This document shows, in pieces, positions 1 to 64,000 of a DNA stretch of 64,000 nt. The position numbers and the translations under genes are program-made. Positions within the stretch are counted from its first letter, which is position 1. The number at the start of each line of letters is the position of its first letter. The DNA is from Verrucomicrobiota bacterium (GTDB lineage: Bacteria > Verrucomicrobiota > Verrucomicrobiia > Opitutales > Oceanipulchritudinaceae): the NCBI GenBank assembly GCA_021208135.1, contig JAJOKB010000069.1, forward strand, positions 1 to 64,000, in the 5' to 3' direction. Under the pieces are notes generated by a model. It did no database searches. It had not been told where the DNA came from and saw only the letters and a list, made by a program, of their open reading frames with translations.

Positions 1-1169
1 TCAGTAACACTAAGGCAACCCCGGCATAGATGGTGAATGCTGTTTGCTGTCTCGTGGTCCGGGTCAGGAAATTGTCATCCACGAACCCCAATTCCAAAGT
101 CCACCGGGAAAATGGTTCCGGCATGTCAATACTGGCAATGCTCCCCACGCCTTCAGCAGAACTGTCAAAAACGCAGTTACTCCACGGGCTTGTAATACGT
201 AGCCACAATTGCGTTTCTTCAGGTAAATGTTCCCACAGTGGGGAAAGCCATCGGGCAATACTCCTCTCCGACATATGCATGAGTATCGTGCCACTACGGG
301 GAGTTTCATTGATGATGTTGATGTAGGACTCATCGACAAACTGGCGCCCAGCCAGCATCAGTATCCTTCCTCGTTCACTGCCGTTATCAGTACGCCAGTT
401 ACCCTGATAATACGCCTGAAGTAATGACTGTTGCATCTCAAATCTGCGCAAAAATTGTCGCATCCCCTGCGTCAATTCCTCGGGGAAAATTCCCGCGTCT
501 CCTTCTAGAACCACCAACCGGCGCGCGAGAAATGCCAATTGTGTTGAATTCATCAGATTGCGGCGGCGGCTATCACCGCTGAAAAGCTCTCCCCAAACCT
601 CTGCTGAACTGACAGGACCCCCAAAGAGACCAGCCTCTAACTCGTTGATGCGCAACAGAATCTGCAAGGCTCTGTACGACTCTGCAGGATTCAGTTCATT
701 GCGCTCCAGTAAACCAGCCAGTTGAAGGGCAAACTGCTGCAATTGTACCGCGTCTGAGCGGTTCAGCTCCGTCGTGATTGCAGCAAACTGTTGCATCCAA
801 ACCAACGACATCGGTTCCTGCTCAGATTGCCCGGATAGATTCGGATAAAACAAAACTTCCGTCCAATCGGATGAAAATACTGGCATCCACTCCACCCACG
901 CGGAGCCACTCCTCGAATTCCGCCAGATCCATCTCCCTCCGCCCCGGATCACGCAGATAATCCTTCCAGGAATTGGCCAACTCCTGCACCTGACTCACCA
1001 TCTGCTGCCGATAGGCTGCAATCAACTCCTGACGGGCAATCACCCGCTCCGCCTGAACCCCCTTCATCAACAACCAGATCATCACCCCCAGCGGCAACAG
1101 CAACGCCAACACCATCAGTGCCAGCGCAGTCCGCAGCGGTTCCTGGGACTTCAATGAATGCGAGATCAT
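1..1169 (-). CDS. Putative membrane sensor protein (possibly N-terminal region of a histidine kinase), partial at window edge, frameshifted near 830-850
   Basis: ORF 822..1169 begins with a TM segment (ALALMVLALLLPLGVMIWLLMKG). Reading on in another frame gives continuous protein (YPNLSGQSEQEPMSLVWMQQFAAITTELNRSDAVQLQQF...) to the window edge, ending in a second hydrophobic stretch. No catalytic domain is visible. Confidence 0.35.
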
Positions 1170-2938
1170 TGGCCCTCCGTGTTGTTTAATTGGATGCTGT
1201 CCATAATCGACTCAAACTCCGCCAAGTACTCTTCCCAATCGGATTCCTGCGCTCTCAGCACCACCCAATGCAACTGGCGGTTGTGCACAAAGTAATAACG
1301 CTCATCGCGCATAACTTTGTTGCGGTCCATAAAGCTCCCTCTAACTCCCAAAGCTTCGACACCACCGATGGTACGCTGCAGAAATCCTTCTTCATTGTCT
1401 CGCTTGTAGTTGCGCAAAAATTGATTCAGCAAATTCACCTCCCGATTGATGACGGACTCCAACGACTCATCGCAGCACTCACCATGCGCCAACAACCAAA
1501 TGGCCATGGCGTGCCCATCCGCAGAATTAAAAAAGGTTCTATGTTTCTGCTCCGCTGGGACTTCAGTGTAGGCTACCCACAATGGCGGCACCTCAGCTCT
1601 GTAACGCCCTTTTCCGAACTCAATCGGGTGCGAGGCTGAAAAAGGACGCTGCAGGCTCTGCTCCAAGTGCATGACGAATGTGTCTCCTTCGATCCGGATC
1701 ACCCGACGAGGCACATCCCGCTCAACAATCACAGTGAATTGCTGGTAACTCTTTTCAGCGATCCGCAAGTCAGCCTCCCAAACCTCAACCGTGACGGAAT
1801 CACCTTCGTGAGACTCCATCACCTGTTTCATAAGACTATAATGCACCGCGCCAAAAAAAACCTCCCGGTACCGCAACACTAAATCGGTAATGTTCACCAA
1901 AGGAAGAATCCAATAGTCTGGGCATCGTAAAAAACTTCTCTACATCAAATAAAATTTCCGTCCCCGGCATTTGATTAGTGGAAGCCCTGCCGTCTTCATT
2001 GCGGAAACTGACTTGTCTTCCCGACCAATCATAACGGATCGAGTAATTGTCCGAAAATGCCGTACGCCCATTGAAGCTGTATGGCCGGTACTGTTCCTCT
2101 CTTGTTGCAAACAATAACCGCCCAGCCATAACCTGATTGGCTATGACTACAAACAAGAATGATCTCTGATCCCAAACCATGCGACCATCCACTTCAGTTT
2201 TCTCCTTCCAAAATGTTCCATAACCAAAGGGCTCTCCAGAAACCGAATCCAATCGATAAAGAGAATACTCATGGTCCGGCCAGGGCACTTCACGAAAATT
2301 CGGATTCACCAGACTATCCACAAAGGCTCTTGCCCAGTCGTCCAAACCTCTTTCAGCGGCAACCGGATCGTCACGCAACTGTACAGCACGGCTGATTGCC
2401 TCCTCCCTGCGTCCCAAATCGTTCAACCACACTACCGAGTTGCGCAGCGCTTCAAGCCGAACTTGTGGAATCATTCCGCCCTCCCGGACAAGAAGTATCT
2501 CCACCATGCGCAAAGCTCCCCCTTGTCGCCAACCACCTCTGCTTGATACAGCGCCTCCTCCAACTCCAGGCTGGCCGCACTTCCACGTAGCATTTGGACT
2601 GAACTCAACGAAAACAAAACCACACAGATAACAGCAGCATAGCTTCCGATCTTGCGTGGGCGGGTGGCGCGGGTTTGGATAGTGGTCATGGTTTTTTTAG
2701 TTTCAGACTTGACGGACACCCCATCCACTTCAGGTCCTTCCGGTGGCAGTGGACGGCGATAATCAGGTTGGCGACGCACCTCTCCGATTGCAATCATTCC
2801 CAGCAATCCCAAAACAACCACCAACAACCACAACTTGCCAGAAAACTGGCTGTTGAGTTCCACCCACCACCCGGCATTCAGACCAATAACAACAGCCACA
2901 ACGACGAGGGAGACAAGAGACACGAATTTCGCTTTCAT
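1166..2938 (-). CDS. Hypothetical membrane protein (ORFs 2471..2938, 1836..2513, 1166..1900 joined)
   Basis: Removing one base of the A8 run at 1853-1860 joins ORFs 1836..2513 and 1166..1900 (VPGGFFGAVHYSLMKQVM). The junction near 2480-2510 also suggests one gene. N-terminal TM segments; no recognised domain. Confidence 0.4.
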
Positions 2939-2981
2939 GCCCCATAGTATCGCAGATGTTTATTACCGAATTATTACCAGA

Positions 2982-5900
2982 TCATGATTTTTCCGGCAAA
3001 TTTCCGCTCTTTCGCTCCTCAATCCAGCTGTAAAGCACCGGCACGGTGAACAGAGATAAGGATACAAATAACATGCCGCCAACAGTTGGCAGCGCCATCG
3101 GAATCATCACATCCGCCCCGCGACCCGTTGAGGTCAACACAGGCAACAATGCCAACACCGTCGTTGCCGTTGTCATCAGACAGGGCCGCAGTCTGCGCTC
3201 TCCTGCCATCACTGCCGCTTCCCGGATCTCCTGCACTGTCCGGGTGGCATTTTGCTCAAAGCTTTGACGCAGATAGGTTGCCATCACTACCCCATCGTCC
3301 ACAGCGATCCCGAACAGAGCGAGAAATCCCACCCAAACAGCGACACTGAGGTTGATAGGCTGCAACTGGAACAGGTCCCGCAAATTCACTCCCAGTACAT
3401 GGAAATTTAGAAACCAATCCTGCCCGTACCAGTAAATCATGGTGAATCCGCCTCCCCAAGCCACCAATATACTACTGAACACAATCAGGGTAATCAACGT
3501 ACCTCTGAATTGCAGGTATAGGATCATAAAAATAATCGCCAGCGAAAGTGGCAGCACAATTGCCAAGGTCTTTGCGGCTCGTATCTGATTCTCATAAGTT
3601 CCCGCGAATTTCCAACTCACTCCAGCAGGAACTTCCAGTTCACCCGCTGCCAGCATAGCACTCAGATAGGCCTCGACCGCTTCGACCACATCCACTTCCG
3701 CCACACCTCTTGCCCCTCCAAAGGTTACATAGGCCACAGGAAATGAATTCTCACTGCGTATCATTTGCGGTCCTCGCACATACCTCAGTTCAGCAAGGTA
3801 ACTAAGCGGCACAGGATAGCCGTAGGCCGTATCGACCAGCACCGCCTCAAGATCTTCGACCGAATTGCGCATCTCCCGGGGATAACGGACCCGGATCGGA
3901 TAACGTTCACGGCCCTCAACAGTCATGCCCACCATCTCCCCTCCGATTGCTGTCACAATGGTCTGCTGCACTTCAACCACGCTGAGTCCATAGCGTGCAA
4001 TGGCCTCCCGGTTGACTTGCAACTCGAAGTAAGGCTTACCCACAACACGGTCCGCGTTGACTGTCGCCGCCTCAACCTGCGGAACTTGCCTCAACAACTC
4101 CTCAAAGCGCACAGCCATCCGATCCAAAGTCTCCAGATCCGGGCCACTCACCTTCACCCCCATGGGTGCACGCATTCCCGTTTGCAGCATGACTTGGCGT
4201 GTCTCAATCGGCTGCAGTCGCGGAGCTGAGGTTGTCCCTGGCAGATGCGCAGCAGCAGCAATCTCCGCCCAGATATCTTCGGGCGAGCGAATGTGGTCAC
4301 GCCACTGTCGATAGGGTCGTCCACGCGCATCCGGAATCAGATCACCCGCATGATCACGAACAAACTCGTTCGTTCGGCGGTCATACCGAAACCGCAATCG
4401 CTGTCCGCTGACATCAGTCTTATATTCGGAATGATACAGAATCACCGTTTCAATCATCGAAACCGGGGCAGGATCCAATGCCGTTTCTGCCCTTCCTATC
4501 TTGCCTGCCACTGTATGCACTTCCGGCACCGAAGCAATGGCCTGGTCCTGATACTGCAACACCTCTAACGCCTCTCCCAGCGAAGCATGTGGCATCGTGG
4601 TTGGCATCCACAGAAATGATCCTTCGTCCAACGCTGGCATGAACTCCCTCCCCAATCCGGTAAATTCGTGCGTCGCCCAAACCCAGGGTCCTGAATGCGT
4701 CACCCACTCACGATTACCTCCAACAGCTTCCAATCCATCAGGAATCCAGCGAAAGACCCGCTCAAACCCCAACCACACGGTGAGCCCAAACAACACAATC
4801 GATGCAGGCAGCAGCAAAAAAGACTTTCTTGTGTCTCAGCGCACTGCGCAGGAGAAAGGGGTACACCAGACTCAAAAGATAGAAGAGTCCAATTAAACCG
4901 CCCACGACTCCAACCACAAACAACAGATTGCGCAAAAAGTTGAACTCCGGCCCGAGTGGCTCCCATACAGTAGTCAGAAGCCATGTAAACAGCCCGGCAG
5001 CAATCAGCGCCGGTAAACGCGACACCCAGCCTTGTTTGCCTCGCTCTTTGATTTCACCTCGATCTCTTTGTCGCGATAGAAGCAGGTACAATACAGTAGG
5101 GATCACGGTCAAGGACACCACAACCGAGGCCAACAAAACAAAGGTTTTGGTGTACGCAAGGGGGCCAAACATCTTTCCTTCCGCTCCTGTCATCGTGAAA
5201 ACAGGCAAAAAACTGACCACAGTCGTGCTAATGGCAGTAATCACCGCAGAGCCCACTTCGCCCACAGCTTTTGCCACAACAGCTCTGCGCGGCTCATCCT
5301 TGTCAGCTTCCCGCAGATGCTTGAGCAGGTTTTCCGTCACAATGATCCCCATGTCCACAATGGTTCCAATCGCAATCGCGATTCCAGCCAGTGCCACAAT
5401 GTTGGCGTCCACTCCAAAATGCTTCATCAGGACAAATGCCAGCAGGACAGAAAGCGGAAGCATTGCACTGATCACCAGCGCGGCACGCAGGTGCATAACC
5501 ATCAAAATGACAACAATGATAGTTACCAGTATTTGTTGTATCAGGGCAGCATTTAGTGTTCCCAATGTTTCATGTATCAGTCCGGTACGATCATAAAATG
5601 ACTCGATGGACACCGTGCTGCGCGTCAGCCACTCCGGCCAATCTTCCATCGGATGTGCTCTAAGCCAAGCCAACCAGCTTTCCTGTTCAGGCAAACCCTC
5701 TGCCGATACAGGACCCAGTCCGTGCCGCTCGCCAAACGCTTCAACCTCAGCAATGCCGACAACTTCCCAATGGATCCAGGCCTTCGATGGCATTCCAGGA
5801 GACAACTCTTCAATCTTTCGCTGAACGTTTCGCAGAGCTTGCAGCGGATTGTATCCCTCGCGTACCACCACAACTCCACCAACCGCCTCTGCTCCACCTA

Positions 5901-6786
5901 TGGTCAACGCACCCAGTCGCTCGCCCGGCGCTCTAGTCACGGTGGCTACATCGCGCACCAGCAGGGGGATGTTGTCACTGCCGCTGCGGACCACTGCATT
6001 CTCAATATCTTCCAGTGCCCGAACAAACCCAACCCCTCGGATCAAATACTCGACTCGGTTGATTTCAGTGCTCCGGGCCCCAACATCAAGATTGCTGTCA
6101 CGCACAGCAGCTACTACTTCTCCTAGACTCACTCCGTGCAACCTCAACTGATCGGGATTCACTTCTACCAGATACTCGGAAATCATCCCCCCAATCGAGG
6201 CCACTTCACTGACCCCCTCTGCCGACTGCAATGCGTAGCGTACAAACCAGTCCTGAATACTGCGCAACTCCTGCAAGCCCCAACCACCAACTGGTTGCCC
6301 TTTCGGATCACGGCCTTCCAAGGTGTACCAATACACCTGCCCAAGAGCGGTCGCGTCTGGCCCCAATGCGGGATTAACCCCGTCCGGCAAAGTTCCAGCC
6401 GGCAAACTGTTCAACTTCTCCAGCAATCTGGATCTGGACCAGTAGAACTCAACATTCTCGTCAAAGATGACAAAGACCGAAGAAAATCCAAACATCGACA
6501 GACTCCGCACCTCCTGTACGCCGGGAACTCCAAGAAGAGCGACCGTTAATGGATAGGTCACCTGATCCTCAACGTCGCGCGGAGAACGCCCAGGCCAATC
6601 CGTAAATACAATTTGTTGATTTTCGCCCAGATTAGGTATGGCATCCACCGGAACCGGATCCCGCGGCAACCAGTCAATATTCCAATCAAAGGGTGCCACA
6701 GCCATACCCCAGATAACACCAATAACGGTCAAGATCGTCACTACCAGTTTTTGCTGCAGCAAAATTTCGATGTATTTACGCATCAC
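2982..6786 (-). CDS. cusA: CusA/CzcA-type heavy-metal efflux RND transporter (frameshift at 4816-4821)
   Basis: ORFs 4762..6786 and 2982..4817 are the N and C halves of an HME-RND pump (DWNIDWLPRDPVPVDAIPNLGENQQIVFTDWPGRSPRDVEDQVTYPL; KPYFELQVNREAIARYGLSV). Removing one base of A6 gives ALRHKKVFLLLPASIVLFGL. Confidence 0.9.
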
Positions 6787-6792
6787 TACTTC

Positions 6793-8577
6793 CTAATTTA
6801 ACTGCTCCAAAACATCGCCGCACCGAAGCATCATGGACCCAAAATACGGGTTGTTTACTCGTTCCCCGCTCTGCAACCAAGACCCGCCCTTATCTCCATC
6901 CACCATCGGACAATAGGCCAGATAAGCCTTTGGCAGGTGCTCGCCTCCAAATTGTCGATAAAGCATCTCGACTTGGTTATTTAATCTTTGCAAATGCGTC
7001 CTTACCTTACCTACATTGACATCTTCTCCAATCTGCCTGAGCACAGTATCCATACTTTGATATATCTTCATCCAGGCAACATGTGCATCTCCGCGCAGAC
7101 GGTGCTCCCCAACCGAACGCAAGCGCTCCCGTACCGCATCAATCGCATCTGCTGTCCGGGACTCGCTGTCAGCAGCTAGTGCCTCGGTCAACCGCAAATA
7201 GGCCTCAGCCAATAAACGTACATCCTGCCTGAAGGCATCATCAAGATGGTCGCGATACGAGATCACCACAGACTTCTCTGAATCCGATTGCTCAACATGC
7301 TGTTTGTCTCCAGGCGCCATCATGCTCGGGCGACCGCGTATTTGCAGTTCACTATCGATTTTGAACTGACCATGGGTCACAACCAACTCACCTTCACGCA
7401 ACCCGTCCTTCACGTGATAGAACTCGCCATAGCGCCCCCCCAGTTTAATGTCCCTGGCCTCAAAGGTAGGCCTCTCCTTATCCGTCAACTGCACATACAC
7501 AACAGCGCGCCGCCCCGTGATCAATGGTGCTGTGGTCGGTATCACCAATGGTTCCCCTCCTTCCTCTGCAGCAGGCACCTTAACTACCGCACTAGCCAAC
7601 ATTCCCGGACGCAACTCATGGTTCCGGTTGTCCAGGGCAACACGCACCCTGAGACTGCGCCGTTCAACATCCACAACTGGATCAACAAACTCAATGATTG
7701 CATCACCCCTTGCATCAACCACACCTTGAATGCTGACTTCCACCGCCAGGCCAGCACTCAACCCAGATTGTTGGGACTCAAATACTTCAAACAGTCCCCA
7801 GATCCTTTTGAGGTCGTTGACGCGATACAGAACATCACCGGGCTCCACATATTGACCAGCATAAACAAATCTCTCCAGAATCACCCCATCGCTCTGTGAC
7901 AACACCGTAAAATGGGTAGCCGCTTCCTCAGCTTTTTCCAGTTCTCTCAACTGCACCTCGGTCTGCCCCAACAAAAGCACTTTTTCCCGTGCAATTGCTG
8001 TTTCACGGGAGTCTTCCCCAGTGCGTCGAAGGGCCTGCAATAACTCCTGATGCACCGAATGCATTTCAGGACTGTAGATTTGAAACAGCGCTTCCCCTTC
8101 CCTCACCGGCTTCCCTGTGAAGTCCGCCTCCAGACGCTCCACTCTACCTCCAAACCGCGCACTGATTTCAGTGTACTTGGTTTCATCTACAGCAAGCCTT
8201 CCTGGCATACGTACCTCAGCATGCACCTGCTTTCGGCGCACAGGCACAGTCTGCACTTGCAACAGGGCCACTGATCTCGGACTCAAGGTGAGTCTCGGTA
8301 AATCAGCGTCGTCCCCGTTGCTGTCATCATTCGCCATCGGTATCAAATCCATAGCACAAATGGGACATTTTCCGGACTGCGGCTGCCGTACCTGTGGGTG
8401 CATGGAACATGTCCATACTTCTGCGGCTGCCTGGACCGTGGATCCACCATGCTGGTGACCTTGGTGTGCGTGATCATCGCGCTTGTCTCCAGACAACCAA
8501 AACCCCAAAAGAAAGGCCGCGATGGCGATCCCAACTACAGTTGCCCACAATTTAGTATTCACTTTTTTCATATTCAA
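6793..8577 (-). CDS. cusB: CusB-type efflux RND periplasmic adaptor with heavy-metal-binding domain and C-terminal DUF3347-like region
   Basis: WTCSMHPQVRQPQSGKCPICAMDLIPM heavy-metal-binding motif, followed by membrane-fusion-protein sequence (FGGRVERLEADFTGKPVREGEALFQIYSPE). Confidence 0.9.
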   Translation of the reverse strand: MNMKKVNTKLWATVVGIAIAAFLLGFWLSGDKRDDHAHQGHQHGGSTVQAAAEVWTCSMHPQVRQPQSGKCPICAMDLIPMANDDSNGDDADLPRLTLSPRSVALLQVQTVPVRRKQVHAEVRMPGRLAVDETKYTEISARFGGRVERLEADFTGKPVREGEALFQIYSPEMHSVHQELLQALRRTGEDSRETAIAREKVLLLGQTEVQLRELEKAEEAATHFTVLSQSDGVILERFVYAGQYVEPGDVLYRVNDLKRIWGLFEVFESQQSGLSAGLAVEVSIQGVVDARGDAIIEFVDPVVDVERRSLRVRVALDNRNHELRPGMLASAVVKVPAAEEGGEPLVIPTTAPLITGRRAVVYVQLTDKERPTFEARDIKLGGRYGEFYHVKDGLREGELVVTHGQFKIDSELQIRGRPSMMAPGDKQHVEQSDSEKSVVISYRDHLDDAFRQDVRLLAEAYLRLTEALAADSESRTADAIDAVRERLRSVGEHRLRGDAHVAWMKIYQSMDTVLRQIGEDVNVGKVRTHLQRLNNQVEMLYRQFGGEHLPKAYLAYCPMVDGDKGGSWLQSGERVNNPYFGSMMLRCGDVLEQLN

Positions 8578-9802
8578 AGGGTCTCGCTAATTGTTCCCAA
8601 TCTGCATAACGTCGAAACAGTTCCGTTTCCAAATTCACCTGATCCAGTCTGAGCTGAACAAGAATTCTCAGGACTTCCAGCAGTTCCTGAAAGTCACTGA
8701 TCCCTGTTCGATAGCCGGCTTCAACCGTCTCCCAAACTTCCTCAGCTCTCGGCAATAAAATCGCCTGATTCAAATGCTGCCTTCTGTGCGCTTCCCGCAG
8801 CGCGTTATATCTCTGATTAAGTTCTGACTCAATCGCATTCACTCCACTCAAATAAGAATATTCAGCCGCTCGAAATTCCGCCGCAGCCTGCCTGCGCCCA
8901 GCCGAATAACGTCCTCTCCAAAGCGGCAAATTAATGGATACCATCGCCATCACTTTCATCCCGCGCCATCCCCCGGTTGTCCATGTACTCCACCCCCAAC
9001 CATTAGATCGGGTCTGCTCTCGCGATTCGCCAGTTCTCTTTTGTCGCTCGCTATCCGAACCTCATTGGCACGCCGCAAAACCTCCGGATGGGCGCGCAAA
9101 CGCGACCGCGCTTCATTCAACCGAACTTCAGAATAGTTCCACTCCAAGGATAGGTCCTGCAATTCCAGTTCAGCCTCCACTTCTCTACCCAACTGGGCAT
9201 TCAGTGCGGCCCGGGTGGCATTAACGCGGTCCTGCATGTTCTCAATCTCCACGGCGTTGCTCGCTGCCTCCATCTTCAATCGTAACAGGTCTGCCCGGCT
9301 TGCTGTACCGCTTTGAAACCTGCGCTCTGCCACTTCGTGCAGATCCTCAAGCAAGCGGGCATTTTTTCTCAAGTAATTGACCGAGCGAATCACAGACAAA
9401 TGTTCAGTGTAGGACCGTAGGATCCCGGCCCTGATTTGCGTGGCCAAAAGCTCCAACTCGTACTCCGCTCCACGCGCTTCCCCCACCGCTACCTCTTTCC
9501 GTAATCCCCGCTTTCCTAAACCAGGTAACATTTGCGATATCCCAATGCGTTGCCGGGTGTCCATGCGTTGAATAAAATACCCGTACCTGATTTCCGGGTC
9601 CGGTAGCGCTCCTTGCTGTATCACACGCTCATCCATGGCCTGCGCCCGGTACCAGGCAGCTCGCATCTCAGGATTGTTGGCATAAGCCTCGCGAATCAAT
9701 GCCTCTAATTGCCCGCTCCTAAACTCCAGGCCAGCGGACAAAAAAAACGGGCAGTATCCACAACAGACAGACCACTCCATGTGCTCTACACAACAGCTTC
9801 AT
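8552..9802 (-). CDS. cusC: TolC/CusC-family outer membrane efflux protein (frameshifts near 8960-8990 and 9740-9747)
   Basis: ORFs 8956..9780 and 8552..8959 form a typical OEP protein (LIREAYANNPEMRAAWYRAQAMDERVIQQGALPDPEIRYGYFIQ; SINLPLWRGRYSAGRRQAAAE). Shortening A8 at 9740 restores the signal peptide MKLLCRAHGVVCLLWILPVFLSA. Confidence 0.85.
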
Positions 9803-9834
9803 ACCCACTTCAACGCTGCATGCAGCATCACCCC

Positions 9835-10413
9835 TCAGATTTTTTTATTTTCCAGCCTCTCCATTAAGCGCTTGCGAGCCCGATAGATGCGCGTCTCCAC
9901 TGCCTTTTCTGTCACTCCCAATATTTCCGCACATTCCGCCTGACTGTGATCCTCCAAAACATACAACACGAAAGGTGTGCGCAACGCATCCGGCAAATCA
10001 CGAATCTCCCGCTCGAGTTGACATTGAAGTTCACCCGCCATTGCCGCCTCACCTGCGTCAGCCGAGTCATCGGCACAATGATCCAAACTGACCATTCCGC
10101 TTTCGCCCGATTCCAAGGGAGACCAAAAACTCAGCCACCGCCTTCTTTTCTGACGACGATGATAGTCTCGACACAAATTAGCCGTAATCGCAAACAACCA
10201 GGTGGACACCTTTGCCTGCGGTCTGAAACGGGCCGCATGACGATATAAGCGTACAAAGGCTTCTGACACAATTTCCACTGCATCCATCTCATTGCCAACC
10301 GATCGCATGGCGAATCGGAATAGCGGATCACGATAACTCGCCATGATCGCACTCAAGGCGCGATCATCGTCTTCAACGGCAATACGCTGCAGCAACTGAT
10401 AATCAGCGTCCAT
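9835..10413 (-). CDS. RNA polymerase ECF-type sigma-70 factor (CnrH-like position)
   Basis: Sigma-70 region 2 (DPLFRFAMRSVGNEMDAVEIVSEAFVRLYRHAARFRPQAKVSTWLFAITANLCRDYHRR) and region 4 (LPDALRTPFVLYVLEDHSQAECAEILGVTEKAVETRIYRARKRL). Confidence 0.92.
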   Translation of the reverse strand: MDADYQLLQRIAVEDDDRALSAIMASYRDPLFRFAMRSVGNEMDAVEIVSEAFVRLYRHAARFRPQAKVSTWLFAITANLCRDYHRRQKRRRWLSFWSPLESGESGMVSLDHCADDSADAGEAAMAGELQCQLEREIRDLPDALRTPFVLYVLEDHSQAECAEILGVTEKAVETRIYRARKRLMERLENKKI

Positions 10414-10422
10414 TGATCAACT

Positions 10423-10902
10423 TCACTGCGGCTGACTCAGGGAGGTGGATGCAATTCTGCGCAGTTCTGCCTGTTGCTCCCCTGGCAACACTTCCATAAC
10501 CGCAAAATATCGCCGAATACTGATCTCCTGCAGCGCACCATGGATTTGATGCACTTCCTTCACCTTTTCAGCGATTTCCTCGGTAAAGGAATCTTCATGT
10601 TCCAGCAACATGGCCAGCTCACGCATCACACTTTGAAACTCAAGGACCAGAGGTTTCCGGGCCCTCTCGAAACCAGTGTCAATCGCACGCGCCAGTTCAA
10701 GTTGCTCGGGAGATAAATTCAGTTGCTCGAAAAAGGGCACCATTTGGTGTGATGAATGTCCCTCGCTTGGTTTTAACATCCACCGCAACACCAACAAGCT
10801 AGACCCAATTGCGGTCAACGTCACCAATCCCAATATAAACACCGCCTGCATCCATACTTTCAGGGAGATTCTACGCTCTGTAACCATAGTCAACCTCCGC
10901 AA
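10423..10902 (-). CDS. Membrane-anchored periplasmic heavy-metal sensor, CnrX/Spy-like
   Basis: One N-terminal TM helix then an all-helical periplasmic domain with FEQLNLSPEQLELARAID. Located between ECF sigma and an anti-sigma-like gene. Confidence 0.6.
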   Translation of the reverse strand: MRRLTMVTERRISLKVWMQAVFILGLVTLTAIGSSLLVLRWMLKPSEGHSSHQMVPFFEQLNLSPEQLELARAIDTGFERARKPLVLEFQSVMRELAMLLEHEDSFTEEIAEKVKEVHQIHGALQEISIRRYFAVMEVLPGEQQAELRRIASTSLSQPQ

Positions 10903-11253
10903 TTAGTGATGAGCTCCTGCGATGAAACACTTATGAAAGCACTCCATCGTTGATGTGTCCGATAATAAACTGAACCCCAGCGGATCCTCAACCCGCACCG
11001 CCGTGGAACCCTGATCCCTGTCCCCGGCCACAACAGAAGTCACCGTGCCAACCATAACAGTCACTATCAACAGCAACAGTGCAAACTGCGGATTCGCAGC
11101 CATTTGCAACGCTCCACGCCACCATTCCACTCCACGCAACGCACGAATTTGGTCCACCCGTTGAAACACCCGCGTGTCAATCGAATCTACCCCATAAACC
11201 CATTCCTTGCGCTTCAATGCCTCCAAGTACTGATCCAACTGCTTCTCATTCAT
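10903..11253 (-). CDS. Small single-TM protein, probable CnrY-like anti-sigma factor
   Basis: Cytoplasmic N-terminus, one TM (FALLLLIVTVMVGTVTSVVAG), short periplasmic tail ending MECFHKCFIAGAHH. First gene of the apparent Y-X-H order. Confidence 0.5.
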   Translation of the reverse strand: MNEKQLDQYLEALKRKEWVYGVDSIDTRVFQRVDQIRALRGVEWWRGALQMAANPQFALLLLIVTVMVGTVTSVVAGDRDQGSTAVRVEDPLGFSLLSDTSTMECFHKCFIAGAHH

Positions 11254-11370
11254 AATCGGTATAACGCCACACCTACTCTAATCCCTCAACAATTTACAGA
11301 CAGTCGCTTAACAAAACTCGACATCTATTCCCAAACGGAAAGCAGACATCCCTGCCCGCCTTCGGCATCC

Positions 11371-11472
11371 ACCGGCTTGTAGACAGTCACCCACTCGGGC
11401 CACGCCCGGTTTGTGGACAGTCACCCATTCGGTTACCTGCCCGATTGGTGGACAGTCACGTATTGGGTGGGG
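11371..11472. repeat. Three tandem ~35-bp repeats
   Basis: Copies at 11371, 11405 and 11440 share CCGG(c/t)TTGT(a/g)GACAGTCACCCA(c/t)TCGG; the third is more diverged. Confidence 0.75.
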
Positions 11473-11587
11473 GGGCGCGGGCACGGGGATAGTTGCTCTT
11501 TGTATTAAAATTGACTCACTGCGGGGCCATGAGCCCGGGTTTCACGCCCGCTTCTCGCTCCAAATCCTGATATCCGTAAACGGCAGA

Positions 11588-11619
11588 GCCCGCCGGAAAG
11601 CTCCTGACTTCCGGTGGGC
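11588..11619. repeat. REP-like hairpin near RAYT gene
   Basis: GCCCGCCGGAA (11588-11598) ... TTCCGGTGGGC (11609-11619), 10/11 complementary, 10-nt loop. Confidence 0.5.
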
Positions 11620-11642
11620 ATGGGGAGGGGTTGTGCTTTTTT

Positions 11643-12227
11643 CTACAGGTACAGGGCGCTCGCTTTGCCCACCCCCTGGTAGTGGCTGCGTCCGTGCGCC
11701 GCAGCCTGCTCTTCCAGCGATTGGCGACTTCCTGCCCGGTGGCGGTAAATGCGCTTAAATCCTAAGATCTGTTCCCAGCTCTCCGGATTGAGCCCCATGC
11801 GGCGCAGCACCTGCGCGGTTTCCTCCTGCAGGCACCCCTTCCCCTCACGGCTCAACCGTCCCAAATCCTCCAGCAACGCCACGTACTCGCCCAGAGTGAT
11901 TTCCTGCACCGGCCACTCCACCTCCGCAAAGATCTCCTCCAAAGGGCAGAGACTCTCACTGAGCCTCACCGCACGCCCTTCCAACGCCTTATCCATCGGC
12001 GTGCTCCACTGCCCCGACAGCCCCGCTCGCAGACGGTTGCTGATCGCGGTATGGTGGCTCCGCAGCAAATCCAGCGACGCTCCCGCCCGTACCGGGTTTA
12101 AGTCCACATAACTCATCGCCATCAGCACCGCTCCGCGGTCCTCCAGCTTCAGACTGTGAAACCGGTCCTGCCAGAAGTGACCCTTGCAACCGTCCTCCTG
12201 ATTAAACTTCTTGGCGATCACTTCATT
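11643..12227 (-). pseudogene. REP-associated tyrosine transposase (RAYT/Y1_Tnp) remnant, 5' end lost at ISL3 boundary
   Basis: DGCKGHFWQDRFHSLKLEDRGAVLMAMSYVDLNPVRAG is typical of the C-terminal half of RAYT/Transposase_17 proteins. The N-terminal part is absent; homology stops at the IS end (12228). Confidence 0.75.
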
Positions 12228-13570
12228 GGTTCCTCGCTAATCTCCGTTGAAGAAGGTTGAAAGGCGTGGTTGGAGAAGTCAATCTGCGGACCATGGAGTT
12301 AAAGACATTGTTTCATCAGTTGTTGGGATTGGGCGAGAGTTGGGAAGTGGTATCACTTGCAGTGGATCGCTCCAGTGGGACTGTGGAAATACACATTCAG
12401 GAAAGTTCCCGGTTTTGGGAACTGGGGGTGAAGTGTGCTGAAAGTGGCGATACAATGGTACCTTACGGTCACGGGGCCCAGCGTCGTTGGCGGCACTTGA
12501 ATATATTCGAATATCGCTGTGAGATCGTGTGCGCCCTGCCGCGTGGACGTTGTATGAGTAGTGGGAAAGTCAGTACAGTCCGTGCACCGTGGGAGGGACT
12601 GAGCAAGAGCTTCACGGTTGCCTTTGAATCCTTTTGTCTGTTTCTGGCAAAGGAGATGCCGATGGCGCAGGTTTCGGCCTGTGTTGGGGAACATCACACC
12701 AAATTATGGCGGACGCTGAAACGCCATGTGGTGAAGGCCCGTCCGAACAAGTCGATGGCGGATCTGCGCGTGCTCGGATGCGATGAGATGTCGATTCGCA
12801 AAGGGCACAATTACGCGACGGTTTTTGCGGACCTGGAGAAGCGGGAAGTGATATTTGCCACAGAAGGCAAGGATCAGAAAACATGGAAGGTGTTTGGGGA
12901 GGATCTGGCCAAGCACGGCGGCGACCTCAAAAGGATTGAGTACGCCTCAATGGATATGAGCGGTGCCTACAAGGCAGCAGCCAAGGAATATGCCCCGCAG
13001 GCAATCAAGGTCTTTGATAAGTTTCATGTTATCAAGCTGGCCAATGATGCCCTTGACCAGGTGCGCCGTACGGAGTGCCGCAATCACCCGTTTTACCGCC
13101 ACCAGATGAAGAACACCCGCTACCACTGGTTGAAGAATCCGCAGAAACTCGATGAGCAACAACAGCAAAAGCTGGATGCGATAGCGAAAATGAATCTGAG
13201 CACTTCGAAGGCTTATCAAATGAAGCTCAACTTGCAGGATGTTTACCGAATGGAGGATCACTTGAGGGCGCACCGCGGGATGAGGGCCTGGATCAGATGG
13301 GTCAGGCAAATCGCCGCTAAAGACGTCTATCTCAAGCCAATGCAACGCCTTGCCGCAACCATTGCGGAGCACCTTGATGGAATCCTCGCCCACTGGCAAG
13401 ACAAGGTGACCAACGCCTTTATGGAAGGCCTCATGAGCGTGTTCTCAGCCACCAAACGCAAAGCCAGAGGATACCGCACTTTTGCAAACCTCAGAGCCAT
13501 GCTCTACTTCACCGCCTCAAATCTCGACATCCCATGTGCCGCCTATTTCAACGCGAAATAGCGAGGAACC
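12228..13570 (+). mobile_element. ISL3-family insertion sequence, 1343 bp
   Basis: Terminal inverted repeats GGTTCCTCGCTAATCTCCGTTGAA (12228-12251) and the complement of TTCAACGCGAAATAGCGAGGAACC (13547-13570), 20/24 matches, flanking one transposase ORF. Confidence 0.9.
12257..13561 (+). CDS. ISL3 family transposase
   Basis: LRVLGCDEMSIRKGHNYATVFADLEKREVIF, SMDMSGAYKAAAKEYAPQAIKVFDKFHVIKLANDALDQVRR, AFMEGLMSVFSATKRKARGYRTFANLRAMLYF. The stop codon lies inside the right TIR. Start could be the internal ATG at 12294 (MELKTLFHQ). Confidence 0.92.
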   Translation: MKGVVGEVNLRTMELKTLFHQLLGLGESWEVVSLAVDRSSGTVEIHIQESSRFWELGVKCAESGDTMVPYGHGAQRRWRHLNIFEYRCEIVCALPRGRCMSSGKVSTVRAPWEGLSKSFTVAFESFCLFLAKEMPMAQVSACVGEHHTKLWRTLKRHVVKARPNKSMADLRVLGCDEMSIRKGHNYATVFADLEKREVIFATEGKDQKTWKVFGEDLAKHGGDLKRIEYASMDMSGAYKAAAKEYAPQAIKVFDKFHVIKLANDALDQVRRTECRNHPFYRHQMKNTRYHWLKNPQKLDEQQQQKLDAIAKMNLSTSKAYQMKLNLQDVYRMEDHLRAHRGMRAWIRWVRQIAAKDVYLKPMQRLAATIAEHLDGILAHWQDKVTNAFMEGLMSVFSATKRKARGYRTFANLRAMLYFTASNLDIPCAAYFNAK

Positions 13571-13920
13571 AAAATTTAGCGGTTTGTAAATTTACCAGAA
13601 TTCACACTCGCTGAAAATACCCATTTGCTTCTTTTTAAGTGCCATTTTGCGCATAACTCAGACTGGAAGTACTTGATCCCCAAGACCAAAAAAGTTTGAT
13701 CGAAAGCAATAAAGTACGTTGCTAAATCAGCATCATGGTTGACCGACCACGCAAATACGGCCTGATTTTCCTGCAATCTGTTTTATTATGGAGCAGGTTC
13801 AGTAGACAATTTCGCGATCCATTGCTTTCAGTTCACCATTCCCGAAAAAGCCTGAAGAACTAAACCCCATCCGCACGCCTTCAACAGAAAAACAGGGGGA
13901 CTGCATTCGGTATGGTGGCG

Positions 13921-14922
13921 CTACGAATCCTGCAAGAGACGCTTTGCTTCCTCAATTTGAATACCCTTGGAAACCAACACCGCAATGGCCCGATCGAGTT
14001 TTGCATTCTGCTCAACGATTTTATCCTCCTTTTGCGCGATGATACCCTCCTTCTCTGCAATAATATCCTCCTTTTCCGCAATAATATCCTCCTTTTCCGC
14101 AATAATATCCTCCTTTTCCGCAATAATATCCTCCTTTCTGGCAATCAGATCCTCGCGGTAGGCGATGGTGCGTTCGAGGCGTTCGAGTTCATTGAGGTAA
14201 TCTTCCTCGACCTGCATTTTGTCGCGAATTGCCGGTTCGGAGACTGCCTTCATCAAGCGGCGGATCACCGGCTGAAATCGTTCCGGGTAGTCGTCATCGC
14301 AGATACTCAACACTTGCAGGCTGGGTGGTTCCGCTTGCGTTTGATCAAATAATCCCAGCAAACGCTCCAGATCGGTCTGACGACTCGGTTTGAGCAGTGG
14401 TATCTGCACCACGATACTGTCGTGGGTCAGGCTTTCGATGAATTCTTCACGCGGACCGGTTATCACCTTGCCCGCCATGTCCCGGTATTCGCGGGTAACT
14501 CTAATGACCGGTTCGCGGATATAATCCAGTTTGTGCCCAAGCAAATAGATGCTGAAGATAGGCAAAGCACAGGGTGCTTTGAGCGGGTCTTCGCACACGT
14601 TGTTTTCCGAGGCATACTGCTGCCCCAAATACTTGCGGAAACGCATGATGTCAGTCGCGTACTTCGCCTTTTGGATCTCAATGATCACCAGTTTCTCCGT
14701 CCCGTCCTTCGACCGGATGCGGGCGGCAAAATCAATGCGGAACACTGTCAAACTCTTGCGCTCAATATCCGTGTTATGTTCGGTAGGCCGCAACTCCAGA
14801 TCAACCACCTCCTCATCCATCAGCACACTCAAAAAAAACCGCGCCACTCGATTATCGTCCAACAGGTACTTAAAGGCACCGTCATAGATCGGATTGGCAA
14901 TGCGTGTTCGTTCAGATTTCAT
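13921..14922 (-). CDS. Rpn family recombination-promoting nuclease / PD-(D/E)XK nuclease family transposase
   Basis: NPIYDGAFKYLLDDNRVARFFLSVLMDEEVVDLELRPTEH ... VFRIDFAARIRSKDGTEKLVIIEIQKAKYATDIMRFRKYLGQQY, with a repetitive coiled-coil C-terminus. Confidence 0.85.
   Translation of the reverse strand: MKSERTRIANPIYDGAFKYLLDDNRVARFFLSVLMDEEVVDLELRPTEHNTDIERKSLTVFRIDFAARIRSKDGTEKLVIIEIQKAKYATDIMRFRKYLGQQYASENNVCEDPLKAPCALPIFSIYLLGHKLDYIREPVIRVTREYRDMAGKVITGPREEFIESLTHDSIVVQIPLLKPSRQTDLERLLGLFDQTQAEPPSLQVLSICDDDYPERFQPVIRRLMKAVSEPAIRDKMQVEEDYLNELERLERTIAYREDLIARKEDIIAEKEDIIAEKEDIIAEKEDIIAEKEGIIAQKEDKIVEQNAKLDRAIAVLVSKGIQIEEAKRLLQDS
14057..14140. repeat. 21-bp tandem repeat (3 perfect copies plus degenerate flanks) encoding heptads EDIIAEK
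   Basis: GCAATAATATCCTCCTTTTCC at 14057, 14078 and 14099, with a near-copy at 14120. Confidence 0.92.
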
Positions 14923-15078
14923 GCCTGATCATTTTTCGAAATCAATCATTCCTGTCAAGTTTGTGCTTAGCTTTTCGCACGAAGTGACCAGATTGTTTGG
15001 CTGGCCCCTTTCGAATCAAGCCGCCCTTGTTGGGCTACACACTGAGGCCGAGCCTGATTCGCTGCATGAACCTGGAAC

Positions 15079-18000
15079 TTAATCCTGCAGAGTCACTTGC
15101 AGGCGGAGAAAGCCGCGGGGCCCTGGGGTTTGGACTTGAACCTCTTGAATGCCTGGGATGCCGTTGTTGGCACCATGACCTTGCCAAACCGGTTCAGTGC
15201 CCCAATCATTAAGATCGGTACTGAGCCAAACGGCATAAAGAATCGAAGGATCGTCAATTCGATGGAAGCTGAGTTGAAGGCCCAGACCATCGGGAGAAAG
15301 GCTGGCCTGCATTTGCGGCAGCAGGTCCGCGGCAGGAGTAGACTTAGTGCCGCCCAAGGCATAGCGCACGAGGTTGACGACACCATCGGTGACATCGGTG
15401 GCATCTCCCACGATTGCGTTGGATGCCGCCCAATTGGCGTATAGACTCTGGCCATCGGTGGGCTGGACTTCAATTTCAAGGTCAAAAATTTGCCAAGTGA
15501 CATAATCGCCGTCAGTCACAGTGAGCATGATCTCAAATGTTCCGCTTTCCGTGGGTGTACCACTCAACTGAGCACTACCGTCTCCGTTTTGTGTCAGAGT
15601 TATACCAGAGGGCAAATCATTACTGTTAACGGCGAAAAAACAGACTTGCGGCGTCAGTATCACTATCAGTGGCAGTGATGGCATAAAGGTAAGGTGCCCC
15701 TGCCTGCGCCGTGACAACCGGTTCGGAAGTAAACAGAGGGGGGGATCAATGGCCCCTGGCTTTCTGCCGTTATCTTCAAATCATCGATATTGAATCCATA
15801 GGAAACCTGCGTGTTATCTGTTTGTAACTGGAAGCGAATAAAGACTTGGCTGCGATTGTTGGCCGCTGACGGCAAGTCAATGGATTGCTGCGTCCAGGAA
15901 CTATCATTGAAAGCAGAGCTGTTCTCCCAGATTTTTTGCCAATTGATGCCATCCAGAGAATAATGAACGCGGGCGTCATCTCGGTGGCGGTTGTTGGGAT
16001 TGCCGCTCAGAAGGTAAGCCAACCCGAGCCAGCGCCTGTACTCCAGGCGTACATTGGTGCGGTTAACGGTGCTGAACGGCGGCAAGGTTGCGGTAATATT
16101 GATATTATTTTCGTAGTTACCATTCAGGTAAGTACCCAGGACTTGTGAACCGACAAAAGCACTGCCGGGACCACTGACCGAGGCCTGATTGGGCACACCC
16201 ACCTGCCAGGCACCGGTTAAGGACAAACCATCAGCGGATTCAAACGTATTGCTGTACAGAACATGGATCCCAGTGGCGCTGCCTGAGATCGGCATCAGGA
16301 AACCATTGGGCAAAATGGATTCAGTCCCATCCGGAGCACGCACTACGACGTCGTAAAAACCGGGATCAATCCCTTGAAGATCCATGTGAAAGTCGATGCG
16401 GTCACCGAGCGGGATAACCCGGTACGCCTGGACAACCGGCGAACCTTGACGCCTGAGGAGAACATCGCTACCCAGGACAAATCCGGCTCCCTGAACTGAC
16501 ATAGGCACATTGTTGAGTTCAGTACCTTCGGCTGGCGTGATGGCGGCGATTGATGCCGGGGTGGAGGAGGCGGAAACCAAACCCACTCAGGCCAACGAGA
16601 ATGGTTGAGGGCAGACCACCGCTCAGATTCCCCTTGTGGGTGATCTGAACGGTGTAAGTGCCGGCAGTCGGTGCTGAAATAAAAACCTGTTCAGCCGGAT
16701 CGGTAAAATTATCTCCAGTTGTGGCATGGGCATTGAATAAACTGGAGTCAAAGGGTGCGGTACTCCCCTGCCCTGTAACGAATGGCAACACATAAGGATG
16801 ATAAACCTCACCTTCAGGGCCGATGACGCGCATATCCAGATCGTTGACTAACCGAGGGCTGCGATCGGTACTATCGCTGACCAAGGCACCACCGGGAACA
16901 TCAAGCCAAGCCAAACTGACCCGAACGGGTTGAGTTCCATCGCTGACGTATTGGTAACTCCACGTCTGTCCGGGCATTAAGCGTTCTTCACGCAACACAC
17001 GGGCGTACGAATTTTCGGCGTGAAAACGCAACTTTTGCCCCGATTTGTGCACATTGACCACACCCCACCCGAAGGTGTAGTCCGGCCCCGGATTACCGCG
17101 ATCATCAGCGGTATTCATCAAAAGTGCCTTATAAGTAGAAGAGCGGAAAAAATGACCCGGGAAGCGCTGACGCACGTAGTCGATCAAGAGCAAAGCACTG
17201 CCCGCCGCATTGGGGGAAGCCATGGAAGTACCTTGCCAACTGGCTGTACTGGATGTGCCCGTGGTGGACAACACCCCTACCCCATTGGCGACAAAATCAG
17301 GTTTGATTCTGCCATCCCAGGTTGGACCTCTGGAACTGAAGCTGGCGATATTGCCACCACTGGTGTAATTGCCATTGGCATCGCGCAAAACGTCGGTGAC
17401 CGCACCGATGGTAATGACATTTTTTCCGATGGGATTTCCGCCGCCCAAGGTTTCAAAGCTGGGCCCACTATTGGAAGCGGCATAAAAATGCACGTAATAG
17501 GGAAAATCCCGCAGGACCTGATCAAAGCTCCTGGATAAAGCGGTGTAGCGGGTATTGGGCAGCTCCGTGCCCAAGGAAGTATTGCCAATGACCGACTTCA
17601 TTTGCAGCTCTCCAGTAATGGGATTGAGCCCATTGTGCAGCTCACCTGGAAAACGCATACCATAAGTGGAGATATGACTGGTGCTCTGCTGAATCAAGGA
17701 ACGAATCCAGGCCCTGGGTGCCATACCCAGCAAACGTGAATCGTATCCCCAGGCTGTAACTGTGCCGGTGACATGAGTCATGTGATTGCGATTCGCATTG
17801 TCATACCAGGGGGTCTCCTTGACCAGAATCCTGGAGCCGCCGTTGTCCGGTAATTGAAACTCCAGATGCTCGTGAATTTCGCCGTGATCGTTGATATTTA
17901 CATACAATCCGGTTCCGTCGATAGTGGCTCCCACCGCCGGATCAAAATCAGCATTCCAGCGCACCAGATGCGCTCCGGTGGAAATAGCAGCTTCGATGTT

Positions 18001-18498
18001 AGCGGTGAAAACATACAAGGGCTCACCCTCATCAAAGCCAATCAAGGCGTAACCTCTGCCGTGGGCATCCATACCTCCGGTTGAAATACCCAGGGCGCGG
18101 GCGCGATCCAAAACAAGTTCGCGGTGAACCATATCGGCTTCCCAAGCCCATAGTCTGTATGTCTCAACTTCATGATCAGCCAAGTCGTGTCCAAACCAAG
18201 CGCGTTGAGCACGTAATAAGCCATGGAATTGACGGATCTCGGTCACATCAACATCAGGAAAATCCTTACTTATACGCGCGTAGGCCCGTTCAAGGCCTTG
18301 GGAAGGTTTAGCCTCGGAGGTCGCAGCATGCACCGCAACAGGTTGAGCAGACAAAGCGCTGGTACCATCCAATATCAAATACACAGAAAGGATGATAAAA
18401 AATACCAAAGCAGGGGTAGACTTGATTGACATATTTTTTAAACGAAAAACACACTCATACAAGGAACGTAACTTATTGAATACCATTACTATGCACAC
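15079..18498 (-). CDS. Secreted S8 (subtilisin-like) serine peptidase with C-terminal modules (frameshifts near 16570, at 15738-15744 and 15635-15640)
   Basis: ORF 16519..18498 has NHMTHVTGTV, AASNSGPSFE and GTSMASPNAAGSALLL. Fixing G7 at 15738 and A6 at 15635 joins the downstream ORFs (PPLFTSEPVVTAQAGAPYLYAITATDSDTDAASLFFAVNSNDLPSG). Confidence 0.85.
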
Positions 18499-18609
18499 AA
18501 AGCATCCAATTTCCAGCGAATTTCATTTTGACAGTACAAAAAGCCGCTCTCGACACACAAAAAAGGGCTGATTGAATGCGCTTTGTAGTAATTTTCTATT
18601 CTTATTTCC

Positions 18610-19633
18610 ATGAGTCTTATCCACGATCAAATTGAATTTCACAATGTGGCTGCGCTTGAGCCAATGAATGGTATGCCGGGATTATGTCCGGTCAGATTTC
18701 CGCGCCAACTGCGACCTGTTATGAACAAGTATGCGCGCACGGTTCCAGTGGACATGGCGGGAGTAGAGTTGAGGTTTGTAACCGAGTGTCCACAGACCAG
18801 GGTAGCGTTCACGGCTCATGCCGGCGAAGTCATACTCAATATCTTCTGCGGCAATTTTCATCAGCGTGAGTTGCGCATCGCTCCGGGCACAACGCATGTA
18901 TTACAATTGGAAAAGTCTCCATGGTTTTCCAAGGTCGATGTTCCGGCTCTTGGATTGGGAGGATTCAGTCACAAAGTTTGGCGCATTCAGGTAAGCTATG
19001 GTACCATGAGCTACCTGGGGATTGAGACCTTCAGCGATGCCTTGCGGCCCCCTACTGATGCGGAAAAGCCGCGCTTGCGTTATTTGGCCTTTGGTTCGTC
19101 AATCAACACACTCGTACGCTGAGGGATATCCCTATCAAGCGGCACGCCGCCTGAAAGTGGATGTACTGAACAAAGGACTTTCCGGTTCGTGCCGATATTT
19201 GAGCCGGAGACGGTGGACTTTTTGGCCAATGAAAACAAGTGGGACTTTTGCATCTTTGGAACTGGGTGTGAACATGCGCGAGCTGTTTACGCCGGAAGAG
19301 TTTGCCCAGCGCAGCCGCTATCTGGTGAAAACCTTGCGAGCCGCGAAGCCGAATGCGCCCCTGTTTTTAATTACCCACTTTACCAACCGCGATCATTTTT
19401 CAGAGTCGGAGGACGGCGCAAAGACCCGAGCCAACCAACAGGCCTTTGATGCACATATTCGGCAATTGGCCACGGACTACCGTGACGACAACGTTTATCT
19501 CATTGAGGGACGGGATGTGTTAACGGATTTCACCGGGCTGTCAGCTGATTTGTTACATCCTTCAGCGCATGGGCATATGATTATGGGTGAAAATTTGGCG
19601 CGGGTTATGCAGCCCATAGTTGGGCGTATGTAG
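18610..19633 (+). CDS. SGNH/GDSL hydrolase (carbohydrate-esterase-like), frameshifted
   Basis: ORFs 18610..19122 and 19022..19633: LRYLAFGSS..THSYAEGYPYQAARRLKVDVLNKGLSGSC ... LELGVNMRELFTPEEFAQRSRYLVKTLRAAKPNAPLFLIT ... LHPSAHGHMIMGENLA. Confidence 0.8.
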
Positions 19634-20778
19634 TTTTTTTTGTGGAACAGGAATATCCTTGAGCGGCAGTAGAAACAAGCTGAGCTTGTTCCTCTACTTT
19701 CGGTCGGTTTTTTTGGCGCCGGGTTCGGGGCTTTTTTGTGGCGGAAGGTTTGCATCCTGCGAGCGGAAGTACGGAGCCGCGATCCACCCAACTACCCTCC
19801 ACCATCATGGTTTTGGGGCGTTCGGGAATACCGCGCTCGTTGCGAATAATGTGCGCAGTTAAAATGTCGGCTGCTGCCCAACCGATGGATTCTGCTCCTT
19901 GCCGCACACCGGAGAGGTCACCAAAGTCGGCAGAAATGGCAATGGCGGGCACATCTTCGGGCATCCTTAATCCTGCCAGATTGAGGAAGCTATCCATGAT
20001 CCAACTTTCGGTGACAATTAAGACATCCGGACGGTGGCAACGATACCATTCCAGCATTTCCTCTGGACTGGAAACCTCTCGAAGCGGGGGTACAGGTTCG
20101 CAATTGACCTGTCCATCATGAACGAGTAGTAGGCACCGAACCAGGCATAATTGTCTCGCCCCAGGCTATTGCGGCAGGAGACAAAACCGGGACGACGATA
20201 GCCCATTTCAAACAACCGGTTCATTGCCAGAATCATATTGTTGTAGTGATGGGGAATGACCTTGTTCAGAGCTGGTTTATGAAAACGTTCCTCGGTGCAG
20301 ATGAGAGAAACGATGCTCCAATCCATTTCGAAGTTGCTGAGATTTTTTTGGAAAGGGTGGCAAGATTACACCCTCAATACCGCGAGATTTGCAAAATGGT
20401 GCTGATTCGCTGGGGACTCAATCTGGGTTGCAGCACGGAAATACGTGTCATTTGGTAACCCAGTTTCTCCAATCTAGCCTGAGCTGAAGCGATAAGCGTG
20501 TTGGTGTAAGGGTCGGCGGTGAATGACTTGCGGTCTTCGAATAGATCCAGAACCGCGACAAAAGACCGGGTTTCGATCTTCTGGTTCATGCGGATCCTGC
20601 TCATTAATTTGACAATATCGGGATCGGGCACATAGCCCATCTCTTCAGCTGCCTTGCAAATGATATCGCGGGTGGATTCCTTTAATTTAGGATGATTGCG
20701 AAGCGCATATGAAACAGACATCACCGAATAACCCGTCTTGCGGGCTATGTCCACCAATGATACGCGCTCTTTACCCAT
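19605..20778 (-). CDS. LacI family transcriptional regulator (frameshifted; 3' end uncertain)
   Basis: N-terminal HTH VSLVDIARKTGYSVMSVSYALRNHPKLKESTRDIICKAAEEMGYVPDP. Effector-domain segments in ORFs 20018..20326 and 19605..20057 (DVLIVTESWIMDSFLNLAGLRMPEDVPAIAIS). Confidence 0.85.
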
Positions 20779-20843
20779 TTTGGTTTATGGTACAATTCTC
20801 ATTGCCCTTGTCGAATGAAATTTACCTGGCGAGGTAAATGGAA

Positions 20844-22415
20844 CTAGGAATGTGCTTGATAGGAAATCCGGGTAAAGTCAGCAGTTGATCGGCTAACCTG
20901 CCCATTGCCAGACGCGAAAGGACCCATTGTGACACCTGTCCAACCCGTGGACAATTCAGTTGATAAAAATCGAATGGGACAGCGGTCCAGGACGGTGAGA
21001 GCCTGTTCTGATTGTCCGGCGGAAAAGGTATAGTGCGTCCAGTTACCAGACACCTGAAAATGGCAAACATCGCCATTAAAGGGAATGCGGGCCATGGTCT
21101 GGTACATATCGAGCACACGACGCCGCACCCGCAGAAACACACCGGTGCTTTCACGGCAAATGGATAGTGTGAGAAAACAATCATCACTCTGGCGCAAGGC
21201 GATACCTGCCTCCTCTCCATAATTTGCTGGATTGAAACGCACAGTTGCCGAGAAAGTAAAATCAGGATCTGTCTGACGCCTGCACACATAGACCGGACAA
21301 TGAGCACCATCGAGGTGGGTGGCATTTCCGCGCAAGCGCAAACCACCGTCTGGCAAACGCTCACACTCTGACTGACTCAAAGGAGCCCTTAAGGTTGACC
21401 ACTGTGGGGCCAATCCGTCCTGACAAAAAACCGTATCATCGTCAGCAGTGTCCCAGGGTGCGGACGGAAGCGCAGGCCCTGTCATGGACAATTCAATAGG
21501 TCTGCCGGAATTGATCACGGGCCAACCATCGATCCAATCGACGGGAGCGAGAAAGGTTTCGCGTCCCATGACATGAAAATTATACCCATAACGCGGATCA
21601 TGCCGTGTGCCTAGAAATACGATCCACCAAGAGCCATCCTGAAGTTCAATCAAATCACCATGTCCAGTGTAGCGAATGGCATGCGGCACCTTGTGCCTGT
21701 GTGTCAAAATAGGATTGCCAGGGCAGGATTCAAAAGGTCCCCATGGGGACTGACTGCGCCCGATGGTTATCATATGTCCATAACCAGTTCCGCCTTCAGC
21801 ACAGAGCAAATAATACCAACCATTGATCTTGTACAAGTGAGGACCTTCGGCATCACTTGAGGAAAAAGCATCTGCAATCAGGCGCAAAGGTGTTAAAAGT
21901 TTACCAGTGGCGAGGTCGAGCTCAGCCTGTGCGATTTTGCTATGAAAGCGCCTGGTGTAATAAACCCTGCCATCGTCATCAAACAATAAAGATGGGTCAA
22001 AACAACCGGTATCGATCAAAGTAGGCTCTGACCAAGGACCCGCAGGATCGGTCGCCGTGACCAAAAAATTGCCACATCCACCGACATCGGTGGTGACCAA
22101 ATAAAACAGCCCCTTGTGATAACGTAACGTTGGGGCGAAAACGCCGAGTGAACCAGGCCGACCGGTCAAATTCAGTTGACTCGTGCGGGTTAGCGCATGG
22201 CCGATGGGACGCCAATGTACCAGATCGCGGCTGTGATACAAAGGGACACCGGGAAAATATTCAAACGAGCTGACGGCAAGATAAAAGTCGTCTCCTACCC
22301 TGCATATGGAAGGGTCCGGATTAAAACCCTTGATCACCGGGTTGGTGAAGGACACTGGTTTGCTGGACTGAATATCCAAAGTTCCGTTGCGCAACTCGTC
22401 TAATGCTATGGCCAT
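20844..22415 (-). CDS. Glycoside hydrolase family 43 (beta-xylosidase / alpha-arabinofuranosidase-like), no signal peptide
   Basis: FTNPVIKGFNPDPSICRVGDDFYLAVSSFEYFPGVPLYHSRDLVHWRPIGHALTR ... GVFAPTLRYHKGLFYLVTT ... DPSLLFDDDGRVYYT ... SDAEGPHLYKINGWYYLLCAEGGTGYGH. Confidence 0.92.
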   Translation of the reverse strand: MAIALDELRNGTLDIQSSKPVSFTNPVIKGFNPDPSICRVGDDFYLAVSSFEYFPGVPLYHSRDLVHWRPIGHALTRTSQLNLTGRPGSLGVFAPTLRYHKGLFYLVTTDVGGCGNFLVTATDPAGPWSEPTLIDTGCFDPSLLFDDDGRVYYTRRFHSKIAQAELDLATGKLLTPLRLIADAFSSSDAEGPHLYKINGWYYLLCAEGGTGYGHMITIGRSQSPWGPFESCPGNPILTHRHKVPHAIRYTGHGDLIELQDGSWWIVFLGTRHDPRYGYNFHVMGRETFLAPVDWIDGWPVINSGRPIELSMTGPALPSAPWDTADDDTVFCQDGLAPQWSTLRAPLSQSECERLPDGGLRLRGNATHLDGAHCPVYVCRRQTDPDFTFSATVRFNPANYGEEAGIALRQSDDCFLTLSICRESTGVFLRVRRRVLDMYQTMARIPFNGDVCHFQVSGNWTHYTFSAGQSEQALTVLDRCPIRFLSTELSTGWTGVTMGPFASGNGQVSRSTADFTRISYQAHS

Positions 22416-22435
22416 GGCTTGAATGGTTTGGAAAC

Positions 22436-22472
22436 ACGGGTCGGGCCACTGTTGATAGATGACCCGACCCGT
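22436..22472. repeat. Strong inverted repeat upstream of GH43
   Basis: ACGGGTCGGG (22436-22445) / CCCGACCCGT (22463-22472), perfect 10-bp arms. A second hairpin AAGGCAC/GTGCCTT lies at 22490-22510. Confidence 0.7.
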
Positions 22473-22528
22473 CCCCTACTACCCTGACAAAGGCACAACT
22501 GCCGTGCCTTGCCTATAAAAAGAATGGT

Positions 22529-23494
22529 TTAACGAAAAACGTAGCCCCAGGAGCCGTTTTCCTCGACGATTTCTTCGGGAAGATACATCCAGTTGGCCAA
22601 GGCATCAACGTAGATGAAATCACCTACCGGGTAAATGAAACCGAGGAAGTTACCGGTGTACACCCAACCATCTTCAAAGATGGGATAGCCAGCCCAGGTG
22701 GCAGGAGGAGGAGTTCCGCCCTCGGACGAAATGGCAACTTCCCAGAAGGAACCTTGAAACACTGTTCCGCGCAAATCAACCCAGGTTGGATTGTTGGGAA
22801 CATTCAGGCTGTTAACCGTGTCATTCGGAATCAGGACGATGCCCCAGGGCTCTCCGGCCTCAAGCACACCGGACGAAATGGCACCTTGAACTGCGGCCGT
22901 GAGGTCGATTTGCAAATTGTAAGCCATTTTATCGCGGGTATCTACCGGATTGGCTTCAGCCGCATTGAAGCTGGCACGCAGTGGTACCATTTCAGTGGTT
23001 GGAATTACCGTGACCAACTGGGCATCTGGATAATTCCAGGGCCAGGTGTTGGCAAAGGTGGGCAAGGAGCCCTCAGGAATATTCAGGCCGGGTACCAAAA
23101 ACACGGCCACATCGACACCTGGATCCACTGGAAAGTCAGGGTTGCGTTCGAGCCAAACTACGTCGCCACGCAAGGTGATGGATCCGGCAGCAGCCATGGC
23201 AGCATGGAAGTCGGTCAAATCCTTGCCATAGGTGACATCACCCTGAGCACGGGTACCGGCAAAGCGGATAAAGCTGTACCAGACACCATTGGTGTTCCAG
23301 CCGGTGTTATTGGCCCGGTTGGTACCGGTGCCATTGGTCCACTGATTAAAGCCCTGACCGTCCAATTGAGTATTGGTACGGATACGCCCGGAGTCGAACA
23401 GAGGATGAATTTGCACCACGGTGTCTGCAGCGAGAACCGAGGTGGATAGAAAACCCAGCGCAGCGCTGAGCAGGAGTAGCTTCTTTGATTGCAT
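22529..23494 (-). CDS. Secreted protein of unknown function, paralog A
   Basis: Signal peptide MQSKKLLLLSAALGFLSTSVLAA; strongly similar along its length to the adjacent ORF (see finding). Confidence 0.75.
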   Translation of the reverse strand: MQSKKLLLLSAALGFLSTSVLAADTVVQIHPLFDSGRIRTNTQLDGQGFNQWTNGTGTNRANNTGWNTNGVWYSFIRFAGTRAQGDVTYGKDLTDFHAAMAAAGSITLRGDVVWLERNPDFPVDPGVDVAVFLVPGLNIPEGSLPTFANTWPWNYPDAQLVTVIPTTEMVPLRASFNAAEANPVDTRDKMAYNLQIDLTAAVQGAISSGVLEAGEPWGIVLIPNDTVNSLNVPNNPTWVDLRGTVFQGSFWEVAISSEGGTPPPATWAGYPIFEDGWVYTGNFLGFIYPVGDFIYVDALANWMYLPEEIVEENGSWGYVFR

Positions 23495-23519
23495 TATATC
23501 GTTGTTGATTTGTTTAGGG

Positions 23520-24475
23520 TTAACGGAAAACATAGGTCCAGGCGCCACCCTCTTCCACTAAAGATTCGGGCAGGAACACCCAGTTCTGGATGGCATCGAC
23601 AAATACGAAATCGCCTACTGGGAATACAAATCCCATAAAACTGCCGGTGAAGACCCAGCCGTCTTCGAACATGGGAAAACCTGCCCAGGTGGGAGTGGTG
23701 CCAGAATCCTCGGAGAGCACAACCTGCCAGAATGCACCATTGAATACAGTTTGGCGTTGATCAATCCAAGCCGGATTGTTGGGTACATTCAACTGAGTTT
23801 CCATTTCCTCGGGGAAAAGAACAATACCCCATGGAGTGCTGGGACTCATATGGCCTGCAGCGAGAGCAGCGGAAATGGCATCGGTCAAGTCCACTTCAAA
23901 AGCATAAGACATCTTGTCGCGGGTATCGACTGGATTGGCTTCGGCCTCATTCCAGCCTGGACGCAATGGAGTAAACTCAGACACATCAAAAGAAGTGACC
24001 TTGACAGCATTGGGATAGTTCCACGGCCAGGTGTTGGCGAAACCGGGCAGTGAGCCCTCGGCGATATTAAAACCCGGCACCAACCAAACGGAAACAGGCA
24101 CACCAGGGTCCACAGGGAAATCGGTGTTAACCTCAAGCCAATTGACATCACCGCGCAGAGTAATGGAACCGGCAGCCAGCAGACGGGTGTGCCAATCTTC
24201 CAGAGTCAGACCATACTCAACCGTGCCATCGAGGCGCGGACCTGCAAAGCGAATAAAACTGTACCAGATACCGCGCTGCTCATTCCAACCGACATTGTTG
24301 GCACGGGTGGCACCGACCCCGTTTGTCCACTGGGCAAAGTTGGTAGTGGAGATGTCACTGGTGGAAACCCGACCTGAGTCGAAACGCGGATGGATGGAAA
24401 TCACCTCCTCTGCCGACGCAGAAACAAAGGGAAACAGGCCCAAGGCCAATAGACTGAAACGGTATGTTTTTTCAT
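23520..24475 (-). CDS. Secreted protein of unknown function, paralog B
   Basis: Adding one A at the 5' homopolymer restores signal peptide MKKTYRFSLLALGLFPFVSASA. Shares long conserved blocks with paralog A. Confidence 0.75.
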
Positions 24476-24519
24476 GATGGTGTAATGAATAAGGGTTATG
24501 TATTAAGGGTTATCAGCAG

Positions 24520-27067
24520 TTAAAAGCTTGAGCGCAGCGTGAGGAAAAACATGCGCGGATCCTGTGGCATACCACCGGGATGAAAATACTGACGATTAGT
24601 AATGTTGCGCACATTCAACTGGAGAGAATGCCGGTAGCGTCCGGTGGTGAATGCGTAACTGACCATTGCGTCCCATAAAATCTGCGATCCCAGAAGAATT
24701 TCGCGTTCGACGGCGTCGTTTGCGCCAACGAAGCTGCTGGCTGCCGGATTTTCAGTGCGCAGGGCGTAAGCACCATAACGCTCACCGGACCAGTTGAAGC
24801 CACCGCCGATGGCAAGACCTGAGAGCGTGCCTTCACTAAAAGTATATTTGCTCCACACTCCGACCTGGTGATCGGGAACTGAAAGCGAAGGAATGGACAC
24901 GGGAATGTTGTTGCCCTGGCGGATGTCAGCAACGGTCTGATTGAGAATTTCTTCAGAATCGAGATAGGTGTATGTCAGCACAATCTGCCAGGATTCAAGC
25001 GGACGCAAAAACAGTTCAGTCTCAAAACCCTTGATCAAACGACCATTGTTCTGATTACCAATCAATGCGGTCTGTTGATTTCCGCTGGCATCAATAGCAC
25101 CGGGAACGGCAAATGAGAAGGACTTGGGCACGCCCACTAACTCAGTACGGAACACCGAAAATGCACCGGAAATGCGATCATTGAACAAGTCGAATTTTGC
25201 ACCGACTTCAATGCCCTCGCCACTCATTGGCCTGAGGGGTTCCTGCTCGGTAAAAACCCGCTCACCCGGTGGGCGCAACAACTCCTGCTGCAGGGCATCC
25301 CCAGACTTAAGCACACCAACGAAACCATTTTGTGGCAAAAACGATTCACTGTAGCTGGCGTAAATATTGATGTCTTCGGTGATGCGGAAAGAGGAGCCCA
25401 CTTGAATGGTGGTGTCTCTGCTAGTATTGACCGGCAGATTTGGCCTTTCAACTCGCTGCGATTCCTCTTCGTCATAACGAATGCCCGCGAGCACAATCAA
25501 GCGATCGTCAAAGAAGCGACTTAGATTGGAGATGAAGGCTGCCTTGTTGGTACGGTTTTGAAAATTTTGCGGTTCCAATGGGCGATTCAAATCGGCCACC
25601 ACTTCATTGGCGACAATGAATGCACTGCCAGTTAGAGGATTGAAGGGATCGTTGCGTACACGATCGGCAACCTCAGGATTGAGGATGTTGCTGCCACCTC
25701 CAGTGGCGACAGACCCACGAAAGCGGTTGCGCAAATATTCACCGGAGATAAATGTCTGATTTTCGATACCAGCGACTTCCCATTTGCCAGTAATCTCCAA
25801 TTGATTGGAAAATCATAGTTGAAACGTTTCCAATGATTCCAGGAATACTGCCGAACGGTCGCCAGAAATACCCAATGCCCAAGCATCGCCCCCAAACGGA
25901 GCGGCGCACTATATTGTGGTGAACACCATAAAAGCGGGCTGCCCAAGTATCTGATAACTGCTGACGCAATTCAAAGGAAACGGTGTGTTGATCGACATCA
26001 TTAAAGGCGTTCACCGGTACAAAGTTATTGCGCCGACCCCAGAAATCGGCGTAGCCATCCCAGAACCGGTTGCCACCGCTGGTAGCGGAATAGAAGTTAT
26101 AGGATAAACCAGTACCTGGATCCACCAAGGTAAGTGGAGGATTCAATGAGTACAAATCATTGGGATCCTGACCAGCGAGTACGCGAACACCCAAATTATC
26201 CACAGGACGATCGAAACCTGCTACCAAGTTGTTAAAAATCTCACGCCAGCGAGTGTTGTATTCAGGCATCGGCGTTGAATTGAAGGAATTTTGATTCAGA
26301 TAATCCCACTGCACAGTAACAGTGGTTCTGGCAAACGGTTTGTACTGCAAAAGGCCTGACCAAAAAGAGCGCTCATCCTCGGTGTTGTCGCGCCAACCAC
26401 CATCTACTTTATACGAGGCATCAAAACGATAAAGCAGTTGGTTGCGACCATCACTGTCGCCCTTGATTAAAGGACCGGTATGATTCAATTGCACGCGATA
26501 ATGGTCATAACTGCCTGCGGTCAACTGGATGGAGGTACGGAATTGATCCAATGGGCGCAGAGTCAAATAATTGACGATACCGCCGGGCTCAACCTGGCCG
26601 TAAAGCAATGACATGGGACCCTTGACCACCTCCACGCGCTCCACATTGGTCATGTCCTGACTATATAGCTGATTGACGCCATTGCGTTTGGAGCGCAGGG
26701 TGCGCAGACCACGGATGTAGAAACCTCCGGTTTCTTCAGCGGTCTGGGAAGCGCCCTGGGTGATACCGGCAGTGAACCGCACTGAATCCTCCAAAGTCTG
26801 GGCATAGGTGTCTTCCAAAAACTCTCTGGTTAAAGAAGTGATGGTAAGAGGCACCTCGCGTACCACAGCATTGAACCTGGTCGCAGACAAGGTGTTACGG
26901 ACCTGATAGCCGCGCACCTCACCACCGACAACGGTGAAAGGATCCAAGGTTATGATATCATCATCCGATGCATTGGTTTGCGCCCAGCTAACCGGCAGCA
27001 GCGCCACGGAAAGCAAGCCCGGAAAGGCGTAACGAGACAGTTTGAATAATCTGTTTGTGTTGAGCAT
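24520..27067 (-). CDS. TonB-dependent receptor (frameshift near 25780-25810)
   Basis: Plug domain IITLDPFTVVGGEVRGYQVRNTLSATRFNAVVREVPLTITSLTREFLEDTYAQTLEDSVRFTAGITQ and GFYIRGLRTLRSKRNGVNQLYSQDMTNVERVEVVKGPMSLLYGQVEPGGIVNY; beta-barrel continues in ORF 24520..25800, ending in F. Confidence 0.9.
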
Positions 27068-27092
27068 ATTGCAGAGAGTTGGGGTTGGGAAA

Positions 27093-30000
27093 TTACCAGG
27101 GCTTGAACTGCATAGCAGCGACGTCCAGGAACCTGAGACGGCCTTCCGCCTCAATCAAATAAAGCCAGCTTTCGGTTTCGTGATGGTAAAACCAAGGATG
27201 GAAATTCAACTGTGTCCACAGCCAGCCGCCTTCTGGATGCCACATCCATGCACTGTACAGGCTATCCTGCGCTAGGTAGAAGAAGCGCTGTTGATCGGAC
27301 GACCACAGCCAACCTGTACCCAGGTCAAAAACGTAGCCAAATGCAGGGTGGAAGAACAAAGTGCCGCCTAAATCAGCGAAACTTTGCAGGAAATTCATAC
27401 CCGAGGTATCCCCATACACAGTCAATGTCGGTCTGAATGAGCGCGCGGTGGTCTGGTCCGGAGAATACCACTCAACGTAGTTGTTCTGACTATCATCATT
27501 GACCGGGCCGCGCAATTGCAGGCCCATATACTGTTCACCCGCATTGAGGCTGGTAATCAGCGCCGAGGTCAAATCAAACTCCACAGGCTGATTAATCGAC
27601 ATACTTTGCGCAGGGATGGTCTGTTGCGGTACAGTCGGATGCAAAAAGTCACCTACAGTAACGCGACCAAACAAATTCGCACGCACGTGATGAAGGGTCA
27701 CATCCGGCGCATTGATCAGCAGTCGCGGGGTGACTCGGAATCCAGCGGAAACAATCTGCGAGCCAGCGCCACGCAAGCGGTACAGGTCAATCTCAGAATG
27801 AATACGCACTTCAGTATCCTGACTTTGCCCAACAACAGCCTCATCACCGGTACGAAGCAATAATGCCTCAATCGCGGAATTGGCAGTACCATTGCGGGGC
27901 GCACGGTCATCCAATCGCCTGAAGGCACCGCGCAGAGGAATAATTTCCATGCGTTCGCCCAAGACCACACTGATCGGAAAAACATGGAAGGTTTCGTGGA
28001 AACCGTTCCGTACACGTACACCGAGTTCATAGTCACCTATCCGGCTAAAATGAACAGTAGTGCTTGCCGCAGCGGGATCGTCAAACGACACCTCCCCGGG
28101 TCCACTGACCCTTGACCAATGCGCCGAAGGTACACCGGGACCATTGGCGGCGATAACATCCGCCTGCAGAAACGCGCCCGCTGAAATGGCTGCCAGGGCA
28201 GGAGCACGGACCTGAACCTCTGGTGCAGAACTGGTCGCATCAGGTGCATAGCGGCTGGTGTAAAGCGGAACAGCACCCGCACCACGGGGACCAGCACGGC
28301 TTAAGGTGTCACGGTGTACCACGATCGGATCCGTAGTGGCCAATCTTCGACGCTCACCGTCACGCACTTCATCGCCAATAAAACGATGACGGAAATTCCA
28401 GTTGGGCGGTCCGTTGATTTCCACAGCGCGCTCCAAACCGGAAACTGTGATCTGCGCGTCGTGAACAACAAAAATAGACGTGTCAATCGGGTTCAATTCG
28501 AAGCCATCACTGACGTTCATAACGCCGCCAAAAATCTCAACCTTAGCCTGATCCAGGGCATATACCATTGGACCCTGCCGTTCGCCAAACTTGGCGCCAA
28601 AAATCCACATGGAACCACCGCTCATAACCAGCATCGGCAGTGCCATTTCCGGATTATACTGAAAGGCGTGAACTTCTTGATCGTGAATAATCCAGCCTGC
28701 GAGGTCTGGTCTAAACTGCTGTCCGCCCGGTACGTTGTGCACATTGGAAACAAACAGCCTGCCGGTGGATGGATCGTTGCGGTACACGCCCCCGGAAATC
28801 CAAAAAAATATCGCGCAGATAAAGGTCTGCGTTTGAGCGGTTATGTATAAAATAGTTACTGATGTTTTGCTGCCAGTTGCCCCATACCTGCTCAATGATC
28901 ACAGCAGGATGGTCACTAACGCCCAGTTCAAACACCGGACCGGGTGCGGACGTGAGGGGAAAGCCAAGTTGAATTTGGGCGTAATTACTGGCAATGCGCT
29001 TCACGGAAGGCCCGATACGCACTGTTTCACTGACCACAAACACGCCAGGCTTGAGAAATATAGTTTCCGCGCCGGAATTGAATGCTTCGCGCAGCATTTC
29101 GGTGTGGTCAGATACGCCGGCCGGTTCCAGCACCAACCATTCTTCAGGAGCAGTCCAAGGAATTACAGGAAATTCAACTTCATCCAAATACAGAAAGTCC
29201 TCCGGTGAATCTTCCCACACTTTATAAACAGGTCCGGTGCGAAAGCTACCGTTGGCATTCGTGGCTTCCACGCGAGTACCATTGTCATCAAACAAGTATT
29301 CATAACCGGTTTGTACCACATTGCGCAGATAGAAAAAGTCGCCGCGTCCGACGATAGCCGGACCATCAACCGCAACACCGTCAGGCGTGCTCAAATCGGC
29401 ATGAAAAATAACTACATTGCCATCGCGAAATACTCCTTGAAAAACCGGAACTGAATTGACGCTGGTCAGTCCATGAATGGTGACCGGTTTGCGATGAGCA
29501 CGGATACCGGCAACACGTTGGCCATAAATCTCTATATCGCGCAATACCCAAGAATACACCGAGGTGATGGTGTTGTCCATTTTAATACCTAGATCAAAAC
29601 CCTCAATAATGACGTTTTCAACCACACCAGGAGCGGAAATGGACGAGGACAAGTCCAGTCCCACTGCCCCTACTCCATCGGGATCGAGCGATCGAATAAT
29701 CACATTGCTCATGCGCGCCACGTTGTTGCCTTGAAAACGCACCCCAATCGCCCCCGGATTACCAGCGCCTATCTCAATGGTAAAATTCTCGAAGGTATTG
29801 AGGAACCCGTTATTGGTCCAATCGCCATCAAAGTAGCTGATCATCGGACGCGGTGCGGATGCATTCTGGAAGGCCGGGGTATTGTCAGGCACATACAACA
29901 CCACGCCGTCACGGCTCTGCCCTTGCATCATAATATACTGTCCACCCGGAGTGCGGGTCTCCAACACCACGGGTTGCTCGATGCGATAAGTACCGTTGGG

Positions 30001-30270
30001 GAAGTACACAAACATCGGCACTCTGCGTGGCCAGGTGCGGGCGTGCAAGGATGCAGCCAAAATGGCCTCCGAGCTGTCAACCTGTCCGGTAGGATCAGCG
30101 TTGAACGGAGGACTTGTTACGTCGATGACAAAACCGTCAAGCTGCGGATAAATGATCTCTTCTCGGGCTTGAGCAACTTGTGCTGCCAGAAGGCAAGCAA
30201 TTCCTGCCAGAAGTGAGATTTTCGCAGTGTGGATGCCAATGCGCTTGCGGATAAGGGGTATCGTGAGCAT
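27093..30270 (-). CDS. Secreted pectate-lyase-like (Pectate_lyase_3 / GH55-like) beta-helix protein with DNRLRE/CBM96-like and aromatic-rich C-terminal regions (frameshift at 28802-28808)
   Basis: Signal peptide MLTIPLIRKRIGIHTAKISLLAGIACLLAAQVAQA; FPNGTYRIEQPVVLETRTPGGQYIMMQGQSRDGVVLY and IFLKPGVFVVSETVRIGPSVKRI mark two beta-helix starts. Removing one base of A7 gives LRDIFWISGGVYRNDPSTGRLF. Confidence 0.75.
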
Positions 30271-30333
30271 GTATAGAATTTTCCACTTTCCCGCTCCATC
30301 GTCAACTGGCGAGCCCGTCAGATCAGTGTAACG

Positions 30334-30345
30334 TAAACCGGTTTA
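30334..30345. promoter_or_regulatory. Candidate LacI-family operator (perfect palindrome TAAACCGGTTTA)
   Basis: 12-bp perfect palindrome with central CG, in the divergent intergenic region between the pectate-lyase-like gene and the sulfatase. Confidence 0.5.
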
Positions 30346-30397
30346 AAGTAAACTTTGTGGGTCTCGCAACGAGAGCTGCAATGGCAAGACTATCATC

Positions 30398-31643
30398 ATG
30401 ACAGTAAACAAGCGCCCTGACATTCTGTTGATCAACACCCACGACAGTGGGCGTTATTTTGGCTGCTACGGCGTGGCCACGGTCAATAGTCCTCATTTGG
30501 ATAGTCTCGCGGCAACAGGAGTGTTGTTTGAGAACATGATTGCGGCGTCGCCGATATGCTCACCCAGTAGAGGTGCCATGGTGACGGGGCGTTGGCCGCA
30601 ACGCAATGGCTTGCTGGGATTAACGCATCATGGTTTCAGACTGAACAGCAATGAGCGGCATGCCGCGCAGATCTTTCGCGACAGTGGCTATGAAACGGTA
30701 TTGTTTCATTTCCAGCATGTGGCTGAAAAAGCACGAATGGCCTGGACTGGGATTCGACCGCTATTTGGCGCAATCGCGGGATGAGGAAGAACCGGTGTAT
30801 CCAAACATGGCCAGACCCGCTCAGGAAGTGGCGCTTGCATTTGGTCGTTTTCTTGAGGGGCGCACTACTGAGAAGCCGTATTTTGCCCAGATTAATTTCA
30901 ATGAAACACACACTCCGTTTGAATTTGGAGGAGTGACTGCCGATAGAGCCAAAGGCGTTACCGTGCCTGGGTGGATTGAGAAGGATGGCGAGGCGGAACA
31001 ACATTTCGCCCTGCTTCAAGGATCGGTTGCAGCGCTGGACCGGGGCATAGGTATCCTGCTGGAAGCGTTGGAAGCCAACGGGCGAGCCAACGATACCCTG
31101 ATTGTTTTTGCCACCGACCATGGATTGGAAGCAGTGCGCGACAAATGGTCCTGCTATGAATCCGGGTTGGGCATAGCAGCCATGCTGCGGTATCCTGCGG
31201 CAGGAGTGACTGGTGGCAGGCGCATCCGTGAACCTGTGTCCAATGTCGATCTATTGCCAACCATGCTGGGTCTGGCAGGAATTGACCTGCCGCCTGATCT
31301 GGATGGGCTGGATCTTACCACCGTGGTGCGCGGTCAACAGAGCGCAGATGCGGAACGCCCGATATTTGGCATTTATCATAACAGCGGCATTCGCAGTGTA
31401 CGTGTCGGCAATTGGAAACTGATTCGCAATTTCTCTGCTGAGCCTTATCGGGAGCTGGCACCGGCGACTCTGCTCAAGCGCAAACCCCTGCAGCCTCGTC
31501 CGCACGCGGAGTTGTACAACCTGTCCGAGGATCCCGACGAACTCACTAACCTGATTGGCAGCCACCCTGAGCAAGCGGCCCTCCTCGAGCGCCATTTGGC
31601 AGTTTGGATGCAACAGGTCAAGGATCCGGCTTACATCTGTTAG
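30398..31643 (+). CDS. Type I sulfatase (frameshift near 30720-30750)
   Basis: RPDILLINTHDSGRYFGCYGVATVNSPHLDSLAATGVLFENMIAASPICSPSRGAMVTGRWPQRNG contains the C-x-P-S-R formylglycine motif. The second half has IVFATDHGLEAVRDKWSCYESGLGIAAMLRYP. Confidence 0.9.
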
Positions 31644-31687
31644 CAAAACCCAGAACTCCAGCATCAAATTGCGCAAACAAGAACTGG

Positions 31688-33826
31688 TTACTCAGGACTT
31701 GTGATTGCCTGTATTCGCTTTCTTATACGTGCAACCCGCGAGTGGTAGTCTTCGACAGCGTGCCAGAAACCTGTGCGGATGCGTGCATGCGGAATGGGGG
31801 TCGTCAGATCAAAGCGCTGCCGGGTATCGGGAATTTGTGACATTTCCAGCAGGAAGCGACACAACAGGTCACGCCATTTGCAAGCGTGATGCATTTGTTG
31901 GCAAAACTTCTCGTACACATGCGCCCAACGTTCCAGATCCATTGCTCCGTGGAGCGAGCGCCATTGGTTCTTGAACTCGCACACAGCCTCTACTCCATGA
32001 TAGCAACTATCATACAACTGTTGCACCAAGGCTGTGCCATTGCTCGTCTTGAATGCCCATGAAAGATGGTGGAAATACAACAGGTACTCCGGAGGACATT
32101 TTAAGGGATCACTGAAAACCGCTTCCTGTCCGGAAGCATACAAGGCCAGATAACCACTGCCAGTGCTCCTGGTGCGATCGCGCCCAGCACCATCGAAGGT
32201 GATCCCGGCAGTATCTTTGTTGCTCCAGGGATCGGGATCAAAGTGATGTAAGGACTCATGCAGAAATCCTAACCCGAGGGGACACATATACTGCGAAACA
32301 GCCTGATACGAGGCCGTTAAAATGGAAGCTACCTTATCCTTGGCCGCTATCCCAAACATCAGGTGTGCATATTCATCAGCGATAGCTTCAACCCTGGTAT
32401 CGGGATTCCATGCCAGGCGACCATGGGCAAAAAAGTCCTGCGCCAGCCAGCAGGTGTCCAAACCAATTGCGCGCATCACAGGTACCCGCGACGGCGGTGA
32501 CGGCACCTGCACCGCAGGAGCGATCCGTACCTGCTACGATATCCGCGATGCGTTTGCAGGGAGCGCCAGGTACGGTTTCAAATTGCCAAACCCGCGCCAT
32601 GTAAGGGCCTTCCCAGGCCAAATGCAAATCATGGCCAGTGTACTCATGCGCCAAATCAAACTCAAGTGCCAGTCGGGTATTGGGCATATGAGCAAACAAG
32701 GCATGTGGCGGTTCCCACATCTGAAAATCAGTAGCTGAGCGCTTGATCTGCAGAATGACGTTTTTGGCAAACTGACCATCCAAATGCATGAACTCATAAC
32801 TGGCGTGGTTAGCCCGATCGCCGCAGCGCGCTCATGGGGCGTTCGCCTGGATATATCGCGTCCATAAACAAAGGCCCGCCAAAACAAAATGCCGCCATAA
32901 GGTGCCAATGCCGAAGCGAGGCAATTGGACCCCTCCACATGGCTGCGCCCATAATCACCTGGGCCCGGACGTCCTTCACTGTCTGCCTTGACGACAAATC
33001 CACCCAAAGTCGTCTAATCAACCGGTAGATGTGTTGCGCCTTTTGACGCCACCACAGTTGCACGCGTTCATCCAATGGATCCGCTGTAGGCAAATTGTCC
33101 AACTCGACGGGTGAGGCGAAATCAACAGACAACCACAGTCGGATTCCCCAGGGACGAAAAACGGCTGCAAGCGCAGACAATCCGGAGAGCATCGCGTCCG
33201 ACAGTACCTCAGCAGTCGCATTCACGTTGTTGATGCACAAACCATTGATGCCTACTGATGCCAGCAGCCTGGCATAATCGCGGTAGCGCGGGTTTGGGCG
33301 CGACAAATCGGTCCAATCAAAAATAGTTTTGCCACCTTTAACGCGTTCGATGCTGCCCATGACCGGATCTTCCACCGGATTATCCCAATGATTCAGCATT
33401 CGCAACTCTACCGAGGGTGAGGAAGCGATTTTCAAGCCCTCGATTGCCTGCCCTCGCTGGATAGCGGTCAAGGCTGCAAATGTACCGTACACTATACCGC
33501 TCAGCCCAGATGCACGAATGGTAAGTGCACCCGCTGATTCGCGCACAATATATGCCTCCGGCGGCAGGGTCGCATCCTGCTGAAAAACCAAACCAGCGAC
33601 ATCCCTTGCGACTGGACGCATGACTCCATTGCGGCTGTCGCCCAGAAATCCGGCCAGCGCACGCTGCCATTCGCTCAGTACAGGTTCAAGATTCGCCTCC
33701 TGCCATTCACTGTACCAATCCTGCAATCGCTTCAGGTGAGCTACCTGCGCGGGATCTTTCACTGAGCGATAACGCAGCCAGGCATCGTAACCACTCTCGT
33801 CTTCAGGGGCATGAAAAATTCATCAT
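31688..33826 (-). CDS. Alpha-glucuronidase, GH67, no signal peptide (several single-base indels)
   Basis: Family-typical blocks across frames: [203 protein letters not shown] (restored at A6 32429-32434). Confidence 0.9.
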
Positions 33827-33914
33827 TATAAGGCCAGTCATTGTGTTGTTCCCGGCAATTGGTAACAAACCCGGCGCAATGTTCCATGTAGCCACACAAC
33901 ACCATGGCGTGAAA

Positions 33915-35461
33915 TCACAGTGGCTCTAAGGCTAAGCAGTCACTAAAAAGATTGGCAAATTCGGGTTCCGAATTGAGTTCTATGCACTGCACGCGGGAAA
34001 GCCACTGTTGGATCGGAAGCGTTAAGTTGTATTGCAGAGCGATCGAGGCACCGGCGAGAGCGGCGTTGCCGGGTATCCTGATGCGCTGCAATGGCAGGTT
34101 GGGCAGCAATCCAATATAGGCTGCGTGGCTTGGATTCAAGTAGTAGCCAAAACCGCCTGCAATGAGCAGTTGTTCGATATCGGAAACATTTAACCTGGCC
34201 CTACGCAAAAGCATGGCAATACCTGAGCCGATTGCTGCCTTTGCCTGTAACAACTCTGCTATATCAGCTTCTGAAACAAAATGGTTTTCATCGACAAACA
34301 ATGCAGCCAATCCATTGACCATACGACCGGATTTGCACCACAAGGGGTGTTGGCGATTGAATCGACCTAATGCGGACAGCAGTTCGCACTGGGAGGTTAA
34401 AGCCAGGAAATCGACATAAGCGGAACCGGTGATACCGACAAAATCGCGCGCCGCGCAAGCACCCTGCCTGTGGCAATGCCAACCAAGGGATGCATTTAAG
34501 TCCAGCGAAGAGATGGCACCTGGGCGAGCGGTTGTGCCGCAACTCAGACGCCCGCCTTCAAAGGCTGGACCCGCAGCAGTGGCGGTAGCCAGAACTGCAT
34601 TTGGACTACTGAGCACCATTTCGCCATTAGTTCCGAAGTCGATCAACAAAGTGACGCGGTGTTCATCAAGCAGACCGGTGGCAACTGCGCCAGCGGTCAC
34701 ATCGGCACCGACAAAAGCTCCGGCGGCAGGCAAAAGAAAGGTTTCGCACTGCCAAGGCAATTGGGCGAACCCCGCTGGCAACACGCGTCCATTGGCAAAA
34801 CCGGAGCAAAGGGAAACCGGCTGAAACCAGCCAGAGAGTCACCGGTCAGACCATGAAGCATAGTTGGATTGCCGACCACACAAGCAGCCAAAATAGGTTG
34901 ATGCGCAGACAAAGCAGCAGCCAGGTTGCGGAACAACGGCACTAACCCCTCGGCTACCAGGCAGTGTTGCAACTGGCGCCCACCGTCAGCCTTATCAACA
35001 GCAAAACTGATTCGGCTGAGGACATCGTCGCCAAAACGGCGCTGCGGATTGCCTAAACTGGCCACTGCCAAACAAGCGCCTGACATCAAATCCCAAATAC
35101 CAGCCGCCAGAGTTGTGGTCCCGATATCGATCGCCAATCCAAGTCCTGAGCGCTTCAGGCGTTCAATGCCATTGGGCGTTACCACATCGAATGCACACAA
35201 CGCGTGCACATTGTTATCGGCCAGTGATTTCCCGGGAATGGTGATTGTTGTCTGCGCAAACTGCTTGGCCGGCACTTGGCATGATTTAACCACTCCATGA
35301 CCCAAAGATGTTACCTCGCAACCCAAGCATAAACCTCTGCCACCGCAGCGGGTTTTCAGCTGAATACCCGCTTGAAACAGACAATCGCTCAAAGGAATGT
35401 CGGGGTCATCGACCGCCAACACGCGCTGACTGCCATCGGGCATTTGGATAGTTAAATTCAT
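33915..35461 (-). CDS. RACE/RamA-like corrinoid activation protein ([2Fe-2S] ferredoxin + ASKHA domain, DUF4445), frameshift near 34700-34780
   Basis: N-terminal CGGRGLCLGC (C-x5-C-x2-C); ASKHA motifs LGLAIDIGTTTLAAGIWDLMSG, VVGNPTMLHGLTG, LLIDFGTNGEMVL, LLIAGGFGYYLNPSHAAYIGLLP. Confidence 0.88.
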
Positions 35462-36165
35462 TGCATCGACAACTGACTGCAGGCCGCGACTATGCTTTCA
35501 CCGGGAGCAACGATCTGGAATTTATCCGATGACCAGGGACCCCTGACCAATGCCTGTAACCAGGACGCATCGCCAGTGTGTTGCGTCATTTGCCAACCCA
35601 TGAACCCTGCACAATTTTCACAATAACAGCGCGCACGGCGATCATTGGTTAAGTCAACATAGGCAGCGCAATTGTGATGTGAAAAAACAGAGACGTCTGC
35701 CGCAATCAAATCATCAACCAGGTCAGGATCATCCGGGTACCGCTCCGTGTAGAATGACTTCAACCAGTGTTCGCGATCAGGTCCTGGTACTCTGCGATTG
35801 CGAATCCAGCCCGGACTGTAGAAGTAGGTTGCTGGATTGGCTTTAAGGATAGCCTCGTGGCGCTCGGCACTGCCAAGAAGGATCGAAATACAATCATGAG
35901 CCTTGGGGATGACGAGGGATTTACTGCGCGCCTGTACTCCCACCAGACCATTGCCACACATCCCATAGGCCAAGGCAATGTGATCAAACCTGCCGTCAGC
36001 ATCCAGGGTGTCGACAATCGCTTGAACGGACGTGCGCAGCTTATCCGGATAGTCGTGCAACCCCATTTGCAAAAACACCAAATCCCTCCACGGGGGATCG
36101 ACAAACAAGCCGCTCAACTCATCGGCAAAAACATCACAGGCAATCAGCGCATAACCAGCATTCAT
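35458..36165 (-). CDS. DUF1638 domain protein
   Basis: IALAYGMCGNGLVGVQARSKSLVIPKAHDCISILLGSAERHEAIL and YFYSPGWI are DUF1638 hallmarks. 4-bp overlap with the following activator gene. Confidence 0.85.
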   Translation of the reverse strand: MNAGYALIACDVFADELSGLFVDPPWRDLVFLQMGLHDYPDKLRTSVQAIVDTLDADGRFDHIALAYGMCGNGLVGVQARSKSLVIPKAHDCISILLGSAERHEAILKANPATYFYSPGWIRNRRVPGPDREHWLKSFYTERYPDDPDLVDDLIAADVSVFSHHNCAAYVDLTNDRRARCYCENCAGFMGWQMTQHTGDASWLQALVRGPWSSDKFQIVAPGESIVAACSQLSMQ

Positions 36166-37082
36166 GTGGGTAACCTGAAAGTCCTTCCAGGCATGGCTGC
36201 GATCACCTCATTCAACAGACTCTCATCCTTGTCATGAACAATCAGAACCAACCCAGTCGGTTTGTTTTCGTCATCCGGCTGGACGTCCAGACTGTCCAGG
36301 GTTTTTTGCACCTTAAACGTTCCTTGTGGGGTGTCTATCCACCCTTTGGCGCGCACAACGGCAGCAGGCAGACTCTGCAACCAGTTCCGGGCCTGAATAA
36401 CAGACAGCATTGATGACCACTGCACTGTAACAGAAGTGAATGGGTTGGCATCACAAGTAGCCAAAGGCATTGCGGGCAAAGTGCGCTTGATTTCGTCCAA
36501 AGAGAAAGGAAACTGACAAAATTGAGCACGGATAATTTCGGCTTTTTGGTTGATAGCGCGCAGGGTTGTTTCCGCTGCCTCCAGTTCCGCTTCTGTAACG
36601 GTGTCGACCTTGTTGAGAACAATTTGATCACAGACCTCAACCTGTTGGCGTGCCACCGGCAGATGCAGAATTAAGGATTGCATGCGATTGGCGGCGACCA
36701 CGGTGACAACGGACCGAATGCCAAACCAACGCTTGAGGCCATGTTGGTCCATCAACGTCCCAATAGCGGAGGGGTTGGCCATGCCACTGGTCTCAATGAT
36801 GACGCAATCCAACGGTTGTTCGGTGTGCAACTGGACCACAGTTTCCTGCATGGTGCGGACAAACTCACCGGCTTTGCAGTCGCAAAACAAACTGCCGCCA
36901 ACAACACTGTGTGTCGCCACACCGGTGCTGGCCAATTCCGGACCATCGACATCCAGATCCGCCAACTCGTTGATCAAAAAAACCAACCTGAGTTCTGGGC
37001 GCGAATGGGCCAAATTTCTAAGCAAGGTGGTTTTGCCACTGCCGAGAAAGCCTGTCACCAAAACTACCGGAATCAAGGACAT
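36162..37082 (-). CDS. CobW/P47K family metal-chaperone GTPase
   Basis: PVVLVTGFLGSGKTTLLRNLAH (Walker A), VVGGSLFCDCKAGEF (CxC variant of the CobW CxCC site), LDCVIIETSGMANPSAI, QIVLNKVDTV. Confidence 0.88.
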   Translation of the reverse strand: MSLIPVVLVTGFLGSGKTTLLRNLAHSRPELRLVFLINELADLDVDGPELASTGVATHSVVGGSLFCDCKAGEFVRTMQETVVQLHTEQPLDCVIIETSGMANPSAIGTLMDQHGLKRWFGIRSVVTVVAANRMQSLILHLPVARQQVEVCDQIVLNKVDTVTEAELEAAETTLRAINQKAEIIRAQFCQFPFSLDEIKRTLPAMPLATCDANPFTSVTVQWSSMLSVIQARNWLQSLPAAVVRAKGWIDTPQGTFKVQKTLDSLDVQPDDENKPTGLVLIVHDKDESLLNEVIAAMPGRTFRLPT

Positions 37083-37086
37083 GGCA

Positions 37087-38454
37087 TTATTTGCGGTCCG
37101 CGGCACAGCGCAGAGCGGCGATAAGGTCTTTGCGGTCGGGAATGATGGAAGCGAAGGCCTCGCGACCATCCACACAGATACTCGGAATGGCAGTTACCTG
37201 CAATTTTTTCATATACCCCAAACCATCGCGCCCGGTGATTTTATGCTCCCTGACCTCAGCTGCTCCTCCATAAGCTGATGCAGCTTCTTGCGCCGCCTTG
37301 ACCGTGTAAGCGCATGGAGCGCAACCAGCGGAATCCAGCGTAACAACATCCACAATCACTGCCAATTCAGCCGAATAATCGGGAATCTCAATGTCAGCAA
37401 AATCGTCACTATCGACTTTGGCAGGCAGATTGCGCGCCACTTGTAATTGATAGGGATCCCTGACCAAGGAGGCGACAGCCTGCAGATTTTCAGGCTTTAC
37501 CGCAAATGGCAGATCGCAACCGGGTGCGAGCACGAAACCGGGCGAGGACCCGGCCTGATCCAGACATCGAACGGCATCTCTGCGCGCATCGTTTTCGTCA
37601 CCCAGCAATAACACAACCGTCAGTTGCAGATTGCCGCCAAAAGATTTTCCGGCAGCAGCGGCGATCCGCGCCAAGGCGGCCATATCGACGTTTTCGTCCA
37701 CTGAAATATTGTCACAACGGGTGGCAGCCATGGCCTCCAAATTGCGTGTCGCATTGCCACACACAAACAGGGACGACAGTGCTCCCCTGGCCCGTACATG
37801 ATCAAAAATGCGATTGTTAGGTGGCGCTACGTATGTGCTGAAATGCCCCGGACCGATTTGGCTGATCATAGGATCGACCACTGCAATCACATCCACACCT
37901 GCGTCCAAATAAGCGTCTGCCATCTGACAAGCGATACCAGCACAGTAATCTAATAATTCAGGAACAGAGTCCTCATCATCAAACATATCGAGCAGCACTT
38001 CATCGCCACGCAAATGCAAAGCCAGAGTCAAAGGTCCAGTCAACAGACCATAGAGTGCAACTGCGTCGCCCATCTCGGTTTTAAGACGACGCACGGCCTC
38101 AAGCACCAAAGGAATCCGCCCCTTCTCCGTGCTGAATGCAGGTAGCTGTGACAAATCACAACCTGATTGCAATGGGTGACTGGAGACGGAGGGTGGCGTT
38201 TCTCTTGCCCAGGCTAACTGGCATCCGAGAACCTCGGCTTCCAGTTGCAAGTCAAACACAACAGGCAATCCATCCGGCTGGTAAAGGTCTCTTGCTTGCT
38301 TGAGTGCGCTGACTATAGCATCAGCGGATTGCAAATATGCAGTGGCATCCAAACCAATCAGTGAGCCACCATGCACCCCGACAAAAGGCACCCAAGGTGC
38401 TCTTGGAGTCTTGCTTCCACGCAGTGCTGCCATTAAAATTTCCTTGCCTGTCAT
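37087..38454 (-). CDS. MtaA/MtbA-like UroD-family methyltransferase with C-terminal thioredoxin-like domain
   Basis: UroD/MtaA segments ALYGLLTGPLTLALHLRGDEVLLDM, ISQIGPGHFSTYVAPPNNRIFDHVR, LFVCGNATRNLEAMA, GFVLAPGCDLPFAVKPENLQAV; then VTLDSAGCAPCAYTVKAAQEAASAY...LGYMKKLQVTAIPSICVDG (CxxC plus cis-Pro context). Confidence 0.85.
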   Translation of the reverse strand: MTGKEILMAALRGSKTPRAPWVPFVGVHGGSLIGLDATAYLQSADAIVSALKQARDLYQPDGLPVVFDLQLEAEVLGCQLAWARETPPSVSSHPLQSGCDLSQLPAFSTEKGRIPLVLEAVRRLKTEMGDAVALYGLLTGPLTLALHLRGDEVLLDMFDDEDSVPELLDYCAGIACQMADAYLDAGVDVIAVVDPMISQIGPGHFSTYVAPPNNRIFDHVRARGALSSLFVCGNATRNLEAMAATRCDNISVDENVDMAALARIAAAAGKSFGGNLQLTVVLLLGDENDARRDAVRCLDQAGSSPGFVLAPGCDLPFAVKPENLQAVASLVRDPYQLQVARNLPAKVDSDDFADIEIPDYSAELAVIVDVVTLDSAGCAPCAYTVKAAQEAASAYGGAAEVREHKITGRDGLGYMKKLQVTAIPSICVDGREAFASIIPDRKDLIAALRCAADRK

Positions 38455-38486
38455 ATTATTTGCCTCCGTTGAATTCGTGAACTGCT

Positions 38487-39731
38487 TCAATCATGGCCAC
38501 CACATTTTTTGATCGGCGTCAGCGCTTGCACATTGTGGATGGCATTGAACACAAAACCGCCACCTGAGCCAAACACTTCACAGCGTTGCAGCACCTCAGC
38601 GCGGACTTGTTCAGGGGTACCAAAGGGCAAGGTCTCTTGGGTGTTTACGCCTCCGCCCCAAAAGGTAATTCTATCACCGTATTTAGCCTTCAAACCATTG
38701 GGGTCCATGCCAGCAGCGGAACATTGAACCGGATTCAGGATATCAAACCCTGCATCCACAAAAGTATCTATCAATGGTTCAATGGCTCCGCAGGAATGCT
38801 TGAAGGTGCGCCAATGCGTATTGCGATGAATCCAGTCGTTTATTCTCTGATAGCGGGGCAACCAAATCTCCCGCACCGTTGGCACACCGCAAAACAATGA
38901 TGCCTGGGTGCCAAAGTCCGTTCCACAGACAACCACCACGTCAATGACATCCCCTGCAATGTCGTACAGCCGCTGCATGTTACGCACTGCGATGTCAGTT
39001 TGCCGGTCAAACAACTCCATGACAAAATCAGGCTCGCTGGCGACGGTCATGTACCAGTCTGCTACACCACGCACTCCTTTGGGATGTGTTAAAAAGGGCG
39101 CAGGCACCAAGGCGATGTCACCCAGACAGGTACCGTTCAAATGGACGCTGATCGCGCGGTCACATTGGCGAAATTGTGCAGCCTGTTGCCGCCAATAGTC
39201 AGCCTCTTCCTCGTTCATGAGGGCAAACTCTTCTAAATTGTCTTCAAGGCTCAGGTGGTCTTCGTCAAAATTTGGATCTCTGCGCTCAATGGTGTCAAAA
39301 AAGTAGCCGGTTTTAGGCATGTGCCCGCTGGGTGGCGCGCTGCGATCACCTTTCGGGTGGATATAGGTATCCCCTTTGGCATCCGCTTTCGCATGAAAAT
39401 GTTCTGAAACCAGAACTTCCTGACCCCAGGGAGTTCGCCAGGGTTTCCAGTTTTCATTGGGAAAACCAAAAATGGTTCGCTGAGGAAAAATCGGCTGAAC
39501 ATCAATACCCAAAGCTTGTTGCAGATCTTCTTCGATCAAACCAAGCATCTGGTAGGGCTCACACACCTTGACCGGAGTATCTTCCAGACCATAATGCTGC
39601 CGCAAGCCAGCCACCACACTGCAATGCATGCCCGTGATGAATGAACTGCCAAAATCAATGGGAATGCGGTCCGGAGATTTCCGGTCAACCGCTGCTCGCA
39701 CCCTTTGTTTACTATTCATAATGGGCTCCAT
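38487..39731 (-). CDS. Uroporphyrinogen decarboxylase-family corrinoid methyltransferase (candidate substrate-side MT)
   Basis: MNSKQRVRAAVDRKSPDRIPIDFGSSFITGMHCSVVAGLRQHYGL ... FKHSCGAIEPLIDTFVDAGFDILNPVQCSAAGMDPNGLKAKYGDRITFWGGGVNTQETLPFGTPEQVRAEV. Start overlaps upstream stop (TAATG); start could be 39719. Confidence 0.85.
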   Translation of the reverse strand: MEPIMNSKQRVRAAVDRKSPDRIPIDFGSSFITGMHCSVVAGLRQHYGLEDTPVKVCEPYQMLGLIEEDLQQALGIDVQPIFPQRTIFGFPNENWKPWRTPWGQEVLVSEHFHAKADAKGDTYIHPKGDRSAPPSGHMPKTGYFFDTIERRDPNFDEDHLSLEDNLEEFALMNEEEADYWRQQAAQFRQCDRAISVHLNGTCLGDIALVPAPFLTHPKGVRGVADWYMTVASEPDFVMELFDRQTDIAVRNMQRLYDIAGDVIDVVVVCGTDFGTQASLFCGVPTVREIWLPRYQRINDWIHRNTHWRTFKHSCGAIEPLIDTFVDAGFDILNPVQCSAAGMDPNGLKAKYGDRITFWGGGVNTQETLPFGTPEQVRAEVLQRCEVFGSGGGFVFNAIHNVQALTPIKKCGGHD

Positions 39732-40369
39732 TAAGCGGCTGTTCGCGCAATTAACCTCTTGGCTTCATCCACAGCACTGGCGGCGTCGGGGGCATATCCG
39801 TCCGCTCCAATTTCTTGCGCAAATTGCTGTGTGATCGGGGCCCCACCGACCATCACTTTGACTGCCACCCCACTCTCTCTGATCAACTCGACCGTACGTC
39901 GCATGGCGGGCATAGTGGTGGTCAATAAGGCGGATAAGCCGATCACAGCAGCACGGTGTTCACGCAAGGCCGCAATAAAGGCATCAGGCGATACATTGGT
40001 GCCCAGATCCACCACCTTGAAATTGGCCGCTTTCACCATCATAGCCACCAGATTCTTGCCAATGTCGTGAAGGTCTCCTTCCACAGTGCCGATCACAACT
40101 GTGTGCTCTGGTTCACTGCCAACACTCAACAACACCGGTTCCAATAAATTCATACTGGTCTGCATGGCCCGCGCCGCCACCAAGACTTCCGGGACAAAGA
40201 TCTCGTTGGCTTTAAAGCGACGGCCAACGTCGTCCATGCCAGCGCTCAAAGCCGACATCACCTCCTCAGGTGCCACTCCCGCAGCCAGCAACTCCTCCGT
40301 TGCCAATTTAGCTTCTTTGCGCCTGCCGGCTTTTATCGCTTCACTCAACTCATTCAGTTTTGGTTCCAT
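39731..40369 (-). CDS. B12-binding corrinoid protein (MtaC/MtbC/MtgC type)
   Basis: Helical cap KEAKLATEELLAAGVAPEEVMSALSAGMDDVGRRFKANEIFVPEVLVAARAM and Rossmann domain with GTVEGDLHDIGKNLVAMM (D-x-H-x-x-G). ATG preceded by AGGAGATTT. Confidence 0.93.
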   Translation of the reverse strand: MEPKLNELSEAIKAGRRKEAKLATEELLAAGVAPEEVMSALSAGMDDVGRRFKANEIFVPEVLVAARAMQTSMNLLEPVLLSVGSEPEHTVVIGTVEGDLHDIGKNLVAMMVKAANFKVVDLGTNVSPDAFIAALREHRAAVIGLSALLTTTMPAMRRTVELIRESGVAVKVMVGGAPITQQFAQEIGADGYAPDAASAVDEAKRLIARTAA

Positions 40370-40557
40370 AAATCTCCTGGGATATTGAATTAGAAAATGT
40401 CGTCTCATGCTCACGCACGATTAGCATATCTTAACATCCCAACTGCCTTAAGTCCTTGCATTCCATGCCAGGAAGTTTGCGTTTTTTGTTCTATTCAGAA
40501 CTGTACCCGCGACCAATAACCAAAAGAGCGGGTATCGTTGGCAGCTGCTTGAGACTC

Positions 40558-41292
40558 TTACGGGGGTGTCAGCACCACACGATAGTAACCTGGGGGTAAA
40601 TTCCACAAATGGGACCGGGTCAAAATCTCCTGGCGGATAGCCTCATCAAAAGCAGGATGCCCGGTTCCGGCAGTCGGCAAGGGTTGCCCCACAACACCCG
40701 TAGGTTCGACCTGAAACCACCACTCTGCCGGAGACCAAAGGTCGTTGGGGACCACCTGCGCCAAAGCAGTGCTGACGGATTGTTCAAGTGCTTGCGCCAG
40801 TGGGGAGGCCAGTGAAAAGAACCTGAACCGGGGCAGTTCAGGGTCGCCGACATTTGCATTTGCGACCAAAGACAGCGGACGCCAAGCCGGTTGGGCGCGC
40901 AGTAGGGTGGCATACAAATCAAGCGAGGTTGAGGCATCCTGATCGAGCCCCGCCCGTTGTTCGCGCAATGCGCTGCGCCCCGCCAACATGGGGGCGTGAG
41001 GCGCAAATACCTCCAGCTCTTCGGTCAGACTGGCAATTCCGCTCAATGTCGCGGAAAAATTCACCGCCGTAGGTAAAAACAGCGGTGCCGAGTCAAACAG
41101 TTCGGAGAGCAGTGTTCGATCTGTGATCAAAGTGTATGTGGTTTGTTGCGCCGGAGGAGAATCTTTGACAGAAGGCAATTGCCAGTTGGCCAGGTTGATT
41201 GCCAGCAGATGCAGAACCATGCCCACTGCAATGCACACCAGAGCAAAAGCTCCGGGCTTGACAGGTTCATTCCATTGACCACCTCTAGCCAC
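40558..41292 (-). CDS. Hypothetical protein with one N-terminal TM (in a TolQR/ExbBD-like cluster)
   Basis: TM near N-terminus (GAFALVCIAVGMVLHLLAINLA); overlaps no better ORF; follows ExbD-like gene. Confidence 0.6.
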   Translation of the reverse strand: MARGGQWNEPVKPGAFALVCIAVGMVLHLLAINLANWQLPSVKDSPPAQQTTYTLITDRTLLSELFDSAPLFLPTAVNFSATLSGIASLTEELEVFAPHAPMLAGRSALREQRAGLDQDASTSLDLYATLLRAQPAWRPLSLVANANVGDPELPRFRFFSLASPLAQALEQSVSTALAQVVPNDLWSPAEWWFQVEPTGVVGQPLPTAGTGHPAFDEAIRQEILTRSHLWNLPPGYYRVVLTPP

Positions 41293-41297
41293 GCGTA

Positions 41298-41768
41298 TCA
41301 GGGATTGATGCCAATAGCGGAACGATCCGGTTCCATGGCCAGCTGAACTCTCTCAAAACCAGCGCTGCGGGCCAGTTCCATGTACTGCAGAATCTGCCCG
41401 GAAGGTACGGTGCGATCGGCCTTGATCAGGAGAGTGCCGGATTGGGCAGCACTGCGGGCACGTCCCGAGGATCTCTCCAGAAAATCGGCCAAGGTGGCAT
41501 CGGTGACCTTTAGCCCATCGACAAATAACATGTTATTGGCGCTGACAGTGAGTACAGTCACTGGCCCGGCGGGCATAGTGACCTGTGAGGTCCCGACAGG
41601 CAATTCAATGGCAACCCCCGGCAGCAGTACCCAGTGAGAAGAGGTCATGGCTGCGAATAGAAAGATGACCAGCAGGTCAAAGAAAGGCAGACCATCGAAC
41701 CCGGGTTTAGGTACCGACTGCAATTGATCCTGGAAACCAAACGGCTTCACAAATGACGGTGCACTCAT
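41298..41768 (-). CDS. ExbD/TolR-family biopolymer transport protein
   Basis: GLPFFDLLVIFLFAAMTSSHWVLLPGVAIELP; LLIKADRTVPSGQILQYMELARSAGFERVQLA. Confidence 0.85.
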   Translation of the reverse strand: MSAPSFVKPFGFQDQLQSVPKPGFDGLPFFDLLVIFLFAAMTSSHWVLLPGVAIELPVGTSQVTMPAGPVTVLTVSANNMLFVDGLKVTDATLADFLERSSGRARSAAQSGTLLIKADRTVPSGQILQYMELARSAGFERVQLAMEPDRSAIGINP

Positions 41769-42427
41769 GATTCGGTCTCTTGTTCGGTTGCTTCGATTTC
41801 AGGTACGTCGAGAATCAGAAACTGCAAAATATCGTGACCGCTATACTCCATATCACCGACCAAAACCTTGATTCTGCCAGCGACGAAGTGATGCCCAACA
41901 GTTGCCATGATGGCGAGGGCGATCCCCAGGCCAGTGCTGATCAAAGCCTGGGCTAAACCTGCCAAGGCTTCTGCGGGATTGGGATAGGCCAACTGAGGAG
42001 TGTTACCAGCCAGCGAGAAAGCCCCCACGATAGCCACCACAGTGCCAAGTAGCCCTAGCATCGGTGCAATGCGGGCGATCGCAGCGAGAGATGCAACCCT
42101 GCGTTCGAGAATTGGGATTTCCACCAAAGCAGCGGACTGAATGGCCAAACGAATAGCTTCTGAATCTTCCTGATACTGAAGTAATGCGGCCTTGGTAATG
42201 GCAGCGACCGGACCGGGTGTCTCCTCGCAAACCGTCAAGGCCTCAACCAAGCGCCGTTTCCGTACCAGATTTTTGATACCAGCCAAAAAGTCCTGCGTGC
42301 GCACCTGCATCCGGTGAAGGAACAGCACGCGTTCGACAAACACCATAAAACCGAAAATACTCACTAGAAACAGAACCCACAATACGGGTCCGCCGCGTTC
42401 GAGTGCAAAGAGAGATTGTTCGTTCAT
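41765..42427 (-). CDS. MotA/TolQ/ExbB proton-channel family protein
   Basis: GGPVLWVLFLVSIFGFMVFVERVLFLHR; ERRVASLAAIARIAPMLGLLGTVVAIVGAF; GLAQALISTGLGIALAIMATVGHHFV. Confidence 0.92.
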   Translation of the reverse strand: MNEQSLFALERGGPVLWVLFLVSIFGFMVFVERVLFLHRMQVRTQDFLAGIKNLVRKRRLVEALTVCEETPGPVAAITKAALLQYQEDSEAIRLAIQSAALVEIPILERRVASLAAIARIAPMLGLLGTVVAIVGAFSLAGNTPQLAYPNPAEALAGLAQALISTGLGIALAIMATVGHHFVAGRIKVLVGDMEYSGHDILQFLILDVPEIEATEQETES

Positions 42428-42429
42428 AA

Positions 42430-45092
42430 TCAGGATTCCCTGGGTAAGCGGTTACGGGCAATTTGCCAGCCGGGCAAACGGTTTTCGTAAACAATGGAGT
42501 ACAGCCCACGTGCAGCCTCCATCTGTCCGCTTTCACCCAACCATTCAGCCTGGTTGAATAAAGCGCGTGCCAACCAATAGCGGGCGTTGTCTACCCGCGT
42601 GGTCTCATGGGTAAAAAAAACCTTCGGCGGAGGCCAAAGACATGATGTTCCAAAAAGCAGCTTCAGCTTCTGCCGGGCTTCCGGCGTTGCGCAGCGCTAC
42701 CATGGATTTAAGACCTGCCTCAAATCTGGCTTCAACGGGAACCATACCCATGGCAAAAACCCGTTCATAATGAGCAGCGGCATCCATGAAATGTATTGGA
42801 TTTTGAGAGCCTCTGGCCAACAAAGTATCAGCAACTCCCATCAAAGCCCGAAACCGATCAGGATGATTGGGAAACTGATTGAGCAAATTTTCGTAGAGCA
42901 ACAGAGCTGTGCCGAAGTCATTGAGCAAGCGGGAAAGGTCCGCCTGCTTCAAACGTGCGAAATAGGCCAGGTAGTGATCGGGATAGTCGTTGATCAAGCG
43001 TTCCAGTATGGTAATGGCCTCTTGGTATGTGCTGGTGGTTTCGCGCTGTTGGGCATTGACTGCTGCCTCCCACAGCGCCAATGGCGCAAATCGGCTGCGT
43101 GGAAACAAATCTGCGAGGCGGATAAGGCTTTGCTGAGCGGAAACCAGGCCGTCCTGGGCCGATTGTTCCCGCGCTTCGATCAGGAACGATAAAATGGCCG
43201 CTCCGCTTTCCGGATAATTTTCGCGCAGCTCCCTGAAAACGACCCCTGCCGGCTCTGCTTGTTGCAGGCGTAACAATGCTTCTCCTTGCATCAACAACAC
43301 ATTGCTGCGCAGTGCTTCGAGATCGATGGAATCCAGTCTGCCTGACAAGGAATCAATGAGCAGCAGGATGTCATTACACAGACCCGGAACTTGGTCGAGA
43401 CGTCCACCATCCAAAGCTAATCTGGCATCCAGCCAGGCGAGCCTAACCTGCAAAGCGGGCGGTACTCTTGCCGCATCCCGCTGCCATTCTGAGCGCAGAG
43501 CCCCCAGCCGATCCAAGGCGTCAGACACAGTCCCGCGCCGACGCTGGGCATCCATCCAGTTCCACTCCGCACGCCACAATAAGTCGGTATTCAAACTTCC
43601 CTCAAGTCTCAGGGTGTCAAGTCACCTGGCAGCATCTTCCATGCGCTCGGATCTGATCAAAGAGATAACTTGCTGATAGCCTAAAGCGGCACGCATTTCA
43701 CCGGCAAATCTGGGCCTTGCGGTATTGTACAAGTCGACGGCATTGACATAATCGCCATTGAGAAAAAAAGGCGTCAGCCATGAGCACGATGGTCCAGTCG
43801 CGGTCGCGTCCAGGAGGTAATTGCTGGCGCAACCGATTCCAGTAATCTGCGGAAACGCGGAATCGCGGAGGCTGGCGCAACCAGTTGCTGATGGCGAGAC
43901 CACGCAGGGCGTCGCGAACATGAGCAGATCCGGGAAATTGTTCCAACAATTGCAGCCAATCGGCCTCCGCCTGTTCAGTGGCATTATCGGACAACTGCAA
44001 TGTGGCTCTGGTATGCAATAAAAGATCCAACAGAGGATGGCTCTGGGGCCTGCCTATCAGCTCGTCCAGCAGGGCTATGAGTTCCTGGCGACCATTGCCC
44101 TCCTGCGCAGCCTTGGTTAACAGAAACAAGGCGTTGCGTTGATAAACTTCGTTGGTGCGATCGCGCAAAAGCTGCTGCAAGGCCAGCCGACCGCGCAGAC
44201 TTTCCGCACCGGCTATTTGCCCCATCAGAAACAGAAACTGTTCGCGCATGCCGAGTTCCTGAATAGCTGGAAGACGCAACTGGCGCTCGAGGACATCCAT
44301 CGCTTCCTGGCGGCGATCGAGTTGATACAGGGCGATGGCCAACAGTCGTGCGGCCTCAAAACCGCCGCGCCGACCCTGCATAGACCGTTCTGTCGAACGC
44401 AAACCTGCAATGGTTGATTCATCTGTGCGTCCGGAACGCAGGATTTCAAAATCCCTCATCAACTCAGCAAATGCCACCTCGGCCGGCCCGGTGGAGGCTG
44501 CTATCATTCTGGCAAAGGCATCATTGGCGGCAACCCATTGTCCCCTGCGCGATGCCAACCACCCGTCGGCGAGATGCAACCAGCGCCTTTCGCCAGCTGG
44601 AAGCGCAGTTGGGTCAATTTGATCGCGCACCACCCGCGCCTGCTCAAAATCGGCGATTTGAATTTCCAGCAACAACCGGCGCAACAACCAACGGGGAGAG
44701 TCCGTCACAAAAGGCTGACCCAAAAATTGGCGAGCGGCGGCCAAATGCTGTTCGATGAGCAACGCAAGGCTGTAATTGTAGGCCTTGGCCGGATAATCTT
44801 CCCATGTTAACGGACTATCATCGCCAAAAGCCTGGACATAAAGGCGTAAAGCGGCCTCGGTGAATCCCTGGGCAAAAGCAGCGTCGGCAGCGGTGACCGC
44901 ACGCAGGGCGGAATGACGCAGTTCCGTTACCCGTTCAGTCGATACCTCCTCGTTCACAAACGGTATCACTATCTCACCTGCAGCGTGTAAGGCAGAGTGG
45001 TTGGCGGTTGCAAAAAACCAGAGCGCCAAAGCAGAGCAGCTCGCTTGAAGATTTTTGTGCAAGGCAACAACATGTGGACTACTGTTGTACAT
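42430..45092 (-). CDS. Tetratricopeptide-repeat protein (frameshifts at 42613-42620, ~43611-43630, 43763-43769)
   Basis: ORFs 43698..45092 and 42605..43594 are helical-repeat rich. Removing one A at 43763 gives DAFFLNGDYVNAVDLYNTARPRFAGEMRAA; at 42613 gives EGFFTHETTRVDNARYWLARALFNQAEWLGES. Confidence 0.75.
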
Positions 45093-45160
45093 GCTCAGCC
45101 GTCACGCAAGCCTCAGCTACAGACTTGCTAGAGTTCGTCCGATAAGCTGTAAATGCAGTC

Positions 45161-46135
45161 GTGTCAGATTTTCAAATAGCAGCATTTTATCAATTTTGCG
45201 ACTTTCACGACTTTCGCGATTGGCGGCGTCCGCTTCAGGAATTGGGCGCACAACACGGCATTACCGGCAGTATTTTGCTGGCTCATGAGGGCATGAACTC
45301 CACCATAGCCGGTACCGACGAGGGCATGAAAGCCATGTTGGATTTTATCCGTTCCGACGCCAGGTTTGCCACGATGGAAGTGAAGTTTTCCCGGCACCAG
45401 GATGCCCCGTTCTATCGCTTCAAGGTGCGCTTGAAAAAAGAAATTGTGAGCATGGGTGTGCCGGAAATTGCACCGCATCAGGAAACTGCCATTCGTCTGG
45501 ATTCACAGTCCTGGAATGAACTGCTACAGCAGCAGGATGTCGTGGTCATCGACACCCGCAATGACTATGAGACAAAGGTTGGCATGTTCAAAGGAGCCTT
45601 GGACCCCAATACCAAAAGTTTTCGGGAATTCCCTCACTTTGTTGATAAGCAATTGGACCCAGCAAAGCATACCAGGGTGGCCATGTATTGTACCGGCGGG
45701 ATCCGCTGTGAGAAAGCATCAGCCTACCTGTTGCGCAAAGGATTTCGCGAGGTCTATCAATTGCATGGCGGAATCCTGAAATATCTGGAGGATACCCAGC
45801 CGGAGGAGCGCCTGTGGGATGGCGAGTGCTTTGTTTTTGATCAAAGGGTGGCTGTGGACGGCAGTTTGAGCGCGGGTGAACACGTATTGTGCTACGCTTG
45901 TCGCGAACCACTGACCAAAGAAGACCTCACCCACCCCGATTATGAGGAAAACGTCAGTTGCAGGCACTGCCGCAGCCGACAGACCGAAGCTCAGCGCAGC
46001 GCTCTACGCGAGCGTCAGAAACAAATCGATCTGGCTAAAAAGCGCGGCGAGCGACACATCGGCGTCAGTGCTGAGGAACTGAAAGCCAAACGACAAGCAG
46101 CTAAAGTCAAAAAGAAAGCCGCTGCTGACGCCTGA
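45161..46135 (+). CDS. trhO: tRNA uridine(34) hydroxylase / rhodanese-domain protein TrhO (YceA)
   Basis: GSILLAHEGMNSTIAGT, FYRFKVRLKKEIVSMG, VVVIDTRNDYETKVGMFKGALDPNTKSFREFPHFV, VAMYCTGGIRCEKASAYLLRKGF. Confidence 0.95.
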   Translation: MSDFQIAAFYQFCDFHDFRDWRRPLQELGAQHGITGSILLAHEGMNSTIAGTDEGMKAMLDFIRSDARFATMEVKFSRHQDAPFYRFKVRLKKEIVSMGVPEIAPHQETAIRLDSQSWNELLQQQDVVVIDTRNDYETKVGMFKGALDPNTKSFREFPHFVDKQLDPAKHTRVAMYCTGGIRCEKASAYLLRKGFREVYQLHGGILKYLEDTQPEERLWDGECFVFDQRVAVDGSLSAGEHVLCYACREPLTKEDLTHPDYEENVSCRHCRSRQTEAQRSALRERQKQIDLAKKRGERHIGVSAEELKAKRQAAKVKKKAAADA

Positions 46136-46158
46136 GTATCCCGACACCGCTATTCCAA

Positions 46159-47545
46159 TCAGAACTCTGCGCTTCCTGGAGTGCGGGCGAAGGGAATGAC
46201 ATCCCGGATGTTGGCAATCCCGGTTACGAACATCAGCATGCGTTCAAAACCCAAGCCAAAGCCGGCGTGCGGAACTGAACCATAACGGCGTAAGTCGCGA
46301 TACCACCAGTAGTCTTCCTGATCCAACCCATGATGTTGCAAAGCGCTATCCAGGCGTTCGAGGCGTTCCTCGCGCTGGCTGCCACCCACGATTTCACCGA
46401 TACCAGGGACCAAAACATCCATCGCGGCCACCGTCTCACCGTCATCATTCTGCCGCATATAAAACGGCTTAATCGTTTTCGGGTAATTGTAAACGGTCAC
46501 GGGACACTTGAAGTGCTCCTCGGTCAGATAACGCTCGTGCTCGCTCTGCAGATTGGCCCCTGGTTCCACAGGAAACTGAAAGGTTTTGCCGGAGTTGCGC
46601 AAAAGTTCCACAGCCTCCTTGTAGGTTATTCTAACAAAAGGGCGTTCCAGAACGAAGCGCAGGCGCTCCAGTAATCCCTTGTCCACAAACTTGTTAAAAA
46701 AAGTCCAGATCCTCTGCACAATGAGTCAAGGCGTCTGCTATCAAATATTTCACGAATGCCTCGGCGGTGTCCATGTCGCCATGCAGATCGCAAAAGGCCA
46801 TTTCCGGTTCAATCATCCAAAACTCGCTGGCGTGGCGTGAGGTGTGTGAATTTTCTGCGCGAAAGGTAGGACCAAAGGTATAAACATTGGAATGGGAGCA
46901 TGCAAAAATCTCCGCTTCCAATTGACCACTGACAGTCAGAAACGCAGACTTACCGAAAAAATCTTTACTGTAATCGACCTCACCTTTGTCAGTCAGGGGT
47001 AGTTTGCGACCGTCCAAAGTAGTGACCCGGAACATCTCCCCTGCCCCTTCGCAATCACTGCTGGTGATAATGGGCGTGTGCACATACAAGAAACCCCGTT
47101 CCTGAAAGAAATTGTGAATCGCATAAGCCAGTCGGGATCTTACCCGGAAAGCAGCCCCAAACAGATTGCTCCTGGGTCGCAGATGCGCAATTTCGCGCAG
47201 GTATTCCAAGGTGTGTCGCTTCTTTTGCAGAGGATAAGTGTCGTCAGCAGCGCCGACCAATTGCAGCTTGGTTGCTTGTACTTCCCACTTCTGTTCAGTT
47301 CCCTGCGAAGGCACCATGCGCCCTTCGACGGCAACAGAACTTCCCGTTGTGAACGAATGAATATCGGCATATTCGGGACAGGACGCGTCGACTATCACCT
47401 GCATGTTACCAAAGCAGGAGCCATCATTCACCTCTATGAAGGAGAAAGACTTGGCATCGCGACGGGTGCGGATCCAGCCCTGAATCAAAATGGTTTCTAC
47501 CGGGTTTTCCAATGCCAGTGCCTGGCGAATCATGGTTCGTTGCAT
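46159..47545 (-). CDS. asnS: Asparagine--tRNA ligase (frameshift at 46696-46702)
   Basis: [111 protein letters not shown]. Removing one base of A7 gives [12 protein letters not shown]. Confidence 0.95.
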
Positions 47546-47609
47546 GCAATGACGGATATCCGGTCGGTGGCTGATTTCAAGCAAAACGGCAATTAGTCTG
47601 CCTAATTTA

Positions 47610-48386
47610 TCAGGCCTGCCAGCAATGCAATTGGCCTTGGTGAAAATGAGCGGCTGCCGCACTTTGGCAACCACCGCCCATCACAGCCAATGCCGATCTT
47701 TCAGCATCCACAGCGCGCTTGGTTTCCTGACACAAAACCGGCTCCAGCAACGGCAGCAACGCTTGTCTGCACTGCAGCGCGATGGCTCCTTGACCGGCAG
47801 CAGGAATGCAATCCTCCAGCGAAAACGGCAGCACACTCAAGCCCTCTGGTTGCGTCAACCCCAGGCGCTTGAGCCCTGCCATAGCCATAACGGTTGCATC
47901 AGCGACACCCGAACGAATTTTATCCATCCGGGTGCCGACATTGCCACGAATCTCAACCCAGTTGGCCTCAGGATACAAGCGGCGCAACTGTTCTCTGCGC
48001 CTCGGACTGCCAGTGGCAATGGTATTTGGCAGCGCGACCCCTGCGCGCACAACAAGCGCATCCCTGGCATCTTCCCTCGGCAGATAGCCAGCCAGGGATA
48101 AACCATCAGGCATTTCGGTCGGCAGATCTTTGGCTGAATGGACGGCCAGATCAGCCATCCCCTTGAGCATGGCCTCCTCCAATGCGGAGGTAAACAACCC
48201 TTTGCCGCCCTTCTCGGCCAGTGACCAATTCAAGCGTTCGTCGCCCACCGTTGACATAGGTAGAATCTCGGTCTGCAAGCCCGGAATACGCTCGCACAAC
48301 CAAGCTATGGCAAGCTCGGTCTGGGCCATAGCCAAAGGGGATTTGCGCGTCACAACACGCACAAGAGTCGAAGCAAATGAATTCAT
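47610..48386 (-). CDS. hemC: Porphobilinogen deaminase / hydroxymethylbilane synthase, apparently 3'-truncated
   Basis: VVTRKSPLAMAQTELA; GKGLFTSALEEAMLKGMADLAVHSAKDLPTEMPDGL; ATGSPRRREQLRRLYP; RGNVGTRMDKI; AVMGGGCQ. The ORF ends soon after the cofactor cysteine. Confidence 0.92.
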   Translation of the reverse strand: MNSFASTLVRVVTRKSPLAMAQTELAIAWLCERIPGLQTEILPMSTVGDERLNWSLAEKGGKGLFTSALEEAMLKGMADLAVHSAKDLPTEMPDGLSLAGYLPREDARDALVVRAGVALPNTIATGSPRRREQLRRLYPEANWVEIRGNVGTRMDKIRSGVADATVMAMAGLKRLGLTQPEGLSVLPFSLEDCIPAAGQGAIALQCRQALLPLLEPVLCQETKRAVDAERSALAVMGGGCQSAAAAHFHQGQLHCWQA

Positions 48387-48396
48387 AGGTTGTTGA

Positions 48397-48651
48397 TCAG
48401 CGGCAAATGCGCTGGCTGACAGGATGGGCTGTTAACCAGAGTATGATGCCTAAAAAAGCCAGTGAGGCCGGTCGGAAAATTTCTGACCAGAAATAATAGC
48501 CTGGAAAGTTTGGATCAAAGCCCGGCAGAGATTCAACGACATTGACGGTTAGGCCCCAAAGGCCGATGAGCACAAGCATGAAAGCAACCAAGCGCACCAG
48601 GATGCGTGCCAGCGATTGGGTAGCTGAAGGGTTGGCAGAATCAAGCGTCAT
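48397..48651 (-). CDS. Small membrane protein, hypothetical
   Basis: Two hydrophobic helices (LVAFMLVLIGLWGLTV; LAFLGIILWLTA). Confidence 0.55.
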   Translation of the reverse strand: MTLDSANPSATQSLARILVRLVAFMLVLIGLWGLTVNVVESLPGFDPNFPGYYFWSEIFRPASLAFLGIILWLTAHPVSQRICR

Positions 48652-49369
48652 GATAGGGCAAGGTGTCATTTTCCCTGCAGAGTGCAAGGTAGGCATTGCG
48701 CAATTTTTCCAAAACCGCACTCTCGGCATTTTGGGTGTGATCGGTAAATGGCTGCAACCAATCGCATCTCACCTGCACAGTTGAGAACGGCAAGGGTACC
48801 ACATGTCTATCCCAGGAGGGAGCGCGCCAAGCAACTTCAGCGTTGGCTGAGATCAATAAAATCGGGGCGGAGGTCATGCGGGCCAACCCCAGAATACTGC
48901 GTTTAAATGCGTACAATGGCCCAATCGGACCATCTGGAGTCATACCCAAATCCTGCCCTCGTCGGAAGGCCCGCAGTAGTTCGCGGGTGGATGCAAGACC
49001 TCTTCTGCTGCTGGATCCGCGGACAATATCAAAACCCCAATCTTCATAAAACTCCACTTCCCAGGCTGCCGCCCTGGAGGGACTGATCAGGCAGGTCACC
49101 TTGGCAGTACGCAGAAATGTGTCGATGATAACCGGAGCGAGCAAGGAACGGTTATGGCTCATAATGATCAATGCTGGACGCGGACATGCCGCCAAACGGG
49201 CACGATCCATTGCCGGCATCTCAAGCCGAAGGGAACCCAAATACCAACGCAAGCCAACGACTGGAAAACGGCTCAACCACAGTCGCCAACCGGATAATCG
49301 GTGAAGAGCACCGCCGCGGAATGGATCGCCTCGTCGTTTTGTTGATTGCTGCTCATGGGCAGTGGACAT
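48641..49369 (-). CDS. Lysophospholipid acyltransferase / DUF374 family protein
   Basis: ALIIMSHNRSLLAPVIIDTFLRTAKVTCLISPSR; WGFDIVRGSSSRRGLASTRELLRAFRRGQDLGMTPDGPIGPLYAFKRSILGLARMTSAPI. Confidence 0.85.
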   Translation of the reverse strand: MSTAHEQQSTKRRGDPFRGGALHRLSGWRLWLSRFPVVGLRWYLGSLRLEMPAMDRARLAACPRPALIIMSHNRSLLAPVIIDTFLRTAKVTCLISPSRAAAWEVEFYEDWGFDIVRGSSSRRGLASTRELLRAFRRGQDLGMTPDGPIGPLYAFKRSILGLARMTSAPILLISANAEVAWRAPSWDRHVVPLPFSTVQVRCDWLQPFTDHTQNAESAVLEKLRNAYLALCRENDTLPYHDA

Positions 49370-49490
49370 CCAAATAACAACAACCTCATTCTTACCTGCG
49401 GGCAATCTTTCTCTTTTGACCACTTCAATTTTGGGCTGTTAAAAAGTGTTATGCTTGCATGGCCATCCGATTTAGTCCTTCAGTTCTGAC

Positions 49491-50481
49491 ATGAAAGTTT
49501 TGGTTACGGGAGGCAGCGGATTTTTAGGCAGCTATGTCGTTGATTTGCTTTTGCAAAGAGGCTACCAAGTAGTCAGCTTGCAGCGGTCTCCTCAGCCTGC
49601 AGCCGCGGCCAAAGGCGTAACAACCATCCAGGGATGCCTGACGGATGACGGTTGCGTTCAACAGGCAGTAGCCGGCTGCAAGGCTGTGTTTCACGTGGCG
49701 GCAAAGGCGGGGGTTTGGGGTTCATACGACAGTTTTTTTCAAACAAATGTCATCGGCACGCGCAACGTTTTGGCAGCTTGTAAACGCAGCGGCGTTGAGC
49801 GTCTGATATACACCAGCACACCAAGCGTAGTTTTCAACGGCAGTCCATTCCGTGGTGAGGATGAAACCCTGCCTTATGGCAAAAACTGGCTCTGCCATTA
49901 CGCCGCAACCAAAGCTATCGCTGAGGAGGAAGTTTTGCGGTCACACGGTCAGGGGGGGGCTAAAGGTGTGCGCGCTGCGCCCCCATTTGATCTGGGGCGT
50001 GGGCGATCCTCATTTGCTGCCAAGGGTTATTGCGCGGGCCAAGGCCGGCAGGCTGCGTCAGGTAGGCACTGGCCACAACAAAGTGGACATCACTCATGTG
50101 CGCAATGCCGCCGATGCGCACTTATTAGCTTTCGATGCACTGGTATCCGGGAACTGTGGCGGAAAAGCCTACTTTTTATCACAGGGCGAACCGGTGATAT
50201 TGTGGGACTGGATTCAAAATCTGCTGCAGCAGTTAAATATCAGGCTGCCTGCACGTCCCATCCCGGCAAAAGCCGCCTTCGCCATTGGCACTGTTGCCGA
50301 AGGTATTTGGCACCTGCTCAGATTGCGCGGGGAACCACCAATGACCCGCTTTGTCGCGGTGGAACTAAGCAAAGACCACTGGTACTCAATTGCGGCAGCG
50401 CGACGCGATTTAGGTTACACGCCCGAAAACCACCCGACTTCCGTAGGCGTCAGGGAATACGTGGATAGCATCAAGCAATAA
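49491..50481 (+). CDS. NAD-dependent epimerase / 3-beta-HSD family, OleD-like (frameshift at G8 49952-49959)
   Basis: [80 protein letters not shown]; removing one G gives [37 protein letters not shown]. Confidence 0.9.
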
Positions 50482-50488
50482 TCCAGGC

Positions 50489-50516
50489 AAAAAAAAAGCC
50501 CCCCAACCAGGGAGGC
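50489..50516 (-). terminator. Rho-independent terminator for the response-regulator gene
   Basis: On the minus strand GCCTCCC-TGGTT-GGGGGGC-TTTTTTTTT, directly after the 50532 stop. Confidence 0.8.
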
Positions 50517-50531
50517 ATTGACAGATGGCGA

Positions 50532-51314
50532 TTAACTTTGCGCAGGCTCTGGAAACGGTTTCGGTTCACCGCCGCGCGTATTGTAGATGTAGCCTACCCC
50601 GTGAATAGTACGGAAGGCGTCCAGATTAACATTTTGTTTTTCAAAGGCGTGCCTGATTTTCACGATGTATTGATCCAGGCTGCGCGAACGTATGTCGGCA
50701 TGAATACCCCATACGGAGTGAATTAAACTGCGACGGGTAACAACAGTATTGGGGTTGTTCACCATGTGCGTCATGATGCCCAACTCCTTGCGACCAATCT
50801 TCATAGACTCGCCACTGTCAAAAGTTACCTGCATACGGTTCGGGTTGACCTTAACCCCGCAAAACTCAAAGGGGCTCTGAATCAGACTGGCGTTGCGGGT
50901 GATATGGAAATCAAATGCCGTCTCAGAGCGACGCAACACCGCATTGATACGGGCTATCAATTCAGGGAAGCTGAATGGTTTGGTGACATAATCATCACCA
51001 CCCACCTGAAAACCCTTCACTTTTTGAACTTCGCTGTCATCTCCGGTCAAAAAAATCACCGGTACTTGCAGGTTGTTGTTGCGCAACTCGTGAACCAAAT
51101 CAAATCCGTTTTGATCGGGCAAATTGACATCCAACAACATTAAATTGGCGAAGTGCGTGGTGAGAAACTTTTGCACTCCGGCAGCACGATTGAAAACTTG
51201 CGTCATCATGCCCGACATCTCCAGATGATCCGCGACCAACTGCGCGATTTGGCGATCATCCTCAACAATCAATACAAGCGGTTTCGGTTTGGCCATAACG
51301 ACATTACTTTGCAC
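50532..51314 (-). CDS. OmpR/PhoB-family response regulator
   Basis: VLIVEDDRQIAQLVADHLEMSG; LMLLDVNLPDQNGFDLV; PVIFLTGDD; DDYVTKPFSFPELIARINAVLRR; C-terminal winged helix ... RSRSLDQYIVKIRHAFEKQNV..IRTIHGVGYIY. Confidence 0.93.
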   Translation of the reverse strand: MQSNVVMAKPKPLVLIVEDDRQIAQLVADHLEMSGMMTQVFNRAAGVQKFLTTHFANLMLLDVNLPDQNGFDLVHELRNNNLQVPVIFLTGDDSEVQKVKGFQVGGDDYVTKPFSFPELIARINAVLRRSETAFDFHITRNASLIQSPFEFCGVKVNPNRMQVTFDSGESMKIGRKELGIMTHMVNNPNTVVTRRSLIHSVWGIHADIRSRSLDQYIVKIRHAFEKQNVNLDAFRTIHGVGYIYNTRGGEPKPFPEPAQS

Positions 51315-51400
51315 AATATTTTACAGTTGTAAATACTGCGATTCACAAAAAAGTGAGAAAATCTATTTGGTTCTTGACCCGCCAAACCCCCCGAGGCCGA

Positions 51401-52366
51401 TCAGGAAGGGAACCTGCGGTGCAGAGCACGGGTGGGAAAATTGCGTCCCGGACACAAAGTGTGTTGCTGATCTATCTCGCGGTGGACGGCGAAGCGTACC
51501 CGCTGTCCGCGCAGCACATGATTGCGTAAATACTGAACCAAATGAGTGAAGGCTTCAATCTGTTGGGGATGCGGATGTCGCTCTTCAAAGTTACCCACAA
51601 CGCAAATACCAATGCCGGTAAGGTTGACCTGATGATTTCGCACATGGCCACCTTGCAGTTGTTGTGTCCAGCGATTGCCAATTTCGATTTGACCGAGACC
51701 TGAATCAACGCCGTTGCCGATTACAAAATGATAGGCCAGGCCATTGGTCATACCGCGCTGTTCCCGATGGACGCGGTCATAGGTACGGGCATTGCCGCGC
51801 TCGATAGCGCTATGGTGCCCGACGATGTGTTCCCAACGCCCGCGTTCAATGCGCAGGTTATTGGTGGCTTGAATCACGTTAGCCAGATAGGGCGAACGCA
51901 ACAGCGGATCGTCAGCACCGGGAATCCGTAACTGTTGTCCAATAGTGATACGGGTGCTTTGAAGACCATTGAGCTGCTGAATCTCGGCAATCGTGGTCTG
52001 ATATCGACGTGCAATCCCGCTGAGTGTATCGCCCCGCTGCACTACATGGACAGAAGGCAAGGCGGAGGCCGCAGCAGCGACTCCAGACCGGGGAATGGAC
52101 AGGCGTTGACCGACCCGGATAACATCGCTTTGCAAGTTGTTGACAACCCTGAGGTCGGCAACCGAAACATTGTAGCGCTGCGCCAGTCCGCTCAGCGTGT
52201 CTCCGCGCTGAACAACGTGGACTGTGGCTGCATCCTGAGCCCAGAGCAATCCACCCGCCGGCAGCAGCAAGGCACCCGTCCCCGCCAATACTATCTTTTT
52301 CAAAAATGTACGCCGCTGCAGCATTCTCAGATTATGCATGGACCATAATTGCCCGGCTGACAACAA
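51401..52366 (-). CDS. Secreted LysM (x2) + amidase_2/PGRP-like peptidoglycan hydrolase
   Basis: [44 protein letters not shown] and a second LysM; then [40 protein letters not shown] ... GICVVGNFE ... CPGRNFP. Confidence 0.9.
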
Positions 52367-52447
52367 ATTGTTGAAGGATATTCTTCAGGTCCCCGGATCC
52401 ACAGCACACTTGCCTTTTGCTGGAGGGGTGTTCACAGTGCGGGGTTT

Positions 52448-54021
52448 ATGAGCTGGAGCCGATTTAAAGAACATTATCTTCACCTGAAGGATCTCAATCT
52501 GAGTCTGGATATCAGCCGGATGCAATTCCCGGAAGATTTCATGGCACACATGGAGCCCGCGATGCAGAAAGCCTATGAAGCCATGGCGGCTTTAGAGGGT
52601 GGCGCGATAGCCAATCCCGATGAAAACCGCATGGTTGGTCATTACTGGCTTAGGTCTCCGGCTTTGGCTCCAACCCCTGAGCTGCGTCAACAGATTGAAC
52701 AGGCTCTGGCTCAGGTTGAAGCAGTGACGCAAAAAATCCATCGCGGTGAGTGGAATGGGGACGGTCAGCCATTTAAACATTTGTTGGTGATTGGTATTGG
52801 CGGTTCCGCGCTTGGACCACAATTTGTCTCCGAAGCTCTGGGTAGACCCGGAGAAGACAGGATGAAAATCCACTTTTTTGACAATACCGATCCAGACGGT
52901 ATGGATAAAGTGCTCGCGCCATTGCGCAATGAATTGGATCGTACTCTGGCAGTAGTCATTTCGAAGAGCGGTGGCACACCTGAGACCAGAAACGGGATGC
53001 TGGAAGCTGCGCACGCATTCATGAGTGAGGGCATTGACTTTGCTGGCCAAGCCATCGCAATCACGGGAGCGGGCAGTCAGTTGGACCAGTTGGCAGAGCG
53101 TGAAAATTGGCTGGCCAGGTTACCTATGTTTGACTGGGTGGGAGGGCGCACCAGTGAGTTGGCTACGGTGGGTCTATTGCCTGCCGCACTTCAAGGTATT
53201 GATATTCGCGGCCTGCTCAAAGGTGCCGCATCAATGGACGCCCACACCCGCAATCGCACGACAGGTGCCAACCCGGCAGCATTGCTGGCCTTGATGTGGT
53301 ACTACGCCACCAATGGCAAGGGTGAAAAGGACATGGTCATCCTCCCCTACAAAGACAGGTTGAGCTTGTTTTCCAAGTATTTGCAGCAATTGATCATGGA
53401 GTCACTCGGCAAGGAACGTGACCTTGATGGCACTATTGTTCATCAGGGCATCGCGGTTTATGGCAACAAGGGATCTACCGACCAACATGCTTATGTACAA
53501 CAGTTGCGCGAGGGCGTGAACAATTTCTTCGCCACTTTTATTGAAGTCTTGCGCGACCGCGAAGGAGCGTCACTGGAGGTTGAACCAGGCATCACTTCGG
53601 GCGACTATCTGCAATCTTTCCTACTCGGCACTCGCAGTGCACTGGCTGAAAATGGCCGTGAGTCTATCAGCATCACCATCGACGAAGTGCGCCCGGAAAC
53701 GGTGGGAGCCTTGATCGCGCTGTACGAGCGTGCAGTCGGTTTGTACGCATCCCTTGTCAACATAAATGCCTATCATCAACCAGGCGTGGAGGCTGGTAAA
53801 AAAAGCAGCCGCGGTGTTTCTTGGTCAAAAAGACCCGTATTGTCGATTTTCTGCACACAGAACGCGGAACTTTCCACACTGTCGAAGACATCGGATCAGC
53901 GCTCTCAATCGATCCTGAGGTAGTCTTTAAACTGTTGCAGCACATCGTGCTGAATCCTGCCAAAGGAGTTATTTGCAAAACCGGAGCTTGTCCATTCAGT
54001 GGCACTTATGGAGTCCTTTAA
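52448..54021 (+). CDS. pgi: Glucose-6-phosphate isomerase (C-terminal frameshifts at 53798-53804 and ~53827)
   Basis: [72 protein letters not shown]. Removing one A in each of two A-runs gives [36 protein letters not shown]. Confidence 0.95.
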
Positions 54022-54025
54022 ACCT

Positions 54026-54208
54026 ATGAAATCGCACTCACAAAAAACCATCAGCCCGTTGCGTGCGCTTCTGGCACTCATATTAGCTGCAGGATTTCTC
54101 AGCGGCTGCGCCACTTTGCACGAAAAAGAGGAAACACAACAGGTGCCTTGGTCCCGCCCTGCTGATTGGGAAGGCACGATTCCCGGTATGCCTGCACAAC
54201 GCGGTTAA
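54026..54208 (+). CDS. Small lipoprotein
   Basis: LALILAAGFLSGCATLHEKEE has a lipobox LSGC. Confidence 0.65.
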   Translation: MKSHSQKTISPLRALLALILAAGFLSGCATLHEKEETQQVPWSRPADWEGTIPGMPAQRG

Positions 54209-54234
54209 TTCCGGCGTAACAACTGATTTCCCGA

Positions 54235-54942
54235 ATGGCCTCTGAGGACACCAGCCCAGCTCCTGGCCTGTACTTGGTAGCCACACCTATCGGCAACCTG
54301 TCCGATTGGACTCCCAGAGCACAATGCATTGTGCAACAGGCTGATTATATTGCCTGTGAGGACACCCGGCACAGCTCTCGATTGTTTCAGAACCTGGAAC
54401 TGAAGGCACACCCGCAAGCCTACCACGAACACAATGAACAGCAACAAGCGCCTAAATTGGCCGACGCAGTTGCTTCAGGTAAAGTAGTGGCTTTGTTGAC
54501 GGATGCAGGAACCCCAGGTATCAGTGATCCGGGATTTAGGGTTGTACGCGAGTGCAGGGCCCGCGGTTTGCCGGTGTTTTCGGTACCGGGACCCGTGGCG
54601 TTTGCCGTAGCGTGGAGCATATCAGGATTGCCCACTGACAGCTTGCTGTTTTTAGGGTTTTTACCGCCCAAAACGGCCGCGCGACAAAGAATTTTTGCTC
54701 AACACAAAGAATCGACTGCCACCATTGCCTTCTACGAATCCACCCATCGCATTGCCAAATGCATCAATGATATCATTACTGTTCTTGGGCCGGAACGCTG
54801 CATTTGCCTGGCGCGTGAACTCACTAAATTGCATGAGACGGTGCTCACCGGACCAGCTGGGGAGGTACAAGCACAATTTGAAAAGATCAGCAGCAAAGGT
54901 GAATTTGTCGTTCTGATCGCCAAGGAAGGATTTTCATTGTGA
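54235..54942 (+). CDS. rsmI: 16S rRNA (cytidine(1402)-2'-O)-methyltransferase
   Basis: GLYLVATPIGNLSDWTPRAQCIVQQADYIACEDTRHSSRLF; VALLTDAGTPGISDPGFRVVRECRARGLPVFSVPGP; LLFLGFLPPK. Confidence 0.95.
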   Translation: MASEDTSPAPGLYLVATPIGNLSDWTPRAQCIVQQADYIACEDTRHSSRLFQNLELKAHPQAYHEHNEQQQAPKLADAVASGKVVALLTDAGTPGISDPGFRVVRECRARGLPVFSVPGPVAFAVAWSISGLPTDSLLFLGFLPPKTAARQRIFAQHKESTATIAFYESTHRIAKCINDIITVLGPERCICLARELTKLHETVLTGPAGEVQAQFEKISSKGEFVVLIAKEGFSL

Positions 54943-55841
54943 GATCCTTGAGGGCAGTGATCGATATTGGCAGCAATTCGATCAAATATTTGGTTGGTTC
55001 AATCGACTCAACCGGTGCCGTGCAAGTAAAAGCTGAGCGGGTTGAAGAGACCCGCATCAGTACTGGTATCAGCTCTCTGCGTCCGGTCATCAGCGAGCAA
55101 GCCATCTCTGCCGCCAAGGCAACCCTGGCTCAGTTTGCCGATGATCTGCGTAATTTAAACGTTACCGAGGTTATCGTGGTGGCAACGAGTGCGGTGCGCG
55201 ATGCCCTCAATCGGGAAGATTTCGCGCAGATGGTAAGCTCGGTGTGCGGTGTTCCGTTGCGAATTCTCACCGGCGAAGAAGAAGCAAGCTACATCGCCCG
55301 AGGAGTGGCATTGGATCCACAGTTGCAGGGCATGAATGCATTTATTCTGTTTGATTTAGGTGGTGGCAGCCTTGAATTGGGCAGATTTTCAGGTAACCAG
55401 TTGGAGCGCCGGTGTTCTCTCCAATTGGGTGCGGTGCGGCTGAAAGAACTTTTGATTTCGGACCCGAAGGCACCCATCGACTCTTGTCATTTGGCTGAAA
55501 TTGAGGAATACGTCGATATGCAGTTGGAAGCTGAGGCAGTTTATGAAATTTTGCTACCTGACTTGCCATTGATTGGGCTCGGAGGGGCGGTTGCGGTTAC
55601 CTCAGCCATGCTGGACCACATCAGACCGATTCCCCTCAATGAGATTCGGAAAATGCGCTCGCAAGCCGCGACACTACCGCTGCATGAGAGAAAGCATCTG
55701 AAAGGGCTGCCTGAGGCGCGTGCGGACATCATCGTACCCGCAATGATAGTCATTGAGGTGCTCATGACCAGAGTGCGGGCTACTACCCTGACCTTTTCGC
55801 GCTATAATTTGCGCTATGGGCTACTGGCAGGAAGACCCTAA
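54939..55841 (+). CDS. Ppx/GppA family phosphatase
   Basis: AVIDIGSNSIKYLVGSID; VVATSAVRDALNREDF; ILTGEEEASYIARGVALD; FDLGGGSLEL. Confidence 0.93.
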   Translation: MRSLRAVIDIGSNSIKYLVGSIDSTGAVQVKAERVEETRISTGISSLRPVISEQAISAAKATLAQFADDLRNLNVTEVIVVATSAVRDALNREDFAQMVSSVCGVPLRILTGEEEASYIARGVALDPQLQGMNAFILFDLGGGSLELGRFSGNQLERRCSLQLGAVRLKELLISDPKAPIDSCHLAEIEEYVDMQLEAEAVYEILLPDLPLIGLGGAVAVTSAMLDHIRPIPLNEIRKMRSQAATLPLHERKHLKGLPEARADIIVPAMIVIEVLMTRVRATTLTFSRYNLRYGLLAGRP

Positions 55842-55861
55842 GCTTGACGCATTTGGACAGA

Positions 55862-57058
55862 TCAGAAAACCCGTGTCCAAAGCACCTTGAGATAGCGGGT
55901 ATCCAAGGCACTGGACCATACCGGGTGATCTGCTCCGGCACCAGTGTAATCCAGTATCTGCAACCGCCGCCCCAACCGGTGTACCGCCTTGATGACGGTC
56001 ATTTGGAATAAATCCATACTGAGCAACCCCGAACAGGAACAGGTTACCAGAAGACCGCCAGGAGCTACCAACTGAGCTGCCAGTTTATTCAGATCATTAT
56101 ACTTACCAATGGCCTCACGCTCGCCATCGCGTGATAACCAAAACTTTGGCGGATCGCAGATAACAACGTCCCACTGGTTGTTATTTTCAACCATTTGACG
56201 CGCATAAGAAAACGCATCCGCATGCACCCATTTTATCCGAGCCTGATTCAAGTTGGCGTTGCGCTTGGCTACCGCGATGGCTGCTTCATCCAAATCAACC
56301 CCGGTTACCTCAGCTGCCTGGCCTCCCAGTTTGGCGGAAAGTGCGAATCCCCCCGAATAACAGCATAAATCCAGCACTCGTTTTCCTTGGCAAAACGGAA
56401 TCAATTTTTTGCGATTCTCCCGCTGGTCGCAAAAGAAGCCGGTTTTATGACCAGTGCTGAAGTCAACCCAGTATCTGATACCGTTCTCCGTTATCTTGAT
56501 CTTATCTGGAAAAGGATCGGAAACCACAGGTTGTACCTTTTTAAGTTTTTCCTTGGCCGCTATATCGGACGGCATACTGAAGTGGTGGAATCGCGTTCCC
56601 AACCTCTGATGCAGAACCGGAATCCAATTGGGGATGCGCCGCCAAAGTGCCTTGGAGAACACTTCCCCAACAACACAATCCCTAAATTTGTCGATAGTGC
56701 AGCCGCTCAAACCGTCACCCTCGCCGTGAATGACACGAAAGGCATCCGTACTGGCATCCAGGTTAAGATCTTTGCAGCGAAGATCCATGGCCCGGTGCAA
56801 CCTTTGGATAAAAAAATTGTCATCCAACACTTCATCTGGATCGGTGCTGTAAACCCTGACTGCGATAGTCGCTTTTTGGTTCCACAAGCCAGTGCCTAAA
56901 TACTGACCTTCCTTGCTGTACAGCATGACCTCATCGCCGTCCCGTGCCAGCGGATCCACCTTCTTGATCATACCGTCAAAGACGGCCGGATGAAAAGTTA
57001 CAGAACGCATCAACGCCCAAGGAGCGCGATTGCCGGTGATTAGAGGGGCATCAGCCAT
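55862..57058 (-). CDS. Class I SAM-dependent rRNA methyltransferase, RlmI-like
   Basis: VIHGEGDGLSGCTIDKF; HKTGFFCDQRENRKKL; GKRVLDLCCYSGGFALSA; WDVVICDPPKFWLSRDGEREAIGKYNDLNKLA; LLVTCSCSGL. Confidence 0.93.
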   Translation of the reverse strand: MADAPLITGNRAPWALMRSVTFHPAVFDGMIKKVDPLARDGDEVMLYSKEGQYLGTGLWNQKATIAVRVYSTDPDEVLDDNFFIQRLHRAMDLRCKDLNLDASTDAFRVIHGEGDGLSGCTIDKFRDCVVGEVFSKALWRRIPNWIPVLHQRLGTRFHHFSMPSDIAAKEKLKKVQPVVSDPFPDKIKITENGIRYWVDFSTGHKTGFFCDQRENRKKLIPFCQGKRVLDLCCYSGGFALSAKLGGQAAEVTGVDLDEAAIAVAKRNANLNQARIKWVHADAFSYARQMVENNNQWDVVICDPPKFWLSRDGEREAIGKYNDLNKLAAQLVAPGGLLVTCSCSGLLSMDLFQMTVIKAVHRLGRRLQILDYTGAGADHPVWSSALDTRYLKVLWTRVF

Positions 57059-57064
57059 ATTAGT

Positions 57065-57484
57065 TATGGATCAAGATTTTTCAAAGTACCATCAGCAGCC
57101 AAACTGCGGTAGTAACAAGTTTTGCGATTTTTGCCGAACTGATTGGTCGTGTGACACACACCCCCCAGCATTGGGTTCAACCAAATAAAGGATGGAGTTT
57201 TGTTCGCAATTGATGCGCACGTCGATCAATGGCATGGCATGACCGCTGGTTGCGCCCTTGCGCCATAACTCGTTGCGACTGGTACTCCAAAACACCGCAA
57301 TTTTTTCGGCAAAGGCCGTCCGTAAAGCGTATTCATTGACGTAACCAAGCATCAATACCGCGCCGCTGTTGGCATCCTGAACAACAACGGGAATGACAGC
57401 CTCACTGCCCTGCCCTATGGATTGCAGTTTGTGAAAATCCAATGGGAAAGCAGGTTTATAGACAGTCGATGGAGGAAGGCTCAT
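57065..57484 (-). CDS. hisI: Phosphoribosyl-AMP cyclohydrolase (frameshift at C6 57161-57166)
   Basis: VIPVVVQDANSGAVLMLGYVNEYALRTAFAEKIAVFWSTSRNELWRKGATSGH. Removing one base restores EPNAGGVCHTTNQFGKNRKTCYYRSLAADGTLKNLDP*. Confidence 0.93.
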
Positions 57485-57571
57485 TGTGCTTGGCGCAAAA
57501 GTTGAATATGGACGCTAGAAATCAAACCATTAACATGGCTGGTGTAAACACCGGAACAAGGTGAATAAAAT

Positions 57572-58457
57572 TTATGCCCACCACAACCCCAGGACTTGCA
57601 GGATCGCAAAAACCACTAGAACAGCTGCGGTCAGGGCTAATTGTTGATTATAATCTGTTGAATCAGAGCAGCGAGGCAACCTCAGTGCGAGTCGCACGAA
57701 ATGGCAATAGCATCAGCGGTAACAGAACCGGATTACCCATTCCGAGATACCACAATCCCAGAGGTGCCAATTGGGCACCTAACAGCAGAACGGCATACTC
57801 CCACTCAACAAATCGAGGTCCAAACCGTACCGCCAGAGTGCGTTGCCAACCTTTTTTATCCGTTGACCAGTCGCGACGATTATTGACTACCAGAATGGCT
57901 GTGGCGAGGGCCCCGGCCGCCCAGGCAAGCAGTGCCGCATGAAACCACCATTGGATCCATGCAGCGCCTGCCTGAAGGTAAAAACTGACCATCACAGCCA
58001 CCCCTCCAAAGAAAATCAGGACAAAAATATCACCCAGTCCATTGTAGCCGAGCGGATAAGGTCCACCGGTGTAGGCATAGCCACAGGCTACACTCAACAC
58101 GCCTACCACAATCAGCCACCAACCGCCATACGGCAGCAATCCAAGACCCACCATGAATGCCAGCGCGAACACGGCTGCCGTAGCGCGTTGCATCGCACTA
58201 GGTGCTATCCAGCCAGATGCGACCGCCCGTGCAGGCCCAATACGCTCATCGGTGTCCGCACCCTTCACGAAATCAAAATAGTCATTGGCGAAGTTAGTGC
58301 CGATCTGGATCAACAGGGAGAACAACAGACACAACAAAAATGGGACTGGGTCAAAGTCGGCTACTTCACCTGCCAGCGCACCTGCGAGGACGACTGGTAC
58401 CGCAGCAGCCGGAAGTGTTTTTGGCCGGGCGGCCAATAGCCAATATTTTAACGGCAT
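57572..58457 (-). CDS. menA: 1,4-dihydroxy-2-naphthoate polyprenyltransferase (3' frameshift near 57665)
   Basis: WLLAARPKTLPAAAVPVVLAGALAG; IQIGTNFANDYFDFVKGADTDERIGPARAVASGW; LVVNNRRDWSTDKKGWQRTLAVRFG. Confidence 0.92.
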
Positions 58458-59964
58458 CGCCTGTTATCATTGCAGAGGGCATCCCGCCATACCACCATCG
58501 AAGATGCATCCGCTGAGTATGGCACCAACTCCGGCTCACTGGCGACCAGATTACGTCCGCCAATGGCAACCTCGGCATCGCGCGACCACAAAATCTGGTA
58601 TCCAACTTTGTGTTCGCCACTGCGAATTGCGGCCTGATTTCCATTCCAGAAAGGAGATAATGCGGCATTGTCAGACTCAAACATGTTCCAAGCTGGAGCA
58701 GGAAAAACCGGCCAATTGACACGCAATCCCGACACCTCCACGTCCCGGGCATGTTGCACCACAAACACCGCATTGGCAGATCTGGCGTCGGCGAAATCGC
58801 CTGGGATAAATCCAGTGGATTGCGCATTGCGGAAGGGAGTAGCGTCGTCCAGCACAACATACCGTATCCTGATATCTTGGAACCGCACGCTTTCGATAGG
58901 CTGATCGGGCTTGCCAATAATCGTGATACGACCGTCAGAAACTATATCCAATCCGCTGAAGGTAACATCGCGGATGCGGCTTGGACGCGTCAGCGGACGA
59001 TCCTTGCCATAATCCTGGTGCTCTGGCGGCAATAGGCCCTTAAATACGTTGGGGCGATCCAGTTGAATAACTTCGATAATGCGCGTTGCTGGCCAACCGC
59101 CATCGGTCACTGCCACGATATTACTGATGCGAACCCGCTCAATGGTACAGCCTTCCACGGCGCGCAAATCAAAGGCACGCGTACACCGTGGAATAACCAG
59201 ATTTGTGATGACAATATCCCTGAAATCCTCCCTGGATTCATAGCCAATGCGCACGCCAACACAACTGGTGCGCAGGATGCAGTCACTGATGGTTATGCGT
59301 TCGCAGGAGGTGCTGTACTCGCTGGTTTTGAGCGCGATGGCATCATCGGCGCACGAGACATCACAGCCATGGATAATGACGTCCTGGCAACCGGTTAAAT
59401 CTATGCCATCACAATTAGGCCCAAAGAATGTGCTGCGAATGGTGATGCCCTCGATCCGCATATGCTTGCAGTCGTGGCCGTGCAAAGTCCATCCCGCCGA
59501 TTCTTCGATCCAGACCCTCTCGACCAGAACATGTTTGCAGCGAACGAGTTCCACCATTGGGCTGACACGGTGCAGCTTCTCGCGCCAAAAATGCCATTGG
59601 TGTGGGCGTTCCGCTTGCCAAAAGGCCGGACCGTTACCCTTTATTTTTCCCAGGGCCAGTAATGGCGATATGCTCGCAATCTTCGAGCTAACACCAAATG
59701 CCAGGGGGTGATGTCATTATGATGGCCCCACACCCGGGTTGCATAGTCTTCCAGGCGGGTAGAGCCCAACAGTACGGCATTGTGTGTCAAATGAAGCTCA
59801 ACATTGGAGAGCAATTGCACCGTTCCCGTCAGGAAGGTGCCGTTGGGGACGACCACCCTGCCGCCACCTGCATCGTGTGCGGCTTGAATGGCGGCATTGA
59901 AGGCAGTCGTGTTGAGGGTGGTTCCGTCGCCTTTCGCGCCGAAATCAGTGATAAAAAAGTCCAT
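58448..59964 (-). CDS. Glycoside hydrolase family 28 (polygalacturonase-like), no signal peptide (frameshift near 59600-59660)
   Basis: ITDFGAKGDGTTLNTTAFNAAIQAAHDAGGGRVVVPNGTFLTGTVQLLSNVELHL; CDGIDLTGCQDVIIHGCDVSCADDAIALKTS; SCVGVRIGYES. Confidence 0.88.
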
Positions 59965-60005
59965 TGTTTGTGTAGGTGGGTAATGGGATTGGGGTGGGAT
60001 AAAAA

Positions 60006-61353
60006 TCAGTCGGCTGCCGTTTTCACCAACAAGTTGCCACTGTACGGAGCATCAGCCCGAACAGGCAACCAGGTCGAAGTGTCATCACTGGGAGGATTAA
60101 CGACTACATTGTCAAAATGAACACCTTTGGCGCCTTCGATGGAAACCGCTGCCGGTTGGCGACTGAATGCGCGGCCCCAAGGGGTGTCTTCACTCAATGG
60201 AGTGCATTCTGGAATCTCCAGTCCAGCGACATGCGGGCGCACATCAAAAATCTCGGATGACCAGGGGGTGGAACGGGCAATATCCACGGTCACATCCGAC
60301 AAAGTTAACTGCTCAATTTTCCCGGCAGGCGAAGCGTACACTACGATCCCGTTCTCGCCGCGACAGCGGATATTGTTAAAACTGATACGTCTGATTGACC
60401 CAACTGTAGTGGCAGGATTACGCCGATGCGCAGTCACATAAATGGGTTCCGCTGCTCCCCACCACATGGGATCATGACGCACGGTGTGAACATCAATATC
60501 TTCGAAGTGAACATCTTCAACGTCGCCGCAATCGCGCAGCTGTATCGCCAAGCCGCGATTGCTGTGTTCAATCGTGCAACGTTCAACACGGATGCGTCGA
60601 AAAGCATTGCAGGATTCCGATCCAATTTTGAACGCCGAGGATGCACTGCGCAGGTAGCAATCCGTTATCGAAATGTCTTCGCAGTCACCGTAACTGATAA
60701 AGGGTGCGGTGTTTTTCAATACTACGCAGTCATCAGCAGCAACAATGTGGCACCGCTCAATACGCACATTCTTGCAATGGTCAGGATCAATGCCGTCCGC
60801 ATTGGGAAATCGCAAATCATTGTCGATTTTGATATCGTGAACATAAACGTTCGTACAACCGGTAAAATGCAGGGTCCAATTGGCGGCATCCTTGAACAAC
60901 AAGTCTCGTACTTCCATACCATGGACGTTTTCAAAGCAGGTCATGGCCGGGCGCCAACGGACGGTTTTAGTAAACCCTTGCGGGCCTTCCGCTAATGCAA
61001 ATGCAGTACACTGCCCGTCAATCATGCCTTTGCCAGAAAGTGTGATATTCTGCGCATCTTTGCAATGAATCCAGGCACGCTTTTCGGACTCCGGACCAAA
61101 GGTAAACACAAAATATGGAAAATCCTCAACCTGAGTGGCACTCAGCAATGCGGCACCGGCTTCAACATGAAAGTCCAGGTTACTGCACAGGGAAAATGAA
61201 TCCGGCCCGCAAGCGGGTCCCTGAGGGAATCAAAACCCTTCCGCCGCCCGCTGCATTACAGGCGTCAACAGCGCGTTGAATAGCAGGGGCATCATTGGCA
61301 ATTCCATCGGCAACCGGACCATAATCCAGCACGGAAAAAACTTTCAAACTCAT
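60006..61353 (-). CDS. Glycoside hydrolase family 28-like protein, no signal peptide (frameshift near 61185)
   Basis: N-terminus MSLKVFSVLDYGPVADGIANDAPAIQRAVDACNAAGGGRVLIPSGTRLRAGFI; NADGIDPDHCKNVRIERCHIVAADDCVVLKN; ASSAFKIGSESCNAFRRIRVERCTI. Confidence 0.87.
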
Positions 61354-62555
61354 GCCTGCACCTCAACATCGTATCCGAAGTCCTGCTCTGGATTCGTCTC
61401 CGCTTCATAGTCAACACCGGCAAGTCCGAAGCCAAACAATTTCAGGAAGTTGCTCTGGTAGCCCGCAAAATCTGTCAATTCCTCCAGGTTTGCACTGGCC
61501 ACCTGGGGCCAAATAGCTGCAACTTCAGCCTGTATGTCAGGAAGCATTCCTAACTCATCCATGCGCACACGCCCGCTATCATCAAATTCAAGAAACCCGT
61601 CATTGTACATCTGTTTGCGGAACAGGCGGTCCAACTGCTGAATACAATCCTCGTGCAATCCCTTTTCCTTCATAACCTTAAAGAGAATGGATATGTACAG
61701 CGGCACCACGGGAATGGCACTGCTGGCCTGGGTGACAACCGCCTTATTCACTGAAACAAATGCCCGACCTCTGTTAACCTTCAATGAGGCGTCGATACGC
61801 GCTCCAGTTGCGCGTAAATGTTTCTTGGCCGCACCAATGCTGCCGTTGGTGTACACTGGCCATGTGATTTCAGGTCCAATGTAGTCAAAGGCAACGGAGG
61901 TACAACCATCCGCCAGCACACCAGCCTGCTCCAGAGCCGACATCCACAACTCCCAATCTTCTCCACCCATCACTTTGACTGTGGCAGCGACTTCTTCCTC
62001 CGTTGCCGGTTCAATAGTTATCGGTGCTACCACCTTGCGGTCAGTATCCAGGTTGTTCGCCGTGTAGGGTGCCCCAATAGGTTTCAGCACACTGCGATAA
62101 GTTTCCCCTGTTTTGGGATCCGTGCGGCGCGGTGAGGCCAAACTGTAAACTACCAGATCAATTTTGCCCATTTCCTTCTGGATGATATCGACCACCCTGT
62201 GCTTAACGGCATCGGAAAAGGCGTCGCCATTCACCGATCTGGCGTACAACCCTGCCTCCTTCGCCTTGCGCTCAAAGGCTACGGAATTATACCATCCCGC
62301 GGATGCTGGCTTCCCATTGCTTGAACCGCGCTCAAAAAAGACGCCCAATGTAGAGGCCCTGGATCCAAATGCCGCTGCAATTCGGGCCGCCAAACCATAC
62401 CCCGTGGATGAGCCTATAACCAATACGTTCTTCGGACCATCCTTGATCGGACCCCCTGACAAAACGTGGTCTATTTGCTCCTGAACGTGAGCAGCACATC
62501 CTTCAGGGTGTGCAGTGATACAGATGAAGCCGCGAATTTTGGGTTTTATTATCAT
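61350..62555 (-). CDS. fabV: Trans-2-enoyl-CoA/ACP reductase (NADH)
   Basis: MIIKPKIRGFICITAHPEGCAAHVQEQIDHV; NVLVIGSSTGYGLAARIAAAFG; KIDLVVYSLASPRRTDPKTGETYRSVLKPIG. Confidence 0.95.
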   Translation of the reverse strand: MIIKPKIRGFICITAHPEGCAAHVQEQIDHVLSGGPIKDGPKNVLVIGSSTGYGLAARIAAAFGSRASTLGVFFERGSSNGKPASAGWYNSVAFERKAKEAGLYARSVNGDAFSDAVKHRVVDIIQKEMGKIDLVVYSLASPRRTDPKTGETYRSVLKPIGAPYTANNLDTDRKVVAPITIEPATEEEVAATVKVMGGEDWELWMSALEQAGVLADGCTSVAFDYIGPEITWPVYTNGSIGAAKKHLRATGARIDASLKVNRGRAFVSVNKAVVTQASSAIPVVPLYISILFKVMKEKGLHEDCIQQLDRLFRKQMYNDGFLEFDDSGRVRMDELGMLPDIQAEVAAIWPQVASANLEELTDFAGYQSNFLKLFGFGLAGVDYEAETNPEQDFGYDVEVQA

Positions 62556-62694
62556 GCTGGATATTTTTGAAATTAAAACCCGTCACCTTAGCACTCAGAT
62601 CTCATACAGCAAAGCAAAACATTCTCCCCAGTATAACGTTTTATCCGCTATCACCAACCTGGCAGTCATAGCCTCTGTTGTTCATCTTTTGCCA

Positions 62695-63393
62695 TTAATT
62701 TCCGGTCAACCTGGCATCAATAAACTTCTGCAGATTTAAAATAAAGTCATCCACAGCCTCCTCCTTGAATACGGCGACCAGTTCAGGCTTGGACGCCAGA
62801 TCTTCCGGAAATGCAGTCAATGTGGATGCCCCGCTGAGGGGCAGATTCAGCAACAATTTGCCGTCCGGCAATACCAACTGCACCCGTCCGGTAATTTCAT
62901 AAAGCAAATCGGTGGCATCATTTTTCGCCGTAGGAGAACGCACAAATCCAACCTTGAGGATTTCCACATTGAAAAAGGATGTCGGTTCTTCGCTGATGCG
63001 GCTGGCAAAAAATTCGTGCTCGCTGAGAAAGACTTTCATTTTGTCTTTCAGCAAAGCCTCAGGCGTTTCCGCGTACAGCAAATCGATGTCCTCGGTAAAT
63101 TCCCCGTACAGGGCCTCATAACTGCTCTTTTGCCGCGCCTTGACAGTGGCATCAACGGCAGAGCCTATCAAGGCCGGTATCAAACCTCCACCAGTTGCGA
63201 TAGGTATAGCCGCAACCATCGCCGACGTTCTTGTCGGATCCGGAGAGTGGTAAGCCAATTCCTGCGTTTCCACCTTGCCAACACCAATCTGACTCAACTG
63301 CGACTTCTGCCCATCCGTCCAGGTTGTTCTGCATCCACTTAAAAGAACGCATAGCGTGATTATCGGTACCCATACCTTTATTTTGATTCTCAT
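62695..63393 (-). CDS. Putative lipoprotein, hypothetical
   Basis: MRIKIKVWVPIITLCVLLSGCRTTW has a lipobox LSGC. Confidence 0.7.
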   Translation of the reverse strand: MRIKIKVWVPIITLCVLLSGCRTTWTDGQKSQLSQIGVGKVETQELAYHSPDPTRTSAMVAAIPIATGGGLIPALIGSAVDATVKARQKSSYEALYGEFTEDIDLLYAETPEALLKDKMKVFLSEHEFFASRISEEPTSFFNVEILKVGFVRSPTAKNDATDLLYEITGRVQLVLPDGKLLLNLPLSGASTLTAFPEDLASKPELVAVFKEEAVDDFILNLQKFIDARLTGN

Positions 63394-63688
63394 ATTACTC
63401 CGTGCTCGTTGTTGAAATCGAAAATTATGGTGCTGAATTTTAAGATTCAACAATTATTATTGTAAATATGAAGCGGTGCATCGAGCTTGTTCCGTAACCC
63501 TGAAGCACGGAGCCTCGCTCCTTTTTAAACGCGCTGATCGTCATCTTGCCTCATCGTGATTTAACCGGATGGAAAAAATGAAAAAAACGCGCAAGGTTGC
63601 ACGAGTACAACCTTGTGCGGCATGCTTTGTGCTAGAAAGTAAATACCACACTCACACGGCTATCCCGCCATCCGGTGGACAAGCAAAC

Positions 63689-64000
63689 ATGAAAAAAAAG
63701 TCTCCGAAATTACTCCCTGGCATTGATATTCACTCTGGCAACTGGACTCTGGTTGTTGAATCAAGCACCTGACGACTCGGTCACAGAAGCGACTCAGGAA
63801 ATTCAGGTACCTCATAAACCCGCGCAGGCTCTGCCTTTATTGGCATCTGAACAGCCTCTGCCACGCGCTTCAAGCGGACTAATCACGGTTCATGCCCATC
63901 CTGCGGCAACGCGTGCAGAGGTAACATTGGTGCAACCCGCTGACTTGCCCTACCCGATCCGCCTGGAAAAATTTTATCGCGCTGATAGTAATGGCGACGA
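63689..64000 (+). CDS. Partial exported/membrane protein, truncated by window edge (frameshift at A8 63692-63699)
   Basis: Removing one A gives MKKSLRNYSLALIFTLATGLWLLNQAPDDSVTEATQEIQVPHKPAQALPLLASEQPLPRASSGLITVHAHPATRAEVTLVQPADLPYPIRLEKFYRADSNGDD. Confidence 0.6.

Follow-up and report, generated by a model that had tools for sequence, protein, structure and literature searches.

A vitamin-B12-dependent methyl-transfer operon in a xylan gene cluster of a Verrucomicrobia-type bacterium: a candidate system for sugar O-demethylation

Sugar methyl ethers, such as the 4-O-methylglucuronate of hardwood xylan, methyl-fucose and algal methyl-galactose, stand in the way of ordinary sugar catabolism. 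The characterised bacterial route for their removal found in the literature is an O2-dependent P450 acting on 6-O-methyl-galactose, and the structure of this 6-O-methyl-D-galactose demethylating enzyme has been solved (PMC10033563). The UroD superfamily includes the corrinoid O-demethylases MtvB, OdmB, VdmB and MtoB, the known members using aryl methyl ethers, and the chloromethane methyltransferase CdmB, which binds no metal; many other methyltransferase clades of the superfamily are listed as unknown (PMC13222342). The original prediction for the locus described here knew of no corrinoid system dedicated to methoxylated sugars in such a setting, and a search of the open-access literature likewise found none published for methylated sugars.

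The window, meaning the whole 64,000-nucleotide stretch of DNA that was analysed, comes from a metagenome-assembled genome (assembly 74.5% complete) of a Verrucomicrobia-type bacterium and carries a vitamin-B12-dependent methyl-transfer operon within a xylan gene cluster. Pfam matches and ORF positions place a corrinoid protein (CP), a UroD-family methyltransferase (MTA), a UroD-thioredoxin protein (MTB), a CobW GTPase, a DUF1638 protein and a RACo activator in this order on the minus strand, followed by GH67 (Table 1). All seven genes had been predicted with this strand and order, and each is found in its predicted place. The anticipated tight joints are also present. The CP stop and MTA start are joined as TAATG at 39731; MTA and MTB overlap at 38487-38490, CobW and DUF1638 at 36162-36165, and DUF1638 and RACo at 35458-35461; the CobW start is most likely at 37082, a few bases past the MTB stop at 37087. 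GH67 had been placed about 90 bp downstream, and 91 bp separate the RACo stop from its likely start (ATG at 33823). The terminator scan yields no site in this gap, the nearest minus-strand sites lying inside RACo and GH67, and Rfam and tRNA scans of the whole window give no matches. Past GH67, the locus extends as a xylan-type cluster with a sulfatase, a TonB receptor and a GH43 xylosidase. Compared loci and genomes are denoted below by L- and G-numbers, respectively (for example, L002 is the locus of G004).

Table 1. Features of the corrinoid operon and the adjoining xylan-type genes
Feature	Position	Strand	Evidence
CP, MetH-like cap and B12-binding domains, DLHDIG motif	39731..40369	-	PF02310 E=8e-30, PF02607 E=3e-18; best PDB 1y80 E=1e-52
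MTA, UroD-superfamily methyltransferase, proposed substrate-specific MT1	38487..39731	-	PF01208 E=5e-9
MTB, MtaA/CmuA-like UroD domain with C-terminal thioredoxin-like CAPC domain, proposed MT2 or methyl/redox partner	37087..38490	-	TIGR01463 E=3e-50 (below its cut-off); 4ay7 E=1e-25
CobW/COG0523 GTPase, metallochaperone type	36162..37082	-	PF02492 E=1e-34
DUF1638 protein, recurrent partner of corrinoid systems	35458..36165	-	PF07796 E=9e-36
RACo/AcsV-type reductive activator of CP, one frameshift near 34800	33915..35461	-	PF17651 E=7e-25, PF14574 E=3e-56, in two frames
GH67 alpha-glucuronidase, cytoplasmic type, several frameshifts	31688..33826	-	PF07488 E=2e-48, PF07477 E=1e-54
Sulfatase, one frameshift, convergent to GH67	30398..31643	+	PF00884 in two frames
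TonB-dependent receptor, two frames	24520..27154	-	PF07715, PF00593
GH43 beta-xylosidase	20844..22415	-	PF04616 E=1e-86, PF17851 E=4e-32

The operon has a UroD-fold MT1, a separate MetH-like corrinoid protein and a RACo-type activator in common with the MtvB, OdmB, VdmB, MtoB and CdmB systems (PMC13222342). MTA carries the Pfam URO-D domain, and its AlphaFold model (pLDDT 90.9) is matched best by the methylcobalamin:CoM methyltransferase 4ay8/4ay7 and by UroD; the MTA profile has no match at E<=0.001 among PDB sequences. The DLHDIG motif of CP fits the DxHxxG pattern of MetH-like corrinoid proteins, and both RACo domains are present, in a frame broken once in the assembly. MTA differs from the described enzymes in belonging to a distant clade located in sugar loci and in having an invariant H-x-C...H motif; residues H312, C314, H399, C269 and C281 are invariant in 65 orthologs. 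Furthermore, the window operon contains additional CobW, DUF1638 and UroD-Trx proteins but no pterin-binding MT2. PF00809 is absent from both the operon and the 74.5%-complete assembly; four relatives each encode a single copy, within very long frames of MetH size. MTB aligns with MtaA/MtbA (4ay7) over the entire UroD domain and keeps both cysteine ligands, but the zinc-binding His is replaced by Phe (HxCG to FxCG) in all nine close sequences, those of the window and eight relatives. With FxC...C in place of HxC...C and a TIGR01463 score below cut-off, MTB does not qualify as MtaA/MtbA. Its fused CAPC domain, a CxxC thioredoxin-like tail, is also seen as a weak Thioredoxin_3 match beside URO-D. 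The corrinoid methyltransferase operon, "complete-looking" in the original prediction, has the UroD MT1, CP and RACo but departs from a textbook O-demethylase in having no MetH/MtrH-like MT2 and an MtaA-like partner without the His ligand.

Both RACo and GH67 are interrupted in the assembly. RACo is otherwise collinear with the intact protein of L155, and alignment to the intact GH67 of L120 reveals at least three frameshifts. UxaC, the c10 oxygenase gene and the window's lysS, PGI, TonB receptor and sulfatase genes, single-copy genes among them, are frameshifted too, and assembly error is thus a likelier explanation than pseudogenes.

The flanks of MTA loci were compared after their ORFs had been passed through a composition filter against antisense shadow ORFs and clustered. 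Of the 80 loci, 22 encode CP no more than 2 kb from MTA, and 16 of these no more than 200 bp away. This linkage spans Verrucomicrobia, Acidobacteria, Acidimicrobiia, Rhodospirillales and Planctomycetota and has been gained or lost at least 10 times on the tree. The CP-MTA-MTB order is repeated in L005, L006, L010, L011, L012 and L015 and is thus beyond chance; in L005 and L006 it is followed by CobW-DUF1638-RACo. DUF1638 lies beside CP or RACo in seven loci (L002, L005, L006, L020, L024, L155 and L203). Where MTA stands alone in a xylan locus (G002 and G009), CP and RACo are encoded elsewhere in the genome. The close spacing in 16 loci and the repeated changes in linkage give good support to corrinoid-dependent methyl transfer with RACo activation, as the original prediction had proposed.

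That the methyl donor is methanol, or methyl-ester-derived methanol, used by an MtaABC-kind system is very unlikely. Relatives do join CP, an MTB-like protein, DUF1638 and RACo with MtaB: L155 and L156 encode MtaB (PF12176, E=5e-169) plus AraC, CP and RACo, and in L157 the MTB ortholog follows CP and an MtaB-like gene. In the window, however, MTA occupies the MT1 position in place of MtaB, which belongs to a different family; PF12176 is found neither in the operon nor in the scanned flanks, and L008 and L016 are the only loci with MtaB close to MTA, at a distance of 4.7 kb in the latter.

The neighbours of MTA point instead to sugars. An SP-family (MFS) sugar porter lies within 150 bp of MTA in nine loci from several phyla, aldose-1-epimerase adjoins it in L014 and L016, and glucuronoyl esterase in L027 and L045. 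In L072, MTA sits inside a fucose operon of GH29, FucI, kinase and aldolase genes, while L003 and L004 combine it with a TonB receptor and GH43. The L003 receptor is syntenic with that of the window and 67-73% identical to it, and the same contig encodes CE15 and GH67 (L120) further along. Among distant orthologs, domain counts show CP, homocysteine methyltransferase and the sugar porter to be commoner near MTA than far from it. LacI and ABC sugar-binding proteins show no such excess over positions 5.5 kb or more away and were therefore rejected as grounds for a general "sugar locus" claim. A diiron-Rieske-reductase oxygenase fusion of 768 aa often accompanies MTA. Demethylation of methoxylated aromatics in the manner of MtvB, OdmB, VdmB and MtoB, for example of lignin pieces accompanying glucuronoxylan, would agree with the aryl substrates of these relatives and with the glucuronoyl esterases, which cleave lignin-carbohydrate esters. 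Yet MTA is surrounded by genes for sugar porters, aldose epimerase, FucI and glycosidases, no aromatic-degradation gene lies near MTA in the sampled flanks, and the invariant H-x-C...H motif contrasts with metal-free CdmB, a relative of the aryl demethylases; we regard this alternative as distinctly unlikely. SP-family porters carry inositol in addition to sugars, and sugar-isomerase-like TIM-barrel and Gfo/Idh-like proteins occur near related UroD/P450 and corrinoid loci. Aldoses or uronates are nevertheless favoured by the presence of aldose-1-epimerase, GH95, FucI, GH43 and GH67 in these contexts, and there is only a slim chance that MTA acts on methylated inositols such as pinitol and ononitol, or on other polyols, instead of aldoses. 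The comparative sequence context is best explained by O-demethylation of a sugar methyl ether, and the six genes probably constitute a cobamide-dependent system of this kind.

Whether GH67 identifies the sugar is less clear-cut. Its middle and C-terminal domains are above cut-offs, spread over several frames, and intact relatives have no signal peptide. The window protein forms its own clade with those of G002, G009, G063 and G068. This cytoplasmic type was found in five genomes, all MTA-positive (5 of 24 MTA genomes versus 0 of 51 others, the genomes not being independent). The window thus shares GH67, GH43 and a TonB receptor (and CE15 in relatives) with known GH67 xylan loci, but its subtype, here confined to MTA genomes, stands behind a corrinoid operon. 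A sulfatase homolog is also near GH67 in L127. Of the 23 genomes with close MTA orthologs, 5 encode GH67, as do about 4 of the 42 whose MTA orthologs are distant; most MTA genomes lack it, and it was rejected as an obligate partner. Replacement by GH115 was likewise rejected, that family being absent from the four MTA-carrying genomes of the window's family; L002, with the closest MTA in a CP operon, belongs to a genome without GH67 or GH115.

None of the compared loci of relatives has GH67 directly beside the corrinoid operon. The original prediction had counted a lack of recurrent co-localisation as evidence against itself, and this is therefore half of what was found: GH67 adjacency is confined to the window, but MTA does recur in the xylan loci of L003, with GH67 on the same contig, and L004. 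The adjacency could reflect chance or generic clustering, with MTA acting on a non-sugar methyl donor; in L015 the CP-MTA-MTB genes have housekeeping genes as neighbours, and in L012 a glycosyltransferase. We consider this unlikely in view of the independent TonB-receptor/GH43 loci, the nine porter-linked loci and the restriction of window-type GH67 to MTA genomes. The predicted demethylation of 4-O-methylglucuronate is partly supported, by the xylan loci of relatives and the distribution of cytoplasmic GH67 but not by recurrent adjacency, and we propose this compound only tentatively as the MTA substrate in the window genome.

For a sugar methyl ether, RACo would reduce the CP corrinoid to Co(I), the established role of its family, and MTA would bind the ether and pass the methyl group to Co(I). 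Zn acts on methanol as a Lewis acid in MtaB, and a putative Zn site formed by H312, C314 and H399 of MTA could act likewise on the ether oxygen. The methyl group of methyl-Co(III) may then exit via MTB, or via MetH/homocysteine methyltransferase, to one-carbon metabolism. In the window genome, the most likely donor would be 4-O-methylglucuronate that the neighbouring GH67 frees in the cytoplasm, and the glucuronate product would enter the UxaC pathway, UxaC being present in the genome. MTA orthologs of other genomes probably act on other methyl sugars.

The recurrent sugar transporter and P450 context suggests an undescribed, O2-independent stripping and reuse of sugar methyl groups. If true, a cobamide route would explain the use of methylated glycans without O2 and feed methyls to one-carbon metabolism, and some UroD-superfamily clades listed as unknown would gain a substrate class (PMC13222342). 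Both this route and the P450 systems for 6-O-methyl-D-galactose and porphyran (PMC10033563) would strip a methyl ether from a monosaccharide, but the P450 reaction is oxidative, requires O2 and yields formaldehyde, whereas the proposed corrinoid reaction is O2-free and retains the methyl. The chances appear about even that, in PVC bacteria including Verrucomicrobia, corrinoid UroD methyltransferases serve as O2-independent methyl-sugar demethylases in polysaccharide loci, that their genomes often encode an oxygenase demethylase as well, either a sugar-type P450 or the diiron-Rieske-reductase fusion, and that the methyl is kept as a C1 unit when O2 is lacking but oxidised when it is available. 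The P450 is matched best in the PDB by 6g5o (E=5e-112; next match 6e-42), which we take to be the 6-O-methyl-D-galactose demethylase; in L203/L221 it comes with a ferredoxin. Members of this P450 family neighbour UroD methyltransferases in Verrucomicrobia: six loci (G061, G006, G069, G064 and twice in G067) have the two genes no more than 2 kb apart, against a chance expectation of about 0.17 estimated from URO-D density. These methyltransferases belong to subfamilies other than MTA; in G006, the P450 adjoins a CP-MTB-CobW-RACo operon resembling that of the window.

The original prediction described a corrinoid operon followed by a GH67 alpha-glucuronidase gene, and its genes, minus-strand placement, order and tight joints were all found. 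Neighbors among the six genes from the corrinoid protein (CP) to the reductive activator of corrinoid protein (RACo) overlap or are separated by a few bp, and RACo and GH67 by 91 bp. MTA, the proposed substrate-specific methyltransferase, is a UroD-superfamily protein of 414 aa, and its proposed partner MTB, of 467 aa, combines a UroD domain with a thioredoxin-like tail. RACo is interrupted by a single frameshift, GH67 by at least three. Assembly indel error is more likely than gene decay, because lysS, PGI, a TonB receptor, a sulfatase, UxaC and an oxygenase gene are likewise frameshifted in the same MAG (3.04 Mb, 74.5% complete; the window is its contig C106). The closest named relatives carry Opitutales/Verrucomicrobia labels. 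Downstream of GH67 lie a sulfatase, a pectate-lyase-like protein, a TonB receptor and a GH43 xylosidase. In two genomes, window-type GH67 has a sulfatase gene beside it or a few kb off, a hint that the substrate is sulfated and resembles glucuronoxylan. An ISL3-family transposase gene separates the polysaccharide locus from an efflux cluster.

Coordinates of the operon and associated features (L, locus from a relative's genome; G, genome; C, contig; G000, the window's genome)
Feature	Location	Strand	Remark
CP > MTA > MTB > CobW GTPase > DUF1638 protein > RACo > GH67	window 40369 to 31688	minus	gene order
MTB	window 37087-38490		
Split housekeeping/receptor genes	window 46159-47674, 52448-53923, 24520-27154		
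Sulfatase near window-type GH67	window 30398-31643; L127:933-2168		
ISL3-family transposase	window 12257-13561		
Efflux cluster	window 2982-9780		CusA/HlyD type
PfkB kinase, class II aldolase, GH29, L-fucose isomerase, beta-helix protein, MTA	L072:1409-11209		operon
6g5o-family P450	L203:11912-13405, L221:8832-10300, L224:9553-11800, L227:9313-11459, L228:958-3146, L230:2703-5161		Verrucomicrobia; often with 2Fe-2S ferredoxin, beside UroD-family methyltransferases
6g5o-family P450; GH115 domain	G071:C20, 12231-13340; 5786-6814		
c10 oxygenase fusion	L004:11486-13792, L157:338-2635, L203:7461-9752, G000:C118:2910-5179		often adjoining MTA and aldose-1-epimerase
Xylose-isomerase-like TIM-barrel protein	L227:8400-9296, L208:3583-4500, L206:11019-11954, L202:9967-10860, L157:2632-3603		~300 aa

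The AlphaFold model of MTA, a protein at a large sequence distance from any solved structure, has a pLDDT of 90.9, and its top fold matches are the M. mazei methylcobalamin:CoM methyltransferase and UroD. In alignment, His312 and Cys314 fall on the H/C zinc-ligand positions of the M. mazei enzyme and, together with His399, are invariant across 65 orthologs. In one scan of genome contigs, 22 of 80 MTA loci have a CP gene no more than 2 kb from MTA, and in 16 of them the distance is at most 200 bp. This linkage shows at least 10 changes along the MTA tree; since it arose repeatedly and independently, it is strong evidence that MTA works together with a CP. Genomes G002 and G009 carry MTA alone in a xylan locus and an AraC-CP-MtaB-(DUF1638)-RACo set on a separate contig, so a CP can act in trans on MTA. 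Verrucomicrobial genes for MtaB-type methanol methyltransferases, accompanied by those for an AraC regulator, CP and RACo, are seen in L155, L156 and L016.

MTB groups with the MtaA/CmuA side of the UroD family. The window protein and eight relatives have FxCG where the MtaA-type zinc motif is HxCG; all keep the second cysteine and the CAPC motif. In L157, genes for a CP and an MtaB-like methanol enzyme precede an MTB relative; in L221, one adjoins CP-CobW-RACo without MTA. From this, MTB appears to act downstream as a shared partner, and MTA to be the subunit that sets substrate specificity. With Phe in place of the His zinc ligand and a fused thioredoxin-like CAPC domain, MTB is possibly a thiol methyl acceptor or a redox partner.

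A P450 provides a second line of evidence. In L203 (G061), a corrinoid operon is divergent from AraC-ferredoxin-P450, followed by an aldose-1-epimerase and a 768-aa oxygenase fusion. This P450 matches PDB entry 6g5o with E = 5e-112 (next match, 6e-42); we take 6g5o/6g5q to be the Zobellia 6-O-methyl-D-galactose demethylase. The structure of a 6-O-methyl-D-galactose demethylase P450 has been solved (PMC10033563). Half of the close-MTA genomes (12 of 24) encode a 6g5o-type P450, as do G006 and G016; the incomplete assembly of the window's genome yielded none. Six loci (G061, G006, G069, G067 twice, and G064) have a URO-D gene at most 2 kb from such a P450, versus ~0.17 expected by an estimate from URO-D copy numbers. 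The order in G067 is GH95-UroD-P450. In G006, CP-MTB (73% identical)-CobW-RACo-UroD-ferredoxin-P450-Na+/solute symporter-sulfatase places an operon of the window's type next to a sugar-demethylase-type P450. Judged from gene order, this proximity would independently link UroD methyltransferases to sugar demethylation. In G071, a GH115 alpha-glucuronidase domain is encoded ~5.4 kb from a P450 of this family, a pairing that might handle 4-O-methylglucuronate (4-O-MeGlcA) oxidatively.

The 768-aa fusion, c10, combines diiron FA_desaturase and Rieske ferredoxin domains with an NqrF-like reductase in a single protein. Its gene and MTA are no more than 2 kb apart in L004, L009, L014, L016 and L023. 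Within the window's family, all four MTA genomes encode it versus 1 of 13 others (exact p 0.002, kinship uncorrected); the window genome's own copy is frameshifted, on contig C118. A candidate self-sufficient oxygenase demethylase, c10 may be an oxygen-dependent counterpart for the same methyl ether. A conserved TIM-barrel protein repeatedly follows c10 or the P450.

Elsewhere, MTA abuts SP-family sugar porters in nine loci, the genes overlapping or being separated by at most 132 bp; aldose-1-epimerase adjoins it in two, and glucuronoyl esterase (CE15) does so in two distant phyla (L027, L045). GH95 adjoins MTA in L045 and lies 5 kb away in L010. The placement of MTA within a GH29-FucI-kinase-aldolase operon in L072 suggests O-methyl-fucose use. 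Together, MTA neighborhoods point to methylated sugars in general.

GH67 was the basis for naming 4-O-MeGlcA. On one contig of G002 (L003/L120), a TonB receptor, two secreted proteins, GH43, LacI and MTA are followed by a pectate-lyase-like gene, CE15 and GH67, the last ~15 kb from MTA. L004 (G009) shares the first half of this order, and the G009 GH67 adjoins CE15 on a contig other than MTA's. The window GH67 forms a fully supported clade with those of G002, G009, G063 and G068, all MTA genomes. This type has no signal peptide in intact relatives; the GH67 proteins of relatives G003, G011, G019 and G029 begin with signal-like sequence. Of 24 close-MTA genomes, 5 encode window-type GH67; among 51 relatives that lack close MTA, none does (exact test p ~0.002, kinship uncorrected). 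The MTA neighborhoods do not single out 4-O-MeGlcA: most MTA genomes lack GH67, GH115 is no substitute for it in the window's family, and both enzymes are absent from L002, whose MTA is the closest one with a CP operon. The interpretation in the original prediction is partly supported: the operon is best read as a system for corrinoid demethylation of a sugar methyl ether, a reasonably probable reading. 4-O-MeGlcA is the likeliest donor in the window's genome, a tentative assignment that we would sooner doubt than rely on.

Gene content, fold, conservation and linkage are observations; the substrate, metal and acceptor of the following scheme are inferred. In the proposed mechanism, RACo generates Co(I) and MTA would place the methyl ether, with a putative Zn at His312/Cys314/His399 probably activating the ether oxygen. 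Methyl-Co(III) would form, and the methyl group could then pass to MTB, a homocysteine methyltransferase or MetH. In 12 loci, MTA has a homocysteine methyltransferase gene no more than 2 kb away. With 4-O-MeGlcA as donor, the other product, GlcA, would enter the UxaC route; UxaC is present in the window's genome.
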